A stretch of 64,000 bases of DNA from an uncultured Pelagibacteraceae bacterium (GTDB taxonomy: Bacteria; Pseudomonadota; Alphaproteobacteria; Pelagibacterales; Pelagibacteraceae), in contig CACIOP010000002.1 of the NCBI GenBank assembly GCA_902588315.1, forward strand, positions 1-64,000, given 5' to 3'. Positions 1-64,000 of this stretch are shown piece after piece. A program made the position numbers and the translations under genes. How positions within the stretch are numbered: the first letter of the stretch is position 1; each line of letters begins with the position of its first letter. The notes beneath the pieces were generated by a model that made no database searches, was not told the DNA's origin, and was given only the letters and a program-made list of their open reading frames with translations.

Positions 1-867
1 AACATAAATCTTAATATTAAAAGGGGTGAAATTTTTGCAATGCTTGGACCAAATGGCGCAGGAAAAACAACTCTAATAAGTATTATTTGCGGGATAGTAA
101 GACCATCTTCTGGAAAGGTTACAGTAGACGAATTTGATATAATTGATGATTATAGAGAAACAAGGTCAAAAATTGGTTTAGTTCCACAAGAGCTTACTCT
201 AGAACAATTTGAAACCGTATTTAATAACGTTTCCTATTCTAGAGGTTTGTACGGAAAGAAACCTAACGCAAAACATATTGAGAAAGTTTTAAAAGATTTA
301 AGTTTATGGGATAAAAAAGATTTAAGACTTAGACAATTGTCTGGAGGAATGAAAAGAAGGGTTTTGATTGCAAAAGCATTATCTCATGAACCAACTATTT
401 TGTTTTTAGATGAACCAACTGCTGGTGTAGATGTTGAGTTAAGACAAGACATGTGGAAAGTTGTTGAGAGTTTAAGAAAAACTGGTGTTACAATAATTTT
501 AACCACACACTATATAGAAGAGGCAGAGGCTATTGCGGATAGAGTTGGAGTAATCAATCAAGGAGAAATCATAGTTGTTGATGAAACAAAAGAATTATTA
601 AAGAAAATGGGTCATAAGAAACTTACAGTAGACTTACAGGAAGAGGTCAAAGAAATACCAAGTAGTTTAGTAAAATATAATCTTGAGATCGGAAAAGATA
701 AAATGTCAATTGATTATACTTATAACGTTCAAGCAAAACAAACAGGTATTACAAATTTGCTTCAAGATTTAAAAGATGCAGGATTTAAACTTAAAGATCT
801 AAAAACAGAACAGAGTACTTTAGAAAAGATTTTTGTAAGTTTAGTAAAGGAAAACAATGAAATTTAA
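1..867 (+). CDS. ABC-2 type transporter ATP-binding subunit (NodI/CcmA-like), 5' partial
   Basis: The reading frame is open from the first base, so the true start lies upstream of the window; the ATG at 40 is internal because it falls just before the Walker A motif. Walker A (GPNGAGKTT, about bases 46-72), a Q-loop (VPQE), the ABC signature LSGGMKRR, Walker B (ILFLDEPT) and the H-loop histidine (TTHY) are all present and in order. The roughly 100 residues after the nucleotide-binding domain match the accessory C-terminus typical of ABC-2 drug or polysaccharide exporters. It overlaps the next gene, its membrane partner, by 11 bases, so the two form an ATP-driven exporter. The substrate cannot be read from sequence. 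Confidence 0.9.
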
Positions 868-1624
868 TTATTACGCATTTAAAGCAATTTATCTTCATGA
901 GATGGATAGGTTTAGAAGAACATTGATGCAATCTTTATTATCACCTGTTTTATCTACCTCTTTATATTTTATAGTTTTTGGCTCAGTAATTGGAGGATAT
1001 GTTGAAAATATTGATGGCATTAGTTATGGATCATACATCGTACCTGGTTTGTTGATGCTTACATTATTAACCCAATCAATTAGTAACACGTCTTTCGGTA
1101 TTTTTTTTCCTAAATTTAATGGAACAATTTATGAAATTTTAGCTGCACCAATTTCAACGCTAGAAATAGTTCTTGCATTTGTTGGTGCAGGAGCAACCAA
1201 AACTTTAATTGTAGGTTGCATGATATTTATTACTTCAACTTTTTTTGTTGAAGTTGAAGTACAATTTCCAATATTAATGATTTTTCTTTTAATATTAGTT
1301 TCATTTACTTTTGCATTATTTGGATTTTTAATTGGATTAATGAGTTCTAATTTCGAACAAATGTCAATCATACCTACTCTTGTTATAACTCCAATGGTTT
1401 TTTTAGGTGGAAGCTTATATTCCTTAGATATGCTTCCTGAGTTTTGGCAAATAGTTACTTATTTTAATCCAGTAGTATATTTGATCAATGGATTAAGATT
1501 TTCATTTTATGGAGTATCAGATTTTAATATATGGATAAGTATTAGTTTAATGTTAAGCTTTTTGATTATCTGTATAGTGATAGTAACAACTCTTCTTAAA
1601 AAAGGTTATAATATAAAAGCATAA
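857..1624 (+). CDS. ABC-2 type transporter permease (NodJ-like)
   Basis: 255 residues with about six hydrophobic segments and an N-terminal cytoplasmic stretch rich in charged residues ([12 protein letters not shown]), the pattern of ABC-2 permeases. The conserved region near residue 180-200 ([20 protein letters not shown], then [13 protein letters not shown]) is the typical ABC-2/NodJ signature before the last membrane segment. It starts inside the end of the ATPase gene, implying translational coupling. Together they should form a two-plus-two exporter in the inner membrane. The substrate is unknown; NodJ proper exports lipo-oligosaccharide, but the family is broad. Confidence 0.88.
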
Positions 1625-1627
1625 ATA

Positions 1628-1792
1628 ATGATTAAATATATTCTTCCAGCTATAATTATTTTTTTAATAGTATTATTCTGGGAAAAAATTACTGAGTTTG
1701 TAGAAAAAAAATTTAATATTAAGCTTAATTATATTGTTGTTAGCTCTATTATTGCTGCAATAGCGGTAATTCTTTTACTCCTAAATTACTAG
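1628..1792 (+). CDS. Small two-helix membrane protein (54 aa)
   Basis: ATG at 1628 lies 3 bases after the exporter permease stop and the frame runs 54 codons to TAG at 1790-1792, 5 bases before the next gene. The protein has two hydrophobic helices (about residues 4-17 and 36-53) separated by a charged loop (WEKITEFVEKKFNIK). The tight spacing on both sides supports a real gene in the same operon. I do not recognise the family; it could be an accessory to the ABC exporter. Confidence 0.6.
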   Translation: MIKYILPAIIIFLIVLFWEKITEFVEKKFNIKLNYIVVSSIIAAIAVILLLLNY

Positions 1793-1797
1793 GGTTC

Positions 1798-2067
1798 ATG
1801 AACAATCTGGAAGTTACAAATTTTAAAATTGAGGAAACTCAGGGAGTTTTTACCTTTAAAAATGAAAATACAACACTAGGCTTTGTTAGATTTAATGAAA
1901 AAGGTGAGGTAGAATATATTTTTGTTAATCCAATTTTTAGAAAACAAGGGTTAGCAACTAAACTATTACAATTAGTAAAGCAAAAAACTGGAAAAGAAAT
2001 AATACTTCAGGAACCAATTAGCCCTTTAGGATCTAAATTATTAAAATCATTATATAAATGGAAATAA
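1798..2067 (+). CDS. Small GNAT-type N-acetyltransferase (YjdJ-like)
   Basis: 89 residues. The segment GEVEYIFVNPIFRKQGLATKL matches the GNAT acetyl-CoA site: a beta strand, then V-x-P-x-x-R-x-x-G-L-A-x-x-L. The length matches the short COG2388/YjdJ type, which acylates small molecules or protein amino groups; the substrate is not known. It overlaps the following permease gene by 10 bases, so it belongs to the same transcription unit. Confidence 0.8.
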   Translation: MNNLEVTNFKIEETQGVFTFKNENTTLGFVRFNEKGEVEYIFVNPIFRKQGLATKLLQLVKQKTGKEIILQEPISPLGSKLLKSLYKWK

Positions 2068-2804
2068 ACTTATTATTTTTTTTCACAGTTGTTCCAGCCA
2101 TAATTTTATACGGAATTGCAAAATCAGGCCTAGGTGGATCCATGACTTTAATTTCTGTTCCATTAATGACAATAGTGATGCCGCTAAATCAAGCTTTAGG
2201 AATTATTTTACCTATTTTAATATTTTCAGATTTCATTGCTGTTTATAAATATAGAAAGGAATTTGACTTAGGAACTTTAAAATTAATGGTTCCATTTGCA
2301 GCTATTGGTATAATTATTGGATCATTAACTTTTTCATATTTTTCAGAGGAATTACTAAAATTCATAATTGGAGTTATGGGCTTCTTGTTTGCTGGTCATT
2401 ATTTTTTTTTTAAAAAAGACAAAGAAAAAAAATCAGAAAAAAAATTTTTTAAAGGTGGTATTTGTTCGGTAGTTGCAGGATTTACAAGTTTTTGCGTTCA
2501 TGCAGGAGGAACTCCAACTAGCCTTTATTTACTTCCACTTAGAATGAAAAAAGAAATTTATGTAGGTACAAGAATATTTTTTTTCACTTTCGTAAACTTA
2601 ATTAAACTTCCATTATACATTAGTTTATCTATGACAAACTTTGAGTCTTTTAAACAGTCAGCAACATTGTTTCCGGTTGCATTACTTGGAATATTAATTG
2701 GATATCAATTACTTAAAATTATAGAGGAAAAATTATTTTACAATATTTTATATGCTTTAATTTTTGTTACTAGCGCAAAGCTTCTGTATGATTACCTGGT
2801 ATGA
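2058..2804 (+). CDS. TSUP (TauE/SafE) family membrane permease
   Basis: 248 residues with about eight hydrophobic segments in two related halves. The first half begins with a glycine-rich helix (GIAKSGLGGSMTLISVPLM) and the second repeats the pattern (GFTSFCVHAGGTPTSLYLL), the diagnostic internal repeat of the TauE/SafE family. Family members move small organic acids, sulfite or sulfonates, usually outward. It starts inside the acetyltransferase gene. A second TSUP protein occurs at 29235-30314 beside sulfonate genes; this copy has no sulfur context, so its substrate is open. Confidence 0.85.
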   Translation: MEINLLFFFTVVPAIILYGIAKSGLGGSMTLISVPLMTIVMPLNQALGIILPILIFSDFIAVYKYRKEFDLGTLKLMVPFAAIGIIIGSLTFSYFSEELLKFIIGVMGFLFAGHYFFFKKDKEKKSEKKFFKGGICSVVAGFTSFCVHAGGTPTSLYLLPLRMKKEIYVGTRIFFFTFVNLIKLPLYISLSMTNFESFKQSATLFPVALLGILIGYQLLKIIEEKLFYNILYALIFVTSAKLLYDYLV

Positions 2805-2857
2805 TTTAATAACGCATTAAAATTTTAAATAAATATTAGATAATAATTATTATAAAA

Positions 2858-3412
2858 ATGAAAAAAAAATTTAAACCAAGAATTAAAGCAAGATTAAGAA
2901 AAAATAGACAAGCGTTAAATAAAAATATTGATAATTTTTTTGGATGGGTTAAAGGTGCAAAACTTGTTGAGCTTAAAGAGTGTAATCCTGAAGAGGATCC
3001 TGTTAGACCAGAATTAGATAACAAGTTTAGAACAGGATATGGAAGAAAGATTTTTGGTGTCGAATATCAAGGAGAAATTCATGCTGTAATGTGTTTTGCT
3101 TATACAAATGAAATTCCAAAAAGTGTTGAAGAGTTAGAAAAATTAAGCACTGATGCATTTCTTCAAACAGCAATGAGAGATCAATCAGGTGGTCAAATAG
3201 CAATTGCTTATACTGTCTGGTCCAAAAAAAAGGGTGGGGGAAAATTAATTGTAAAAGAAGTATTTAAAAATATAAAAAAATCTAATCATTTAAATAGATT
3301 GGTAACCCTTTCACCTTTAACAGAAATGGCAACAAATTTTCATGAGAGAAATGGTGCTAAATTAATTCAAATTAATGAAACAACACAAAATTTTGAATAT
3401 AAAGTTATGTAA
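2858..3412 (+). CDS. Uncharacterised protein, possibly GNAT-fold (184 aa)
   Basis: A cytosolic protein with a very basic N-terminus (KKKFKPRIKARLRKNRQA) and no signal peptide. The second half has a GNAT-like course: a strand (IAIAYTVWSKK), a glycine-rich turn followed by a helix (KKGGGKLIVKEVFKNIKK), then VTLSPLTEMATNFHERNGA, resembling the last helix of acetyltransferases (x-x-F-Y-x-x-x-G-F/A). That assignment is inference from fold pattern only. It lies 2 bases before the SOUL protein gene. Confidence 0.6.
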   Translation: MKKKFKPRIKARLRKNRQALNKNIDNFFGWVKGAKLVELKECNPEEDPVRPELDNKFRTGYGRKIFGVEYQGEIHAVMCFAYTNEIPKSVEELEKLSTDAFLQTAMRDQSGGQIAIAYTVWSKKKGGGKLIVKEVFKNIKKSNHLNRLVTLSPLTEMATNFHERNGAKLIQINETTQNFEYKVM

Positions 3413-3414
3413 CA

Positions 3415-3981
3415 ATGAAAATTATTAATCTTTATTTTATAGTATTTTGTACTTTATTTATTTTACATTATTCTGCAGTTATGGCTTACGAAGAAGCAAA
3501 TTATGAAGTTGTCTCTAAAAATGAAGTTTATGAGATTAGAAAATATTCTGATCGTTTAGCGGTGGAAACAATGACATCTGGAATAGATAGTAATTTTAGA
3601 AAGTTATTTAATTACATTTCAGGCAGAAACGATACCCAAGAGAAAATTAAAATGACTACCCCAGTTACTCAGGTTGAGAAAAATGGAAATATGAGTATGC
3701 AATTTTACTTGCCCTCTAAATTTAATTCAGAAAATGCACCAAAACCTAGTAGGGAAGACGTTAAAATTGTTAATATCGAAGGAGGACACTACGCGGTGTT
3801 AAGATATTCTGGACGAGCATCAGATGGAAACTTTCTTAAGCACAAAGAAATTTTAGAAAAAGAGTTACAAAAAAATAATATATTAATTATAAGCCCACCA
3901 ATTAGAGCAACCTATGATAGCCCATTTACTCTACCAATGAATAGAAGAAATGAGGCTATGTTTAAAGTGGAATTAAATTGA
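3415..3981 (+). CDS. SOUL-family heme-binding-like protein, exported
   Basis: 188 residues with an N-terminal signal sequence ending near ALA-like residues before MAYEEANYEV. The segments YEVVSKNEVYEIRKY and KIKMTTPVTQ are the hallmark of the SOUL/HBP family, as is the C-terminal pattern TYDSPFTLPMNRRNEAMF. Family members bind heme or similar tetrapyrroles. In bacteria the role is not well established; here it would act in the periplasm. Its stop overlaps the TTG start of the next gene by 4 bases. Confidence 0.88.
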   Translation: MKIINLYFIVFCTLFILHYSAVMAYEEANYEVVSKNEVYEIRKYSDRLAVETMTSGIDSNFRKLFNYISGRNDTQEKIKMTTPVTQVEKNGNMSMQFYLPSKFNSENAPKPSREDVKIVNIEGGHYAVLRYSGRASDGNFLKHKEILEKELQKNNILIISPPIRATYDSPFTLPMNRRNEAMFKVELN

Positions 3982-4394
3982 AGAAATCAAAATTTAAAGC
4001 GATGGTGCTATCTTGTATGGATCCAAGATTTCAACATTTAGTACATAATTATTTAAAGAAAAAAAAATTAATAGGAAAATACAGTGCATTCACAATTGCA
4101 GGTGCAGCTGTTGGTGTTACACATAATAAATTCAAAAAATGGCATAAAACGTTTTATGATAATTTAGGAACCTCTATTCAATTACATAAAATAGAAAAAT
4201 TAATTGTCATTAATCATAAAGATTGTGGTGCAGCTAAAATTGCTAATGGAAATAAAGAATTTAGTCCGGTAAATGAAAAAAAAATTCATAAAGAGTCGTT
4301 TTCTAAAATTAAAAAACAAATAAAAAAAAGATTTCCAAAATTGAAAGTAGAATTAAATTTAATTTCTTTGGATAGTAAAATTACTAAATTCTAA
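3978..4394 (+). CDS. Short beta-carbonic-anhydrase-like protein
   Basis: 138 residues starting with TTG at 3978, which shares TTGA with the stop of the SOUL gene. The pattern SCMDPRF (Cys13, Asp15, Arg17) and NHKDCGA (His80, Cys83) reproduces the zinc ligands and the Asp-Arg dyad of beta carbonic anhydrases, which interconvert CO2 and bicarbonate. The protein is much shorter than typical beta enzymes (about 200 residues) and lacks part of the usual middle region, so activity is uncertain. It abuts the convergent permease gene with no spacer (4394|4395). Confidence 0.72.
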   Translation: MKKSKFKAMVLSCMDPRFQHLVHNYLKKKKLIGKYSAFTIAGAAVGVTHNKFKKWHKTFYDNLGTSIQLHKIEKLIVINHKDCGAAKIANGNKEFSPVNEKKIHKESFSKIKKQIKKRFPKLKVELNLISLDSKITKF

Positions 4395-6929
4395 TTATTG
4401 ATTTCTTATTAGAGGATAAACTTTAGGATTTAGATATTTTAAGTTTGTTAGCAATATTAAAATTAAAGTAACAAAGCCGATTGAAAATCCTAAATAAATT
4501 AAAACTTTAAAGTCAAACATCCACACTAGCTCAAAAATATTTTCCATAATAAATTTTGAACCAATCACTGCAAAAAATATTGCAATTAAAATTACAGATT
4601 TAAAAATAATGATAAATTCAATTAATGATGAAAAAACAATTTGTTTTTTTGAAAAACCTAAAATTTTAAAGACTAAATTTTGATATTCTTTTACTTTTCC
4701 TTGAACCATAATTGCACTTGAAATTACTATTAACCCTATAACAATAGTAACCGCTGAGATTAAGGTAACTGCAATAAAAACTTTATTCAAAACAGCTGTA
4801 ACTTTTGATAAATAATCTGCAATTTTTATCATTGATAAACTCGGCATGATTTCAAGCATTTCAGTTTCATCAAATTTATTTGACTTAAATTTTGCAGTAG
4901 CCAAATATTCGTGTGGAATATTTTTTGCAAATTGAGGATTAAATAACATTGCAAAGTTGATGCTTAAATCTCGATAATCTACCTCTCTGAAATTAATTAT
5001 TTTTCCTTCAATTTCACGCCCATAAACATTTAAAGTAAAAATATCTCCTAACTGGATATTTAAATCTTTAGCAACTTTTGCATCTAAAGATATTTGAAGT
5101 TGATCTGGGTTTGATAAATCCCACCATTCACCTTGTAAAATTGGATTGTCTTCAGGTACATTTTCTACCCATGATGATCTTCGTTCGCTACCAATTACCC
5201 AGTAACTATCATTATCTGGTTTAATATAGGTGTTAGGATCTACACCATTAATTTTTACAATTCCAGAGGATACCATTGGCACAATTTCAATAGATGCATT
5301 TGGATCCATATTTAAAATACCTTGCTCAAATTTTTCTCTTTCTCCTTTTTGAATACCGACGAAGAAATAATCAGGTGCAATATCAGGAATAGATTTAGCA
5401 ATTTCTCTTTGAAAATTTGTACCAACTAAAGCCAATGTTAATAATAAAGTAACCCCTAAGCCAAGAGACATAACTGTAATGGGAGTTATACTTTTTGTTT
5501 GGGTAATATTTTTAATTGAAACTTTTAAAGAAATTATTGAACTAGATTTGAATTTTTTTAGGAAAAAGATGATTAATTTTGAAAGTAAGAAAAATACAAT
5601 TAAACACACAAAAAAAGCAGCAAAGTAGCCCAAGCTATAAGAAGGCTGTTCAGATCCAACTGTGAATAATAAAATTAAGATAGATAATAAAACAAAGCTT
5701 AGAACAACTGATCTTTTAGAATAATAAAATTGAAGATTTTGAAATACGTTTCTAAATAAATTAGACGCTTTTACTTGATCAATAGAACTGATTGTTGGGA
5801 TAGAAAAAATTACTAGAACCAATAATCCCACTAAAAATATTTTTAAAAAATTTAGCATAGAAAACACTGGATAAACATTCAATCCTAATCCATCGGATAA
5901 ATATTTATCTGCTATTGGAACAATTAAAAAACTCGATCCATAAGCAACAACAGTGATGATAAATAAAAGTATAAATAACTGCAGATAATATAGGGTTTTA
6001 ATATCACCTGAATAAAAGCCAACTGCTTTTCGTACAGCTATCGACATGTTGTTTTGATTAATAAAAGAAAGCAGAGTATTTGCTATTCCAATACCTGCTA
6101 TCAACATTGCGCTGATAGATACGAGAGATAAAAATTGAGAAAAATTATTAATAATTCTCTTTATACCACTTGCAGAATTTTCAGGATATCTAAGTTTAAC
6201 TTTTTGATCTTCTTTAAATATTTCTTCAATTCGTTTCTCAATTTCCTCTGGTTTATCATTGTCATTAAACTTTACTTTATATTCATAGTTTAAAAAGCTT
6301 CCAATACCGTTTAGTTTTAAAATTTCTAAAGTTTGTTTTCCTGCTAAAGCCCAATCACCAAATGCAACAAATCCACTTACATCTGGTACTGATTTAATAA
6401 TTCCAATTACTGTAAAATTTTGATCTTGAACTTTTACTATTTCGTTAATTTTAATATTTAGGGTTTTTGATAAACTTTCATTGATCAGGATAGTATTAGG
6501 TTCTTTTTGCATTCTTTCATAAGCACCCATTGGTTCATAAACAACATTTCCATATAAAGGATATTTTTCATCCACAGTTTTAATTCTAGTAAATAATGAT
6601 TTATTTTTTTCTCTGCCAGTAGTTGAAAGCATAGTACTGAACTCAATCATTTGAGAAACAGTTGCAAACTCTTTTACTTTGTTAACTAGATCTAAATTTC
6701 CTTGATTACGATTGTAATCAATTTCTAAATCTCCACCTAAAAGTGCTTTAGCATTATCATTAAGTTCTTTTTTAAGACTATCTTCAATTGTGAAAATAGC
6801 ACTTAAGATAAAAAGACTTATAAATAGCGTAACAATGATACTAGAAATTTTATGATAATTTCTGCTTAAGTCTTTTAAAGCATATTTAAAAATCAAACTA
6901 AATTCTGAAGGATTATTTAATTTTTCCAT
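4395..6929 (-). CDS. ybbP: MacB/FtsX-type ABC transporter permease (YbbP-like)
   Basis: 844 residues. An N-terminal membrane helix is followed by a periplasmic domain, a block of three helices around residues 270-370, four or more central helices, a second periplasmic domain, and a second FtsX-like block at about residues 710-830. This doubled FtsX organisation is typical of the YbbP family, which pairs with a LolD-like ATPase. The proposed role of YbbAP is extraction or efflux of lipidic or hydrophobic molecules, in keeping with tesA next door. It overlaps ybbA by 17 bases. The YbbP name rests on architecture and the tesA-ybbA-ybbP gene order known from enterobacteria. Confidence 0.88.
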   Translation of the reverse strand: MEKLNNPSEFSLIFKYALKDLSRNYHKISSIIVTLFISLFILSAIFTIEDSLKKELNDNAKALLGGDLEIDYNRNQGNLDLVNKVKEFATVSQMIEFSTMLSTTGREKNKSLFTRIKTVDEKYPLYGNVVYEPMGAYERMQKEPNTILINESLSKTLNIKINEIVKVQDQNFTVIGIIKSVPDVSGFVAFGDWALAGKQTLEILKLNGIGSFLNYEYKVKFNDNDKPEEIEKRIEEIFKEDQKVKLRYPENSASGIKRIINNFSQFLSLVSISAMLIAGIGIANTLLSFINQNNMSIAVRKAVGFYSGDIKTLYYLQLFILLFIITVVAYGSSFLIVPIADKYLSDGLGLNVYPVFSMLNFLKIFLVGLLVLVIFSIPTISSIDQVKASNLFRNVFQNLQFYYSKRSVVLSFVLLSILILLFTVGSEQPSYSLGYFAAFFVCLIVFFLLSKLIIFFLKKFKSSSIISLKVSIKNITQTKSITPITVMSLGLGVTLLLTLALVGTNFQREIAKSIPDIAPDYFFVGIQKGEREKFEQGILNMDPNASIEIVPMVSSGIVKINGVDPNTYIKPDNDSYWVIGSERRSSWVENVPEDNPILQGEWWDLSNPDQLQISLDAKVAKDLNIQLGDIFTLNVYGREIEGKIINFREVDYRDLSINFAMLFNPQFAKNIPHEYLATAKFKSNKFDETEMLEIMPSLSMIKIADYLSKVTAVLNKVFIAVTLISAVTIVIGLIVISSAIMVQGKVKEYQNLVFKILGFSKKQIVFSSLIEFIIIFKSVILIAIFFAVIGSKFIMENIFELVWMFDFKVLIYLGFSIGFVTLILILLTNLKYLNPKVYPLIRNQ

Positions 6930-7578
6930 CTTTAATTTTTATTTTTCTTTTAGCTTTGTCAGCAAGTTTAGGATCATGAGTTACCATGATTAAAGACGAA
7001 CCTTCTTCTTTTACATATTTAAATAAAATATTTGCAATCATGATAGAATTTTCAGTATCTAAGTTTCCTGTTGGTTCATCTGCTAAGATTAATTCAGGTT
7101 TCATCGCAATTGCTCTAGCTATAGCAACTCGTTGCTGTTCACCACCAGATAATTGACTTGGCAAATTATTAAAACGATGTTTCAAACCAAATCGATCTAA
7201 TAAAATTTTAGATTCTTTTTCTGGATTTTTAAAATTATTAAGTTCAAGTGTTAAAGCGACATTTTCAACTGCTGTGTAATTAGGAATTAAATAAAACGAC
7301 TGAAATATTATTCCAATATTTTTCTTTCTTATCTCCGACACTTCATCTTCACTAAGGCCTGTTATTTCTTGATCATTAAAAATTATTTTACCAGAGGTTG
7401 GTTTTTCTAAGCCTCCAATTAACATTATTAAACTTGTTTTACCTGAGCCACTTTCCCCAACTACTGAAACAGTTTCTTTTTTCTTAATATTTAAATCAAT
7501 ATTCTTTAAAACACTGATACTATCTTTACCAGTTTGGTATTTGAGATTTATTTTTTTTAATTTAAGAAGAGTACTCAT
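6913..7578 (-). CDS. ybbA: LolD/YbbA-type ABC transporter ATP-binding protein
   Basis: Walker A ([10 protein letters not shown]), Q-loop ([10 protein letters not shown]), signature [14 protein letters not shown], Walker B ([12 protein letters not shown]) and H-loop (MVTHD) are all present; the LolD/MacB group is marked by the ADEPTGNLD motif. I choose the ATG at 7578 (221 aa) instead of the longer frame to 7626, because it gives the usual N-terminus ([14 protein letters not shown]) and avoids a long antisense overlap with tesA. It energises the YbbP permease. Its start codon and that of tesA share the palindrome CATG at 7576-7579. Confidence 0.9.
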
Positions 7579-8188
7579 GAATAAAACTATATTTATTAAA
7601 ATTTTGATATTCTTTCTAGTGCACATAAACGCAAGTGCAATAGAAAAGGTAGTTTTATTTGGTGATAGTTTGATGGCTGGTTATGGATTACCTAAAGAAC
7701 ATCATTTATCAATAGTTTTAGAAAACAATCTTAAGCAAGCTGGGTTAAATATTAAAGTTATTAATGGAAGTGTCTCAGGAAGCACATCGTCAGGTGGATT
7801 GAATAGAGCAGATTGGAGTTTATCAGAGCCAGGTATTGATTTAATTATTTTAGGATTAGGAGCCAATGATATGCTTAGAGGAATTCAACCAGAAGAGACA
7901 GAAAGAAATTTAGAAAAAATAATAAATGTTGCACAGCATAAAAAAATTAAAATTATTTTAGCTGGAATGGTAGCGCCAGATACTCATGGTGAAAAATATA
8001 AAAAAGATTTTGATGCTATTTATCCAAAGTTATCAAAAAAATACAATTTAGCATTAATCCCATTTCTTCTTGAAGGAGTAGCATTAAACCCAAGCTTAAA
8101 TCAGCAAGATGGGATTCATCCAAATAAAGAAGGGACAATTAAAGTAAGTGAAACTATTAAAAAAAGTATTATTAGTATTTTAAATTAA
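7577..8188 (+). CDS. tesA: TesA-type SGNH esterase: acyl-CoA thioesterase I / lysophospholipase
   Basis: 203 residues from ATG 7577, preceded by an AAGAAG-like ribosome site and giving a clear signal peptide ([13 protein letters not shown]... ending ASA near residue 21). SGNH blocks: GDSLMAGYG (Ser31), Gly64 in NGS, GLGANDML (Asn97) and DGIHPN (Asp178, His181). The enzyme hydrolyses thioesters and esters of long-chain acyl groups in the periplasm. The divergent arrangement with ybbA-ybbP is the same as in E. coli. Confidence 0.92.
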   Translation: MNKTIFIKILIFFLVHINASAIEKVVLFGDSLMAGYGLPKEHHLSIVLENNLKQAGLNIKVINGSVSGSTSSGGLNRADWSLSEPGIDLIILGLGANDMLRGIQPEETERNLEKIINVAQHKKIKIILAGMVAPDTHGEKYKKDFDAIYPKLSKKYNLALIPFLLEGVALNPSLNQQDGIHPNKEGTIKVSETIKKSIISILN

Positions 8189-8226
8189 CCGAAGACTCTA
8201 ATTCTAATATTTGATAATATTTAATT

Positions 8227-8775
8227 ATGAAGAAGTTTCTCTTAATAGTTTTGTTTTATTTATTTTCACAAGTTAGCTCATTAGCAAATGAAAGAGACAC
8301 TAAACTGAACCAGTTATTTAATGAGTTAAAAGCAAATAAATCAAAAGTAGCTTTTATAATTGAACAAGAAATTTGGGCCTTGTGGAGTACTCATCCAACA
8401 GATGAAAGACTTACTGCGAGATTAGAGGAGGGTTCTCAATTTGTGAGAGATCAAAACTATATAAAAGCAAAAGATATTTTTACTGAGGTTATTAATCTAG
8501 ATCAAAATTGGGCTGAAGCTTGGAATAAAAGAGCAACTGTGCTTTATATGCTAGGAGAATTTGAAAAATCTCAAAATGATATTGATCAAGTATTAGCCTT
8601 AGAACAAAGACACTTTGGAGCTTTAGCTGGGCAGGGTTTAGTAAATATTCAGCTAAAGAATTATGAAAAAGCAATAAGAAGTTATGAGCAAGCGCAAGAA
8701 ATTTACCCTGCTATGAGATCACCAAAAATAATGATTAAGCAAATAGAAAAATTAATGAAACAACAAACAATATAA
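8227..8775 (+). CDS. Exported TPR-repeat protein
   Basis: 182 residues with a signal peptide (FLLIVLFYLFSQVSSLANE). Tetratricopeptide-like helices occupy about residues 70-170, seen in the spaced motifs NYIKAKDIFTEVINLDQNW, AEAWNKRATVLYMLGE and YEKAIRSYEQAQEIYP. TPR domains bind partner proteins; the partner is unknown. The stop overlaps the start of the SRAP gene by one base (TAATG), implying co-translation. A lipoprotein cysteine is not seen, so a soluble periplasmic protein is likely. Confidence 0.82.
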   Translation: MKKFLLIVLFYLFSQVSSLANERDTKLNQLFNELKANKSKVAFIIEQEIWALWSTHPTDERLTARLEEGSQFVRDQNYIKAKDIFTEVINLDQNWAEAWNKRATVLYMLGEFEKSQNDIDQVLALEQRHFGALAGQGLVNIQLKNYEKAIRSYEQAQEIYPAMRSPKIMIKQIEKLMKQQTI

Positions 8776-9395
8776 TGTGTGGAAGATACGTAGTAAAAAA
8801 CCCCGTAACAAAAACAAATAAATTAGTAAAATCTGCAATTCAGGTTGAAGATACTGAAAACTATAACGCTCATCCATATCAAAAACTGCCAGTGATAAAA
8901 AAATATAAAAATGGAAATACTTTAGAAAATTTACAATGGGGTTTAGTTCCTGGATGGGCTAAAGACAAAGATTTTAAAGCTTTGATTAATGCAAGACTTG
9001 AGACCATTGATGAAAAGGTTTCATTTAAAAAACTAATAAAAAACAATCGATGTGTTGCAGTTGCAGACGGTTTTTATGAGTGGAAAAGAGAGGAAAAAGA
9101 AAAAATGCCTCATTATTTTACGCGTGAAGATACTAATCCTATTTATTTTGCAGGAATCTTTGAAAATGATCAGTTCTGTTTGATTACAGAGGAAGCAAAA
9201 GAAAATATAAATGAAATTCATCACAGACAACCAGTTATTTTAAATCAAGTTGATATTAATCGTTATTTAAATTTAGAATTACAAGGTTCTACATTTTTAA
9301 AGGAACGTAAAATTCCTAATTTAATTTTTCATGAAGTTTCAAAAGATGTAAATAAGCCTACTAATAATAGCGCATCCTTAATTCAAAAAGTTTAA
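8775..9395 (+). CDS. yedK: SOS response-associated peptidase (YedK/HMCES, SRAP domain)
   Basis: 206 residues beginning MCGRY. After methionine removal Cys2 becomes N-terminal and forms a thiazolidine crosslink with abasic sites in single-stranded DNA, as established for YedK/HMCES. Further SRAP marks are WGLVPGWA, INARLET, ADGFYEW (catalytic Glu) and the histidine of IHHRQPVIL. It protects abasic sites during replication. An AT-rich genome that also encodes a family-5 uracil glycosylase (48608-49303) would need to handle abasic sites. The convergent yajQ gene follows with no spacer. Confidence 0.92.
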   Translation: MCGRYVVKNPVTKTNKLVKSAIQVEDTENYNAHPYQKLPVIKKYKNGNTLENLQWGLVPGWAKDKDFKALINARLETIDEKVSFKKLIKNNRCVAVADGFYEWKREEKEKMPHYFTREDTNPIYFAGIFENDQFCLITEEAKENINEIHHRQPVILNQVDINRYLNLELQGSTFLKERKIPNLIFHEVSKDVNKPTNNSASLIQKV

Positions 9396-9881
9396 TTAGT
9401 CTCTAAAATTAACAAAATCAATTGGAAGCCCAATATCAGTTTCTTTGATTGCAGCGATAGCTTCTTGAAGATCATCTTTTTTTTTGCCATCTACTCTTAA
9501 TTCATCGCCTTGGATTTTAATTTGAATTTTTAGTTTTAGTTTTTTGATATCAGCAATAACTTTTTTAGCATTTTCTTGGCTAATTCCTTCTTTTAATTCA
9601 CTGACTTGTCTAATAGATCCTCCTGACGCTCCTTCAGAGCTTTTAACTTCTAAAACCCTCGGATCTACTTTTCGTCTAACCAAATGAGTTTGCAACAATT
9701 CATTTACTTGCTTTAATTTCAATTCATCAGGTGCATTGGTAGTGACTATTTTATCTTTTCGTTCAATAGAAATATGTAGTCCTTTGAAATCATATCGATT
9801 GCCAATTTCTCTTACACAATTAGCTAAAGCATTATCAAATTCTTGATAATTTATTTTACTGATCACATCGAATGATGGCAT
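9396..9881 (-). CDS. yajQ: YajQ family nucleotide-binding protein (DUF520)
   Basis: 161 residues, the family's normal length. It opens with MPSFDVISK and contains EIGNRYDFKG and VRRKVDPRVLEVKSS, then KLKIQIKIQGDELRV, the conserved blocks of the YajQ/UPF0234 family with two ferredoxin-like domains. Some YajQ proteins bind cyclic di-GMP and influence transcription; whether that applies here is unknown. It is divergent from rseP across 111 bases and abuts the convergent SRAP gene. Confidence 0.93.
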   Translation of the reverse strand: MPSFDVISKINYQEFDNALANCVREIGNRYDFKGLHISIERKDKIVTTNAPDELKLKQVNELLQTHLVRRKVDPRVLEVKSSEGASGGSIRQVSELKEGISQENAKKVIADIKKLKLKIQIKIQGDELRVDGKKKDDLQEAIAAIKETDIGLPIDFVNFRD

Positions 9882-9992
9882 GTATATATTATATAGTATT
9901 AATGATCAAAATTTAAACTAAAATATAAAATCTACCAATAATAAGGCATTTTAGCTTATTGAGTTAATTTTAAATATAAATATATTTAAATT

Positions 9993-11105
9993 ATGATTAC
10001 TTATATTATTCCATTTTTAATACTTATTCTGGTGGTTGTTTTTATACATGAATATGGACACTACTATTTTGCGAGAAAATATGGAGTAGGTGTTACAGAT
10101 TTTTCAATTGGTTTTGGTAAAGAGTTATTTGGATGGAATGATAAATCAGGCACAAGATGGAAAATATGTGCAATTCCTTTAGGTGGATATGTAAAATTTT
10201 TTGGAGACAGAAATGTTTATTCTCAGTCTGATCATAAAGAAATATTAGAAAAATACAATGAGGAGGAAAGAGAAAAATTATTTACATTAAAACCTTTGTA
10301 TCAAAGGGCATTAATTGTGTTTGGTGGTCCTTTAGCTAATTTTTTATTAGCTTTAGTTATTTTTTTTTGTCTTTATATGTTTATTGGTAAAGATTTTACT
10401 CCTGCTGTAATTAGCGAGGTTCAAAAAGATAGTCCTGCAATGATCGGAGGACTCAAAGATCAAGATATAATTTTAGAAATTGATGGGAATGAAGTTAAAA
10501 GTATTATGGAGGTTTCTAAATTTATAACTTTGTCTACTGGTGATTTTATAGATTTTAAAGTTAAGCGTTCCTATGACGAATTAATATTAAAAGTAAAACC
10601 TAATGTTGTTGAGGGTGACGATGGATTAGGGAACAAAATAAACAAAAGAATGGTTGGTATAAAATTATCAGCTTATAATGACAAAATTAATAATGTAAAA
10701 TTAGGACCTGCAAAAGCATTATATCACGCGGCTAATGAAGTTTATTTTGTAAGTGCTTCCTCACTTAAATATATCGGAGGTATGATTTTAGGTAAAGCCG
10801 ATACTTCTCAACTTGGAGGCCCAATTAGAATTGCAAAAATTTCAGGACAAGTTGCAACCTTTGGAGTGTTGGCATTCATCAGTATGATGGCCTATATTTC
10901 AATAAGTTTAGGACTTATTAATTTATTTCCAATACCAATGTTAGATGGAGGACATTTAATGTTCTATGCATTTGAGAAAGTTTTAGGCCGACCTTTATCT
11001 CAAAAAACTCAAGAAGGTTTTTTTCGAATCGGATTGTTTTTGTTGCTATCATTGATGTTTTTCACCACATTTAATGATCTAAAAGACCTAGGTTTATTTA
11101 GATAA
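9993..11105 (+). CDS. rseP: RseP-type site-2 intramembrane zinc metalloprotease
   Basis: 370 residues. The zinc-binding HEYGH motif (His19-His23) lies in the first membrane segment and the third ligand sits in MLDGGH (Asp318) in a late segment. A single PDZ domain (about residues 130-200) lies between, and the family LPL/GGYVKFFGD block is present. The enzyme cleaves membrane-anchored anti-sigma factors or signal peptide remnants within the membrane. Unlike in most proteobacteria it is not beside dxr or bamA in this window; hup follows instead. Confidence 0.93.
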   Translation: MITYIIPFLILILVVVFIHEYGHYYFARKYGVGVTDFSIGFGKELFGWNDKSGTRWKICAIPLGGYVKFFGDRNVYSQSDHKEILEKYNEEEREKLFTLKPLYQRALIVFGGPLANFLLALVIFFCLYMFIGKDFTPAVISEVQKDSPAMIGGLKDQDIILEIDGNEVKSIMEVSKFITLSTGDFIDFKVKRSYDELILKVKPNVVEGDDGLGNKINKRMVGIKLSAYNDKINNVKLGPAKALYHAANEVYFVSASSLKYIGGMILGKADTSQLGGPIRIAKISGQVATFGVLAFISMMAYISISLGLINLFPIPMLDGGHLMFYAFEKVLGRPLSQKTQEGFFRIGLFLLLSLMFFTTFNDLKDLGLFR

Positions 11106-11140
11106 CTCACTTTTTAAAAGTTAAAAAAAGTCAATAAAAA

Positions 11141-11223
11141 CAACGTTTATTTTTGTTTTTACAAGATATTGTGTGTTTTAAAAAACAAAACACTAAAAAA
11201 AAGCTTGATTTATCAACGTTTAT
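11141..11223. repeat. Direct repeat CAACGTTTAT upstream of hup
   Basis: The ten bases CAACGTTTAT occur at 11141-11150 and again at 11214-11223, 73 bases apart, in the space between rseP and hup. The core AACGTT is palindromic. The second copy lies about 40 bases before the hup start. These may be protein-binding sites controlling hup, perhaps autoregulation; they may also be chance in AT-rich DNA. Confidence 0.35.
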
Positions 11224-11261
11224 GAGAAGTATAAATGTTAACCAACAAAACCGGAGCTAAA

Positions 11262-11537
11262 ATGAACAAAAAACAACTAATTGCTAAGCTTTCTGGCTCA
11301 TTAAATTTGAGCAAAGCAGATGCTGAGCGAACTTTTGATACAATTACCAATACTATATTAGATGCACTAAAAGGTGATGACTCAGTAAAAATTGCTGGGT
11401 TTGGTACGTACAAAGTAGCCAAGAGAAAAGCAAGAGTTGGTAGAAATCCAAGAACGGGTGAGCAGATTCAAATAGCTGCTTCCCAAAAAGTAAAATTCTT
11501 GCCAGCTAAAGCTTTAAAAGAAGTATTCAATAGATAA
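11262..11537 (+). CDS. hup: HU-family histone-like DNA-binding protein
   Basis: 91 residues from ATG 11262. An upstream in-frame ATG at 11235 is rejected because a ribosome site (GGAG, 11252-11255) is correctly spaced for 11262 and MNKKQLIAKLS is the normal HU N-terminus. Conserved blocks: GFGTYKVAKRKARVGRNPRT, the DNA-wrapping beta arm with its proline, and the C-terminal KVKFLPAKALKE. HU bends and compacts DNA. It is the only general DNA-binding protein seen in the window. IHF cannot be excluded, but the arm sequence is HU-like. Confidence 0.93.
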   Translation: MNKKQLIAKLSGSLNLSKADAERTFDTITNTILDALKGDDSVKIAGFGTYKVAKRKARVGRNPRTGEQIQIAASQKVKFLPAKALKEVFNR

Positions 11538-11548
11538 TATTTTTTTTT

Positions 11549-11607
11549 AACAGCCCTAACGTTTTAAAATACGTTAAGGGCTGTTACTGTATGCAAAAAA
11601 TGCATAC
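11549..11607 (+). promoter_or_regulatory. Two tandem hairpins between hup and amtB
   Basis: First hairpin: AACAGCCCTAACGT (11549-11562) pairs with ACGTTAAGGGCTGTT (11571-11585) with one bulged A. Second: GTATGCA (11589-11595) pairs with TGCATAC (11601-11607) across five A residues. Neither is followed by a U tract; the U run lies before the first stem. They are therefore poor intrinsic terminators as written, and may protect the hup 3' end or belong to a structured amtB leader. Confidence 0.6.
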
Positions 11608-11653
11608 CCAATTTTCCTAATCAGCGTTAGTTTTAAAAATTAATAAAACTATA

Positions 11654-11680
11654 AGACACCACTTAAACAAGTGGAGGTCT
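11654..11680 (+). promoter_or_regulatory. Hairpin sequestering the amtB ribosome binding site
   Basis: CCACTT (11659-11664) pairs with AAGTGG (11669-11674) across the loop AAAC, and the flanking AGAC (11654-11657) pairs with GTCT (11677-11680). The Shine-Dalgarno sequence GGAGG (11673-11677) lies in the 3' arm, and the amtB ATG is at 11682. The geometry suggests translational control of the ammonium transporter. Pairing is seen directly; regulation is inference. Confidence 0.6.
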
Positions 11681-11681
11681 A

Positions 11682-12983
11682 ATGACTAAAATAATAAAAA
11701 AAATGTCAGCACCGCTTCTTAGTTTAATATTTTTATTAAACATGAGTAGTGCAGGTATGGCAGAGACAACTGTCTCTGGAGAAGTTCAAGCGATATTTAA
11801 CTCGCTTCTATTTTTAATTTGTGGTTTCCTTGTAATGTTCATGGCAGCAGGTTTTGCAATGCTAGAATCTGGTATGGTAACTTCAAAAAGTGTATCAGTA
11901 ATTTGTGCTAAAAATATAGGTCTATATTCAATTGCCGGAATTATGTTTTGGCTTTTTGGTTATAATTTAGCTTATGGAATTCCTGAAGGAGGATACATTG
12001 GAACATTTACACCTTGGTCAGATGCAAGTGCAGTTGATACAGGTTATGCTGATGGATCAGACTGGTTCTTCCAAATGGTATTCTGTGCAACAACAGTTTC
12101 AATTTGTTCAGGTGCTATGGCTGAAAGAATTAAGCTATGGCCGTTTTTCTTATTTGCAGCTATATTAGCTGGAATTATTTATCCAATCGTTATGGGTTGG
12201 CAATGGGGTGGAGGCTGGTTAGCAGAACTAGGCTTCTCAGATTTTGCTGGTTCTACATTAGTACACTCAACAGGTGGTGCAGCTGCTCTAGCAGGTATCA
12301 TGTTGTTAGGTGCTAGATATGGAAGATTTGGTAGCAAAGGTGAAGCAAAAGCGATTAAACCTTTTGCTGCTTCTTCAATTCCATTGGTAACTGTTGGAGT
12401 ATTCATATTATGGTTAGGTTGGTTTGGATTCAATGGTGGATCTCAACTAGCTATTGGAACATTTGATGATGCAGTTGCTGTTTCAGCAATATTTATTAAT
12501 ACTAATCTTGCTGCTTGTGGTGGTGTTATGGCTGCTGCAATAATCACAAGATTAATGTTTGGTAAAACAGATGTAATTCAAATGTTAAACGGAGCAATTG
12601 GTGGTCTTGTAGCTGTTACAGCGGAACCATTAGCGCCATCACCTTTAGCAGCTATTTTCATTGGAGCTGTTGGTGGATTGATCGTGGTATTTGGAACTAA
12701 ATTATTATTCAGTTTCAAACTTGACGATGTTGTAGGTGCAATTCCAGCTCACATGTTTGCTGGAATTTGGGGGACGTTAGCAGTGCCATTAACAAACGCT
12801 GATGCATCGTTTAGTGCACAATTAATTGGTGTACTTTCAATTAACATTTTTGTGTTTGTTGTGTCCTATATAATCTGGTCAATAATGAAAGCTACGTTTG
12901 GAATTAGATTGAGTAAAGAAGCTGAAACCAAAGGTACTGACGTAACAGAAACAGGAGTAATAGCATACGCAATTCGTGACTAA
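11682..12983 (+). CDS. amtB: Ammonium transporter AmtB
   Basis: 433 residues: a signal peptide (about residues 1-27, ending GMA-ET) then eleven membrane helices, as in Amt proteins. The twin pore histidines are present as LVHSTGG (His195) and PAHMFAG (His357), with GFNGGS and the W-G-rich helices of the family. The protein admits ammonium in the inner membrane. There is no glnK (PII) gene beside it, whereas glnK-amtB is the usual pairing; SAR11 cells are known to lack PII, so control must be different. Hairpins at 11549-11607, 11654-11680, 12996-13042 and a terminator bracket this gene. Confidence 0.95.
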   Translation: MTKIIKKMSAPLLSLIFLLNMSSAGMAETTVSGEVQAIFNSLLFLICGFLVMFMAAGFAMLESGMVTSKSVSVICAKNIGLYSIAGIMFWLFGYNLAYGIPEGGYIGTFTPWSDASAVDTGYADGSDWFFQMVFCATTVSICSGAMAERIKLWPFFLFAAILAGIIYPIVMGWQWGGGWLAELGFSDFAGSTLVHSTGGAAALAGIMLLGARYGRFGSKGEAKAIKPFAASSIPLVTVGVFILWLGWFGFNGGSQLAIGTFDDAVAVSAIFINTNLAACGGVMAAAIITRLMFGKTDVIQMLNGAIGGLVAVTAEPLAPSPLAAIFIGAVGGLIVVFGTKLLFSFKLDDVVGAIPAHMFAGIWGTLAVPLTNADASFSAQLIGVLSINIFVFVVSYIIWSIMKATFGIRLSKEAETKGTDVTETGVIAYAIRD

Positions 12984-12995
12984 TTGCATGCAATA

Positions 12996-13042
12996 TAGAG
13001 GCTCTTCGATCTCCATGTCGTTATCTCATTGAAGAGCCTCTA
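12996..13042 (+). promoter_or_regulatory. Perfect 12-bp hairpin downstream of amtB
   Basis: TAGAGGCTCTTC (12996-13007) is the exact reverse complement of GAAGAGCCTCTA (13031-13042), leaving a 23-base loop. It starts 13 bases after the amtB stop and is not followed by a U tract. It may stabilise the amtB 3' end or be part of a small RNA ending at the terminator at 13097-13130. The palindrome TTAGTTAACTAA lies between the two structures. Confidence 0.55.
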
Positions 13043-13096
13043 ATAAAATAAAAAAGAATTAACTAAAATCTCTCTCTCTAGTTAGTTAACTAAAGG

Positions 13097-13130
13097 CCCC
13101 TTAGAAATAAGGGGTCTTTTTATTTTTTTT
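13097..13130 (+). terminator. Intrinsic terminator after amtB
   Basis: CCCCTTA (13097-13103), loop GAAA, TAAGGGG (13108-13114), then a long U-rich tract (13115-13130). It has the classic rho-independent form for rightward transcription. The U tract runs into the last codons of the convergent bcp gene, whose stop is at 13120-13122, so the stem may also serve bcp from the other side. Confidence 0.85.
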
Positions 13131-13590
13131 CTATATTTTGGAGAGTTTTTAATACTTCTTGAGCATGGTCTTTTACTTTAACATTATCCCAAACCTTAAG
13201 TATTTTGCCTTTTTTATCGATTAAATAAGTCGATCTTATAATTCCCATAAATTCACGGCCCATAAATTTTTTCTTACCCCAAGCTTTATATTTTTTAATA
13301 ACTTTTATTTCTTCATCAGCAAGTAGGTCGAATTTGATTTTATATTTATCTCTAAATTTATGATGACTTTTTAAACTATCCTTTGAAACTCCATATACCT
13401 CACAATTTAACTTTTTAAACTTAGAAAGAAGTTTATTAAAATCATTAGTTTCAATAGTACACCCAGGTGTATCATCTTTTGGGTAAAAATATATGACAAC
13501 ATAGCCCCCTTTAGATTTTTTTAACGAATAATTTTTTCCTGAGGTTGAGTATAATGAAAAATCAGGGGCTTTAGTATTTTCTTTAAGCAT
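13120..13590 (-). CDS. bcp: Thioredoxin-dependent peroxiredoxin (Bcp/PrxQ)
   Basis: 156 residues from ATG 13590, which gives the usual start (MLKENTKAPDFSLYS); the longer frame to 13644 only extends into the upstream gene. The peroxidatic cysteine sits in YFYPKDDTPGCTIE (Cys44). The resolving cysteine five residues further on in many PrxQ proteins is absent, so it may be a 1-Cys form or use a distant cysteine (KLNCEVYG). It reduces hydroperoxides in the cytosol. It overlaps the upstream glycosyltransferase gene by 8 bases. Confidence 0.9.
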   Translation of the reverse strand: MLKENTKAPDFSLYSTSGKNYSLKKSKGGYVVIYFYPKDDTPGCTIETNDFNKLLSKFKKLNCEVYGVSKDSLKSHHKFRDKYKIKFDLLADEEIKVIKKYKAWGKKKFMGREFMGIIRSTYLIDKKGKILKVWDNVKVKDHAQEVLKTLQNIEKK

Positions 13591-14638
13591 TAACCTCGTT
13601 TTCTTTCCAAACTTTTTCCCAATCGAAATTTGGTGGTAATCCATAAATTGTATTTATATTTGTAGCATGCATGGCTAAGGATGGTATTGGAGAAAGACAA
13701 AACTCTTTCTCATAAATTTTATGCAAAATTTGTTCCATTGGATGATGTCTTTTAGTACCCATTAATCTAAGTTCATTAAAATACTTTTCAATCATTTTTT
13801 TACTCGTTAAAAAGGTTATTAAAGTTTGATTAACTGTTCTCCAGTGTCTCTTATTGCCAAATAATATTTTAGAATTATCTATATTGGAATATAAATAAGG
13901 ATAATCTGCTGGACACAAAAAAAGATCATCTTGGAGTTGAGAGCTAATTTTTTCATATGTAAACAGCATTTCAGTAATTGCTTCTTTCGAATGTATATAA
14001 TCATCTTCTAAAAAATAGTAAATATCTGATTTTGAATTGTGAGCAATCTGTAAAGATTTTAAAATATTTTTCATATTTGAAATCATATTTTTAGAGATTT
14101 TTTTACCATTTGTGTCTGTATCACTTATTTCGCTGTTAAATTCATTTTCATCAATGTTGATTATTTCACTTTCTAAATTAGTATTTTTTAAAAGATTATT
14201 TATTTTTAAAAGATTTTGATCATTAGAATTGTCATCAGTTATGATTAATTTAATATTCAAATCTTTAAAAAAAGATTTCGAGTATTCACAAGATTTGATT
14301 ATTGAATTTATAGTTCTAAGAGTATACTCAATTTTAGGCTGATCAAAAATTCTTTTTTTACTTTGATCCAGCATTACCTGGCCTCCTACCGCATTTCCGA
14401 AAGTATATGATCTAATAATAATACTTAAACTATTGATTTTATTATAAACCTTTGTTTCTCCCAAAGGTATGGTTACGCTTTTTTTACCACTTTCGCTAAG
14501 ATTATCGTTAGCTTTTAAATTTTTAAATGGAATATTTAAATTTGCTTGATCTATAATTTCATATCCAAATTTTCTTATAAGTTTAATTAAAATTTTTTCT
14601 AAAAAATTTTTTTTATTAGATTTATTGTTAATTTTCAT
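13583..14638 (-). CDS. Glycosyltransferase-like protein (GT-A fold, family 2-like)
   Basis: 351 residues. The middle carries marks of a GT-A nucleotide-sugar transferase: SLSIIIRSYTFGNAVGGQ, then KLIITDDNSNDQN and, about 75 residues later, YYFLEDDYIHSKEA, where EDD takes the place of the metal-binding DxD. The last third (MGTKRHHPMEQILHKIY) may form the acceptor side. No membrane helix is evident. It overlaps the Gfo/Idh/MocA oxidoreductase by 11 bases, so the two may modify or transfer the same sugar for a surface polysaccharide. Donor and acceptor are unknown. Confidence 0.68.
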   Translation of the reverse strand: MKINNKSNKKNFLEKILIKLIRKFGYEIIDQANLNIPFKNLKANDNLSESGKKSVTIPLGETKVYNKINSLSIIIRSYTFGNAVGGQVMLDQSKKRIFDQPKIEYTLRTINSIIKSCEYSKSFFKDLNIKLIITDDNSNDQNLLKINNLLKNTNLESEIINIDENEFNSEISDTDTNGKKISKNMISNMKNILKSLQIAHNSKSDIYYFLEDDYIHSKEAITEMLFTYEKISSQLQDDLFLCPADYPYLYSNIDNSKILFGNKRHWRTVNQTLITFLTSKKMIEKYFNELRLMGTKRHHPMEQILHKIYEKEFCLSPIPSLAMHATNINTIYGLPPNFDWEKVWKENEVNA

Positions 14639-15632
14639 TTTTCATAAATAAAATTTGTTTCCATTTTTCTAAAATATAAGCATTATTTAAGCTATTAACC
14701 CAATTCATTTTTTTTGAACCAGCTTCAAGTTTATTATTATTAATTAATCGATTTACATCGTTTATTTGATTTTCAATTAAGCTATATTTTGATTGAACAA
14801 ACAATTTATAATATCTATTTTTTAAATTGACTTCCACATGGCTTTTTAAGCCTGGTGACCATAAATTATTAATTATAATTTCTCCCTTATTACCAACGAG
14901 AATTGTTTTATTTTCCATGTTGTTTATTATTGATACAGATATATTGGATTTTAATCCATTTTCATAACACAATTTAATTGAGGCCTCTGTATCAACCTCG
15001 TTGTTTGAAATGATTCCATTAGCATCATAAATTTTGGGCATTTGATTTTCATTGTTTTCAAGACTCGCAATTAAATTAGAAAAAGTTATTGGATAACATC
15101 CAAGATCTAAAATTGCACCTCCTCCTAAATTTTTATCAAAAAGTCTGTGATTATTTTTCTTACTCTTATCATTTCCAAATGTAGATATTATTTCAATCAG
15201 ATCCCCTACGGTTTTTTCTTTAATTAACTTTATTAAAAAATCCGTTAAAGGATGCAAAATATATGGAACAGACTCCATAAAAAAAACATTATTTTTTCTT
15301 AATTTATTAATAATTTGTGATGCTTGTTTATAATTTGTAACCATTGGCTTTTCACATAAAATATTTTTTTTAGATTTAATTGCTTTGTTAATGATTTCAA
15401 AATGTGAATTATTTATAGTTGAGATATAAATATTATCTATTTCATCACAAAGTAATATTTTATCATAATCGTTAAATCTGTAATTTTTTGAGATACTATA
15501 TTTGTCACCATATTTTTTAAGTTTAAATAAAGATTTACTTGCTATAGCGAGCAATTTTGTATTATTAAAACTAGAAAATGAGTTGGCAAATTTTTTTGCC
15601 ATATAACCCATACCTATAATTCCCCAATTCAT
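14628..15632 (-). CDS. Gfo/Idh/MocA family NAD(P)-dependent oxidoreductase
   Basis: 334 residues. The N-terminal Rossmann motif GIIGMGYMAKKFA and the family's catalytic-lysine block CEKPMVTNYKQA are clear; a substrate-binding C-terminal domain follows (GGGAILDLGCYPITFS). Such enzymes oxidise or reduce sugars and inositols, or work in sugar nucleotide formation. The link to the glycosyltransferase overlapping it downstream suggests nucleotide-sugar or glycan work. It is divergent from the rhodanese gene across 69 AT-rich bases. Confidence 0.88.
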   Translation of the reverse strand: MNWGIIGMGYMAKKFANSFSSFNNTKLLAIASKSLFKLKKYGDKYSISKNYRFNDYDKILLCDEIDNIYISTINNSHFEIINKAIKSKKNILCEKPMVTNYKQASQIINKLRKNNVFFMESVPYILHPLTDFLIKLIKEKTVGDLIEIISTFGNDKSKKNNHRLFDKNLGGGAILDLGCYPITFSNLIASLENNENQMPKIYDANGIISNNEVDTEASIKLCYENGLKSNISVSIINNMENKTILVGNKGEIIINNLWSPGLKSHVEVNLKNRYYKLFVQSKYSLIENQINDVNRLINNNKLEAGSKKMNWVNSLNNAYILEKWKQILFMKNEN

Positions 15633-15701
15633 TTGAATTTAATTTAAATTAATATAAAATATTTTAAAGTTTAATAATTAAGTAATATTTTTAATTATAA
15701 A

Positions 15702-16085
15702 ATGAAATTAAAATCTATACAAAATCTTGTTTCTAATGCATTAAATGAAATAAAGACTATTGACGCTAGTGAAGCATTTTTAATGTTTAAAAATAAAAAA
15801 TGTAATTTAATAGATATAAGAGAAATAAATGAATTAGAAAACACTGGCAAAGTTGAAGGTGCAACACATATACCAAGAGGTATGCTTGAAGTTTATTTAG
15901 ACCCAAATAGCCCTGCAATACATAATGGGCAGCTAGATTTAAATAAAGAATTTGTCTTATTTTGTGCAGGAGGTGTGAGATCTGCTTTGGCTGTAAAATC
16001 ACTAAAAGAAATGGGCTATGAAAAAATCTCTCATATTGATGGTGGATTTGCTACAATGAGCAGTAGTGGTTTTAAAATAATTTAA
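15702..16085 (+). CDS. Rhodanese-like sulfurtransferase domain protein
   Basis: 127 residues forming one rhodanese domain. The catalytic loop is CAGGVRSA with Cys88; the blocks LIDIRE and HIPRGMLE are standard CDC25/rhodanese signatures. Single-domain rhodaneses carry sulfane sulfur for thiolation or detoxification. A short N-terminal helix precedes the domain. The stop codon shares TTAA with the stop of the convergent isomerase gene (16082-16085). Confidence 0.9.
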   Translation: MKLKSIQNLVSNALNEIKTIDASEAFLMFKNKKCNLIDIREINELENTGKVEGATHIPRGMLEVYLDPNSPAIHNGQLDLNKEFVLFCAGGVRSALAVKSLKEMGYEKISHIDGGFATMSSSGFKII

Positions 16086-16660
16086 TCATTATTTGCTTCT
16101 TCTAAAGCATATTCAAGTCTGTCTTGTCCCCAAAAAATTTTATTATTTACTATAAAGGTTGGAGTTCCAAAAACTTCTTTTTCAAAAGCGTCAGTAGTTA
16201 ATTTAATCAATTTATCTTTAACTGATTGTTCTTTTATAGATTGAAAAAATTCATCACTATCAATACTTAAATCCCTTATTAATTTTGACATAATTTCAAT
16301 ATTCGATAAGTCAAGGTTATCTTTCCAATAAGCATCAAAAAAACAATTTAAGTAATCATTTTGCTTATCCTTACTAACACTAATATATCCCCTCATTATA
16401 TTTAAAGAATTTATTGGAAAATTAGAATTCCATTTGAATTCAATATTATTTTTCTCAGATACCAAATTGCAATCGTTTATATTATTTTTCAATTTGAATT
16501 TATTAAATGCAGGAGAATCAATTCCAGCTAGCTTATGAAGACCACCTAAATATACTGGCTTGTAATTAAATATGATATTTTTATGTTTAAGAATTTTTCT
16601 GTGTGCAATATATGCATATGGGCTAATTATATCGAAATAAAAATCTATATGATTACTCAT
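16082..16660 (-). CDS. 2-hydroxychromene-2-carboxylate isomerase-like (DsbA-fold) protein
   Basis: 192 residues with the HCCA-isomerase opening FYFDIISPYAYIA, where Ser13-Pro14 replaces the redox CxxC of DsbA. FGTPTFIVNNKIFWGQDRLEY near the C-terminus is the conserved cis-proline and FWGQDRL block of this family. In naphthalene degraders the enzyme isomerises a chromene using glutathione; no aromatic pathway is visible here, so a general glutathione-dependent role is as likely. It overlaps the upstream ABA4-like gene by 8 bases. Confidence 0.88.
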   Translation of the reverse strand: MSNHIDFYFDIISPYAYIAHRKILKHKNIIFNYKPVYLGGLHKLAGIDSPAFNKFKLKNNINDCNLVSEKNNIEFKWNSNFPINSLNIMRGYISVSKDKQNDYLNCFFDAYWKDNLDLSNIEIMSKLIRDLSIDSDEFFQSIKEQSVKDKLIKLTTDAFEKEVFGTPTFIVNNKIFWGQDRLEYALEEANND

Positions 16661-17126
16661 ATAAACTTATTCTTTTCGCGTAAAAAATTCTTATTATCCA
16701 ATATAAAAACAAACCTATTGGACCAATTAAATAAGTCACAATTAATGGTACAGCCATCAAAACTTTGTTTATAGCAAACTTTTGAGAATCTTTAACAATC
16801 CAGCCACCAATAAATAAGTTTATTGCTATGAAATGAGTCCAAAATATCATTATGTATAAATGGTCTTCAAACAATCTAGATAGCTCACTTAGACCTAAGT
16901 AAAGAGAGAAATTTCCATCAAAATCGTAACCAATTAAATAAGATTTATATAAAATGAAGATATACACACCACTTAATATGAAAAAAGGAAAAATTGATGT
17001 TACAAAAATTCTACTTAAATGTGATTGAGGAAACACTATTAAGATAAACCAAAAAGGTAGAACACCAAGGTTGATCCACATGTAAAGTGTCTCAATTGTG
17101 AAATAAGTATAAATTTGTTCAATCAT
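16653..17126 (-). CDS. ABA4-like membrane protein (DUF4281)
   Basis: 157 residues with four hydrophobic helices. The pattern LYMWINLGVLPFWFILIVFP, a helix containing FEDHLYIMIFWTHFIAINLF, and GPIGLFLYWIIR matches the ABA4-like family, in which WxHF and GPxGxLLY-type motifs are conserved. Plant ABA4 takes part in neoxanthin formation; bacterial members are uncharacterised. It is co-transcribed with a glutathione-type isomerase. I infer a lipid or carotenoid substrate, but only from the family name. Confidence 0.72.
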   Translation of the reverse strand: MIEQIYTYFTIETLYMWINLGVLPFWFILIVFPQSHLSRIFVTSIFPFFILSGVYIFILYKSYLIGYDFDGNFSLYLGLSELSRLFEDHLYIMIFWTHFIAINLFIGGWIVKDSQKFAINKVLMAVPLIVTYLIGPIGLFLYWIIRIFYAKRISLYE

Positions 17127-17152
17127 TTAGATATATTATATTAAATCTAACA

Positions 17153-17716
17153 ATGATTCCTATAAGAAATAGAAAAAAAACACTTCAAGTAACTGTTGAT
17201 GAGATGCGTAATTTTGCCTTTGCTTATGTTGAAAAGTACGCCCCTTCAAAACAACAACTTAAAACTTATTTATTAAAAAAATACATGAAACTATCAGCGT
17301 CTGATGTAAGAAAAAAAGATGTAAATAAACTGATTGATATTGTTTTGTCCGATCTAGAAAAAAACAAATTTATAAATGATCAATTTTATTCTGAAAGTAA
17401 AGCCAAAAGTATGATCCAAAGAGGAAACTCAATTAATAAGATTAGAAATTATTTAATTGGAAAAGGAATTAACGAAACATTTATTAAGGATACAGTTGAA
17501 AAAATAAAAGAAGATAATTCTGATCAAGATTTTTTTTCAGCAATAAAATTATGTAAAAAGAAAAGAATTGGCCCAGCTAGAGCAGAGGATAATAGAACTT
17601 TATTTTATAAAAAAGATATATCTCTACTTGCAAGAAATGGTTTTGATTTTGAAACATCAAAAAAAGTAATGGATATAGAAAAAGATGAATATTTAAAAAT
17701 AATAAATCTACTTTAA
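17153..17716 (+). CDS. recX: RecX regulatory protein
   Basis: 187 residues, all-helical, with the three-repeat helical plan of RecX. Recognisable parts are AFAYVEKYAPSKQQLKTYLL, LEKNKFINDQFYSESKAKSM and the C-terminal ARNGFDFETSKKVM. RecX binds RecA filaments and modulates recombination; recA is not in the window. The gene starts 26 bases from the divergent ABA4-like gene. Confidence 0.85.
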   Translation: MIPIRNRKKTLQVTVDEMRNFAFAYVEKYAPSKQQLKTYLLKKYMKLSASDVRKKDVNKLIDIVLSDLEKNKFINDQFYSESKAKSMIQRGNSINKIRNYLIGKGINETFIKDTVEKIKEDNSDQDFFSAIKLCKKKRIGPARAEDNRTLFYKKDISLLARNGFDFETSKKVMDIEKDEYLKIINLL

Positions 17717-17851
17717 CTTTTTATCTTTTTCTTCTTTTACAAGCTCATTTATTTTATTTCTTATATAATTTTTTACGAAAACAAACACTAACAATCCAAA
17801 AATTGAAACAGATACAATAATTATTAATATTATTCTTAATTGTTCATCCAT
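17708..17851 (-). CDS. Small single-helix membrane protein (47 aa)
   Basis: ATG at 17851 overlaps the cysQ stop by one base (TAATG on the minus strand) and the frame runs to TAG at 17708-17710, overlapping the 3' end of recX by 9 bases. One hydrophobic helix (about residues 6-26) is followed by a highly charged tail (NELVKEEKDKK). The coupling to cysQ supports a real gene. No family recognised. Confidence 0.6.
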   Translation of the reverse strand: MDEQLRIILIIIVSVSIFGLLVFVFVKNYIRNKINELVKEEKDKKLK

Positions 17852-18621
17852 TATAAAATATTTTTATTTTTCAAAATTATACTTGGATTTTTTAAATCTT
17901 TTTTCCCATACAAAATTTCATTTCCTTCAAAATCAGTAACAGTTCCACCTGCATGTTCTAAAATTGCATGACCAGCTGCTATATCCCATTCATATGCTCT
18001 AGGTTCAGCAACATAACCATCATATTCACCAGCAGCAACAACACAGAATTTCAGAGAACTTTTCATTCTAATATTTTCTTTTACTCCCAAATCATCATAA
18101 ATTTTTTGAATTTCAGGCTTTATTTTGGTTGAGTATGAAATAAATTTTAAATTTTCTATTTTCTTAGCAGGTAAATTACTTAAGTTTACTTCTTTGCCGT
18201 TGCTAAGCTCAAAAGCATTACCTTTTTCGAATGAGTAAAACATTCTTTTTTTTGCAGGAGCATTAATTAATCCTGCAACAGGTTTATTATTAATTATCAA
18301 ACCAGCATTAATGGTAAATTCTTCTAAATTGTTAATATAATCATAAGTTCCATCAATAGGATCAACAAGCCAGAAATCCTTCAAATTTAGATTGTCTTTA
18401 TTTTCAGAGGTTTCTTCTGAAATGATTGGTAAATTAGGAGTAACCTCAGAAATTTTTTTTGATATAAATTTGTTTACTTCCAAATCACCATTACTTACTG
18501 GTGTATTGTCTAATTTTATTTTTTTTATCAAACCCTTTTCTCTTAATTGAATAGCCAAATCTCCAGCCTCTAAAAAATTATCAATTAAATTTTCAACAAT
18601 CTCTTTTGAGTTTAACTTCAT
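17851..18621 (-). CDS. cysQ: CysQ-type 3'(2'),5'-bisphosphate nucleotidase (inositol monophosphatase family)
   Basis: 256 residues. Metal-binding motifs of the family: Glu69-Glu70 (SEETSE), WLVDPIDGTYDYI (residues 85-95) and YEWDIAAGHAILEHAGG. The NNLEEFTINAGLI stretch is nearer CysQ than inositol monophosphatase. CysQ removes 3'-phosphoadenosine 5'-phosphate formed in sulfur assimilation. It overlaps the DUF3553 gene by 4 bases (ATGA) and is coupled to the small membrane ORF downstream. An inositol or fructose-bisphosphate phosphatase cannot be excluded. Confidence 0.85.
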   Translation of the reverse strand: MKLNSKEIVENLIDNFLEAGDLAIQLREKGLIKKIKLDNTPVSNGDLEVNKFISKKISEVTPNLPIISEETSENKDNLNLKDFWLVDPIDGTYDYINNLEEFTINAGLIINNKPVAGLINAPAKKRMFYSFEKGNAFELSNGKEVNLSNLPAKKIENLKFISYSTKIKPEIQKIYDDLGVKENIRMKSSLKFCVVAAGEYDGYVAEPRAYEWDIAAGHAILEHAGGTVTDFEGNEILYGKKDLKNPSIILKNKNIL

Positions 18622-18788
18622 TTTCCTAGTTTTTTTAATTCAACATTTTTCGCATTAATTACTTTTTTTCCAACATTTTCAAAATTAACTGTCACTTTAT
18701 CGTTAATTATAGATTGCACTTGCCCAATTCCCCATTCTTTTTTTTGAGGATTAGTGACTTTGTCACCTGGTTCATAATCTAAAATCAT
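18618..18788 (-). CDS. DUF3553 family protein (56 aa)
   Basis: From ATG 18788 the frame encodes 56 residues beginning [11 protein letters not shown], then [10 protein letters not shown] and [13 protein letters not shown], the whole of the small DUF3553 domain, a predicted beta barrel found in many alphaproteobacteria. It overlaps the cysQ start by 4 bases. The function is unknown; similar folds occur next to helicases of the UvrD group, suggesting nucleic acid contact. Confidence 0.8.
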
Positions 18789-18829
18789 TTAATTTAACTT
18801 ATATTGTAAATAAGTATAAATACCACCTT

Positions 18830-19948
18830 ATGAATAAAGATTTAAATTCTATTGGTTTAGATAAAAAACCTTCAGATACTACCGTAGTTGTTGCAATGTC
18901 GGGTGGAGTAGATTCTTCCACTGTAGCAGGTATCATGAAAAAAGAAGGTTACAATGTAATTGGTATAACATTAAAACTTTATGACGATGGTAAAGAAGTA
19001 GCAGCATCAAAACAATGTTGTTCAGGTCAAGATATAATGGATGCTAAGCGTGTTGCACATAAGTTAGATATTGAGCATAAAATTTTATATTACCAAGATA
19101 AGTTTAAACAAGGTGTTATAGATAATTTTGTTGAGAGTTATTTAAAAGGTGAAACTCCAATTCCATGTGTTCAGTGTAATCAAACTGTTAAATTTAAAGA
19201 TTTATTTGAAGTTTCAAAAGAACTCAAAGCGGATGCGTTAGTTACAGGCCATTATGTAAAAAGTGTTACAGAAAATAAAACTACAAACATGTATAGAGCA
19301 ATAGATGAAAATAGGGACCAAAGTTATTTTTTATTTAATACAACTAGAGAACAATTAGATTATTTAAGATTTCCCTTAGGTGGAATGTTAAAAGACAAAA
19401 CTAGAGAAATTGCAAAAAATTTAGATTTAAACGTTGCTGATAAACCCGATAGCCAAGACATCTGTTTTGTGCCAAATGGTGATTATGCTTCAGTAATACA
19501 AAAGTTCAGACCAGACTCCTTTCAGAAAGGAAATATAAAAAATTTAGACGGTGAGGTAATTGGTGTTCATGATGGAATTATTAATTTCACAATTGGACAA
19601 CGTAAAGGGATTAAAGTTTCAGATAAAGAAGCCCTTTATGTGTTAAAGATAAATTCGGATAAAAATGAAATAATAGTTGGACCTAAAGAAAAACTTGGAA
19701 AAAAAACAATTTCTTTGAAGAAAATAAATTTATTAACCAACAAAGAGGATTTAGATCAAAATTTATTTGTTAAAGTTAGATCTACTGGAAGTCTTTTAGA
19801 GGCAAAAGTTGATCTTATAGATAACAATAATGCTAAAGTTAATTTAGTAATTCCTGAAGATGGTATTTCACCTGGTCAGGCATGTGTTTTTTATCGTAAA
19901 GACCAGTTTGGCCACAAAGTGCTAGGTGGTGGTTGGATTAAAGAATAG
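18830..19948 (+). CDS. mnmA: tRNA-specific 2-thiouridylase MnmA
   Basis: 372 residues. The PP-loop is SGGVDSS (residues 24-30). The two catalytic cysteines are Cys116 in VQCNQTVKF and Cys212 in DSQDICFVP, matching the E. coli pair. The block [16 protein letters not shown] lies in the C-terminal tRNA-binding part. The enzyme activates uridine-34 of Lys, Glu and Gln tRNAs with ATP and inserts sulfur. It stands alone, divergent from the DUF3553-cysQ unit across 41 bases. Confidence 0.95.
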
Positions 19949-19956
19949 CAGAAGAA

Positions 19957-20040
19957 TTATTTCTTCTTATTTTTTCTTTTAGCTCTTCTTTTTTTAGACC
20001 CTTGTTTTCTTCGGCCTCTATGTTTCTTTGGGTAACTCAT
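19957..20040 (-). CDS. Tiny highly basic protein (27 aa)
   Basis: ATG at 20040 (minus strand) opens a 27-codon frame ending TAA at 19957-19959, between mnmA and the PLP lyase gene. The product, MSYPKKHRGRRKQGSKK and a further basic tail, has 16 lysine or arginine residues. The composition suggests RNA binding, as in the smallest ribosomal proteins, but I match it to no family. The frame has an ordinary ATG and fills most of the space between two genes. Confidence 0.5.
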   Translation of the reverse strand: MSYPKKHRGRRKQGSKKRRAKRKNKKK

Positions 20041-20112
20041 TTAGTCCTATTTTAATTTTATTGACGTTTTTCATGGGATATAGCATTGTCTTAATAACAT
20101 ATCAAATTTATT

Positions 20113-21291
20113 ATGGGTAATTCCTTCAAGACTTTCCTAAAACATACAGCTAAAGATTTTCATAATCAGTCAGTAAATCCTCCTGTGGTTAGAGCTTCTA
20201 CTATTATTTTCAAATCCATGCAGGATATTAAAAAAACTCAGAATAAATATTTGAAAGATCCAGTAAGTGGAAATTTTGATTATGGCCGACAGGGAACATC
20301 CACAACATATGCTTTACAACAAATTTTAAGAAAAATTGAAGAATGTTATAAAGTTTATCTAACCCCTACTGGTTTTGGTGCAATATTTCTTGGTGTGTTA
20401 AGCGTTGTGAAACCAGATGATGAAATACTTGTTACAGACTCAGTTTACTCGCCATCAAGACTTTTAACAGAAACATACCTTAAAAAATTTAACATCAAAG
20501 CAATATTTTATAATCCAAATGACTTAAATGATCTAAAAAGTAAGATTACAAAAAAAACAAAGCTTATCTTTGTTGAAAATCCTGGAAGCAACACTTTTGA
20601 ATTTCAAGATTTATCTAAAATAGTTGCATTGGCAAAAAAAAATAAAATTTATACAGCCATAGATAACACTTGGGGAACACCTTATTTTTTAAAACCAATA
20701 AAGCTAGGTTTTGATATGTCGATTGTCTCTGCAACAAAATATTATTCTGGTCACTCAGATGTAATGGGTGGTAGTTTAGCTATAAGTAAAAGAGTTTTTA
20801 AATTAGTCGAAGCAACAAATAAAGTTTCTGGGTTAAGACTAGGTCCTGATGATGCGTATTTAATTCTAAGAGGTATTCGAACTTTAGATGTAAGATTGGA
20901 AAAACATCAGGAAAATGCACTTAAAGTCTCTAAGTTTTTATCAAAACAGAAAAAAATAATTAAAGTTTTTTATCCATATAAAAAGAGTAGTCAAAATTAC
21001 AAATTATGGAAAAAATATTATTCTGGAGCATCGGGTTTATTAGGATTTAAAATAAAATCAAAAAATAAAAACTCAGTGTTAAAATTTGTTAATTCTTTAA
21101 AACTTTTTGGGTATGGATTTAGTTGGGGAGGTTTCGAAAGCTTAGCACTTTATCAAACACATCAAGCACTAGGTAAGAGACAATATACGCATGTAAACAA
21201 GGATGAACATATAATAAGGATGCATATTGGACTTGAAGATCCTAAAGATATTATAGATGATATAAAACAGGCATTAAAATTTATTAAATGA
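20113..21291 (+). CDS. metC: Cystathionine beta-lyase (Cys/Met metabolism PLP enzyme)
   Basis: 392 residues. The PLP lysine is Lys209 in SATKYYSGHSDVMGG and the cofactor aspartate is in AIDNTWGTPYF; YGRQGTSTTYAL and LTPTGFGAI are conserved family blocks. This form resembles the alphaproteobacterial MetC group, which cleaves cystathionine to homocysteine, pyruvate and ammonia. Other Cys/Met lyases share the fold, so the substrate is likely, not certain. The next gene starts 4 bases before its stop. Confidence 0.87.
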   Translation: MGNSFKTFLKHTAKDFHNQSVNPPVVRASTIIFKSMQDIKKTQNKYLKDPVSGNFDYGRQGTSTTYALQQILRKIEECYKVYLTPTGFGAIFLGVLSVVKPDDEILVTDSVYSPSRLLTETYLKKFNIKAIFYNPNDLNDLKSKITKKTKLIFVENPGSNTFEFQDLSKIVALAKKNKIYTAIDNTWGTPYFLKPIKLGFDMSIVSATKYYSGHSDVMGGSLAISKRVFKLVEATNKVSGLRLGPDDAYLILRGIRTLDVRLEKHQENALKVSKFLSKQKKIIKVFYPYKKSSQNYKLWKKYYSGASGLLGFKIKSKNKNSVLKFVNSLKLFGYGFSWGGFESLALYQTHQALGKRQYTHVNKDEHIIRMHIGLEDPKDIIDDIKQALKFIK

Positions 21292-22508
21292 GTTCAGAAA
21301 GTTTTACTATTAGCAAAAAAGCACTAATCACTTTAATTGCTGCTTCTATAGTTGTAATTATTTCTTTAGGAATAAGACAGACCTTTGGATTGTTTTATTT
21401 TGATTTTAATACTGACTTAGATATTTCCATTTCTCATTTTGGTTTTGTTATGGGATTGCAGTTATTACTTTGGGGAGTATTCAGTCCGTTGTTTGGTGTA
21501 ATTACTGATAAATACGGAGGAGCTGTTGCAATATTTATTGGTTTTATTTTTTATTTACTTGGGGTTTTGCTTTTTTATTCTGGCTATAATACTGGAGGTT
21601 ATTTTACTTTAACTATAGGAGTGATGATCGGAATAGGCTTAGGCTCCACTGCAATAGGTATTCCGGTGTCAGTAGTAGCTAAACATTTTCCAGCATCTAA
21701 CAGAACTATTGCAACAGGAATTGTTACATGTGCAGGTTCATTTGGATATTTTGTATCACCTTTACTTGTAAGATATTCCTTAGTTGAAACAGGCTGGGAA
21801 AATACTCTTTTATATTTTTCTCTTCTTTTAGGATTAGGATTAGTGGTAGCTTTGTTTGTTAGTACTCCAAAAATACCTGTAGGAGTTAATCAAGATAACA
21901 ATCAAACAGCAAGAGATGCTCTAAAAGAGGCATTTGCAAACAAAAGTTTTATTTATCTCACTTTAGGTTTTTTTGTTTGTGGTTGGCATATTGCTTTAGT
22001 AGCAACACACATTCCTACTTATATGTCAGACAAAGGTTTGCCTGACTGGACGCCTGCAATGGTTTTAGCTTTGATTGGTGTATTTAATATGGCTGGTACG
22101 ATTACCAGTGGTTATTTAGCAACAAGGTATAGTAAGAAAAAAATTTTAAGTGCCATTTATCTATTAAGAGGAGTTTCCATAATTTATTTTATTTTCTTAC
22201 CACCAAGTATTTTTAATTCTGTAGTATTTGGAGTTACTTTTGGTTTTTTATGGCTATCCACAGTTCCTCCAACAAACGGAATTGTTGCACACATATTTGG
22301 TACAAAATATGTTGGATTGTTATATGGAATAGTTTTTGTAAGCCATCAAATTGGTTCTTTCCTAGGAGCGTATCTAGGTGGTGTATTTTATGAATTAAAC
22401 GGAAATTTTGATTATGCATGGTACGGATCTATCGCATTATCAATTTTTGCAGGTCTGATACATTTACCTATAGTAGAGAAAGCAATTGAAAGAACTCAAC
22501 CAGCATAA
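21288..22508 (+). CDS. MFS transporter
   Basis: 406 residues with twelve hydrophobic segments. The loop between helices 2 and 3 reads GVITDKYGGA, a relaxed version of the MFS G-x-x-x-D-R-x-G motif, and the same position of the second half reads GYLATRYSKKK. The opening (IRQTFGLFYFDFN) is like the monocarboxylate/oxalate-formate (OFA) branch. It overlaps metC by 4 bases and pabB by 23, so it may export or import a product related to those genes. The substrate is unknown. Confidence 0.88.
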   Translation: MSSESFTISKKALITLIAASIVVIISLGIRQTFGLFYFDFNTDLDISISHFGFVMGLQLLLWGVFSPLFGVITDKYGGAVAIFIGFIFYLLGVLLFYSGYNTGGYFTLTIGVMIGIGLGSTAIGIPVSVVAKHFPASNRTIATGIVTCAGSFGYFVSPLLVRYSLVETGWENTLLYFSLLLGLGLVVALFVSTPKIPVGVNQDNNQTARDALKEAFANKSFIYLTLGFFVCGWHIALVATHIPTYMSDKGLPDWTPAMVLALIGVFNMAGTITSGYLATRYSKKKILSAIYLLRGVSIIYFIFLPPSIFNSVVFGVTFGFLWLSTVPPTNGIVAHIFGTKYVGLLYGIVFVSHQIGSFLGAYLGGVFYELNGNFDYAWYGSIALSIFAGLIHLPIVEKAIERTQPA

Positions 22509-23700
22509 GTTTAAATTTAACCCTTATCTAGAGGATCTGTATCAATCAGATAAACCTTTAATTATTTATAAAGTAGAAGATGGCTATAATATTTATACAG
22601 ATTTTTCAAAAAAGATCATTTTAACAAAAAAAAATATACATAATTTTCTTAAATCGTTAGAGAAAAAAAAATACAAAAAAGAAACAGATTTATATCTTGG
22701 TTTTTTTGGTTATGAAATTTTATGTAATTTAATTGGTATTAATTTAAAAAATAAAAAAAGGATAAACTTTTATAAAGGAATTTTTTATAAACCTGAGACT
22801 ATAATTAAAATTAGAAAAGATATTAAAGTTATATCTAGTAAAAAAAAACATAAATTCAATTATCAATTCAACAAAACTCAAATACTAAGTCCCTTTAAGA
22901 TTAATATTTCTTATGCAAAATATAAAAAAATATTTGAATTATTTTCAAAAAAAATAAGACAAGGTGAGACTTATCAAATTAAAATTTGTACAAAATATAA
23001 AAATAAATCTTTAATTAATCCTGTTAATTTTTTTTGGAAATTAATGAAGGTTAATGCATCCCCAGAGTCATTTATGATAAAAGATAAGGATTATTCTATA
23101 GTAAGCTGCTCTCCAGAAACATTGATAGATAAGAAAAAAAACAAAATAATTACAAAACCAATTGCTGGTACTTTTAAGAAAAAATACTCTTCTAATAAAA
23201 ATACAGCTCTTAAATATTTTAAAAATAATGAGAAAGAAACCAAAGAACACAACATGATAGTTGATATGGAAAGAAGTGATTTATCTAAAATTTGTAAACC
23301 AGGAAGTGTTAAAATACTCAAAAAAAAATATGTCGAGGAATATAAGCATCTTTTTCATTATGTGACTTCAATTGGTGGAATATTAAATAAAAATATAAAA
23401 TTGATTGATATCATTAAGGCAATGATGCCGGGAGGATCTGTAATTGGTTGTCCTAAAATTAGAACTTTAGAACTTTTAAATAAACAAGAAAAAGAAAGTA
23501 GAAATATTTTTACAGGAAGTTTTGGATTTATTAAATTTAATCAGGATATGAAGTTTAATATTATAATTAGATCTATATTAAATTATAAAAATCAATCAGA
23601 GATCTCTGCAGCATCTGGTGTAGTATTAGATAGCTCACCAAAGAAAGAGTTCAATGAAAATTATATTAAAGCAAAATCTTTATTGGAGTTATTTAAATGA
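22486..23700 (+). CDS. pabB: Aminodeoxychorismate synthase component I (PabB; chorismate-binding)
   Basis: 404 residues. The C-terminal 260 residues are a chorismate-utilising domain: IRQGETYQIKICTKY, IAGTFKKKYSS, MIVDMERSDL (metal and chorismate site), MMPGGSVIGCPKIRTLELL and FTGSFGFI. With PabA it turns chorismate and glutamine into aminodeoxychorismate. TrpE is the alternative, but the neighbours pabA and pabC favour PabB. The start used is TTG 22486, 23 bases inside the MFS gene; no later ATG lies before the conserved part, so the start is uncertain. Confidence 0.88.
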   Translation: MKELNQHKFKFNPYLEDLYQSDKPLIIYKVEDGYNIYTDFSKKIILTKKNIHNFLKSLEKKKYKKETDLYLGFFGYEILCNLIGINLKNKKRINFYKGIFYKPETIIKIRKDIKVISSKKKHKFNYQFNKTQILSPFKINISYAKYKKIFELFSKKIRQGETYQIKICTKYKNKSLINPVNFFWKLMKVNASPESFMIKDKDYSIVSCSPETLIDKKKNKIITKPIAGTFKKKYSSNKNTALKYFKNNEKETKEHNMIVDMERSDLSKICKPGSVKILKKKYVEEYKHLFHYVTSIGGILNKNIKLIDIIKAMMPGGSVIGCPKIRTLELLNKQEKESRNIFTGSFGFIKFNQDMKFNIIIRSILNYKNQSEISAASGVVLDSSPKKEFNENYIKAKSLLELFK

Positions 23701-24254
23701 TTTACATTATAGATCACCAAGACTCTTTTACTTGGAATGTTGTTCATCAATTTGCAAAATTTGATAAGGTAACTTGTACAAATTATTATGAAGTAAATGA
23801 TAAATTACTTGATAAAAGTGATGTGATTGTTTTATCACCAGGACCTGGATCACCAAAGGATTATCCTGCTACTTCAAAAATTTACAAAAAATACAAAGGA
23901 AGAAAAAAAATTATTGGTATTTGTCTTGGTTATCAAATGATTTTGCATAATGAAGGGGGAAAAATAATACAGCAAAAAAAAATTTATCATGGCTTTCAAT
24001 CTAAAATAAAAACAAATTATCAAAGTAAAATCTTCAAAAACAATCAACAGTTTAAAGTTGGAAGGTATCATTCATTAAAATTAATGGAGCCATTTAAATC
24101 GAATTCTATTAAAATAACTATGAGATGTAGTAAAACAAAAATACCAATGGGTCTTGAGGATAATCAAAACAAAATATATGGATTTCAATTTCATCCAGAA
24201 TCTTTTTTAACAGAAAATGGCAACGCTCTTATACAAAAAATCTTATCAGCTTAG
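23697..24254 (+). CDS. pabA: Aminodeoxychorismate synthase component II, glutamine amidotransferase
   Basis: 185 residues, a class I glutamine amidotransferase. Motifs are YIIDHQDSFTWNV, VLSPGPGSPKDY, the nucleophile Cys76 in GICLGYQM, and the His166/Glu168 pair in FQFHPES. It releases ammonia from glutamine for PabB. The start overlaps the pabB stop by 4 bases. A shared TrpG/PabA role is common in bacteria and cannot be ruled out. Confidence 0.9.
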   Translation: MIYIIDHQDSFTWNVVHQFAKFDKVTCTNYYEVNDKLLDKSDVIVLSPGPGSPKDYPATSKIYKKYKGRKKIIGICLGYQMILHNEGGKIIQQKKIYHGFQSKIKTNYQSKIFKNNQQFKVGRYHSLKLMEPFKSNSIKITMRCSKTKIPMGLEDNQNKIYGFQFHPESFLTENGNALIQKILSA

Positions 24255-24960
24255 TAATCTTAAAGAAGTTACTTTCAAAGATCTTTGGGGATCCAGAGGT
24301 GTATTCACTACAATGCGAATGGTTGGAAAACCTCCTAAGTTAATACTTTTAAAACCGCATTTAGAGAACTTAATAAAATCTACAAAAATATATGGAATAA
24401 GAAAAAACAATTTAAAAAACATTATAAAAGATTTAATTAAAAAAAATACTTTATATAAAGGTTCTGATAATTTATTTCGTATAGCGTTAAATAAAAAACT
24501 GATATCAGTCTCAATTAGAAAAAGACCAAAACCAAAAAGTAAATTCAATCTTTTATTGTTTAAATATAAAAGGGTAGAACCAAATTACAAAAATCTTTAT
24601 TATAAAAAAATATTAGCAAAATTAAGCAAAGTTGACTCAACTAAATTTGATATTGCCCTTGTCGATAATGACAAAATTTTGGAAACTGGTACTTCAAATT
24701 TAGTTTTTGTGAAAAATGGAAAGATTTTTTCACCTAAAAAAAATTGTTATTTTGGAAATACACTTAAATTTATAAGCAAGAAAATTAAAATTAATTTTAA
24801 AGATATTTCTATTAAATCAATTGATGATTATGATGAAATAATTCTTATTGGATCTGGTAAAGGGGTAACATCAGTTTCAAAAATAAATGATCTTAAATGG
24901 AAGAGAAGAAAGACTGGTTGCTACACTAAGTTAAATAAAATATATAATTCTCTTGTTTAA
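24217..24960 (+). CDS. pabC: Aminodeoxychorismate lyase / class IV aminotransferase
   Basis: 247 residues of the fold-type IV PLP family: GSRGVFTTMRM near residue 27, a lysine region YKKILAKLSK near residue 128, ALVDNDKILETGTSNLVFV and, near the C-terminus, IILIGSGKGVTSVSKIN. The lyase converts aminodeoxychorismate to p-aminobenzoate and pyruvate. The ATG at 24217 lies 38 bases inside pabA, a long overlap, yet no closer ATG precedes the domain. Conservation is modest, so identity rests partly on gene order. Confidence 0.8.
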   Translation: MATLLYKKSYQLSNLKEVTFKDLWGSRGVFTTMRMVGKPPKLILLKPHLENLIKSTKIYGIRKNNLKNIIKDLIKKNTLYKGSDNLFRIALNKKLISVSIRKRPKPKSKFNLLLFKYKRVEPNYKNLYYKKILAKLSKVDSTKFDIALVDNDKILETGTSNLVFVKNGKIFSPKKNCYFGNTLKFISKKIKINFKDISIKSIDDYDEIILIGSGKGVTSVSKINDLKWKRRKTGCYTKLNKIYNSLV

Positions 24961-24962
24961 AC

Positions 24963-25361
24963 ATGAAAGATCCAAACAACCCTTGCATATTTTGCGAAAT
25001 CAGAAAAGATGAGCTGCAATTTGAAAATCAATTGGCTTACTCATCCATAGATAGTTATCCAGTCTCAGAATTTCATAGTCTTATCGTTCCTAAAAGACAT
25101 GTAGAGACATACTTTGAGCTTACTAAAAAAGAAATTCAGGCATGTAACGAGTTAATTTTAAAAACTAAAGAAAAAATTTTAAAACAAGATTCTAGTATTA
25201 AAGGTTTTAATATAGGTACAAATGCAGGAAAATCTGCAGGCCAATCAATTATGCATTGCCACATTCATTTAATTCCAAGAAGAGAAGGGGATGTCGATAA
25301 TCCTCAGGGCGGTGTTAGGTCAGTGATTCCCAACAAACAACACTACAAACGTAAACTCTGA
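24963..25361 (+). CDS. HIT family nucleotide hydrolase/transferase
   Basis: 132 residues. The histidine triad is HCHIHLIPRREGD (His98, His100, His102), and CIFCEI (Cys8, Cys11) near the start is typical of Hint proteins. Members hydrolyse adenosine phosphoramidates, dinucleoside polyphosphates or adenylylsulfate. HIT enzymes acting on adenylylsulfate are known in other organisms, and an APS-forming operon begins 105 bases downstream, so a role in APS turnover is possible but unproven. Confidence 0.88.
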   Translation: MKDPNNPCIFCEIRKDELQFENQLAYSSIDSYPVSEFHSLIVPKRHVETYFELTKKEIQACNELILKTKEKILKQDSSIKGFNIGTNAGKSAGQSIMHCHIHLIPRREGDVDNPQGGVRSVIPNKQHYKRKL

Positions 25362-25379
25362 GTTGTTATTAAAGACAAA

Positions 25380-25410
25380 TTGACCAATACTTTTGGTTGA
25401 ACTCTATAAG
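25380..25410 (+). promoter_or_regulatory. Possible promoter of the apr operon
   Basis: In the 105 bases before aprM, TTGACC (25380-25385) and TATAAG (25405-25410) lie 19 bases apart, slightly longer than ideal. A small palindrome TTCTAGAA follows at about 25412. In DNA this AT-rich such matches are easily found by chance. Confidence 0.25.
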
Positions 25411-25466
25411 TTTCTAGAATAGAAAACCTTAGATTAATTCAATTTTATTTTACAAGGGTATTATAA

Positions 25467-26267
25467 ATGTTTGCAACAAATCCTTTTTCAATTCTAGCTG
25501 AAACAGTTCCATCTATAGTTATGCAAGGTTTTGTAGTTTTAATGGTTTTATTAATTGTTGCAGGCACTCTTTTAGACATAATTCATAAAAAGAATGTGAA
25601 ATACTTTTTTGAAAACGCCAAGAAAGCAAAAAAAAATGCGACCAAAGAACTGTCAACTGGTGAAAGAATTGCAGTTGTTTCAAAAACAATAGCATATGAC
25701 ATCGGAACTACATCAGAACTAGGGGCGGGCAAAAGAAGAGTAGCGCATGTTCTTGGTATGTACGGTACTATATTATTTTGGGTTGGCTCTGTTGTGATGA
25801 TATTTTGTTATTCATCAGCAAATGCAGAAACACCAACCATTTGGCCAATGATCTGGCATATTGGCGCTTTGATGACGATCCTGGGCGGATCATGGTTTTG
25901 GTTCTTTTTAAGAGTTGATGTTTATTCTGAAGCGCAACCTTGGTACAGAATTATTAAAGCAGATTTATTTGTATTAGCTCTGATTGCAACTTCCTTAACT
26001 GGATTTATTTGGTCATATCTTCAAGGTTTAAATTTAGAAGGAAGATGGGATGCAACTCTATTTTTAGTATTATTTGTAGTTTCAAACCTAGTTTTATTTG
26101 GAGGAGTTTATTGGTCTAAGTTTGCACATATGTTTTATAAACCTGGGGCAGCAATACAAAAGAATTTAGCTGAAGCAGATGGTTCAAGAGATAATTTACC
26201 ACCACCTGCAGATGCACCTGAACAATTTGGTTTGGGTATTAAAAGAGAACAACCTAAACATTATTAA
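25467..26267 (+). CDS. aprM: Adenylylsulfate reductase membrane anchor AprM
   Basis: 266 residues with about six hydrophobic helices and a cytoplasmic loop rich in lysine between the first two (about residues 45-85). Histidine-bearing helices such as MIWHIGALMTILGG could hold heme or contact quinone, as in NarI-like anchors. AprM is known upstream of aprBA in several sulfur-oxidising bacteria and in SAR11, where it takes the place of the Qmo complex as the link between AprBA and the quinone pool. Order and spacing here (33 bases to aprB) fit that role. Confidence 0.85.
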   Translation: MFATNPFSILAETVPSIVMQGFVVLMVLLIVAGTLLDIIHKKNVKYFFENAKKAKKNATKELSTGERIAVVSKTIAYDIGTTSELGAGKRRVAHVLGMYGTILFWVGSVVMIFCYSSANAETPTIWPMIWHIGALMTILGGSWFWFFLRVDVYSEAQPWYRIIKADLFVLALIATSLTGFIWSYLQGLNLEGRWDATLFLVLFVVSNLVLFGGVYWSKFAHMFYKPGAAIQKNLAEADGSRDNLPPPADAPEQFGLGIKREQPKHY

Positions 26268-26300
26268 TTATGATAAAATTTAAAAAGGAGAGAGAATAAT

Positions 26301-26771
26301 ATGTCAACATTTGTATATATGACAAGATGTGATGGCTGTGGTCATTGCGTAGATATTTGCCCATCAGATATAATGCACATTGATGAAAACATTAGACGTG
26401 CAAAAAATATAGAACCTAACTTTTGTTGGGAATGTTATTCTTGTGTCAAAGCTTGTCCTAATCACGCTATTGATGTTAGAGGATATGCAGACTTTGCTCC
26501 AATGGGACATAGCGTTAGAGTAAGAAGGGAAGAAGAAAAAGGAACAATCTCTTGGAAAATTAAATTCAGAAATGGAACTGAAAAAAATTTTGTATCTCCG
26601 ATAACAACTAAGCCTTGGGGAAAATTTATTCCTAAATTAGCTGATGGGGATAAACCTAATCAAGGTGAGATAAATTCACAAAGATTATACACTGAACCAG
26701 AAGGATTAAACATAGATGGAGAGCTTCCGAGTGTTCCAAAAGAGTCGTTCAAAAAAGGAGTTTACTATTAA
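26301..26771 (+). CDS. aprB: Adenylylsulfate reductase beta subunit AprB
   Basis: 156 residues, an iron-sulfur subunit with two four-cysteine clusters: CDGCGHCVDIC (Cys10, 13, 16, 20) and CWECYSCVKAC (Cys42, 45, 48, 52). It passes electrons between the AprA flavin and the membrane. A strong ribosome site, AAGGAG, lies 10 bases before the ATG, suggesting high expression. The stop overlaps the aprA ATG by one base (TAATG). In this non-sulfate-reducing setting the direction is expected to be sulfite to APS. Confidence 0.95.
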   Translation: MSTFVYMTRCDGCGHCVDICPSDIMHIDENIRRAKNIEPNFCWECYSCVKACPNHAIDVRGYADFAPMGHSVRVRREEEKGTISWKIKFRNGTEKNFVSPITTKPWGKFIPKLADGDKPNQGEINSQRLYTEPEGLNIDGELPSVPKESFKKGVYY

Positions 26772-28630
26772 TGGCTAGTCATAAAACTCATTACGAAGAT
26801 TGCGATATATTAGTTGTCGGTGGAGGTATGGCTGGTACGGGTGCTACCTTTGAAGCAAGACACTGGGGTAGAGACATGAAAATTGTTTGTGTTGAAAAAG
26901 CTAACATTGATAGAAGTGGAGCTGTTGCTCAAGGACTTTATGCAATTAACTGCTACATGGGAATGCAATGGGGTGAAAACCAACCAGAAGATCACGTTAG
27001 ATATGCAAGAAATGATTTAATGGGAATGGTAAGAGAAGATTTAGGTTATGACATGGCTCGTCACGTAGACTCTACAGTACATATGTTTGATGAATGGGGT
27101 CTGCCTATGATGAAGAATGAAGAAACTGGAAGATACCTAAGAGAGGGTAAATGGCAGATTATGATCCACGGTGAAAGTTATAAACCGATTGTTGCAGAAG
27201 CTGCAAAAAAATCTGCAGATAAAATTTATAATAGAATAATGATAACTCATCTTTTAATGGATGAGGCTCAAGAAAATAGAATTGGTGGAGCAGTAGGATT
27301 TAACATGAGAACAGGTGATTTCCATGTTTTTAGAGCAAAAGCGGTAATAGTTGCTGCTGGTGGAGCTTCACATATCTTTAAACCAAGAGCGGTTGGAGAA
27401 GGAATGGGTAGAACCTGGTATGCACCATGGAGTAATGGATCTGCATATGCATTACCTATTGCAGCAGGTGCGAAGATGACTCAAATGGAAAATAGAATTG
27501 TATTATGTAGATTTAAAGATGGTTACGGTCCAGTTGGAGCTTATTTTCTTCATTTAAAAACATATACACAAAATGCTAATGGCGAAAACTATGAGAAAAA
27601 ATGGTATGATCAAACTAAAGAGTTAGTTGGAGAGTATATTGATCATCATCCAACACCAACTTGTTTGAGAAACCATGCATTTATTCAAGAAGTAGCTGCA
27701 GGTGGTGGACCAATCCATATGGTAACTACTGAAGCTTTCCAAGATCCACATTTAGAAACAGTAGGTTGGGAAAATTTCTTAGGAATGACTGTTGGTCAAG
27801 CTGTAGTTTGGGCATCTCAAAACATTGATCCAAAATACACAAATCCTGAGTTAACTACATCAGAACCGTATGTAATGGGATCTCATGCTACTTGTTCGGG
27901 CGCATGGGTCAGTGGCCCTGAGGATTTATCACCACCAGAATATTTCTGGGGTTATAACAGAATGCTGACTATTGATGGTTTATTTGGTGCAGGAGATACA
28001 GTTGGTGGAAGTGCCCATAAGTTTTCATCTGGATCTTTTACAGAAGGTAGATTAGCTGCAAAAGCTGCTGTTAAATACATTGAAGACAAAAAAGCCGAAG
28101 GGGTTAAAGTTTCAGATAAACAGTGTGAGGATTTCAAAACTGTAGTTTACAAACCACTAGAAAACTACACAGTTGCTAGAAATGAGATTACTGGTGGAAC
28201 AGTTTCTCCTAGCTATATATCTCCAATCCAAGGTCTTCAAAGATTACAGAAAATCATGGATGAATACGTGGGTGGAATTACCTCAAATTACATGACTAAT
28301 GGTAATATGCTGAAAAGAGGACTTGAGTTATTAGATTGGTTACAAGAGGACTTGGAGCATGTTGGAGCTGAAGATTATCACCAGCTTATGAGAGCTTGGG
28401 AGTTGAAACATAGAGCTTTGACTTCTCAGTGTGTAACGGAACATACTTTATTTAGAGAAGAGACTAGGTGGCCAGGCTACTATTATAGAGGTGATCATAT
28501 GAAGCTAGATGATGAAAATTGGCATTGTCTAACAGTTTCTAGACGTGACCCTAAAACTGGCAAGTTTAGTATGGAGAAAGTTCCTGTCTACCATATAGTG
28601 GATGAGAACGAGAAGAAAAAAGCTTCGTAG
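26771..28630 (+). CDS. aprA: Adenylylsulfate reductase alpha subunit AprA
   Basis: 619 residues, flavoprotein of the fumarate reductase group. The FAD motif is DILVVGGGMAGTGATFEA (residues 12-29) and the AprA-specific C-terminus, with TLFREETRWPGYYYRGDH, carries arginines and histidine near the substrate site. It catalyses the reversible AMP + sulfite to APS reaction. With suyAB and xsc a few kilobases away producing sulfite, oxidation of sulfite is the sensible direction. No ATP sulfurylase gene lies in this window, so how APS is converted onward is not shown here. Confidence 0.96.
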   Translation: MASHKTHYEDCDILVVGGGMAGTGATFEARHWGRDMKIVCVEKANIDRSGAVAQGLYAINCYMGMQWGENQPEDHVRYARNDLMGMVREDLGYDMARHVDSTVHMFDEWGLPMMKNEETGRYLREGKWQIMIHGESYKPIVAEAAKKSADKIYNRIMITHLLMDEAQENRIGGAVGFNMRTGDFHVFRAKAVIVAAGGASHIFKPRAVGEGMGRTWYAPWSNGSAYALPIAAGAKMTQMENRIVLCRFKDGYGPVGAYFLHLKTYTQNANGENYEKKWYDQTKELVGEYIDHHPTPTCLRNHAFIQEVAAGGGPIHMVTTEAFQDPHLETVGWENFLGMTVGQAVVWASQNIDPKYTNPELTTSEPYVMGSHATCSGAWVSGPEDLSPPEYFWGYNRMLTIDGLFGAGDTVGGSAHKFSSGSFTEGRLAAKAAVKYIEDKKAEGVKVSDKQCEDFKTVVYKPLENYTVARNEITGGTVSPSYISPIQGLQRLQKIMDEYVGGITSNYMTNGNMLKRGLELLDWLQEDLEHVGAEDYHQLMRAWELKHRALTSQCVTEHTLFREETRWPGYYYRGDHMKLDDENWHCLTVSRRDPKTGKFSMEKVPVYHIVDENEKKKAS

Positions 28631-28651
28631 TAGATAATTTAATTAAATCAA

Positions 28652-29002
28652 ATGGATATTTTATCTAAATCAGATGATGAAATATATGAATTAGCCAAAC
28701 CTATTTGGGATAACTTGGTTAAATCATCTAATCTAAAAGATTATGGTGGGTTTACTAGAGATTTCTCTACCCAAATGCTTTTTGGTGCCAACGAAGTAGA
28801 ACTTGGTAAACAGTGGGCTAATAATAAGCTTATCACTAATCTTAAAGAGACTTTCGAACCTTTTGGATGCCTAAGAAGAGGTAATCACATAACTGTTTTG
28901 ATCAAACAGACAAATAAAGAGATCCCAGGAGAGTTCCTTGGAAGGTTGGTGTTAGGAGTTGAGGACGATACAATTAAAGTTTTTGGGGCTACCATCTACT
29001 AG
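28652..29002 (+). CDS. Uncharacterised 116-aa protein of the apr operon
   Basis: It starts 21 bases after aprA on the same strand. The protein is soluble, has one cysteine (GCLRRG) and ends in a run of beta strands (FLGRLVLGVEDDTIKVFGA). The blocks GGFTRDFSTQMLFGANEVEL and FGCLRRGNHITVLIKQ look conserved in character, but I match no family. The position suggests a function in AprBA assembly, in handling APS or sulfite, or in sensing. That is inference from context only. Confidence 0.75.
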   Translation: MDILSKSDDEIYELAKPIWDNLVKSSNLKDYGGFTRDFSTQMLFGANEVELGKQWANNKLITNLKETFEPFGCLRRGNHITVLIKQTNKEIPGEFLGRLVLGVEDDTIKVFGATIY

Positions 29003-29034
29003 GCAAAAAAAATTGCTTAATAATAAATTATTGT

Positions 29035-29062
29035 TTGACAAATTTCGTTGTGGGTGTATTGA
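29035..29062 (+). promoter_or_regulatory. Possible promoter before the 44-aa ORF and TSUP exporter
   Basis: TTGACA (29035-29040) and TATTGA (29057-29062) are separated by 16 bases. The small ORF starts at 29071, so a transcript begun here would be nearly leaderless. It could give the exporter a promoter separate from the apr operon. The short GCAA/TTGC inverted repeat just before it is too weak to be a convincing terminator. Confidence 0.3.
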
Positions 29063-29070
29063 CGAATTAA

Positions 29071-29205
29071 ATGTTACTTTCTAACGTAAAAATTATCAAT
29101 AAACTCTCAAATTTTAAAACCACATTTATTAAGGCAGGAATTATAGCAAGCTTAACAGCTTACTGGGGAGTGATTTTAGTTGGAACTTTTATCACTTTTA
29201 ACTAA
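29071..29205 (+). CDS. Small membrane protein (44 aa) between apr genes and TSUP exporter
   Basis: ATG 29071 to TAA 29203-29205. The first 20 residues are polar and basic (SNVKIINKLSNFKTT), then one hydrophobic helix (about residues 21-43) with ITAYWG-like composition (SLTAYWGVILVGTFITF). It fits neatly between two genes of the sulfur cluster, 29 bases before the exporter. No family recognised. Confidence 0.5.
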   Translation: MLLSNVKIINKLSNFKTTFIKAGIIASLTAYWGVILVGTFITFN

Positions 29206-29234
29206 GTTGTTTTTTAACAGCTTTTAAATTTTTT

Positions 29235-30314
29235 ATGGAAGTATTTTTACCGATAGCTCAAGTTTTTGTTAACCCTATCGAAATACTTTTATTAAGCGCA
29301 ATTGTTGGAGTACTTTCAGGTTTATTTGGTGTTGGTGGTGGGTTTTTGATGACACCTTTTTTAATTTTTTTAGGAATACCTCCTGCATACGCTGTTGCAA
29401 ATGAAGCAAATAATATCTTAGCTACTTCAGTTTCTGGATCTACCACGCATTATTTAAAAAATACTTTAGATTATAAAATGGGTTCAATGATTGTAATTGG
29501 AGGTGTAATTGGAACTTCTTTAGGAATTTATACTTTTACATATTTTAAAGGTATTGGAAAAATTGATACAGTTATCTCTCTAGCTTATATGTATATATTG
29601 GCAATAATCGGAACTTTAATGTTGGTTGAGAGTTTGGGTGAAATAGATAAAGCAAAAAGAAACGTTGTAGTTAAAAAAAAATTACATGTTCATTATTGGA
29701 TACATGGTCTTCCATTAAGAATGAGATTTCCAAAGTCAAAATTATATGAGAGTATTTTTACACCAATTATAATTGGTTTATTAGTTGGATTTATTGCAGC
29801 CATTATGGGAATCGGAGGTGCTTTTATTTTAGTTCCTGCAATGATTTATATAATTAAAATGCCTACTAAATTAGTTCCTGGTACATCTTTATTTGTAACA
29901 ATTTTTGTAAGTGTGGTTGTTACTTTTCTTCATTCATTTAATTATGGGTCAATAGATTTATTTCTAGTTCTTATGTTAGTTGTAGGATCTATAATAGGAG
30001 TTCAGGTTGGGCAAAAATTAGGAGAAAGAATCGATAGTTCTGGTTTAAGAGCCTTATTAGCAATTTTATTACTGATAGTAGGTATAGCGATAGCATACGA
30101 TACGTTTTTTGCAGACAAAATTATAAATGGAACTGCTAAAGCAACTAGTTCAGATTTAAATTTCTTTTCTCAATTTATAATTGATTTTTCTAAAGAAATG
30201 CCTTTCTTTTATGGACTATTTACAATTATGTTTGCAATTATTTTAGGTGTTGGAGCAGCTTTTATAAGACGATTTATTTCAAACTTTAGAAAAAAATTAT
30301 TAGTTAAATCTTAA
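29235..30314 (+). CDS. TSUP (TauE/SafE) family permease, candidate sulfite or sulfonate exporter
   Basis: 359 residues, longer than the 248-residue TSUP protein at 2058. The duplicated glycine-rich repeats VGVLSGLFGVGGGFLMTP and VGFIAAIMGIGGAFILVP are diagnostic. About nine helices, with a cytoplasmic loop near residue 150-170, fit the TauE type. TauE/SafE members next to xsc or suyAB are proposed to export sulfite or sulfoacetate. It lies between aprMBA and suyBA, so sulfite or sulfate export is the best guess. The stop shares TTAA with the convergent gene's stop. Confidence 0.85.
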   Translation: MEVFLPIAQVFVNPIEILLLSAIVGVLSGLFGVGGGFLMTPFLIFLGIPPAYAVANEANNILATSVSGSTTHYLKNTLDYKMGSMIVIGGVIGTSLGIYTFTYFKGIGKIDTVISLAYMYILAIIGTLMLVESLGEIDKAKRNVVVKKKLHVHYWIHGLPLRMRFPKSKLYESIFTPIIIGLLVGFIAAIMGIGGAFILVPAMIYIIKMPTKLVPGTSLFVTIFVSVVVTFLHSFNYGSIDLFLVLMLVVGSIIGVQVGQKLGERIDSSGLRALLAILLLIVGIAIAYDTFFADKIINGTAKATSSDLNFFSQFIIDFSKEMPFFYGLFTIMFAIILGVGAAFIRRFISNFRKKLLVKS

Positions 30315-31378
30315 TTAAAAAAATTTAAATATAATTCGATAGTTGTAATACTAACCAATCCTACCGTTGCCATACCTATAAAACCAACTATAAAAGGCTT
30401 GTAGCCCATATTTTTAAGTTCTTTTAAGTTAGTTGAAAGCCCTATTGCTGCCATTGCCATTGTTAAAAATATTTTTGAGGACAATTTAATACCCTCAATT
30501 GCAACCAACCATTCGTAATTATTTGAGTACATTAGATCACCTAAATTTCTAATTATTATCATTGCTACAAATCCTAATACAAAGTAAGGAAAAATATCTA
30601 TTATTGAGTACTTCTTTTCTGTAGTTTTTCCTCGATTATAAAGAAATGCAAATAAAGGGATCATTATAATCAAAAAGGTATTCCTTATTAATTTTGTGAC
30701 TGTTGCGACATTTAAAGTTTCAGGACTATTAAACTGCTGGTCATAAATCAGCCCTGCAGCTGCAACTTGAGAGGTTTCATGGATAGAGGTTCCCAAAAAT
30801 AATCCAATTAATAAAGGCTCGCTTTCGAAATAAAAGTTGGCAAAATACGGATAAATAAGCATCGAAAGAATTCCAAACAATGTAATATTAGCAATTGCAT
30901 ATGATACCTCATTTTTTTTTGCACCAATTACAGGAGCAGTAGCCATTATTGCAGTAGTACCACAGACAGTGCTGCCTATTGATATTAAGTAAGCCATTCT
31001 TGTTGGTATTTTTAATTTTTTAATTAGAAGTTTGATTACAATTAAAACACTAATTATACAGATTATAATTATTGGAATTGCTATCGCCCCAAATTCTAAA
31101 AATTCAAATGGCTTTAATTGAATACCTAAGCAAATAATACCAAGTTTTAGAATATATTTTTGTGTAAAATCTAAACCTCTTAAAAAACTATCTCTAATTT
31201 GAAAAACATTTCCGAAAAACATTCCCAACAAAATAGCAATCATTGCTGTAGATATTGGGCTTTTTTCATAGCCTAATAGCTCAATACCAAGAATGTTATT
31301 GAAACCTTGAGATAAAGTGTAAAGAACAAATGCCAATATAATACCTGGTAATACAACCAGGTATTTGTTAAATTTCAT
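30311..31378 (-). CDS. YeiH/UPF0324 family putative sulfate exporter
   Basis: 355 residues with about ten helices. Marks of the UPF0324 family are ISTAMIAILLGMFFGN, IGSTVCGTTAIMATAPVIGA and GTSIHETSQVAAAG. Members of this family (for example TauZ) are found with sulfonate-degradation genes and proposed to expel sulfate or sulfite. Here it is the third gene of a suyA-suyB-exporter operon, 16 bases after suyB. Having both a TSUP and a YeiH exporter suggests two outlets, perhaps for sulfite and sulfate. Confidence 0.85.
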   Translation of the reverse strand: MKFNKYLVVLPGIILAFVLYTLSQGFNNILGIELLGYEKSPISTAMIAILLGMFFGNVFQIRDSFLRGLDFTQKYILKLGIICLGIQLKPFEFLEFGAIAIPIIIICIISVLIVIKLLIKKLKIPTRMAYLISIGSTVCGTTAIMATAPVIGAKKNEVSYAIANITLFGILSMLIYPYFANFYFESEPLLIGLFLGTSIHETSQVAAAGLIYDQQFNSPETLNVATVTKLIRNTFLIIMIPLFAFLYNRGKTTEKKYSIIDIFPYFVLGFVAMIIIRNLGDLMYSNNYEWLVAIEGIKLSSKIFLTMAMAAIGLSTNLKELKNMGYKPFIVGFIGMATVGLVSITTIELYLNFFN

Positions 31379-31394
31379 GAAAGATTAAAGTTAA

Positions 31395-32561
31395 TTAAGC
31401 ACTTCTGTAAAGTTTAGTCATAACAAATTCTTTATGACCTAAAGCTTCAGCACAAGTTAATCTACCGTTTGCTACTCTTAGTGTAGTTTTAATTAATTCA
31501 TCACCTGCTTCAGATAAATTCATTTCTCTTGAAAGAATTTTCGAAACATCACAATCGATATGTTCTCCCATACCTTTTACGGTTAATGGATTGGCTGTTA
31601 ATTTAACAACAGGTTCAATTGGATTTCCAACGATATTACCTTGTCCAGTTGGGAATAAATGAATATTAAAACCAGCAGCAGCTTGAAGAGTCACACATTC
31701 TGCAGCAGCAGATGATGTGTCCATAAAATACAAACCTTTTCCTTTAGTTGGCTCTTCTGCTGGTTCAAGAACATCAATAAATTTACAATTTCCAATTTTT
31801 TGAAAATTACCAAAAGCTTTTTCTTCAATTGTTGTAAGTCCCCCAGCAATATTTCCAGCTGTTGGTTGACTCTCAGAAAGATCATCTGTCGCTTCTTTTA
31901 AAATAAAATCATTATAAGAGCTCCAAGTTTTCATAAATTTTTCAGAAGCTTCTTTAGTAGCCCCTCTAGTTGCACAAACTTGTTCTGCACCAGTTAATTC
32001 AGAGGTTTCACCAAAACATAAGTGAACACCTAATGGTTCAAGTTTGTCCATTAGGTTTCCAACAGTTGGGTTTGCAGCTAGTCCTGAAGTAGTATCAGAC
32101 TCTCCACACTTAACAGAGATCCATAAATCACTTAAAGGACACTCTTCTCTTTGTTTTTCTGAAGCCCACATCACAAATTCTTGTGCTTTTTTTGAAGCCT
32201 TCATTGTCGTGCCAATATCTCCTGTACGCTCAATATGAAATCCTTCAACTGGTTTTCCAGTTTTAGCAATCCCATCTACAATTTTTTTTGTCCATTTCGG
32301 TTCAATACCAATTACAATTACTGCTGCAACATTTGGATTACATCCAGTTCCTATCATTGTTCTAAAATGAAGCTCTAAGTCTGCACCAAACTGAAGTCTT
32401 CCGTAAGAATGAGGAAGAGCGATTGTACCTTTAATATTATTAGCAACTGCCTCTGCACATGCGTTCGAAATATCATCAACTGGCAAAATAATTACATGAT
32501 TTCTTGTTCCGGCTCTGCCGTTTTCTCTTTTATAACCTAAAAAGCTTTTTGGGATTTCCAT
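31395..32561 (-). CDS. suyB: (2R)-sulfolactate sulfo-lyase large subunit SuyB (UxaA family)
   Basis: 388 residues of the UxaA/altronate dehydratase C-terminal family: [15 protein letters not shown] at the start, [31 protein letters not shown] and [16 protein letters not shown] near the end. SuyB and SuyA together split 3-sulfolactate into pyruvate and sulfite. Sugar-acid dehydratases share the domain, but xsc next door, an exporter behind it and the free-standing small subunit favour SuyB. It lies 4 bases after suyA. Confidence 0.83.
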
Positions 32562-32565
32562 TCTA

Positions 32566-32850
32566 TTACCACTTCTTTGTTTTTACATTGTGAACATGGA
32601 CATGCTCACCTTTTTTGATTGATTTAACAACTTTACCAATATCGTGACCATACTTTAAAATAGTATCACCCTCTTTAAGGTCAATCATTGCAATTTTATG
32701 ACCTAAAGGTATTTCATCTACGGATTGAATATTTGTTGAACTGTCGTCTTCCATTATCCAGCAAGCACAGTCTTGCTTGGGAGTGATTTTTTCAATAACA
32801 ACTACTCCCACGTTGTCTTTTTTGTCATGTATGATTATATCTGTTGCCAT
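32566..32850 (-). CDS. suyA: (2R)-sulfolactate sulfo-lyase small subunit SuyA (SAF domain)
   Basis: 94 residues forming one SAF-type beta-clip domain, as in the N-terminal part of altronate dehydratases: [18 protein letters not shown] and [20 protein letters not shown], ending HVHNVKT. In fused enzymes this domain precedes the large part; in SuyAB it is a separate gene, as here. It is divergent from xsc across 111 bases holding an inverted repeat, so the two sulfonate branches may be co-regulated. Confidence 0.83.
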
Positions 32851-32872
32851 ATCGTGTCGATTTGTTTGTTTG

Positions 32873-32921
32873 AAATTCGTAAAAACTTATATATTAATCG
32901 CACAAATTAACAAACGAATTT
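32873..32921. promoter_or_regulatory. Inverted repeat in the suyA-xsc divergent promoter region
   Basis: AAATTCGT (32873-32880) and ACGAATTT (32914-32921) are exact inverse copies separated by 33 bases, in the middle of the 111-base space between the divergent suyA and xsc starts. The spacing, about four helical turns centre to centre, suits a looping or dimeric regulator. No regulator gene is nearby. Candidate operator only. Confidence 0.35.
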
Positions 32922-32961
32922 TATAAATAGTAAAATTACACTTTAGAGAGGTTCTAGTTTT

Positions 32962-34746
32962 ATGACAAAAATGACAACAGAAGAAGCTTTTGTAAAAGTT
33001 TTACAAATGCACGGTATTGAACATGCGTTTGGAATTATCGGTTCAGCCTTTATGCCTATTTCAGATATATTTCCAGATGCAGGTATTACTTTCTGGGATG
33101 TCGCTCATGAAACAAATGGTGGTTTAATTGCTGATGGTTACACACGAGCTACTGGTAAAATGTCAATGGTTATTGCCCAGAATGGACCTGGAATAACCGG
33201 ATTAGTTACACCAATTAAAACAGCTTATTGGAATCACACTCCTCTTTTATTAGTTACACCGCAAGCAGCGAACAAAACAATGGGGCAAGGTGGATTTCAA
33301 GAAGTAGAGCAAATGAATTTATTTAAAGACATGGTTTGTTATCAAGAAGAAGTAAGAGATCCATCAAGAATGGCTGAGGTACTAAATAGAGTTATAGAAA
33401 AAGCTATAAGAGGATCAGCGCCAGCACAAATTAATGTTCCAAGAGATTATTGGTGTCAAGTAATTGATATCGATCTTCCTCCAATTGTAAGACTTGAAAG
33501 ACAAGGGGGAGGGAATGATGCTGTAGCTAAAGCAGCTGACTTGCTATCAAAAGCAAAGTTTCCAGTAATATTATCAGGAGCAGGTGTTGTTATTGGCGGA
33601 GCTATTGAAGCTACAAAAAAACTTGCAGAAAAATTAGACTCACCTGTTTGCTCAGGTTACCAACACAATGATAGTTTCCCTGGAAGCCATCCATTAGCTG
33701 TTGGTCCCCTAGGATACAATGGATCAAAAGCTGCAATGGAATTAATTTCAAAAGCTGACGTAGTGTTAGCTTTGGGAACTAGATTAAATCCATTTTCTAC
33801 TTTACCTGGTTATGGAATTGATTATTGGCCAAAGAATGCAAACATTATTCAAGTTGATATTAATCCTGACAGAATAGGTTTAACTAAAAAAGTTACTGTA
33901 GGAATAAGTGGTGATGCAAAATTAGTTGCTGAACAAATTTTAGAAAAATTATCTTCAAATGCTGGTGATACTGATAGACAAGCTAGAAAAGATTTAATTC
34001 ACCAAACCAAATCAGCTTGGTTACAAAAGCTCTCAAGTTTAGATCATGAAGATGATGATGAGGGAACAGTTTGGAATAAAGAAGCTAGAGAAAGAGATTC
34101 AGACAGAATGTCACCAAGACAAGCTTGGAGAGCAATTCAAGCAGGAATGCCTGATGATGTAATTATATCAAGTGATATTGGAAACAATTGTGCAATTGGT
34201 AATGCTTACCCAACATTTGAAAAACCAAGAAAATATTTAGCACCAGGATTATTTGGTCCTTGCGGTTATGGTTTCCCATCAATATTAGGAGCAAAGATTG
34301 GTTGTCCAGATACTCCTGTCATTGGATTTGCTGGAGATGGTGCTTTTGGAATAAGTATGAATGAAATGAGCTCATGTGCTAGGGAAGAGTGGCCTGCAAT
34401 AACAATGGTAATTTTCAGAAATTATCAATGGGGAGCAGAAAAAAGAAATACAACACTATGGTTTGATAATAACTTTGTTGGTACAGAATTAGATCCAGAA
34501 TTAAGTTATGCTAAAGTTGCTGACGCATGTGGCTTAAAAGGTGTAACTGTTAGAACAATGGAAGAAACCACAAATGCAATCAAGCAATCTTGTGAGGATC
34601 AAAAAAAAGGCATTACAACCTTTATTGAAGTAATTCTTAACCAAGAGCTTGGTGAACCTTTTAGAAGGGATGCTATGAAAAAACCAGTAAGAGTAGCAGG
34701 TATTAAAAAAGAGGATATGAAGAAGCAACCTTCTTTAAATTCTTAA
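32962..34746 (+). CDS. xsc: Sulfoacetaldehyde acetyltransferase Xsc
   Basis: 594 residues, a thiamine-diphosphate enzyme. The TPP-activating glutamate is Glu50 in VAHETNGG, and the metal/TPP motif GDGAFGISMNE starts at residue 458. HNDSFPGSHPLAVGPLGYNG and NYQWGAEKRNTTLWFDNN are Xsc-specific when compared with acetolactate synthases. It turns sulfoacetaldehyde and phosphate into acetyl phosphate and sulfite, the last step in using taurine, isethionate or sulfoacetate carbon. It starts a rightward unit with the flavoprotein gene 39 bases downstream. An acetolactate synthase is the less likely alternative. Confidence 0.92.
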   Translation: MTKMTTEEAFVKVLQMHGIEHAFGIIGSAFMPISDIFPDAGITFWDVAHETNGGLIADGYTRATGKMSMVIAQNGPGITGLVTPIKTAYWNHTPLLLVTPQAANKTMGQGGFQEVEQMNLFKDMVCYQEEVRDPSRMAEVLNRVIEKAIRGSAPAQINVPRDYWCQVIDIDLPPIVRLERQGGGNDAVAKAADLLSKAKFPVILSGAGVVIGGAIEATKKLAEKLDSPVCSGYQHNDSFPGSHPLAVGPLGYNGSKAAMELISKADVVLALGTRLNPFSTLPGYGIDYWPKNANIIQVDINPDRIGLTKKVTVGISGDAKLVAEQILEKLSSNAGDTDRQARKDLIHQTKSAWLQKLSSLDHEDDDEGTVWNKEARERDSDRMSPRQAWRAIQAGMPDDVIISSDIGNNCAIGNAYPTFEKPRKYLAPGLFGPCGYGFPSILGAKIGCPDTPVIGFAGDGAFGISMNEMSSCAREEWPAITMVIFRNYQWGAEKRNTTLWFDNNFVGTELDPELSYAKVADACGLKGVTVRTMEETTNAIKQSCEDQKKGITTFIEVILNQELGEPFRRDAMKKPVRVAGIKKEDMKKQPSLNS

Positions 34747-34785
34747 AACCTTTATAATAATAAGCAATTATCGTAATCTGCTTCT

Positions 34786-36090
34786 ATGGAAGTTGTAAAT
34801 GATAATAATTGTGGATGGATTAAAGATTTATCTTCTAGAAAAAATATTAAAACGCTTTCGTCTGATTTAGATTGTGAGTGGTTGATTGTAGGCGCTGGTT
34901 ACACAGGATTGTCTGCAGCAAGGAAGCTAGCTAAATTAAATCCAAATCAAAAAATTATATTAGTAGATGCGCAAAAAGCAGGAGAAGGTGCTAGCTCTAG
35001 AAATTCAGGTTACTTAGTTGATACGACTCTTAATGATGGTTTTACTTCAAACAAGGAATTAGAAAAATATAAAAAAAAATCTGATATTTATAATTTAGGA
35101 ATAAGGGTTGTAAAAAAATTTATTAAAGAGCATCAAGTGGATTGTGATTGGAATGAATGTGGAAAATATTTTGCATCCTCCAAAGTTGAGGATAAAAAAA
35201 TTTTAGACAACTTTTCAAACATACTCTCTAAACTTGGATTTAATCATGCTTTGTTAGATAAAAATCAATTATCTAAAAAACTAGGTACTGAATTTTACAA
35301 CATTGGTCTTTTTACAAAAGGTGGAATTTTAATACATCCTGGTAAATTAGCTAGATCAATGGTTAATTGTTTACCTAATAATGTAGAATTATTTGAAAAC
35401 ACAAATTTATTTAAATGGTTTTCATTTAAAGATTATATCATCTGCCATTTTATTAACGGAAAAATAAAAACAAAAAAAATTATTTTTGCCACAAATGGTT
35501 TTTTGAAATCATTAGGTTTAAAAGTAAATTATAATTTTCCAATAACTTTAACAGCGAGTATGACAAGACCATTAACAGATGAAGAGTTTAAAGCTATTGG
35601 TCAACCTAAAGAATGGGGCGTGTTGCCAGTAAGACCTATGGGCGCAACAATAAGAATGACCAAGGATAGAAGAATTTTAATTAGAAATACAGCTGAGTTA
35701 CGCAATCCATTTAAAATGTTAAACTCAGATATAGAAAAGAGATTAAATTTTCATAAAATAGGAATTAAAAAAAGATTTCCTCAGTTAGGTGATGACCTAA
35801 TTAAGTCTACTTGGTCTGGTGTTGTTTCGAGAACAAGAAATAGTTCACAAATTTTTGAAAAAATAAGTAAGAATATTTTTGTTGCTGGATGTTATAATGG
35901 CTCTGGTATAGGTGTCGGAACACTTTTTGGTGAACAAATTGCGTTAAAAGCTTGCAATGAATCTTCTAGAGAAATTGAAATTATAGAAGGAAGAAATTTA
36001 CCAACTATTTTACCACCTAAACCATTTTTAGATTTAGGAATAAAAATTAGATTAATTTATGAAAGGCTAAAAGCTTCATCTGACTTATAA
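34786..36090 (+). CDS. FAD-dependent amine oxidoreductase (DadA/TauY-like)
   Basis: 434 residues. The FAD Rossmann motif is IVGAGYTGLSA (Gly36, 38, 41); ASSRNSGYL follows and the C-terminal flavin contact is AGCYNGSGIGVGTLFGEQIA. This is the DAO superfamily, covering D-amino acid dehydrogenases and the large subunit of taurine dehydrogenase TauXY. It follows xsc by 39 bases, so oxidation of taurine or an N-substituted taurine to sulfoacetaldehyde is the attractive reading. No TauX-like small subunit is visible, which weakens an exact TauY call. Confidence 0.85.
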   Translation: MEVVNDNNCGWIKDLSSRKNIKTLSSDLDCEWLIVGAGYTGLSAARKLAKLNPNQKIILVDAQKAGEGASSRNSGYLVDTTLNDGFTSNKELEKYKKKSDIYNLGIRVVKKFIKEHQVDCDWNECGKYFASSKVEDKKILDNFSNILSKLGFNHALLDKNQLSKKLGTEFYNIGLFTKGGILIHPGKLARSMVNCLPNNVELFENTNLFKWFSFKDYIICHFINGKIKTKKIIFATNGFLKSLGLKVNYNFPITLTASMTRPLTDEEFKAIGQPKEWGVLPVRPMGATIRMTKDRRILIRNTAELRNPFKMLNSDIEKRLNFHKIGIKKRFPQLGDDLIKSTWSGVVSRTRNSSQIFEKISKNIFVAGCYNGSGIGVGTLFGEQIALKACNESSREIEIIEGRNLPTILPPKPFLDLGIKIRLIYERLKASSDL

Positions 36091-36093
36091 AAT

Positions 36094-36993
36094 TTATCTG
36101 CTAAATATTGCATTTAGTGTATCTGTTTTTTTTAATTTATAATCCTTGTTTCTAATTAATTGTGAATTTGTAAATAGTATTTTACTAAATCCATTTTCAT
36201 TAAATATATTTTCAATTTCTTTAAATTGTTCTGTAAAAGATGGGGACATTTCTACTAGCACTTGTTTTAAAAATGCATTTTTTAACAAATTGCTTGAGCC
36301 TTTTAAAATTAAATGCTCAATTCCATCGACATCTATTTTTATATAATTAGGTAACTTTAATAATTTTGATTTAATTAAATCATCTGTGGTTGTTCCAAAA
36401 ATACTATATTTATTGCTAATTTCACTTTCAGGCAATTCTTTTCCATAAGCATTAATTTTGTGATGATAAGATGATTTTGAGCTACCTTCACTAAATATTG
36501 TTTCATTTAATTCTGAAATAATATTTGGTTTATCTGATAGAGCAAAAGGTAAAATTTTTATTTTTTTACTTAAATTATTTATAGACACGTTTCTACTTAA
36601 TACTCTTGTATTAGATGTGGATGGTTCAAAAGATATTATTTCAATATTATTAAACATTACAGCCGCGTATATTGAGAAAATACCTATATTTGATCCAATA
36701 TCCCAAAAAATAATTTCGTTATTTTCATTTTCTTTAAAATTATTAATCCAATTTAAAGTTTCAATCTCCTTATAGTGTAAAGTCTCAACTCTTGCTATTG
36801 TCTTATATGATGGACAAAAAAATTTAATTTTTTTATTATTTATTGTGTTTGTATAATATTGTTTAGTTTCTAAAATATCATGAATTTTTGGTAAAAAATT
36901 ATTTTTTTTAAAAAGTATTCTAAAAACTTTATCAAATAATATAATTAATAAGGCAATTAGTTTAATTAATGAGTTGAAAATAAAAGTTATCAT
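36094..36993 (-). CDS. FkbM family methyltransferase
   Basis: 299 residues with an N-terminal hydrophobic stretch (about residues 1-28). The S-adenosylmethionine motif IIFWDIGSNIGIFSIYAA, then EIISFEPSTSNTRVLSRN and the late motif YIKIDVDGIEHLILKG, are those of FkbM O-methyltransferases, which often modify surface sugars. It is convergent with the flavoprotein gene (3-base gap) and is the last gene of a leftward group, 71 bases after the EamA carrier. Confidence 0.87.
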   Translation of the reverse strand: MITFIFNSLIKLIALLIILFDKVFRILFKKNNFLPKIHDILETKQYYTNTINNKKIKFFCPSYKTIARVETLHYKEIETLNWINNFKENENNEIIFWDIGSNIGIFSIYAAVMFNNIEIISFEPSTSNTRVLSRNVSINNLSKKIKILPFALSDKPNIISELNETIFSEGSSKSSYHHKINAYGKELPESEISNKYSIFGTTTDDLIKSKLLKLPNYIKIDVDGIEHLILKGSSNLLKNAFLKQVLVEMSPSFTEQFKEIENIFNENGFSKILFTNSQLIRNKDYKLKKTDTLNAIFSR

Positions 36994-37064
36994 TTATAAA
37001 AACCTTTTTTAATAAATTTGTTTGTACTCTTTTTTATAAGCATTTTTTTCACATAATTATTAAC

Positions 37065-37925
37065 TTATTTTCTTTTAGCATGATTAATAACAAATATTCC
37101 AGAAGCTGTAATTATTATTGCGCCAATAATTGTTAATAAATCAGGAATATCGCCATAAAAAAAAAATCCAAAGATTATTGCCCAAAAAATTAGAGTATAA
37201 TGAAATGGTTGAACTATACTTGCTCTTGCATTATCAAGTGCTAATATTTGAAAGTAAATACCTAATGAAAAAAATAGACCAATAGGTAAAAAAAAATTCA
37301 AAGATTTTAAATTCATTGGTTGCCAAAAATAAAATGCCATAACTGAGGTTATAAAAATTCCAACTACAGAGGAGTAGAATAATGATACTTCGGGAGCATC
37401 ATAATAAGTCATTTTTTTTGTAGCTATTTGGTAAAGTCCTAAAAAAAAGGCTGCTATTAATGGGATAAAAGATTTTACACTAAAAACATCTGAACCTGGT
37501 CTCATAATTACTAGCACACCAATAAACCCAATAAAGATTGCCACCCATGTTTTAATCGAAACACTCTCATTTAAAATAAATACAGATAATACGACAACTA
37601 ATATTGGTGCTAGCGCCCCAATACTATGAGCATTTGCTAAAGATAAATATTTAAAAGATAAAACAAAACAACCAGACTCTAAAATAGATAATAAGCTTCT
37701 AATAATTTGAAGTTTTAAATTATTAGATCTATAAAAAGAAATATTCTTTGATCTTCTAGCTTCTAAAATACTTAATAGGAATACAAAAGTATATTTTATA
37801 AACAATAGTTGAAATACTGAATAGTATAATACTGCACTTTTTTGAATTGCATCTAGAATTGAAAAAGAAAAATAAGCTAAGATTGCAAAAATTATACCTC
37901 TTGTTTCTTTTGATTTATAATTCAT
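37065..37925 (-). CDS. EamA/DMT family transporter
   Basis: 286 residues with ten hydrophobic helices in two EamA repeats; the first ends with ALAPILVVVLSVFILNESV-like sequence and the second with LIFWAIIFGFFFYGDIPDL, the recurring E/D at the repeat ends. Members export or import metabolites such as amino acids or amines. It lies 11 bases after the peptidase gene. Substrate unknown. Confidence 0.87.
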   Translation of the reverse strand: MNYKSKETRGIIFAILAYFSFSILDAIQKSAVLYYSVFQLLFIKYTFVFLLSILEARRSKNISFYRSNNLKLQIIRSLLSILESGCFVLSFKYLSLANAHSIGALAPILVVVLSVFILNESVSIKTWVAIFIGFIGVLVIMRPGSDVFSVKSFIPLIAAFFLGLYQIATKKMTYYDAPEVSLFYSSVVGIFITSVMAFYFWQPMNLKSLNFFLPIGLFFSLGIYFQILALDNARASIVQPFHYTLIFWAIIFGFFFYGDIPDLLTIIGAIIITASGIFVINHAKRK

Positions 37926-37936
37926 CTGTTTTAAAT

Positions 37937-38740
37937 TTAATTACTTAATACAGACATTGGATCTAATCTAGTTTGAAACCAATTAATTCTAAAATCTAGA
38001 TGAGGTCCAGTTGATCTTCCTGTTGATCCTACAGTTCCAATTATATCTCCTTGATTAATTTGATCACCAGCTGAGACTAATACATTTTCTAAATGAGAAT
38101 ATATTGTTGATATTCCGTGACCATGGTCCATTATAACTGTACCTCCGGTATAATATAGATCATCTTCAGCCATAGTAACAACACCCGAACCAGAAGATTT
38201 AATCATTGTTCCTTGTTTGGCTGCAATATCTATTCCATAGTGAGGCCATCTTGGTTTACCATTTAAAATTCTTTGACTACCATAAACACCGCTGATTATA
38301 CCTTCAACTGGCATTATAAATTTTTCTTTAAAAAATTGTAGATCCGAATTTATTGCTCTCGCTTCTCCAATTGCATTATTTTCTTTTTTAATTCTTTTAT
38401 AAACAGACTCAGGCGGGGTGACTTTACTTTCTTCTAAACCGTCTATTCTCTGTATATTATATTTTCTTTTTAAAACTTTTTTTGTTGTTATTGATTTTTT
38501 TTCATTAATTATTTTTGTAAATGTTAGGTCGTATTTTTGATCTCGATCTATTCCAAAAACAAAAAAACCATCTTTTGAAACTTTTACCTCTTTTTTTCCA
38601 ATCAAAATTTTAGCGTCAGGATCTGTTTTACCTAGTATAAAATGACCTTGTAGAAATAAACCTTGGAATTCAATAGCTTTAACTGGTGATATAAAAATTA
38701 AAAAAACAAAAAAAAGTCTATAGATTATTGAGCTGTCCAT
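37937..38740 (-). CDS. Exported M23 family metallopeptidase (LytM-like)
   Basis: 267 residues from ATG 38740, which gives a good signal peptide (IIYRLFFVFLIFISPVKA); the longer frame to 38803 runs into the SDR gene and is rejected. The C-terminal domain has the zinc motif HYGIDIA (H-x-x-x-D) and, later, YSHLENV and GPHLDFRI (H-x-D/H). Such enzymes cut peptidoglycan peptides in the periplasm. It overlaps the SDR gene by 16 bases. Enough motif residues are present for activity. Confidence 0.87.
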   Translation of the reverse strand: MDSSIIYRLFFVFLIFISPVKAIEFQGLFLQGHFILGKTDPDAKILIGKKEVKVSKDGFFVFGIDRDQKYDLTFTKIINEKKSITTKKVLKRKYNIQRIDGLEESKVTPPESVYKRIKKENNAIGEARAINSDLQFFKEKFIMPVEGIISGVYGSQRILNGKPRWPHYGIDIAAKQGTMIKSSGSGVVTMAEDDLYYTGGTVIMDHGHGISTIYSHLENVLVSAGDQINQGDIIGTVGSTGRSTGPHLDFRINWFQTRLDPMSVLSN

Positions 38741-39483
38741 CCACCATCTATAATTATTGACGTTCCAGTTATCATTGAAGATGCTGATGAAGCCAAAAAA
38801 CATACTGTTGTAGCTACATCACTTTCAGTGGCCGCTTTTCCCATAGGAATATTACCAAGTGCTAATTTTTTAAATTTTTTGTTTTTAAAAAAATTTTTAA
38901 CCATAGGCGTTTCAACAAAAGTAGGCGCTACTGTGTTAACTCTGATATTTTTTTTAGCCAACTCTACCCCCATTCCTTTCGTCAGTCCCTCAATACCAAA
39001 TTTTGTCATGTTGTATACATTTCTTCCTCCCATACCCACATGACCGAGCTGTGATGACATATTTATAATTGATCCAGGTCTTTTTTTATTTTTAAGCATT
39101 TTTTTTACAACAAGTTGTGCCACGTTAAATGCTGCCTTTAGATTTAAATCCACAAGATAATTCATGCTTTTTTGTTTAATTTTTTCAAAGGGCTCTGGAA
39201 TATTAGTTCCAGCATTATTTACTAACACATCAATAATTTTAATCTTTTCTAATTTTTGTTTTAAATCTTCGTAGTTCATTACATCGCAGGAAACTTTAAT
39301 AATTTTCCCCTTAACTTTTTTAATATCCTTTTCTAGTTTATTTAGATCTGAAGGAGTTCTGCTTAAAGCTATAATAGTTGCACCTGCTTCAGCTAGTGCA
39401 ATAGAACAAGCTCTTCCAAGTCCTTTGCCTGCACCAGTAACTAAGGCGTATTTATTTTTAAGATTTATTTTTTGAAGATACAT
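38725..39483 (-). CDS. Short-chain dehydrogenase/reductase (SDR)
   Basis: 252 residues, a classical SDR: cofactor motif TGAGKGLG (residues 16-23), NNAG at 89-92, the serine in INMSSQLG and the Tyr157-Lys161 pair in YNMTK. SRTPSD after the second strand, with its arginine, suggests NADP preference. It sits between the TerC and peptidase genes, overlapping TerC by one base. As part of an operon headed by a GMC alcohol dehydrogenase it may work on the same alcohol or aldehyde; the substrate is unknown. Confidence 0.9.
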   Translation of the reverse strand: MYLQKINLKNKYALVTGAGKGLGRACSIALAEAGATIIALSRTPSDLNKLEKDIKKVKGKIIKVSCDVMNYEDLKQKLEKIKIIDVLVNNAGTNIPEPFEKIKQKSMNYLVDLNLKAAFNVAQLVVKKMLKNKKRPGSIINMSSQLGHVGMGGRNVYNMTKFGIEGLTKGMGVELAKKNIRVNTVAPTFVETPMVKNFFKNKKFKKLALGNIPMGKAATESDVATTVCFLASSASSMITGTSIIIDGGWTAQ

Positions 39484-40076
39484 TAAAAGAATAATATTTT
39501 AATATCTGTGTAAATCAACTCAACTGCTACAATTAAAATGGCTAACAATCCAAGCCAAGCTATCCATCTATATTTTTTAATCCATCCAGAAATTAAAGTT
39601 GCTGCAGTTGCCATTAAAACTATTGATAAAACTAATCCAAATACAAGTAGTCCATAATGTTCACCAGCTGCACCTGCCACACCCAGAACATTATCTAAAC
39701 TCATTGTAAAATCAGCTAATAGAACAGTCCAAATAGCCTTTAAAAAACTAGAGCTATCTACTTTAATGTCTTCTTCGGTCTCCGAGCCTTTTATTACATC
39801 CACATAAAGTTTGTAAACAATATAAAGGAGCAGCAATCCACCTATTAACCGTAAACCTGTAATTTGTAAAAGATATGCAGTAAGCAATGTTAAAATAATT
39901 CTTAAAATAACAGCGCCACCAATTCCCCAGAAAATAACTTTTTTTCTTTGTTCAGGTGGAAATTTAGATGCGACCATTCCAATTATAATTGCATTGTCTC
40001 CAGCTAAAACTAAATCAATAAGAATAATTTGAGTTAATATTGCTATTTGTTCAGGTGTAAAAAATTCTGCAAACAT
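39483..40076 (-). CDS. TerC family integral membrane protein
   Basis: 197 residues with about seven helices. ILIDLVLAGDNAIIIGMVA and, further on, LADFTMSLDNVLGVAG are the two acidic-helix repeats that define TerC-type proteins. Family members (Alx, MeeF/MeeY) export manganese, often to metallate exported enzymes. The gene overlaps its neighbours by one base on each side, so it is translated with the GMC dehydrogenase and SDR. A metal exporter role is inferred from the family. Confidence 0.88.
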   Translation of the reverse strand: MFAEFFTPEQIAILTQIILIDLVLAGDNAIIIGMVASKFPPEQRKKVIFWGIGGAVILRIILTLLTAYLLQITGLRLIGGLLLLYIVYKLYVDVIKGSETEEDIKVDSSSFLKAIWTVLLADFTMSLDNVLGVAGAAGEHYGLLVFGLVLSIVLMATAATLISGWIKKYRWIAWLGLLAILIVAVELIYTDIKILFF

Positions 40077-41671
40077 TACTGCTGTAGTATCATGTCAGCA
40101 CCTTTTTCTGCAATCATAATAGTAGGTGCATTAGTATTTCCAGAAGTGATATATGGCATTACAGATGCATCTATCACTCTTAGGTTTTTAATTCCATGAA
40201 CTTTTAATTGATCAGACACAACAGCATTTTCATCTTTTCCCATCCTACATGTACTGACAGGATGAAAAATAGTATTAGCATATTTTCCCGCTTCAACAGC
40301 TAACTGCTCATTGTCAGTAATATTTATACCTGGTCTTAGTTCTTCTGGTCCATAATCTTTATAGGCTTTGGACTCCATAACTATTTTTCTTACTATTTTA
40401 AGAGACTTTCCTGCTATTTCTCTATCTTCATTTGTAGATAGATAATTCATTTTAATCATCGGAGGAATTCTTGTATCTGATGATTTAAGTTCAATAGATC
40501 CTCTGCTAGTAGGTCTTACATTGGTAATGGTTGGAGTAAAAGCAGGAAATTTGTGTAAAGATGATTTTCCTAAGAGATCTGTACTAGCAGGAGAAACATG
40601 AAATTGTAAGTTAGGTGTTTCTAAATGTGGATCACTCTTAACAAAACCACACAAATAACTAGCACCAACTGTAAGAGGACCAGTTCGTGTTAAGAAAAAT
40701 TTTAATCCAGTAAATATTTTTTTAGTAAAACTATAATAAATATCATTTAATGTTTCTAAATTTTTTATCTTATATACAGGTCTTAACATTAGATGGTCAG
40801 TTAAGTTTTGGCCAATATTTTTATTTTCCATTAATACTTTAATACCGTTATCTTTTAATAATTTTGCTGGCCCTAAACCTGAGGCTTGAAGAATATGTGG
40901 AGATCCAATAGTACCAGCGCTTAAAATTATTTCGCTATTTGCCTCAACAGTATTTAATTTATCACCAGTCCAAAAATTAACTTTTTTTGCAATTTTATTT
41001 TCAAATTCAATATTTTTGATATGAGCCTTAGTTATAATTTTTAAATTACTTCTACTTTTTACTGGATTCAAATAACCAACTGCTGTGCTACATCTAAAAC
41101 CATTTTTTACTGTTAAAGGGAAATATCCCATTCCCTCATTATCACCGTTATTAAAATCATCAGTTTTTTTATATCCAAATTCCTCTGCAGCTTCTAAAAA
41201 CAAGTCTAAAACTTTGAATGTAGATCTAATTTTTTCTACCTTTAAAGGTCCACCAGAACCGTGAAATTCATTTTTTCCAAACTGGAAATCTTCAGATTTT
41301 TTAAAATAAGGAAGCACATCATCCCATGACCAGCCAACATTTCCTAATTGTCTCCAATAATTATAATCATTAGATTGCCCTCGAATATAAAGCATTCCAT
41401 TAATAGAAGAACTTCCTCCAAGTGTTTTTCCTCTTGGGTAAGTCATTTTTCTATTATCACAGAAAGGTTCTTCTTCTGTGTTAAAACACCAATCGGTCTC
41501 AGGATTATGCATTGTTTTGAAATACCCTCCAGGAATATGTATCCATGGATTAGTATCCTTACCCCCTGCCTCTAAAAGTAAGACTTTATTTTTAGGATTA
41601 GATGAAATTCTGTTAGCAAGAACACATCCAGCTGATCCAGCACCAATTATAATATAATCAAAATTATCCAT
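40076..41671 (-). CDS. GMC-family FAD-dependent alcohol dehydrogenase
   Basis: 531 residues. The FAD motif is IIIGAGSAGCVLA (Gly10, 12, 15). GKTLGGSSSINGMLYIRG and ILSAGTIGSPHILQASGLG are the two GMC signatures, and the catalytic pair is His470 (FHPVSTCRMG) and Asn512 (SGNTNAPT). The usual label would be choline dehydrogenase, but isethionate dehydrogenase (IseJ) belongs to the same family, and here a TRAP transporter is divergent and xsc is close by. It is the first gene of a leftward operon, 142 bases from dctP. Confidence 0.9.
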   Translation of the reverse strand: MDNFDYIIIGAGSAGCVLANRISSNPKNKVLLLEAGGKDTNPWIHIPGGYFKTMHNPETDWCFNTEEEPFCDNRKMTYPRGKTLGGSSSINGMLYIRGQSNDYNYWRQLGNVGWSWDDVLPYFKKSEDFQFGKNEFHGSGGPLKVEKIRSTFKVLDLFLEAAEEFGYKKTDDFNNGDNEGMGYFPLTVKNGFRCSTAVGYLNPVKSRSNLKIITKAHIKNIEFENKIAKKVNFWTGDKLNTVEANSEIILSAGTIGSPHILQASGLGPAKLLKDNGIKVLMENKNIGQNLTDHLMLRPVYKIKNLETLNDIYYSFTKKIFTGLKFFLTRTGPLTVGASYLCGFVKSDPHLETPNLQFHVSPASTDLLGKSSLHKFPAFTPTITNVRPTSRGSIELKSSDTRIPPMIKMNYLSTNEDREIAGKSLKIVRKIVMESKAYKDYGPEELRPGINITDNEQLAVEAGKYANTIFHPVSTCRMGKDENAVVSDQLKVHGIKNLRVIDASVMPYITSGNTNAPTIMIAEKGADMILQQ

Positions 41672-41772
41672 TACTTAGAACTCTTATAAATTAAAATTTT
41701 TTATTTGTAACATTTCTGTACACAAAAAAATTAAAATAATCCAATATTAACACTTGTTTTAGATTTCATTCT

Positions 41773-41802
41773 TTGACAAGCTTTTGTTTTTAAAAATATA
41801 GA
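41773..41802 (+). promoter_or_regulatory. Candidate promoter of the TRAP operon
   Basis: TTGACA (41773-41778) is a perfect -35 element and TATAGA (41797-41802) a fair -10, with an 18-base spacer. A purine-rich ribosome site (GAGAGGG) follows directly before the dctP ATG at 41814, so the leader would be very short. The gap is shared with the divergent GMC gene. Confidence 0.4.
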
Positions 41803-41813
41803 GAGGGAAACAA

Positions 41814-42908
41814 ATGAAAAAAATCATTTCAATGTTATTTGCAGTTGCAATGGTATTTGGGTTTATTTCAAATGCTAATGCTGCGAAAACACTTAAATGT
41901 CAGACAGTTCTTAACACTAAGGCTGATGAAGTTAAAATGTTAAAAGACTTTACTGACACTGTTACAACTTTGACAGGCGGATCTCTTAAGTTTGAAATTA
42001 TGCCTGCAGGAGCAGTTGTTGGTGTAAAAGAAACTTTAGATGCTGTTGATAAAGGACTTATCGACTGTGGATTTGCTTGGACACACTATTGGTCAGGTGA
42101 TCACCCTGCCGCTATGTTATTTGGTTCGCCAGTAGCAGGTGGTGGTGTTGGTATTGACAACATCGCATTCTTATCATGGTTTCAGTATGGTGGAGGAAAA
42201 GAGCTATACGACAGACTATGGAAAGAAATGGGAAGAGATATTAAAGGATTTATGATTCAACCAGTTGGTCCTGAAGCTTTAGGTTGGTTTCCAAAACCAA
42301 TTAAAGATATGGCTGATTTTAGAAAATATAAATTTAGAACTCCTCCAGGAATTCCAGGACAAACCTATAAAGACATCGGTATAGCATCTGTTGCTATGGG
42401 TGGTGGAGATATTCTACCAGCTTTAGAAGCAGGAACTATTGATGCTGCTGAATGGTGTTGTCCAAAACCAGACTTAACGTTTGGTTTCCAAAAAGTATTA
42501 AAGCACTACTACCTACAAGGTTTACACCAAGTAGTCGTAAATGCTGACTTTTATATTACTGGAAAAACATATGAAGCTATGAGTGCTCATGAGAAGAAGT
42601 CTCTAGAAGTTGCAGCAAATGCATCTCTAGCGAAATCTCTAAGTTACAGAATCTATGAAAACGGAAAAGCTTTAAAAGAGCTTACAGAAGTTCATGGTGT
42701 AAAATTAGAAGATACTCCTTCTGATTACTTCACAGAATACATGGCAGCTGCTAAGAAAAGTTTGGAAACAAACGCAGCTAAAAATGCGTTCTTTGCTGAA
42801 GTTTGGGACTCTATGAAAGAATTTGCTGATATAGCAGTTCCTTTCTGGAGTGGTGCTCAAATGTCTAATGCGAAGCTAGGAATGGCTCACGCAGCAACAT
42901 TAAAGTAA
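41814..42908 (+). CDS. dctP: TRAP transporter substrate-binding protein (DctP/TakP-like)
   Basis: 364 residues with a signal peptide (ISMLFAVAMVFGFISNANA). The DctP fold is seen in NTKADEVKMLKDFTDTVTTL, GLIDCGFAWTHYW and KYKFRTPPGIPGQTYKD, the last holding the arginine that normally binds a carboxylate or sulfonate; EAGTIDAAEWCCPKPD is the TakP-group block. It captures an organic anion in the periplasm for the DctQM pump. The nearest groups bind keto acids or other acids; isethionate is a context guess. Confidence 0.93.
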   Translation: MKKIISMLFAVAMVFGFISNANAAKTLKCQTVLNTKADEVKMLKDFTDTVTTLTGGSLKFEIMPAGAVVGVKETLDAVDKGLIDCGFAWTHYWSGDHPAAMLFGSPVAGGGVGIDNIAFLSWFQYGGGKELYDRLWKEMGRDIKGFMIQPVGPEALGWFPKPIKDMADFRKYKFRTPPGIPGQTYKDIGIASVAMGGGDILPALEAGTIDAAEWCCPKPDLTFGFQKVLKHYYLQGLHQVVVNADFYITGKTYEAMSAHEKKSLEVAANASLAKSLSYRIYENGKALKELTEVHGVKLEDTPSDYFTEYMAAAKKSLETNAAKNAFFAEVWDSMKEFADIAVPFWSGAQMSNAKLGMAHAATLK

Positions 42909-42927
42909 TCATTAAATAATCTTTACG

Positions 42928-42962
42928 TTAGAGCGGACTTAATAGTCCGCTCTAATTTTTTT
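42928..42962 (+). terminator. Intercistronic hairpin with U tract between dctP and dctQ
   Basis: TTAGAGCGGACT (42928-42939) and AGTCCGCTCTAA (42944-42955) are perfect inverse copies with a 4-base loop, followed by seven T residues (42956-42962). It is a textbook intrinsic terminator placed inside the operon, 12 bases before dctQ. Partial read-through would make more binding protein than permease, the ratio such transporters need. Confidence 0.85.
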
Positions 42963-42974
42963 ATATAAAATTTT

Positions 42975-43589
42975 ATGGCAGAAGAACCAGGTAAACTAGA
43001 TATTTCAGATGAAATGATTGCCGAAAGGCGAGGTGGTTCTGGAAAAATGCCAAGTGATATGCCGTCATGGATGGCAAGTTCAATTGTAAATATCGATAAA
43101 TTTAGCAAATGGGTTGGCAATGTTGTTTGTTGGATATTAATGCCATTAATTCTTGCAATGACTTACGAGGTCTTTGCTAGAAAATTATTTCATTCCCCAA
43201 CAATTTGGGCTTACGATATAAGTAGATTTTTATATGGGGCACTTTTTATGCTTGGTGCTGGGTATGCACTTTCAAAAGGAGTTCACATTAGAGCAGATTT
43301 TTTATACAGAAATTTTAAAACTAAGAATCAAGGCACTATTGATTTTTGGTTATATATTTTATTTTATTTTCCAGGCTTATTAGTGTTTCTTTATATGACG
43401 ATTGGTTATGTAGGTGAGTCAATTCAAAGAGGCGAAAGAGGAATGGATACAACTTGGATGCCATATATGTGGCCAATTAAAACCTGTTTATTGATAGGAA
43501 TAGTGTTTTTACTTATTCAAGGGATTTCAGAATTGTTTAAAAGTTATTGGGCTGCAACAAGAGGAAAATGGCCAGGAGAAGATAAATGA
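42975..43589 (+). CDS. dctQ: TRAP transporter small membrane subunit DctQ
   Basis: 204 residues with four helices, the family norm, preceded by an unusually long charged N-terminus (about 35 residues including ISDEMIAERRGGSGKMPSD). TYEVFARKLFHSPTIWAYDISRF and GVHIRADFLYRN are conserved DctQ blocks. It pairs with DctM to move the substrate with sodium. Start chosen: ATG 42975 after the intercistronic hairpin. It overlaps dctM by 4 bases. Confidence 0.92.
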   Translation: MAEEPGKLDISDEMIAERRGGSGKMPSDMPSWMASSIVNIDKFSKWVGNVVCWILMPLILAMTYEVFARKLFHSPTIWAYDISRFLYGALFMLGAGYALSKGVHIRADFLYRNFKTKNQGTIDFWLYILFYFPGLLVFLYMTIGYVGESIQRGERGMDTTWMPYMWPIKTCLLIGIVFLLIQGISELFKSYWAATRGKWPGEDK

Positions 43590-44920
43590 TAGCAGAATTA
43601 ATTGATCCAGCCATTTTAGGATTTATTTTAGTTGGTGTAATGCTTTTTGCAATATTTGTAGGATTTCCTATTTCATTTACTTTGATATTCTTAGGCTTTG
43701 TTTTTGGATACTTGGGATTTGGAAAATTAGTCTTTTATTTAATGACCCTCCAGTTCTCGATGGTTATGACCGAACAAACTCTCGCCGCTGTCCCGCTCTT
43801 TGTCTTTATGGGAATTATGATGGAACAAGCAGGATTAATGGAAAGATTGTTTTCTTCATTCCAAATGATGTTAGCTAAAGTAAGAGGTTCTTTGTATTAT
43901 GCAGTTTTATTTGTCTCAGTTATTTTTGCTGCAGCAACGGGAATTGTTGGTGCATCAGTTACTATTCTTGGAATTATGGCTGCAAAATCAATGAATAGGT
44001 CGGGCTATGATGTAAGACTTGCGGCAGGTACAATTACTGCCGGAGGAACTTTAGGAATTTTAATACCACCAAGTATTATGCTTGTTGTAATGGGTCCAAT
44101 AATGGAGATACCTGTAATTGACTTATTTGCAGCTGCTATTATTCCAGGAATTCTTTTAGCAGGTTTATACGCGGGTTACACAACGATTAGATGTATGATT
44201 AATCCTAAGTTAGGACCTGTAATTCCTGAAGAAATGAGATCAGCAAGCATGAAAGAGGTTTGGATTGAGTTCTTTTTAGGTTTAGTTCCTCCTGCAGCTC
44301 TAGTTTTTGCTGCATTAGGGAGTATTTTATTTGGCTTTGCAACCCCAACAGAAGCAGCTGGTTGTGGTGCAATGGGAGCATTATTACTTTCATTAGCATA
44401 TAAAAAATTAACTTTATCAAAGCTTCAAGAAGCACTTGTTAAAACTTTAGAAATTACAGCTTTAATTATGGTTTTAGTTGCTGCTTCAAACTTTTTTGGT
44501 GCTGTCTTTGCGAGATTAGGAACACCTACTTTGTTAACAGAATTTTTATTAGGGTTAGAGATGAATAAATATTTCATTCTAGCAATTGTAATGGTAGCAA
44601 TATTTTTGTTAGGCTGGCCATTAGAATGGGTTCCAATTGTGATGATCATTGTACCAATAATTTTACCTTTGGTTGAAGCATTAGGTTTCAATTTAACTTG
44701 GTTTGCAATTCTAGTTGCAGTCAATCTCCAGACCGCCTGGCTATCTCCACCCGTAGCATTATCAGCATATTTTTTAAAAGGTGTAGTTCCAGAGTGGGAT
44801 TTAAAAGATATTTATTACGGAATGATGCAATTTATGGTTCTACAAGTAATAGGTTTAATTTTAATAATTATATTTCCTCAGATTGCCCTATGGTTACCAA
44901 CTCTCTTATATGGACAGTAG
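43586..44920 (+). CDS. dctM: TRAP transporter large membrane subunit DctM
   Basis: 444 residues with about twelve helices. IMAAKSMNRSGYDVRLAAG, GGTLGILIPPSIMLVVMG and TEAAGCGAMGAL are conserved DctM blocks. It is the sodium-driven transport channel. Two short internal stretches (43744-43807 and 44718-44754) have codons far richer in C and G than the rest of the gene, although the amino acids fit the family. Confidence 0.93.
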   Translation: MIAELIDPAILGFILVGVMLFAIFVGFPISFTLIFLGFVFGYLGFGKLVFYLMTLQFSMVMTEQTLAAVPLFVFMGIMMEQAGLMERLFSSFQMMLAKVRGSLYYAVLFVSVIFAAATGIVGASVTILGIMAAKSMNRSGYDVRLAAGTITAGGTLGILIPPSIMLVVMGPIMEIPVIDLFAAAIIPGILLAGLYAGYTTIRCMINPKLGPVIPEEMRSASMKEVWIEFFLGLVPPAALVFAALGSILFGFATPTEAAGCGAMGALLLSLAYKKLTLSKLQEALVKTLEITALIMVLVAASNFFGAVFARLGTPTLLTEFLLGLEMNKYFILAIVMVAIFLLGWPLEWVPIVMIIVPIILPLVEALGFNLTWFAILVAVNLQTAWLSPPVALSAYFLKGVVPEWDLKDIYYGMMQFMVLQVIGLILIIIFPQIALWLPTLLYGQ

Positions 44921-44945
44921 AATTTATTAGTTTAAAATAAATTTA

Positions 44946-46403
44946 GTGAATCAGCCAAAAGTAAAATACTCTCTTTCTAATTGGGATTTAGTCACAGTTA
45001 ATCCAAATTATAAAACTTGGAATTGGAAAGATCTATTTTGTTTTTGGGGAGCAAATGTACAGAGTGTAATTGGTTTTTCATTAATATCTTCTTTATACCT
45101 AATGTATAGTTTAAATATATTTGTAGTTTTTTTTGGAATAATATTGGGATCTTTTTTTGTTTATTTATTTTCAAATATTATTGGAAAACCCTCCCAAAAA
45201 TTTGGTTTACCATTTGCAGTATTGCTTAGATCCTCACTAGGATTTAATGGTGCTAAATTTTTTGGGTTAATCAGAAGTTTAGTTGGAATATTTTTATTTG
45301 GAATTCAAACTTATTTTTTATCTAAAATTTTAGTTTACTTAATTAGAATAGCAATTTTTTCTGTAGATAATTCTTTATTACAGCAGGAAATATTTATTTT
45401 TTATTATTTTGGGATGAACATTATTGATTGGTCTGCAATAATAATCACAATTATTTTACAGACTTTGTTTTTTACTATTGGGATGCAGTATAATAAGAAA
45501 ATAATTAATTTTTCAGCAATGGCAGTCTATGCTGGTTTGTTGATTTTTTTCTTTGTTGTTTTATTAAGTGATGTAAAAATAACTACCGAAGCATTTTCAA
45601 ATATTTTCAATTTCAATAATTTTTTAGATGTTGATAATTTAGCACCTTTATTGACTGTTGCAGGAACAATATTTGCATATTTTTCAATTTTAATAATTAG
45701 TTTTGGTGATTTTTCTAGATATGTAAAAAATGAGAAAGAATTAAAAAAAGGAAACTTAAGTTTAATTTTGAATTTAATTATTTTTTCTTTTTTTTCAGTA
45801 TTTATAGTTATAGGTTCTGATGTTTTCCTTAATCAAAAATTTTCAGATATAGATAGAATTTTTACTAATCCAACAGATATAGTTGGTAAGTTTGACAACA
45901 TACAAATAACAATAATTGTCCTATTTTTTATTATAATTGCTTCAGCTTCTACAAATTTAGTTGCTAATTTCATCCCATCTCAATACTCTCTAATAAATTT
46001 TGCTCCCTCAATATTAACCTTAAAAAGTGCTAGTTATTTAATTGCCTTTTTTGGTTTGTTGATCGCAATCTTCTGGCTGACTATATTGAGCCAAATAGGA
46101 ATTTTATCATTTGTTGATACTTTTGGTGCTTTCTTTGGTCCTTTATTTGGAGTAATGGCAGCTGATTATTATTTAATTAAAAATCAAGAATTAAGCAATA
46201 AAGATCTATATTCTATAGACAAAGAGAGTGCTTATTATTATTCAGGTGGTTGGCATATAAAAGGTGTTTATTCTTTAATATTAGGATTTATTTTTTCAGC
46301 GTCAACAATTTGGAATACTAATTTAATGTTTTTACAATCTTATGCTTGGATAATAGGTGCATTTGTTGCCTGGATAACATACTACTTGTTAGCAAAAAAA
46401 TAA
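44946..46403 (+). CDS. NCS1 family nucleobase/hydantoin:cation symporter
   Basis: 485 residues starting with GTG 44946, with twelve hydrophobic helices. The start (KVKYSLSNWDLVTVNPNYKTWNWKD cut across residues 5-29) and WGANVQSVIGF are those of NCS1 permeases; FGDFSRYVKNEKELKKGNL is the conserved loop in the middle. NCS1 carriers take up cytosine, allantoin, hydantoins or similar compounds. It follows dctM by 25 bases and precedes an SDR gene by 6, perhaps for a nitrogen compound handled with that enzyme. Confidence 0.86.
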   Translation: MNQPKVKYSLSNWDLVTVNPNYKTWNWKDLFCFWGANVQSVIGFSLISSLYLMYSLNIFVVFFGIILGSFFVYLFSNIIGKPSQKFGLPFAVLLRSSLGFNGAKFFGLIRSLVGIFLFGIQTYFLSKILVYLIRIAIFSVDNSLLQQEIFIFYYFGMNIIDWSAIIITIILQTLFFTIGMQYNKKIINFSAMAVYAGLLIFFFVVLLSDVKITTEAFSNIFNFNNFLDVDNLAPLLTVAGTIFAYFSILIISFGDFSRYVKNEKELKKGNLSLILNLIIFSFFSVFIVIGSDVFLNQKFSDIDRIFTNPTDIVGKFDNIQITIIVLFFIIIASASTNLVANFIPSQYSLINFAPSILTLKSASYLIAFFGLLIAIFWLTILSQIGILSFVDTFGAFFGPLFGVMAADYYLIKNQELSNKDLYSIDKESAYYYSGGWHIKGVYSLILGFIFSASTIWNTNLMFLQSYAWIIGAFVAWITYYLLAKK

Positions 46404-46409
46404 TTTTTA

Positions 46410-47156
46410 ATGCACACATTTGATTTTAAAAATAGAACAGCTGTAGTTACTGGTGGAGCTCAAGGGTTTGGTTTAGATGTTGCAAAAAGATTTTTAGAGT
46501 CTGGTGCTAAAGTGTTTATATGGGATATAGATGAAAAGCTTCTTAAATCAGCATTTGATGAAGTAAAAAACCCTAACTTATTTTACAATGTAGTTGATAT
46601 ATCAAATTATCAAGATGTAGAGAAAAACGTTGCTGACATAACTTCAAAATCAAATATAGATATTTTAATCAATAATGCCGGGATAACAGGTCCTACAGGT
46701 CCTTTATGGGAGTATGATGTCGATATGTGGAATAAAATAGTCCAGATAAATTTAATGGGTACTTTCAACTGCTGCCGAGCAATTGTCCCAAATATGATTA
46801 AAAACAACTATGGAAGAATTGTTAATGTTGCTTCCGTTGCAGGCAAAGATGGTAATGCAAATGCAAGCGCGTATAGCTCAGGAAAAGCTGGCGCAATTGG
46901 GTTGACAAAAGCTTTGGGTAAAGAATTAGCTGACAAAGATATAGCTGTAAACGCTGTCACCCCAGCAGGTGCTAAAACTAGAATTTTAGATCAAATGAGT
47001 AAAGAGCATGTACAAAGAATGCTGTCAAAGGTGCCAAGAGGAAGATTTCTTGAAATACATGAATTTACCTCACTAGTTTGCTGGCTTTCTTCACAAGAAA
47101 ATACTTTTTCTACAGCTGCGGTATTTGATATCAGTGGTGGTAGATCTACATATTAG
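46410..47156 (+). CDS. Short-chain dehydrogenase/reductase (SDR, FabG-like)
   Basis: 248 residues. Cofactor motif TGGAQGFG (14-21), aspartate after the second strand (WDID, suggesting NAD), NNAG at 88-91 and the catalytic Ser142, Tyr155, Lys159 (AYSSGKA). The C-terminus FDISGGRSTY is typical of 3-ketoacyl reductase-like or sugar/polyol dehydrogenases. It is the last gene of the TRAP-NCS1 operon, so oxidation of an imported alcohol is likely. Confidence 0.9.
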   Translation: MHTFDFKNRTAVVTGGAQGFGLDVAKRFLESGAKVFIWDIDEKLLKSAFDEVKNPNLFYNVVDISNYQDVEKNVADITSKSNIDILINNAGITGPTGPLWEYDVDMWNKIVQINLMGTFNCCRAIVPNMIKNNYGRIVNVASVAGKDGNANASAYSSGKAGAIGLTKALGKELADKDIAVNAVTPAGAKTRILDQMSKEHVQRMLSKVPRGRFLEIHEFTSLVCWLSSQENTFSTAAVFDISGGRSTY

Positions 47157-47158
47157 TC

Positions 47159-47281
47159 TCAAAAATTTGAAACTATTTTTTGATCATTATTTTGATTTTT
47201 AATAGAATTTTTACCCATAACTGGTGCTGTGATCATTATTGACCAATATACAAGAAGAACAAACACAGAAATTATTTTCAT
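47159..47281 (-). CDS. Small exported or membrane peptide (40 aa)
   Basis: ATG 47281 to TGA 47159-47161, directly after the SDR gene on the opposite strand. The first 22 residues form a hydrophobic segment with a signal-like end (VYWSIMITAPVMGK), then a short polar tail rich in asparagine. It has no recognised family. It occupies most of the 214-base gap before the DUF3047 gene. Confidence 0.4.
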   Translation of the reverse strand: MKIISVFVLLVYWSIMITAPVMGKNSIKNQNNDQKIVSNF

Positions 47282-47370
47282 ATAGCTAATTTAACAATCA
47301 ATTTTGAATTTAGAATGTTGAAATTGTGACTGAATATTGAATTTATAAATAATCTATCTATAAGAAGAAC

Positions 47371-48021
47371 ATGTTAAAAATTTTTTATATTTTTATTACA
47401 TCATTAATCTTTCTTAGCTCTGCACATGCAGAAACTGTAAAAGTTTTTGAATTTACTGAAAAAGAACTATCAGCGCTTGAGATCCGTAAAGTAAGAGGAG
47501 CAGATAACAAGACTTTATATACTGTTGGATCAAATGAAAATGGTAATTATTTAAAAGCCGTAGCAGATAATGCTGCTTCAGGCCTAGGAAAAGAGATCAA
47601 AATTGACCTAAATAAAACACCTTTTATCAATATTACATGGAAAATTGAGAAAGACCTTCGTGGAATTAAAGAGAATACGAAAAAAGGTCATGATTATGCC
47701 GCCCGAGTTTTTGCGATTAAAAAAACTGGAGCTACACCTTTGTCAAATAGAGCAATTAATTATGTTTTTTCAAGTAATAGTGAAGTTGGTGAAAATAGAC
47801 CCAGTCCTTATACAAAAAAATCTATAGACAATGTATTAGCAACTACTAAAGACAATTTAAATGAATGGGTAACAGTAAAAGCCAATGTTAAGGAAGATTT
47901 TAAAAAATTTCATGATTTAGATGTAAATGAATTAGATGGCTTAGCTATAATGGCAGATACTGATAATTCTAAAATGAAATCAATTTCTTATTTTCAGAAT
48001 ATTTATTTTTCAGCAGATTAA
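47371..48021 (+). CDS. Exported DUF3047 family protein
   Basis: 216 residues with a signal peptide (FITSLIFLSSAHA). The domain is seen in ITWKIEKDLRG, DYAARVFAIKKTG, RAINYVFSSN and LDGLAIMADTDNSKM, the beta-rich blocks of DUF3047. The fold resembles carbohydrate-binding jelly rolls, but no activity is known. It stands alone with small ORFs on the opposite strand on both sides. Confidence 0.82.
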   Translation: MLKIFYIFITSLIFLSSAHAETVKVFEFTEKELSALEIRKVRGADNKTLYTVGSNENGNYLKAVADNAASGLGKEIKIDLNKTPFINITWKIEKDLRGIKENTKKGHDYAARVFAIKKTGATPLSNRAINYVFSSNSEVGENRPSPYTKKSIDNVLATTKDNLNEWVTVKANVKEDFKKFHDLDVNELDGLAIMADTDNSKMKSISYFQNIYFSAD

Positions 48022-48162
48022 TTACCATTTTAAATACTTTTTTAATCCAATACTTAAAAACGATAATAAAATAGCTGCAATAACATCAGCGATTGGAATT
48101 GCATTTGGAAATCCAAAGTTCCATAAAATTACACCAATTAACCAAATTATGTAAATTTTCAT
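48022..48162 (-). CDS. Small membrane protein (46 aa)
   Basis: ATG 48162 to TAA 48022-48024, abutting the 3' end of the DUF3047 gene on the other strand. Two hydrophobic helices (about residues 3-16 and 23-39) with a short middle turn (GFPNAIP) and a basic end. No family recognised. It uses most of the 198-base space before ybgC. Confidence 0.5.
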   Translation of the reverse strand: MKIYIIWLIGVILWNFGFPNAIPIADVIAAILLSFLSIGLKKYLKW

Positions 48163-48219
48163 CTTAGATATTCTATCTTAGTTTCTATTAAATTTTTATT
48201 TATTTGATATTATTAACTT

Positions 48220-48633
48220 ATGCATAAAAACTTTACTCATAATGTTAAAGTGTATTATGAGGATACAGACGCTGGTGGAGTCGTGTACTATGCTAATTAT
48301 TTAAAATATTTAGAAAGAGCTAGAACTGAAGCGTTATCAACTATTGGATTAAGCAATACAAAAATAAAAAATGATTTTGGTGCTCTAATCATTGTTAAAT
48401 CGTGCAATATTGAATATAAAAAATCTGCATATCTAGAAGATTATTTACAAATTAAATCTTTTGTTGAATCTATTTCAAAAACTTCTTTTTTAATGAATCA
48501 ATCAATATTTAAAGATGAGGAATTGATTGTAGAAGCTAAAATTCATCTAGTATTTATAAACGAAAAATTCAAACCAGTTAAAATTCCAGAAAAAATTTTA
48601 TCAGAATTTAAACCTTATACTTTAAGTTCATAG
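48220..48633 (+). CDS. ybgC: YbgC-type acyl-CoA thioesterase
   Basis: 137 residues, a single hotdog fold. VYYEDTDAGGVVYYANYLKY holds the catalytic Asp17, and LERARTEAL follows, as in YbgC. The enzyme hydrolyses short acyl-CoA or acyl-carrier thioesters and is often in the tol-pal operon, which is not in this window. It overlaps the convergent glycosylase gene by 26 bases. Confidence 0.92.
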   Translation: MHKNFTHNVKVYYEDTDAGGVVYYANYLKYLERARTEALSTIGLSNTKIKNDFGALIIVKSCNIEYKKSAYLEDYLQIKSFVESISKTSFLMNQSIFKDEELIVEAKIHLVFINEKFKPVKIPEKILSEFKPYTLSS

Positions 48634-49303
48634 TTATTTTTCTAGCTTTTTTAAATAAATCTACAATCATTCTTTCAGATACAAGCTTAGTATTTACATT
48701 TCTGGGGCTAGGGTGGTAACAGGCAATTAATTTAATATTTCCTGGAAGTAAATAGGATTTTCCATGAATAAATTTTATCTTTTCTTTTAAATTGTATTTT
48801 TTTTTATAAAATTTAACACAATTATCAAATGCGACTTTTCCTAATGCAATAATAGTTTTTAATTTTTTTAAATTATAAATCTCGCTATCAAAGTATTTTG
48901 AACAATTATTAAGCTCTTCTATTTTAGGTTTGTCTCCAGGAGGAACACATTTTAAAATATTAGTTATATATGTCGATTTTAATTTGAGACCATCATTTAG
49001 ATTTTCTGAATTTGGTTGGTTTGAAATTTTAGCTTTAAATAAACATTTAAATAAAAAATCTCCAGATTTATCACCTGTGAATGCTCTTCCTGTTCGTATG
49101 CCTCCATGTGCTGCTGGGGCCAATCCAATTATTAAAATTTTTGCATCAATTTCGCCAAAACCTGTAACTGGTTTTCCCCAGTAAGTTTCATTTATGTTTT
49201 GCTTCCTTTTTTCTGTTGAAATTTTTTTCACAAAATTAACAAGCCTTGGACATTTTTTACATTTAAGAATTGTTTTATTTAAACTATCTATTTTAATATT
49301 CAT
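48608..49303 (-). CDS. Family-5 uracil-DNA glycosylase (UdgB-like)
   Basis: 231 residues. The family-5 site motif GLAPAAHGGIRTGRAFTGD is clear: GLAPA takes the place of the GEAPG of family 4. Four cysteines for the Fe-S cluster are CKKCPRL near the start, CVPPGDKP and the late conserved cysteine, and the distal motif is CYHPSPRNV. It removes uracil and other deaminated bases from DNA. It overlaps the 3' end of ybgC by 26 bases. Confidence 0.9.
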   Translation of the reverse strand: MNIKIDSLNKTILKCKKCPRLVNFVKKISTEKRKQNINETYWGKPVTGFGEIDAKILIIGLAPAAHGGIRTGRAFTGDKSGDFLFKCLFKAKISNQPNSENLNDGLKLKSTYITNILKCVPPGDKPKIEELNNCSKYFDSEIYNLKKLKTIIALGKVAFDNCVKFYKKKYNLKEKIKFIHGKSYLLPGNIKLIACYHPSPRNVNTKLVSERMIVDLFKKARKITMNLKYKV

Positions 49304-49305
49304 AA

Positions 49306-49863
49306 ATGAAAATTTTAAATTATTTAGTCATAATATTTATATGCATTAATCCCTCAGTTAAAGCAGATTCAAAAAAAACTTTTATTGATGAATTGCAAAA
49401 GGGTGGAAAATTAATTTTCATAAGACATGCTTATGCCCCTGGTGGCGGCGATCCAGATAATTTCGATATTAAAGATTGTACAACTCAAAGAAATTTAAGT
49501 GATAGTGGTAGAGTTCAATCACAAAAAATTGGCAATTTTTTTAAGAAAAATAAAATTTCAATTGGAAAAGTTTATTCTAGTGAATGGTGTCGATGTAAAG
49601 AAACAGCATCTATTGCATTTAAAGAATATGAAACTAAAAATTTTCTAAATTCATTTTTTAGCACAAAATTTGCCAATAATAGAAAAAAGCAAATTATTGA
49701 TTTTGATAAATTTATTAGTACTTGGGACAAAGATCAAAATTTAGTTTTTGTTACACATTATGTAGTGATTTCTGAAATTTTAAATTATGCACCATCATCT
49801 GGAGAGATTGTTGTTTCGGATAAAAGTTTAAAAGTTATTGATACTTTAGAAATTGAATATTAA
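49306..49863 (+). CDS. Exported histidine phosphatase family protein
   Basis: 185 residues with a signal peptide (NYLVIIFICINPSVKA). The branch 2-like catalytic motif is FIRHAYAPGGGDP (Arg40-His41), RNLSDSGRVQSQKIG follows, SSEWCRCKETA gives the second arginine region and VTHYVVI the second histidine. It would remove phosphate from a periplasmic substrate. It is divergent from the glycosylase gene with a 2-base gap. Confidence 0.87.
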   Translation: MKILNYLVIIFICINPSVKADSKKTFIDELQKGGKLIFIRHAYAPGGGDPDNFDIKDCTTQRNLSDSGRVQSQKIGNFFKKNKISIGKVYSSEWCRCKETASIAFKEYETKNFLNSFFSTKFANNRKKQIIDFDKFISTWDKDQNLVFVTHYVVISEILNYAPSSGEIVVSDKSLKVIDTLEIEY

Positions 49864-49874
49864 AGTAAATTATC

Positions 49875-50012
49875 ATGTCATCTAAAAGAGCAATGAGACA
49901 AGCACAAAAACAAGCATATGCAAAGCATCGTTCAAATATTACAAATAGTAGATTTGAATTTAAAAAAAAATTTATTACTAAAAACAAAGAAGAAAAAAAA
50001 AATAAAAACTAA
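49875..50012 (+). CDS. Small basic protein (45 aa)
   Basis: ATG 49875, 11 bases after the phosphatase gene, runs 45 codons to TAA 50010-50012, overlapping the convergent gene end by 4 bases. The protein has 15 lysine or arginine residues and no hydrophobic helix (MSSKRAMRQAQKQAYAKH at the start). It could bind RNA or DNA. No family recognised. Confidence 0.5.
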   Translation: MSSKRAMRQAQKQAYAKHRSNITNSRFEFKKKFITKNKEEKKNKN

Positions 50013-50431
50013 CTTTCTTGATCAAATTTCTCTATTTTTTTACAATCAGAGATTTTAGATAAACTTTCGACATCATTCAAAACAGCCTTAACAAATACTT
50101 CTGGTTTATCTTTTTCAAATAAAATTTGAGTATAAAACTGAGGATACCCATGTTTTAATGTAAGTATTTTTCCATTTTCCTCATAAATATTTCTCACATA
50201 GGAGTTTTTCTTTTTTACGCTTAAATCAGTGATTTTATATTTTTGATAAGTTTTTTCATTATAAACGTAATTACGTGTCATAATTAGTTCATTGAGATTT
50301 AAAATATATTCATTTTTTAAAAAACCGTCCTCTTTATGATCACATTTACTCAAAACAATTATTTCTGAGTGAGAATTAAAGGATATAAAAAAAAATGATA
50401 AAAAAAATATTAAAAACTTATTTTCTCTCAT
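50009..50431 (-). CDS. Uncharacterised exported protein (140 aa)
   Basis: From ATG 50431 the protein has a signal peptide (FLIFFLSFFFISFNSHSE) and a small beta-rich domain with two cysteines (SKCDHKEDG and SDCKKIE) that may form a disulfide. A TTG start at 50443 is possible but less likely. It overlaps the small membrane ORF upstream by 14 bases. I do not recognise the family. Confidence 0.65.
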   Translation of the reverse strand: MRENKFLIFFLSFFFISFNSHSEIIVLSKCDHKEDGFLKNEYILNLNELIMTRNYVYNEKTYQKYKITDLSVKKKNSYVRNIYEENGKILTLKHGYPQFYTQILFEKDKPEVFVKAVLNDVESLSKISDCKKIEKFDQES

Positions 50432-50591
50432 TTTTGTCAACAAAAAATAAAGCTATAATAAATATTACAGTCCAAGCAAATACAGACAATGTTTTTAATG
50501 GGGTTGTATCTGCTCCCCAAACATCAAAGAATAAAGCGCCAATAATTATCCCTATAGCATAGATAATACTTACAATTTTAACTTTACTCAT
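50418..50591 (-). CDS. Small two-helix membrane protein (57 aa)
   Basis: ATG 50591 to TAA 50418-50420. Helices at about residues 5-22 and 35-51 flank a loop with FDVWGADTTPLK. It starts 6 bases after the DUF1289 gene end and overlaps the exported protein gene, so three minus-strand genes form a unit. No family recognised. Confidence 0.58.
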   Translation of the reverse strand: MSKVKIVSIIYAIGIIIGALFFDVWGADTTPLKTLSVFAWTVIFIIALFFVDKNERK

Positions 50592-50597
50592 ATTTTA

Positions 50598-50849
50598 TCA
50601 ATCTTTGATTAAGTTTTTCTTAAAAAGTGACATGCCATTCTTGATTTTATAAGAGTACGATTCTTTAAAACTCTCAAGCTGCCAACCAGTAAGCCTTTTT
50701 TCAATTTGAATTATATTTTCTTTTTTCCAATCATCAGTTGTTTCTTCCAGTTTCCAAAGTCTTTTTTCCTCATTACTTCTTCCACAGCCATAACAATAGC
50801 CTGTTGATGGATCAGTTTTACAAATACTTATACATGGTGAAATAATCAT
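50598..50849 (-). CDS. DUF1289 family protein
   Basis: 83 residues. The DUF1289 signature is the four-cysteine set CISIC (Cys6, Cys10) and GYCYGCGRS (Cys19, Cys22), followed by WKKEN-type helix and RLTGWQ. The cysteines suggest metal or Fe-S binding. The function of the family is not established. It is the first gene of a leftward unit, upstream of two small exported or membrane proteins. Confidence 0.82.
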   Translation of the reverse strand: MIISPCISICKTDPSTGYCYGCGRSNEEKRLWKLEETTDDWKKENIIQIEKRLTGWQLESFKESYSYKIKNGMSLFKKNLIKD

Positions 50850-50950
50850 TTTTTATAAATTAGTATAAATTTTATTAGATAAATAGATAATTTTTTAACA
50901 ATTGTCATTGGACAAATAGTTTCAATAATATATAAAACCTCGTAATTTGT

Positions 50951-51035
50951 GGGGCGATGGCGGAATTGGTAGACGCGTTGGTCTTAGGAACCAATATGGC
51001 AACATGTGAAGGTTCGAGTCCTTTTCGCCCTACCA
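50951..51035 (+). tRNA. trnL-UAG: tRNA-Leu (anticodon UAG)
   Basis: GGGGCGA (50951-50957) pairs with TCGCCCT (51025-51031) with one G-U pair; CCA is encoded at 51033-51035. The anticodon stem TTGGT/ACCAA encloses the loop CTTAGGA, giving TAG. A short variable arm and the T-loop GGTTCGAGTCC follow. The 85-base length fits a class II leucine tRNA. It lies 10 bases before the tig start. Confidence 0.95.
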
Positions 51036-51045
51036 TTAAGATATT

Positions 51046-52476
51046 ATGAAAGTTACAGTAGAAAATAAAAAAGGTTTAAATAAAGATCTTAAAATTTTTA
51101 TCGATAAAGAGACAATGAACTCTTACATGGATGAAAAATATGAAGAGATTAAAAGTACTGTAAACCTTAAAGGATTTAGACCAGGCAAAGTTCCAAAAGA
51201 AATTTTAAAAAGACAATTTGGTAAAGCAGTTTTTGGAGAAGTTTTAGATAAAGTTTTAAAAGAAACATCAACTAAAGCACTAGAAGAAAATAAAATTAAA
51301 CCAGCTGGTCAACCAAAGCTCGATTTAAAAACTTATGGTGAAGACAAAGATCTTGAGTATATTTTATCAGTAACGGAATTACCAAAAGTAGAAATAAAAT
51401 CTTTAGAAAATATTAAATTTGACGAATACACTGTAAAAATTGATGATAGTGAAACAGATAAAAGAATTAAAGAAATAGCCAAAAACCAACCTAATTTTAA
51501 AGAAGTAAGCGCTGATACAAAAGCCAAAAAAGGTGATTTAGTTTCTTTAGATTATAAAGCAACAGTTGATGGTAAGGATTTTAAAGGAAGTGAAGGAAAG
51601 AATACCCAGCTAACTCTAGGTAAAGATTTATTTTTAAAAGGTTTTGACGATCAATTGATTGGAGTTAAGAAAAATGATGAAAAAATTGTAGAAGCAACTT
51701 TGCCAGAAAACTTTCCAGAAAAAGAATTAGTAAATAAAAAAGCTAAATTTAATTGTAAAATTTTAAGTGTTAAGCAGTCAGAAGAGGTAAAAATTGATGA
51801 TGATTTTGCAAAAAATTTAGGTGCAAAAGATTTAAAAGATTTAAAAACACTAATCTCAAAACAAATTAATGATGAATATAAAAACTCTCTAGATCAATTA
51901 TCTAAAAATCAAATTTTAAAAGAAATAGAGAAAATTAAAGTAGACGAAGTTCCCAAAAATTTAGTTGAAGAAGAAGTGAAAATTCTTTCTCAAGGTATGC
52001 AAGAAGAAGAAGCTAAGAAAAATAAAAAAAATTTTGAAGAAAAAGCAAAAACAAGAATTAAAACTGGATTAATTTTAAATGAGTTTGGTGAGAAAAATCA
52101 AATAAAAGTAACAGAACAAGAAATTCAGGCAGAAGTACAAAAACAATTAAGAATGATGCCTGGCCAAGAAAAAATGGTTATGGATTTTTATCAAAAAAAT
52201 CCATCTGCATTAGCGAGTTTAAGAGGGACCGTATATGAAGAGAAAATTTTAAATTCAATTAAAGAAAAAGGTAAACCAAATAAGAAAGAAATTTCAAAAG
52301 AAGAAGCTGAGAAAATCTTAAAAGAAGCGCATAAGCATGATCATAGCCATATAGAAGAAAAAAAAGAAACTAAGAAAAAATCACACACAACATCTGCGAA
52401 AGAAAAAAAAACGACAACAAAAAAGGCAAAATCAAAGCCGGCAGCCAAAAAGACAAAAAAAGTTAGCAAAAAGTAA
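51046..52476 (+). CDS. tig: Trigger factor
   Basis: 476 residues. The ribosome-binding loop is [11 protein letters not shown] (about residues 44-54), the peptidyl-prolyl isomerase domain begins near [15 protein letters not shown] (about 165-179) and a long helical chaperone arm follows. It ends in a lysine-rich low-complexity tail of about 60 residues ([20 protein letters not shown] then K/T/A repeats), longer than usual. It binds nascent chains at the ribosome exit. It heads a tig-clpP-clpX-lon order shared with many proteobacteria. Confidence 0.95.
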
Positions 52477-52508
52477 TCTCAAGTTGTATAAGTAGAACGA
52501 ATCAACTT

Positions 52509-53120
52509 ATGACAATAAAATTATCTGAACATATGAGCAATCTTGTGCCTATGGTTGTTGAACAATCTAGCAAAGGTGAAAGGGCTTACGATATTTACTC
52601 AAGATTGTTAAAAGAAAGAATTATTTTTTTAACAGGTCAAATCAATGACAACGTTGCATCGTTAGTTACTGCTCAATTATTATTTTTAGAGGCTGAAGAT
52701 CCAAAAAAAGAAATTTATTTATACATCAATAGTCCAGGTGGTTTGGTTACAGCAGGACTTGGTATTTATGATACAATGCAATATGTGAAACCAGATATTT
52801 CTACTTTATGTATTGGTCAAGCAGCTTCTATGGGTTCTTTTTTGCTTGCTGCCGGTACAAAAGGAAAAAGATTTTCATTACCAAATTCAAGAATAATGGT
52901 TCATCAACCGTCCGCAGGTTTTCAGGGTCAGGCAACTGATATTGAAATTCATGCTAACGAAGTTTTGTCTCTAAAGAAAAGACTTAATGAAATTTATTCA
53001 AAACATACTGGAAAAAGTGTTGAAGAAATAAAATCTGCTCTCGAGAGAGATAATTTTATGACAGCAGATGTCGCACAATCTTTTGGTCTCATTGACGAAG
53101 TAGTAGAAAAAAGATCTTAA
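52509..53120 (+). CDS. clpP: ATP-dependent Clp protease proteolytic subunit ClpP
   Basis: 203 residues. Catalytic Ser107 ([10 protein letters not shown]) and His132 ([15 protein letters not shown]) with the aspartate in the later DNFMTADVA region. [19 protein letters not shown] is the family block. It forms a double heptamer working with ClpX, 93 bases downstream. Confidence 0.97.
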
Positions 53121-53213
53121 TACACAATATATTGAGTCATAATTAATCGAAACTTGATTAGTATGAGTCTTCTATAATAAAGTAGTTAAATTGATTCGTT
53201 ATAAAAAATTAAA

Positions 53214-54482
53214 ATGACAACAAATAATAAAAATATTCTTTACTGTTCTTTTTGTGGCAAGAGTCAACATGAAGTTAGAAAGTTAATAGCTGGTCCAACT
53301 GTATTCATCTGTGATGAATGTGTTGAGCTATGTATGGATATAATTAAAGAGGAAAGTAAAGACACTTTTGTAAAACATCAAGATGGTCTTCCTTCGCCAA
53401 AGGAAATTTGTTCAGTATTAGATGATTATGTAATTGGGCAAGCTCATGCGAAGAAGGTATTATCTGTTGCAGTGCACAATCATTACAAAAGATTAAATTA
53501 TGAAAGCAAAACAAGCAAAAATGTTGAGCTTTCAAAATCCAACATACTTTTAGTGGGTCCTACAGGTTGTGGAAAAACATTGTTAGCACAAACTCTTGCT
53601 AGAATTTTAGACGTTCCATTTACAATGGCTGACGCAACCACTTTAACAGAAGCTGGTTATGTTGGAGAAGATGTAGAAAATATTATTTTAAAATTATTAC
53701 AAGCATCTGACTATAATGTTGAAAAAGCTCAGAGAGGTATAGTTTATATTGATGAAGTTGATAAAATAAGTAGAAAATCTGAAAACCCATCGATTACAAG
53801 AGATGTATCTGGTGAAGGTGTTCAGCAAGCTCTTCTTAAAATAATGGAAGGTACTGTTGCAAGTGTTCCTCCTCAGGGTGGTAGAAAACATCCTCAGCAA
53901 GAATTTTTACAAGTAGATACCACAAATATTTTGTTCATTTGTGGTGGTGCGTTTGCAGGACTAGATAAAATAATTTCTCAAAGAGATAAAGGTACTTCAA
54001 TTGGATTTGGTGCAGATGTAAAAAATACACAAGATAAGAAAACTGGTGAATGGATGAAAGGTTTAGAGCCAGAAGATTTATTGAAATTTGGTTTAATTCC
54101 AGAATTTATTGGAAGGCTTCCAATGATAGCAACACTTGAAGATTTAGATGAAAAATCTTTAATAAAAATATTACAAGAACCAAAAAACTCTTTAACAAAA
54201 CAATATCAAGAGTTGTTTAAGTTAGATGGAGCAAAACTAATTTTTAAAGAAAATGCTCTTAAAGAAATAGCGCAAAAAGCTATTAGCAAAAAAACTGGAG
54301 CAAGAGGTTTGAGATCAATTTTAGAAAATATTTTGTTGAAAACAATGTACGATCTTCCAAGTCAAGATAATATTGAAGAAGTTATAGTTGATGCAGGTGC
54401 AGCGAAAGGTCAGTCGCAACCAATTTTAGTTCATACTAAAGGTGACAATAAATCCAAGTCAAATAAGACTACAGCGGCTTAA
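53214..54482 (+). CDS. clpX: ATP-dependent Clp protease ATPase subunit ClpX
   Basis: 422 residues. The N-terminal zinc domain has Cys11, Cys14, Cys33 and Cys36 ([15 protein letters not shown]). Walker A is [12 protein letters not shown], Walker [10 protein letters not shown], the pore loop is GYVGEDVE, and the ClpP-binding loop is GTSIGFGAD. It unfolds substrates and feeds ClpP. A TATAAT at about 53173 in the upstream gap could be part of its own promoter. Confidence 0.97.
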
Positions 54483-54542
54483 TATCCTTAATAAGTAATA
54501 AATACCTATTGCATTATAAAATATAATATCCATATTGTTCAT

Positions 54543-56921
54543 ATGGACGTTAAAATTTCACTGCCATTACTCCCATTGAGAGACATTGTAGTCTTTCCAA
54601 GCATGGTAATCCCTCTATTTGTAGGTAGAGATAAATCTATTTCAGCACTTAATGAAGTGATGAAAAAAGATAAAAAAATTATTTTAGTAACTCAAAAAAA
54701 TTCTGAAATTGATGATCCTAAAAAAACAGATGTATTTATGTATGGTTGTGAAGGAAGTATTTTGCAATTATTAAAATTACCAGATGGAACAGTTAAAGTT
54801 TTAGTTGAAGGTATTAAAAGAGTAAAAATTTTAGACTTTAAGGATAATGAAAAGTTTATAACATGTGATTACACACACTACAACGATGTTTCACCTCAAG
54901 ATGAAGATTTATTTCCTTTAGCTGCTACAGCTTTAAGAAGATTAGAAAAATTAACATCTATAAATAAAAAAATTTCCAATGAAACCATAAACACAATTAA
55001 ACAATTAAAAGACCCTTCACAAATTGCAGATAATATTGCATCTCATATAACAGCTACCATTTCAGAAAAACAACAAATATTTGAAACTGTAGATGTAAAG
55101 AAAAGATTAAACGCTATTATTAAAATAATGGAAAATGAAACAAGTATTATTGGTGTTGAAAAAAGAATTAGGGGAAGAGTCAAAACCCAGATGGAAAAAA
55201 CACAAAGAGAGTATTATTTAAATGAGCAACTAAAAGCTATTCAAAAAGAACTTGGTGAAATTGAAGATGGAAAAGATGAAACAACCAGCTTGAACAAAGC
55301 AATAACAAAAGCAAAGATGCCAAAAGAGGTAGAGAAGAAGTGCTTACAAGAATTAAAAAAATTAAAAAATATGAGCCCAATGTCAGCAGAGGCAACAGTT
55401 GTGAGAAATTATTTAGATTGGATGACAGAACTTCCTTGGCACAAAAAAAGTGAGGTAGATATAGATTTAAAGAAAGCTCTCGATATTCTTGATAAAGATC
55501 ACTTTGGATTAGAAAAGGTTAAAGAGAGAATAATAGAATTTTTAGCTGTTCAAAAAAGAATGGAAAAAATTAAAGGCCCAATTTTATGTTTAGTTGGACC
55601 CCCAGGTGTTGGAAAAACCTCATTAGGAAAATCAATTGCAAAAGCTACAAATAGAGAATTTGTTAGAATGTCAGTTGGTGGAATGAGAGATGAAGCAGAA
55701 ATACGTGGACACAGAAGAACATATATTGGATCTCTTCCAGGTAAAATTATTCAAATGATGAAAAAAGCAGGGACTAAAAATCCATTAATTTTGTTAGATG
55801 AAATAGATAAAATAGGAAATGATTATAGAGGTGATCCATCTTCGGCATTATTAGAAGCTCTAGATCCCGAACAGAACACAACATTTAATGATCATTATTT
55901 AGAAGTTGATTATGATTTATCTGATGTGATGTTTGTAACGACTGCTAATACCTTAAACATTTTACCTCCTTTATTAGATAGGATGGAGGTTATTAGATTA
56001 GCGGGTTACACCGAGGATGAAAAAATTAGTATCGCAAACAAGTATTTATTACCAAAACAAATTAAAGATAACGGCGTCAAAGAAAAAGAAATGAAGTTGG
56101 ATGATGATATTATAAAAGAAGTCATTAGAGGATATACAAAAGAGTCAGGTGTAAGAAATCTTGAAAGGGAAATTTCTAAACTTGCAAGAAAAGTCGTTAA
56201 AAAAATTGTTGCAGGTGAAGAAAAAGAAGTTGGTATAAATAATAAAAATTTATCTGATTTTTTAGGTGTCCCTAAGTTTAAGTTTGGAGAATTAGAGTCT
56301 GAAAATAGAGTAGGTATAGTAACAGGACTTGCTTGGACTGAGTATGGTGGAGAAATTTTAAAAATTGAAACCGTTACAATGCCTGGTAAAGGGAGAATGC
56401 AAATCACTGGTAAATTAGGGGACGTAATGCAGGAGTCGGTTAAGGCCGCAAAATCTTTTGTAAGATCAAAATGTTTAGAGTATGGAATTATTCCACCTAT
56501 TTTTGAGAAAAAAGATTTTCATATTCATGTTCCTGAAGGAGCAACACCAAAAGATGGCCCATCTGCTGGTATTGGAATGGTAACATCGATTGTCTCGTCA
56601 ATTACCAACATTCCTGTACGAAGAGATGTTGCTATGACTGGTGAAGTAACTTTAACAGGTCAAGTATTACCAATTGGTGGTTTGAAAGAAAAATTATTAG
56701 CAGCACACAGAGCTGGAATAAAAGAAGTTTTAATTCCTAAAGAGAATGAAAAAGATTTAGTGGATATGCCTAAGAAAATTATAGACGATATTAAGATCAC
56801 TCCAGTTGAATATGCTGATCAGGTTATAAAAATAGCTTTGACAAAAGAACTTAAACCTACAGAGTGGGTTGAGGTCGATATATCTAAAAAAGACGAAAAA
56901 TCTCAAGCTAGTATTCAATAA
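54543..56921 (+). CDS. lon: ATP-dependent protease Lon
   Basis: 792 residues, the standard bacterial size. The N-terminal substrate domain starts LPLLPLRDIVVFPSMVIPL, the AAA domain has GPPGVGKTSLGKS (Walker A), and the protease dyad is Ser674 (KDGPSAGIGMVTS) and Lys717 (GGLKEKLLAAHR). It degrades misfolded and regulatory proteins. It lies 60 bases after clpX and 49 bases before tRNA-Val. Confidence 0.97.
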   Translation: MDVKISLPLLPLRDIVVFPSMVIPLFVGRDKSISALNEVMKKDKKIILVTQKNSEIDDPKKTDVFMYGCEGSILQLLKLPDGTVKVLVEGIKRVKILDFKDNEKFITCDYTHYNDVSPQDEDLFPLAATALRRLEKLTSINKKISNETINTIKQLKDPSQIADNIASHITATISEKQQIFETVDVKKRLNAIIKIMENETSIIGVEKRIRGRVKTQMEKTQREYYLNEQLKAIQKELGEIEDGKDETTSLNKAITKAKMPKEVEKKCLQELKKLKNMSPMSAEATVVRNYLDWMTELPWHKKSEVDIDLKKALDILDKDHFGLEKVKERIIEFLAVQKRMEKIKGPILCLVGPPGVGKTSLGKSIAKATNREFVRMSVGGMRDEAEIRGHRRTYIGSLPGKIIQMMKKAGTKNPLILLDEIDKIGNDYRGDPSSALLEALDPEQNTTFNDHYLEVDYDLSDVMFVTTANTLNILPPLLDRMEVIRLAGYTEDEKISIANKYLLPKQIKDNGVKEKEMKLDDDIIKEVIRGYTKESGVRNLEREISKLARKVVKKIVAGEEKEVGINNKNLSDFLGVPKFKFGELESENRVGIVTGLAWTEYGGEILKIETVTMPGKGRMQITGKLGDVMQESVKAAKSFVRSKCLEYGIIPPIFEKKDFHIHVPEGATPKDGPSAGIGMVTSIVSSITNIPVRRDVAMTGEVTLTGQVLPIGGLKEKLLAAHRAGIKEVLIPKENEKDLVDMPKKIIDDIKITPVEYADQVIKIALTKELKPTEWVEVDISKKDEKSQASIQ

Positions 56922-56970
56922 TAATTAATTTACATTATTTAAGTGTTGATGTAATAAGTAGCCTTGTTTT

Positions 56971-57046
56971 GGGCGGTTAGCTCAGTTGGTAGAGCATCTC
57001 GTTTACACCGAGGGGGTCAAAGGTTCGAGTCCTTTACTGCCCACCA
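56971..57046 (+). tRNA. trnV-UAC: tRNA-Val (anticodon UAC)
   Basis: GGGCGGT (56971-56977) pairs with ACTGCCC (57036-57042) and CCA is encoded at 57044-57046. The anticodon loop TTTACAC gives TAC. D-arm TAGCTCAGTTGGTAGAGCA and T-arm AGGTTCGAGTCCTTT are standard. It is 12 bases before tRNA-Asp and probably shares its transcript. Confidence 0.95.
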
Positions 57047-57058
57047 AAACATCAAAGT

Positions 57059-57135
57059 GGGGGTGTAGCTCAGTTGGTTAGAGCGATCGCCTGTCACGCG
57101 ATAGGTCGAGGGTTCGAGTCCCTTCACTCCCGCCA
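57059..57135 (+). tRNA. trnD-GUC: tRNA-Asp (anticodon GUC)
   Basis: GGGGGTG (57059-57065) pairs with CACTCCC (57125-57131) with one G-U pair; CCA is encoded at 57133-57135. The anticodon stem ATCGC/GCGAT encloses CTGTCAC, anticodon GTC. It forms a pair with tRNA-Val just before the nuo operon. Confidence 0.95.
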
Positions 57136-57178
57136 CTTTTTCGCATTTTTCGATGTAAATATTTATAAAAATGTGACG

Positions 57179-57211
57179 TATCAGCCCTTCAACAACAGAT
57201 AAAAACTGATA
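57179..57211 (+). promoter_or_regulatory. Inverted repeat in the nuo leader
   Basis: TATCAG (57179-57184) and CTGATA (57206-57211) are inverse copies in the 87-base space between tRNA-Asp and nuoA, 12 bases before the nuoA ATG. It could be an operator or a leader hairpin; the 21-base loop makes a strong hairpin unlikely. Confidence 0.25.
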
Positions 57212-57222
57212 TATAGATTTCC

Positions 57223-57591
57223 ATGTTATCTGATTTTTTAAAAGATTACTTACCAATAATAATTTTTCTAGTATTAGCTCTTGGGTTAAGTTGCGCATTT
57301 GTGGTAGTAAATTTTATTCTATCTCCAAAAAAACCTGATCCTGAAAAACTTTCAGCTTACGAATGTGGTTTTGAACCTTTTCAAGATTCAAGAATGGAAT
57401 TTGATGTGAGATTTTATTTGGTTGCAATTTTATTTATAATTTTTGATTTGGAGATAGCTTTTTTATTTCCATGGGCAATATCTCTTGGAAATATTGGGTT
57501 ATTGGGTTTTTCATCAATGATGATTTTTTTATTCATACTTACAATAGGTTTTATTTATGAATGGAAAAAAGGTGCTTTAGACTGGGAATAA
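57223..57591 (+). CDS. nuoA: NADH-quinone oxidoreductase subunit A
   Basis: 122 residues with three helices. [22 protein letters not shown] and [17 protein letters not shown] are the conserved NuoA blocks, with the acidic residues in the second helix. It belongs to the membrane arm of complex I near the quinone site. First gene of the nuo operon; nuoB follows after 14 bases. Confidence 0.96.
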
Positions 57592-57605
57592 AATTATAAA
57601 CCACA

Positions 57606-58121
57606 ATGAATAATAAAATAGATCAAGTTCCTGAGGAATTTAAACAACTTGCACAAGATTTTAGCAAAAATGGTTTTATAACTACATCACTTGATAATTT
57701 AATTAACTGGTCTAGATCAGGATCACTTCATTGGATGACTTTTGGTTTAGCTTGTTGTGCTGTCGAAATGATGCAAACAGCTATGCCCAGATACGATTTA
57801 GAAAGATTTGGAGCTGCTCCAAGAGGTTCTCCGAGACAATCAGATGTTATGATAGTTGCAGGAACTTTGACAAATAAAATGGCGCCAGCTTTAAGAAAAG
57901 TTTATGACCAGATGCCTGAACCAAGATATGTAATTTCTATGGGCAGTTGTGCAAACGGAGGTGGATATTACCATTATTCATATTCGGTTGTTCGAGGATG
58001 TGATCGAATTGTTCCTGTAGATGTTTACGTGCCAGGATGCCCCCCATCAGCAGAGGCCTTGTTGTATGGAATACTCCAATTACAAAAAAAAATTAGAAAA
58101 AAAGGATCTTTTATTAGGTAG
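57606..58121 (+). CDS. nuoB: NADH-quinone oxidoreductase subunit B
   Basis: 171 residues. Ligands of the N2 [4Fe-4S] cluster are Cys50-Cys51 ([10 protein letters not shown]), Cys115 (GSCANGGG) and Cys145 ([11 protein letters not shown]). N2 hands electrons to ubiquinone. The gene ends 2 bases before nuoC. Confidence 0.97.
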
Positions 58122-58123
58122 TT

Positions 58124-58729
58124 ATGAAAAATTTAGAAGATCTAGAAAAAAAAATTAATTCTGAGTTAACTACTAAAATTAATAATACTGTAATAAAATA
58201 TAACCAAATTTATATTGAAACCGACAAAGAAGACATCATTGATGTTGCTATATTTTTAAAAACAAATAAAGATACTAAATTTAGGCAACTAATAGATATC
58301 ACGGTAGTTGATTACCCAGAACAAAATCAAAGATTTGAAGTAGTATACTTGTTTTTAAGTCATGAATTTAATCAAAGATTGATTGTAAAATATTCAATTG
58401 CTGAAAATGAAGTTATTCCATCATTAACTAGTATTTTTCCGTCAGCTAATTGGATGGAAAGAGAAGTTTTTGATATGTATGGGGTATCTTTCCAAGATCA
58501 CCCAGATTTAAGAAGAATACTAACCGATTATGGATTTGAAGGTCACCCGTTAAGAAAAGATTTTCCATTAACTGGTCACTCAGAAGTTAGATATAGCGAA
58601 GATCAGAAGAAGGTTATTAGTGAACCAGTAAAGCTTGAGCAAAATTATAGAAATTTTGATTACGAAAGTCCATGGGAAGGAACAAAATATATTAGAGAAG
58701 AAATTGAAAATAATGACAAAAAAAATTAA
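58124..58729 (+). CDS. nuoC: NADH-quinone oxidoreductase subunit C
   Basis: 201 residues, the 30-kDa subunit. [33 protein letters not shown] and [20 protein letters not shown] are the conserved blocks. It is separate from NuoD, not fused as in E. coli. It overlaps nuoD by 17 bases. Confidence 0.96.
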
Positions 58730-59888
58730 GAATTTAAATTTAAATTTTGGTCCTCAGCATCCTGCTGCCCACGGCGTTCTTAGATTAATATTAGAGTTAG
58801 ATGGTGAAGTAGTTGAAAAAGCAGATCCTCACATTGGTTTACTTCATAGAGGAACAGAAAAACTTATAGAAAATAAAACTTATATGCAGGCGGTTCCTTA
58901 TTTTGACCGTTTAGATTATGTAGCTCCAATGAATCAGGAACATGCATTTGCACTAGCTGTCGAAAACATACTTAAAATAGATGTACCAATTAGAGCGCAA
59001 TACATAAGAGTTATGTTTTGTGAGATTGGGAGAATTTTAAGTCATATTTTAAACGTTACGACTCAAGCTCTTGACGTAGGAGCATTAACACCTTCTCTTT
59101 GGGGTTTTGAGGAAAGAGAAACGTTAATGACATTTTATGAGAGAGCTTCAGGATCAAGACTTCATGCAAATTATTTTAGAGCAGGAGGCGTTCATCAAGA
59201 TTTGCCAAAAGGTTTGGAGGAAGATATTGCCAAATTTTGTGAAACTTTTCCAAAAATAATTAATGATTTAGAAAGCCTATTAACTGACAACAGAATCTTC
59301 AAACAAAGAAATGTTGATATTGGTGTAGTAACAAAAGAAGATGCCTTAGATTATTCTTTTTCAGGAGTTATGATTAGAGGCTCTGGTGTTCCGTGGGATT
59401 TAAGAAAGTCTCAACCTTATGATTGCTATGAAAGTTTAGAATTTAAAATTCCAGTTGGAAAAAATGGAGATTGTTACGACAGATACCTATGTAGAATTGA
59501 AGAAATGAAAGAAAGTGTTTCAATTATTAAACAATGTCTAGCTAAAATGGAAAAGGGTCCAATTAAATCATTAGATGGCAAGATTAGCCCTCCACCTAAG
59601 GCAGAAATTAAACAATCAATGGAAGCTTTAATTCATCATTTTAAACTTTTTACAGAGGGATACAGAGTTCCAAAAGATGAAATTTATACAGCTGTTGAAG
59701 CTCCTAAAGGAGAATTTGGTGTTTATTTGATATCTGATGGATCAAGTAAACCTTATAAATGTAAAATAAGAGCACCAGGTTTTTCACATTTACAATCAAT
59801 GGATTATCTAATTAAAGGACACATGTTAGCTGATGTTCCTGCGGTATTAGGTTCTTTAGATATTGTTTTTGGCGAGGTAGACAGATGA
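58713..59888 (+). CDS. nuoD: NADH-quinone oxidoreductase subunit D
   Basis: 391 residues from ATG 58713; an upstream extension to 58635 lies wholly in nuoC and is rejected since [14 protein letters not shown] normally follows a very short N-terminus. [27 protein letters not shown] and the final FGEVDR are conserved. It forms the quinone-binding site with NuoB. It overlaps nuoE by 4 bases. Confidence 0.97.
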
Positions 59889-60493
59889 GTTTAAGAAGAC
59901 CAGCTAAAGATCAGCCAGAAAGTTTCGAATTTAATACTTCATCACTAGAAGCAGCAAATGTTATTGTTGCAAAATATCCTGAAGGTAAACAGCAAAGTGC
60001 TGTAATGGCTTTGCTATATATTGCTCAAAAACAAAATAATAATTGGATACCATTAGCTGCAATGAAGTACATCGCTAAGTTTTTAGACATGCCTTATATT
60101 AAAGTTTATGAGGTAGCTACTTTTTATACAATGTATAATTTAGCACCTGTAGGAAAATACTTTGTTCAAGTATGCACAACAACACCCTGTATGATAAGAG
60201 GCGCAAATAAATTAGTTGAAGCTTGTAAGGAAAAAATTTCTGAAAATGAATACGAATTATCTAACGACAAAAGCTGCTCATGGATGGAAGTTGAATGTTT
60301 AGGGGCATGTGTCAATGCTCCAATGATGCAAATTAATGATGACTATTATGAAGATTTAGACAAACAAAAAACTTTAGATATCTTAGATAAAATTTTAAAT
60401 GGAGAAACTCCAAAACCTGGTTCGTATAGAGGAAGAGTAAATAATGAACCAGAAAATAACAGGAAAACCTTAATGGATTTAAAAAATGCTTAA
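59885..60493 (+). CDS. nuoE: NADH-quinone oxidoreductase subunit E
   Basis: 202 residues. The [2Fe-2S] ligands are Cys97, Cys102 (CTTTPC), Cys138 and Cys142 (CLGAC). The thioredoxin-like fold and [13 protein letters not shown] block are standard. It works with NuoF in the NADH-oxidising module. The last 30 residues are a polar tail. It overlaps nuoF by 8 bases. Confidence 0.96.
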
Positions 60494-61817
60494 AGATCAA
60501 GATAGAATTTTTCAAAATTTATATAATGACAAAGGCTCAGATGTATCTTCATCACAAGAGAGAGGTGATTGGGTAAATACAAAAGAAATTACTGACAAAG
60601 GAAGAGACTGGATAATTAATGAAATTAAAGAGTCTCAACTAAGAGGTCGAGGTGGTGCAGGATTTCCCACTGGTTTAAAATGGTCATTTGCGCCAAAAGA
60701 AGTTGGATCTAGACCACATTACCTAGTTATTAATGGTGATGAGTCTGAACCAGGAACTTGTAAAGATAGAGATATTTTAAGATTTGAACCTCACAAGTTA
60801 ATTGAAGGTTGTTTAATTGCATCTTATGCAGTGCAAGCACATGTCTGTTACATTTATATAAGAGGTGAATATTTTGTTGATGGTCAAAAACTTCAAGCAG
60901 CAATTGATGAAGCTTATGAAAAAAAATTGTTAGGTAAAAATGCAGCTGGTACAGGATGGGATTTAGATATTTATATTCATTATGGTGCCGGTGCTTATAT
61001 TTGTGGAGAGGAAACAGCTTTATTAGAAAGTATCGAAGGTAAAAAAGGACAACCTAGATTAAAACCACCATTTCCAGCTCTAATTGGTCTTTATGGATGT
61101 CCAACAATAATTAATAATGTAGAAACTATTGCGGTAGTCCCAACAATTCTTAGAAGAGGTGGAAAATGGTTTGCTTCTCTTGGAAGAGAAAAAAATACAG
61201 GCACAAAAATATTTTGTATATCTGGAAATGTAAATACTCCATGCAATGTTGAGGAAGAAATGAACATTCCTTTAAAAGAATTAATTGAAGTTCATGCAGG
61301 TGGTGTTATTGGAGGTTGGGATAATCTTCAAGCAGTAATTCCGGGTGGTTCATCAATGCCACTAATTCCAAAAGAGAAATGCGAAACATTAACTATGGAT
61401 TTTGACTCACTTATGGCTGAGAAAAGTGGTTTAGGAACCGCAGGTATTGTTGTCATTAATAAAGATCAAGACATAATTAAATGCATGGCAAGAATTGCAA
61501 GATTTTATAAACATGAGAGTTGTGGACAATGTACACCATGTAGAGAGGGTTCTGGTTGGATGTGGAGAATGCTTGAAAGAATGGCAAAAGGTGAGGCAAC
61601 CAAAGACGAAGTTGATATGTTGGGTGATGTTACAAATCAAATAGCAGGACATACTATTTGTGCATTTGGTGAAGGTTCATCCTGGCCAGTTCAAGGATTG
61701 CTTAGACATTTTAAAAAAGAAATTGAGAAAAGAAATAATTTAGACCCTATTGTTCAAAAGAAAAACAATATTCCATATTTAGTTGATCAACATTTATTAG
61801 ATAAAAAAAATGCTTAA
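60486..61817 (+). CDS. nuoF: NADH-quinone oxidoreductase subunit F
   Basis: 443 residues. The NADH site is [16 protein letters not shown] (about residues 53-68), the FMN region [13 protein letters not shown], and the N3 [4Fe-4S] ligands are Cys346, Cys349, Cys352 ([12 protein letters not shown]) and Cys392 (TICAFGEGS). It oxidises NADH and passes electrons along the cluster chain. It overlaps nuoG by 8 bases. Confidence 0.97.
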
Positions 61818-63837
61818 ATTAAAAGTTAACGAAATCGAAGTTGAAGTTGAAGAAGGTTTAACGGTTCTTCAGGCCTGCGAAAAAGCTGGTGTTGAAATTC
61901 CAAGATTTTGTTATCATGAAAAATTATCGATTGCAGGTAATTGCAGAATGTGTTTGGTTGAAATGGAAAAATCTCCTAAACCAATTGCATCATGTGCTAT
62001 GCCAGCTGCAGAAGGCATGAATATAAAAACAAATACTGCTTTAGTAGAAAAAGCTCGTAAAGGGGTTATGGAATTTTTATTAGCTAACCACCCTTTAGAT
62101 TGTCCAGTGTGTGATCAAGGAGGTGAATGTGATCTTCAAGATCAATCTATGTATTATGGAATAGACAAATCAAGGTATAAGGAAAATAAAAGAGCAGTTC
62201 CTGAAAAAAATATGGGACCATTGATTAAAACTCAAATGACCAGATGTATTCATTGTACGAGATGTGTAAGATTTGCAACTGAGGTTGCAGGAGTTCCGGA
62301 GCTTGGTGCTATTGGAAGAGGTGAAGATATGCAAATTTCAACTTATTTGGAACAATCAATGCAATCTGAATTATCTGCAAACGTTGTAGATTTATGTCCA
62401 GTAGGTGCACTCACATCAAAACCTTATGTATTTGAAGCTAGACCATGGGAACTAAAAAAAACAGAAACAATTGATGTAATGGATGCAATTGGATCAAATG
62501 TAAGAGTAGATACATATGATTGGGAAGTCAAAAGGGTACTTCCAATTATAAATGAAGATATCAATGAGGAATGGATCTCAGACAAAACAAGATATGCATG
62601 TGACGGTCTTCTACATCAAAGATTAGATACTCCATTTATCAAATACAATGGCAAATTTGAAAAAGCCTCATGGGGTGAGGTGTATAAAATAATTAAATCT
62701 AAATTTGAAAACACATCTAAAGAAAAAATTTGTGGTTTTGTTGGTGATTTAACCAATATGGAGACTAGTTATATTTTTAAAGAATTTTTTGATCGAACAA
62801 TTGATACTAAAAATTACGAGTCGAGATCTGATAACAGATTTATAAATACTTCAAAAAGAGAAAACTACTTATTTAATTCTTCTATAAATGGCATTGAAGA
62901 GGCAGATTTAATTTTTATAGCAGGTTCAAACCCAAGATATGAAGCAACTATTTTAAATGCTAGAATTAGAAAAGCTTACTTAAACAATAATACAAAAATT
63001 ATTTCACTTAATAATGTTGGTGATTTAACTTATCCTTATCAAAGTTTAGATGGTCAAACGCAAACTTTAAATAATATTCTTGAGGGAAATCATGACATAT
63101 CTAAAGAAATTATAAATTCAAAAAAACCAATAATCATTATTGGTGAGTCTATACTTAGATTAAAGTCTTCAGATTTTTTGTTTAATAAAATGAAAGAATT
63201 TTTATCAAAAAATAATAAAATTTCAGATGAATGGAATTCTTTAAATATTTTATCAACAGATGCAGCAACAGTAGGAAATTTTGACCTTGGATTAATTAAT
63301 AATGAAAATAATTTAATAAGTGATTTAAAAGAACATAAATTTGATATTGTCTATCTTGTAGGTCAAGACAATTTAGAATTTGATAAAAAAGATGAATTTA
63401 TAATTTATCAAGGTAGCCATGGTGACAAAGGTGCTGAGTCCGCTGATATTATTTTACCAGGCTCTGCATATACTGAACAAGATGGATACTTTACCAATCT
63501 AGAGGGAAAAATTCAAAAAGCCTATAAAGCATCATATCCACCAGGCGAAGCAAAGGAAGATTGGCAAATAATAAACGAACTTGCTGAAGTTATGAATAAT
63601 AGAAAATTATTTAATGATAAAGATGAATTAGAAAGCAGCATGTTTAATTATTTAAATTTACAAAAGGAAAAACAGGTAAATGACATTAATAATTCTTCTA
63701 ATAAGTTTCAAAATGAAACTTTAATAATCAAAGTTAAAGATTATTATTTTTCGAATGTTATTGCAAGATCATCAAAAACGATGGTTGAATGTAATAACTC
63801 TAAATTAAATCTAAAATCAACAGGCACTGAAGGTTAA
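61810..63837 (+). CDS. nuoG: NADH-quinone oxidoreductase subunit G
   Basis: 675 residues. The N-terminal ferredoxin domain holds Cys34, Cys45, Cys48 and Cys62 for N1b; [18 protein letters not shown] and [11 protein letters not shown] give the ligands of N5 and N4. A molybdopterin-enzyme-like domain follows, with [20 protein letters not shown] in the second half. It carries electrons from NuoF to the quinone module. nuoH starts 1 base after its stop. Confidence 0.96.
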
Positions 63838-63838
63838 T

Positions 63839-64000
63839 ATGGAATACTTGAGCATAGTTTTTCAAGAGGTTTATAAGATTTTATTCTTATTAGTTCCTGT
63901 TCTTGTTTCTGTAGCAATGATTGTTTGGCTAGATAGAAGAGTTTGGGCTTTTGTTCAAAAAAGACAAGGACCTAACGTTGTTGGTCCGTTTGGCTTATTA
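63839..64000 (+). CDS. nuoH: NADH-quinone oxidoreductase subunit H, 3' partial
   Basis: ATG 63839 opens a frame of 54 codons running off the window. A first helix (ILFLLVPVLVSVAMIVWLD) is followed by RRVWAFVQKRQGPNVVGPFG, the conserved NuoH start at the quinone channel. It follows the order A-B-C-D-E-F-G-H of complex I operons. Confidence 0.95.
   Translation, partial: MEYLSIVFQEVYKILFLLVPVLVSVAMIVWLDRRVWAFVQKRQGPNVVGPFGLL

Follow-up and report, generated by a model that had tools for sequence, protein, structure and literature searches.

SAR11 bacteria keep the genes that release sulfite from sulfonates beside the genes that oxidise sulfite, and a small nearby gene, encoding a stand-alone HIT-family protein, is a candidate to fill the enzymatic gap in this pathway. 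The evidence comes from a 64,000-nt stretch of Pelagibacteraceae DNA (the window) and its comparison with related genomes. Our preferred reading, to which we give a probability of roughly 0.46, is that a conserved SAR11 island strips and oxidises sulfonate sulfur and that the HIT protein cleaves APS. SAR11 are the commonest bacteria of the ocean, with cell numbers that rank among the highest on Earth; the sulfonates in question are algal, and the sulfite released from them is toxic. A role for AprBA in clearing the sulfite produced by SuyAB and Xsc is already published for Pelagibacteraceae (PMC12636525, excerpt), and earlier papers with the SAR11 AprAB view are cited in excerpts of PMC10356861 and PMC5864207. 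The published view has the same enzymes and the same inferred sulfite-removal role, but no APS-removing enzyme is named in the excerpts, and the HIT and o116 genes described below do not appear there; the new part of the present analysis is the APS problem. A named candidate makes this gap testable with one purified protein, the activity of which would decide whether these cells gain energy when sulfonate sulfur leaves them as sulfate.

Gene content and conservation of the island

The + strand carries aprM, encoding a membrane protein (25467..26267), aprB (26301..26771; APS reductase beta subunit, TIGR02060, 187.7 bits, cut-off 135.65), aprA (26771..28630; alpha subunit, TIGR02061, 989 bits, cut-off 641.75), a gene for a 116-aa protein, o116 (28652..29002), a 44-aa membrane ORF (29071..29205) and a gene for a TSUP (TauE/SafE) permease (29235..30314; PF01925, 154 bits, above cut-off). 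On the − strand are genes for a YeiH-family permease (30311..31378; PF03601, 228.6 bits, above cut-off), the (R)-sulfolactate sulfo-lyase large subunit SuyB (31395..32561; PF04295 and PF20629, above cut-off) and its 94-aa small subunit SuyA (32566..32850). They are followed on the + strand by xsc (32962..34746; sulfoacetaldehyde acetyltransferase, TIGR03457, 965 bits, cut-off 676.4) and an accessory gene for a DAO-type FAD oxidoreductase (34786..36090; PF01266, above cut-off). A sequence-only reading of 25467-36090 had placed every ORF that it named where we find it, and its identifications were borne out by profile matches (aprB, aprA, xsc, TSUP, YeiH, SuyB and DAO) or sequence comparison (aprM and SuyA). 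Neither Pfam nor NCBIfam gave a family for the aprM product, which shares 43-54% identity with the product of the ORF before aprB in seven loci of other alphaproteobacteria and takes its name from this position, which characterises a locus type of sulfur oxidisers (PMC2211403, excerpt).

Whole-genome searches covered xsc, aprA, sat, HIT, c18 and pabB. Among 197 SAR11 family genomes, 105 have aprA and/or xsc and 96 of these have both; in each of the nine with one gene alone, a contig ends near the cluster. At 83 of 98 aprA loci, aprA, suyB and xsc lie within a single stretch of ≤20 kb, with several of the other 15 loci interrupted by contig ends; suyA and xsc are divergent neighbours in 82/83. 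aprM precedes aprB in the window and in 95/98 loci, a feature of SOB Apr lineage I according to the excerpt of PMC2211403; the lineage is also marked by a lack of qmo genes, none of which was recognised around the window's locus. The o116 gene lies directly 3' of aprA in 95/98 loci and follows a split aprA in a 96th. The gene order first read from the window is therefore conserved across SAR11, far beyond chance, although not in its full proposed extent: the sequence-only reading had joined aprMBA to two exporters as a fixed unit, whereas the TSUP gene is present in 87/98 loci and the YeiH gene in only 23/98, and it had counted the DAO gene, as an amine oxidase, among the members, whereas this gene directly follows xsc in only 15/82 loci. 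The conserved unit excludes the DAO gene. The HIT gene at 24963-25361, just outside the interval of that reading, deserves to be considered together with the unit.

The identity of SuyAB required care, because the best named model for SuyB is galactarate dehydratase, at 155 bits far under the cut-off of 731, and the only solved relative found is GarD. SuyA gives only weak SAF and galactarate-dehydratase N-terminal matches. SuyAB could on these grounds be a sugar-acid (altronate- or galactarate-type) dehydratase and no sulfonate enzyme, which we consider very improbable. Among the best 30 of 316 matching plasmid records, 13 are 59-69% identical to SuyB and the next is at 39%; the nearest relatives among the matches listed reach 65-69%, one of them within an hpsN-hpsO-suyAB locus. 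The three loci opened from the high-identity group contain hpsN-hpsO-suyAB (Cupriavidus pinatubonensis), suyAB followed by a gene that its annotation assigns to the sulfate exporter family (Paracoccus versutus) and suyAB with TauE (Methylobacterium), whereas annotation shows no sulfonate gene in the one low-identity locus that was opened. In P. versutus the gene preceding suyB encodes a protein with 46% identity to SuyA, and the SuyAB combination of a small and a dehydratase-like protein is closest to pairs in sulfonate loci. Sequence and context thus support the sulfo-lyase assignment made in the sequence-only reading over that of a sugar-acid dehydratase.

The TSUP permease is, from its family, a likely sulfite/sulfate exporter. 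The optional YeiH permease is a possible sulfate exporter; its score of 154.8 bits falls short of the cut-off of the TIGR00698 sulfate exporter model (232.6), and it is 26% identical to the sulfate-exporter-family protein encoded after suyAB in P. versutus. The 44-aa membrane ORF is real and has matches in part of the loci. In o116, 49 of 116 positions are invariant in 21 copies, which are 66-84% identical to that of the window, and one non-SAR11 genome also has the gene after aprA (44% identity). Its predicted structure is of low confidence (pLDDT 59.6, shallow alignment), and a Foldseek search with this model returned nothing at E≤0.001, the top matches being cystatin- and NTF2-like. The sole plasmid match to o116, in Methylomonas (27%, E 7e-3), lies among transposon genes and is either noise or a distant lead.

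The DAO protein may be a taurine dehydrogenase, but we did not count it as part of the island: its best plasmid relatives among the matches listed are 34-35% identical, a search of solved structures gave no relative at E 1e-8, and its gene is not conserved beside xsc. Nor do we claim that the GMC oxidoreductase and TRAP transporter genes at 40076-44920 form a unit for isethionate, as searches of plasmids returned generic names only.

The APS gap

The window's genome has the aprBA component of Apr-plus-Sat dissimilatory sulfite oxidation. The sequence-only reading had noted that no ATP sulfurylase is encoded in the window, and our search for PF01747 found none elsewhere in this genome either (83% complete). 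ATP sulfurylase is present in 9/197 family genomes and 6/102 SAR11 aprA carriers, and was not detected in the other 96 carriers, some of which are incomplete assemblies. Elsewhere in the Alphaproteobacteria it is found in 10/10 aprA carriers, ≤2.2 kb from aprA in seven of them. The excerpt of PMC10356861 also reports ATP sulfurylase to be absent from most SAR11. Without this enzyme APS still needs to be removed and AMP regenerated, so in most SAR11 APS would be left as a dead end. The sequence-only reading stopped short of this consequence and omitted the adjacent HIT gene.

We infer a route in which SuyAB would cleave (R)-sulfolactate to pyruvate and sulfite, and Xsc would use phosphate to convert sulfoacetaldehyde derived from taurine or isethionate, yielding sulfite and acetyl phosphate. 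Docked to AprM, AprBA would then combine sulfite with AMP to form APS, passing two electrons to the membrane, with o116 as a possible dedicated AprBA partner. The most conjectural step is assigned to the HIT protein because most of these genomes lack ATP sulfurylase: its middle histidine would accept the adenylyl group of APS, releasing sulfate, and the AMP would be transferred to water, which recycles it, or to phosphate, which yields ADP. We accordingly propose the protein as a candidate APS hydrolase or APS:phosphate adenylyltransferase. TSUP, plus YeiH where present, would export the anion. We advance only tentatively a more specific form of this Sat-free route, in which the small HIT protein is devoted to cleaving APS (as an adenylylsulfatase or an ADP sulfurylase), its gene having two positions within the SAR11 sulfonate cluster and, in a distant alphaproteobacterium, a place next to aprBA and xsc, and o116 is a second unrecognised AprBA partner.

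Two other candidates for sulfite or APS handling were rejected. The 126-aa nucleotidylyltransferase c18 weakly resembles ATP sulfurylase (16.9 bits, cut-off 24.3) and is encoded in 38/98 aprA loci, often immediately before aprM; as a minimal ATP sulfurylase it is not specific, since it occurs in 117/197 genomes, including aprA-negative ones, and at a site elsewhere in the window's genome. The SorU-like cytochrome c c30 (87.4 bits, cut-off 100) occurs in 12/98 loci, and no gene for a molybdenum subunit of a SorTU sulfite dehydrogenase was recognised beside it.

The HIT gene and competing explanations

The HIT gene (24963..25361, + strand) encodes a 132-aa protein that matches PF01230 above cut-off (63.9 bits) and has the triad H98-C-H100-I-H102, with HxHxH invariant across 22 aligned sequences, as expected of the HIT superfamily. 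Its NCBIfam matches include no APS hydrolase or ADP sulfurylase model, and it resembles solved chains of HIT, Ap4A phosphorylase and Fhit proteins only modestly (E 7e-17 to 1e-7).

This HIT subfamily is found in 64/197 family genomes, all 64 of which carry aprA, and 63 of 66 copies lie ≤12 kb from aprA. Outside the window's genus it is present in 19/53 aprA-positive and 0/93 aprA-negative genomes (p 4e-10; such p-values ignore relatedness among genomes, and the signal was spotted before the test was applied). In a sample of the class, stand-alone HIT genes occur in 4/270 genomes, all four aprA-positive, under a division between stand-alone and fused forms drawn after the class matches were seen; 21 further HIT-positive genomes, including G263, which is aprA-positive by its stretch, stand outside the aprA count. 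In one genome (G395) the HIT gene and aprA are on different contigs.

Within the cluster the gene occupies two slots, which correspond to two clades of a HIT tree (excluding the G063 fusion, where the motif was not found, and a 67-aa fragment at locus L038). In the first slot, 46 copies lie between pabC and aprM, on the aprM strand. In the second, 17 copies form the last gene of suyAB, on its strand, and in 16 of these the HIT start and suyB stop share one base (TAATG). A third arrangement occurs in G510, a distant bacterium with an AprA of only 51% identity (assembly 8% contaminated), where aprB-aprA-orf-HIT-xsc are contiguous, with ATP sulfurylase and pta-like genes at either end.

A serious possibility, although one we rate below even odds, is that the island is as described but that HIT is a neighbour through pab operon history or serves general nucleotide clean-up, with APS removed by an ordinary HIT protein, slow hydrolysis or an unknown enzyme. 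In the window's genus the pabC-HIT gap is −4 to +9 in 43/44 loci and the HIT-aprM gap about 100 bases (77-116 in 44/45), as if HIT were the last gene of a pab operon; this tight packing lowers our estimate for the APS-cleaving role and raises that for a neighbour or clean-up protein. HIT is also missing from 38/102 aprA carriers, 34 of them in other genera than the window's, so it is not obligatory, and a general HIT protein could suffice, because HIT-domain proteins of any kind occur in 176/197 genomes, including aprA-negative ones. One relative fused to an HNH-type domain occupies the slot before aprM (G263) and another lies in a different context, a restriction-like island (G063); 45 plasmid records, from many different bacteria, contain similar HIT genes. 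The separate contigs in G395, and the ATP sulfurylase and contaminated assembly of G510, also count against the APS-cleaving role. Against a mere neighbour stand the confinement of HIT to aprA genomes in the sample (64/64), the second slot with its one-base overlap at the suyAB end and the third cluster, with xsc, in G510. Two aprA-negative genus-mates are uninformative as controls because they lack whole blocks: pabB of the window's type is missing from G140 and G143, which have only a TrpE-like protein (30-31%), and the G143 contig starts inside xsc. Of four more HIT-less genus-mates, three lack this pabB and one (G273) has part of it.

Two further explanations concern AprBA itself. It would be improbable, in our judgement, that AprBA provides APS for an APS-kinase-like protein to make PAPS for cell-surface sugar sulfation, with CysQ clearing PAP. 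An APS-kinase-like gene, c29 (PF01583, 36 bits, cut-off 21.1), is present in 12/98 aprA loci, the window has a CysQ-like gene (17851-18621; 188 bits, under the cut-off of 229), and cysC and cysQ are listed in cultured SAR11 (PMC5069961, excerpt). However, c29 is absent from the window's cluster and from 86/98 loci; its usual neighbour c18 is spread through 117/197 genomes regardless of aprA, so c29 tracks something else; G174 and G002 have ATP sulfurylase beside an APS-kinase-like gene, a pair that can make PAPS without AprBA; and catabolic sulfite would probably exceed the need for sulfation. We give least credence to AprBA working reductively as an assimilatory APS reductase. The enzyme is reversible in principle, but the same excerpt of PMC5069961 reports lower aprBA transcripts under sulfur limitation, no ATP sulfurylase that could supply APS was found in 96/102 aprA carriers (some incomplete), aprBA is constantly linked to two sulfite-releasing enzymes, and the AprM-type locus is that of sulfur oxidisers (PMC2211403, excerpt).

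Relation to known systems

In the Apr-Sat pathway and in the reaction of Thiobacillus APAT (ADP sulfurylase), APS is split with release of sulfate; APAT belongs to the wider HIT/GalT superfamily. The SAR11 protein, a candidate for such a reaction, differs in being a 132-aa single-domain HIT protein. It shares the HIT domain with Fhit and Ap4A phosphorylase proteins, and Fhit proteins accept APS as a substrate (PMC8704414, excerpt); the similarity is modest, and APS as the SAR11 substrate is our proposal.

The pathway of 'Ca. Taurinisymbion ianthellae' runs from taurine through sulfite and APS to sulfate with Tpa, Xsc, AprAB, QmoAB/HdrBC and Sat (PMC10356861, excerpt). As there, Xsc would free sulfite in SAR11 and AprBA would oxidise it via APS with electrons passing to quinone; that bacterium has Sat and Qmo, whereas in SAR11 Sat is mostly missing and there are AprM, the HIT gene and, within the cluster, suyAB. 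Paracoccus loci with suyAB and a sulfate exporter (PMC12421959, excerpt) resemble SAR11 in that suyAB adjoins a sulfate-exporter-family gene, but the Paracoccus stretch opened has no aprBA among its 14 annotated features and the SAR11 YeiH protein is only distantly related. Within the SAR11 core genome, aprAB belongs to the genes on which purifying selection acts most strongly (PMC12636525, excerpt).

Gene content and order of the cluster

The block at 25467-36090 of the window contains aprM, aprB, aprA, a 116-residue ORF (o116), a 44-residue membrane ORF (29071-29205) and a TSUP permease gene, then YeiH, suyB and suyA on the opposite strand, followed by xsc and a DAO flavoprotein gene. Gene calls confirm the genes and strands that the sequence-only reading had assigned here. 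AprB, AprA and Xsc score above NCBIfam equivalog cut-offs, and TSUP, YeiH, SuyB and DAO above Pfam cut-offs; aprM and o116 match no family above cut-off in these searches. An Rfam search of the whole window returned three tRNAs and nothing else. Upstream lie genes for a CysQ-like phosphatase (17851-18621) and a cystathionine beta-lyase-like enzyme (20113-21291), each under its equivalog cut-off, and a second TSUP-like permease (2058-2804) recognised by sequence reading alone. Near the cluster lie genes for a GMC oxidoreductase and a three-component TRAP transporter (40076-44920), also found in some other SAR11 loci (L200 and L202); their substrate is possibly a sulfonate such as isethionate.

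The core gene order proved to be conserved when compared across many SAR11 genomes. Searching 197 family genomes identified 99 with aprA above cut-off and three with partial matches, and we called genes in stretches of up to 20 kb around aprA at 98 loci, some truncated at contig ends. These loci contain aprB (96), o116 (96), aprM (95), TSUP (87), suyB (87), xsc (86) and suyA (83), and more rarely YeiH (23) and DAO (18). The suyA and xsc genes form a divergent adjacent pair in 82 of 83 loci, and in 15 of 82 the gene after xsc encodes the DAO flavoprotein. Both aprA and xsc are present in 96 family genomes, aprA alone in 6, xsc alone in 3 and neither in 92; because all nine genomes with only one of the two have a contig end near the cluster, SAR11 AprBA goes with sulfonate cleavage and not with sulfur metabolism generally.

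Among the neighbours of aprA, o116 is the most constant: it follows immediately in 95 of 98 loci (in one of the remaining three, aprA is split and o116 comes after it). In a contig scan with o116, the 80 loci examined out of 574 confirmed were all SAR11 by title and all had aprA beside o116. Across 21 copies, 49 of the 116 positions are invariant, and a homologue with 44% identity directly follows aprA in a genome outside the family (G467). No solved relative was found at E 1; a low-confidence predicted model leans towards an NTF2/cystatin-like sheet.

In the window's genus, pabB-pabA-pabC precede aprM (22486-24960 in the window), while most aprA loci outside the genus (for example, L017 and L045) have near this position a gene of the CADD family (TIGR04305, 303 bits against a cut-off of 200). 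With pabB in 45 loci and the CADD gene, which encodes a different pABA-related enzyme, in 42, this is an apparent in situ pathway replacement. A SorU-like cytochrome c (NF052248, 87.4 bits, cut-off 100) is encoded near aprM or TSUP in 12 of the 98 loci (for example, L044, L050 and L062), with no molybdenum partner recognised beside it; it is a possible electron acceptor for AprBA/AprM.

Among the best 30 of 316 plasmid records matching window SuyB, 13 have 59-69% identity and the next has 39%. We opened three loci of the high-identity group: hpsN-hpsO precede suyAB in Cupriavidus pinatubonensis, a sulfate-exporter-family gene follows suyAB in Paracoccus versutus, and suyAB occurs with TauE and a molybdopterin oxidoreductase in Methylobacterium oryzae. 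The annotation of the one low-identity locus opened, from Variovorax, shows no sulfonate gene. This identity gap and these neighbours support SuyAB being a putative sulfo-lyase. SAR11 has a route to sulfolactate: cultured strains encode homologues of HpsO, HpsP and HpsN that have been assayed (PMC11131964).

ATP sulfurylase in SAR11 and the rest of the class

AprBA converts sulfite and AMP to APS, from which ATP sulfurylase produces sulfate and ATP in the known pathway. The sequence-only reading had noted that the window lacks ATP sulfurylase, and PF01747 was not found in the whole SAR11 parent genome (1.12 Mb, 29 contigs, 83% complete). The family occurs in only 9 of 197 family genomes, six of them aprA carriers. 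Five of the nine loci were read by translation. In four (G158, G074, G002 and G094) the gene lies among surface-sugar-type genes away from aprBA, with an APS-kinase-like neighbour in one. In the fifth, G174, the gene lies about 3 kb past xsc, although it adjoins an APS-kinase-like gene; this locus speaks against a simple picture of SAR11 without ATP sulfurylase. The rest of the class is the opposite: in a sample of 270 genomes, aprA occurs in 12, and all 10 carriers outside the family have ATP sulfurylase, in seven within 2.2 kb of aprA. According to an earlier report, most SAR11 lack the enzyme (PMC10356861).

A HIT-family gene associated with aprA

A stand-alone HIT protein (PF01230) is encoded before aprM (24963-25361); among solved structures, the closest are those of HIT, Ap4A phosphorylase and Fhit proteins. 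Counting every type of HIT-domain protein, 176 of 197 family genomes have at least one. A subfamily profile built from 22 SAR11 copies matches 64, all with aprA, and 63 of 66 copies lie within 12 kb of aprA. A further 21 HIT-carrying genomes lie outside this co-occurrence count. Outside the window's genus, HIT is present in 19 of 53 aprA carriers versus 0 of 93 other genomes; aprA-negative members of the genus itself are uninformative as a control. The gene is visible in 75 of the 80 o116 loci; the remaining five begin at aprB or aprA.

Two slots are used: 46 copies are upstream of aprA on the same strand, and 17 are downstream on the suyAB strand. The latter follow suyB, and in 16 of 17 the suyB stop and HIT start codons overlap by a single base (TAATG), the arrangement expected of a coupled suyA-suyB-HIT operon. 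The slots match two clades (support 100/98 and 99/93) containing two and one copies from elsewhere, respectively; the node bearing on one versus two recruitments has support 98/73. In the window's genus, HIT appears to close the pab operon, because it adjoins pabC tightly (in 43 of 44 loci the gap is -4 to +9) and lies about 100 bases from aprM. Only in the suyAB slot and in G510, a class genome outside SAR11, is HIT tied to sulfur genes without pab.

In the class sample, 8 of 270 genomes have a match to the profile at E 1e-20. Four encode a stand-alone protein (about 130 residues), and all four, two SAR11 plus G395 and G510, have aprA. The others encode longer proteins, with HNH-type N termini (G485 and G370), a similar N terminus (G449) or a different extension (G459, all by translation), and none is among the 12 aprA genomes. 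Outside SAR11 the association comprises two genomes, a small number (P = 0.001, post hoc). G510, an assembly with 8% contamination, groups ATP sulfurylase, aprB, aprA, a 315-residue ORF, HIT and xsc, with a phosphotransacetylase-like gene slightly under its cut-offs on the other strand; identities to the window proteins are 51% (AprA), 47% (HIT) and 81% (Xsc). In G395, aprA and HIT are on different contigs, and no sulfur gene is recognisable around HIT. Plasmids from many bacteria contain similar HIT genes (45 records).

HNH-HIT fusions occur once in the slot before aprM (L196:3456-4451, G263, whose fetched stretch has aprA) and once in a restriction-like island with DNA-methyltransferase and nuclease-like genes (L195:2953-3900, G063), so the HIT domain has other uses.

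A candidate route for APS removal

HIT enzymes act through a nucleotidyl-histidine intermediate, expelling the leaving group. Some members of the family cleave APS with water or phosphate, and Thiobacillus employs an APS:phosphate adenylyltransferase. The HIT triad shows no variation among the 22 aligned copies. Fhit proteins accept APS, swapping sulfate for ammonia (PMC8704414). Given this family mechanism, triad and APS use, the cluster HIT protein is a candidate APS-cleaving enzyme, whose most likely action would be to remove AMP from APS, release sulfate and hand the nucleotide back as AMP (hydrolysis) or ADP (phosphorolysis). With phosphorolysis, some of the energy would be conserved through adenylate kinase; with hydrolysis the route would amount to detoxification plus two electrons. 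Because 38 of 102 aprA carriers lack it, the cluster HIT is not the only answer to APS.

Clearance of sulfite from SuyAB and Xsc by Pelagibacteraceae AprAB is published (PMC12636525), the view of AprBA as a sulfite detoxifier is older (PMC5069961, PMC5864207), and the sulfonate-to-APS module of the sequence-only reading is for the most part already known. In listings and passages of the open-licence literature we found no link of HIT or o116 to aprBA; these associations and the ATP sulfurylase contrast between SAR11 and the rest of the class are the additions made here.

Some aprA loci contain a nucleotidylyltransferase and APS-kinase-like gene pair that is widespread in SAR11 (for example, L058:6230-6607 and L033:5013-5417). 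Open frames of 257-289 residues in a number of genomes, recovered in searching for the former, suggest that the pair may also occur in fused forms. A metallophosphoesterase-like gene, identified by translation beside aprA in several non-SAR11 alphaproteobacteria (L223, L224, L225 and L227; see also L229:4012-4776), could conceivably encode another APS or nucleotide hydrolase.
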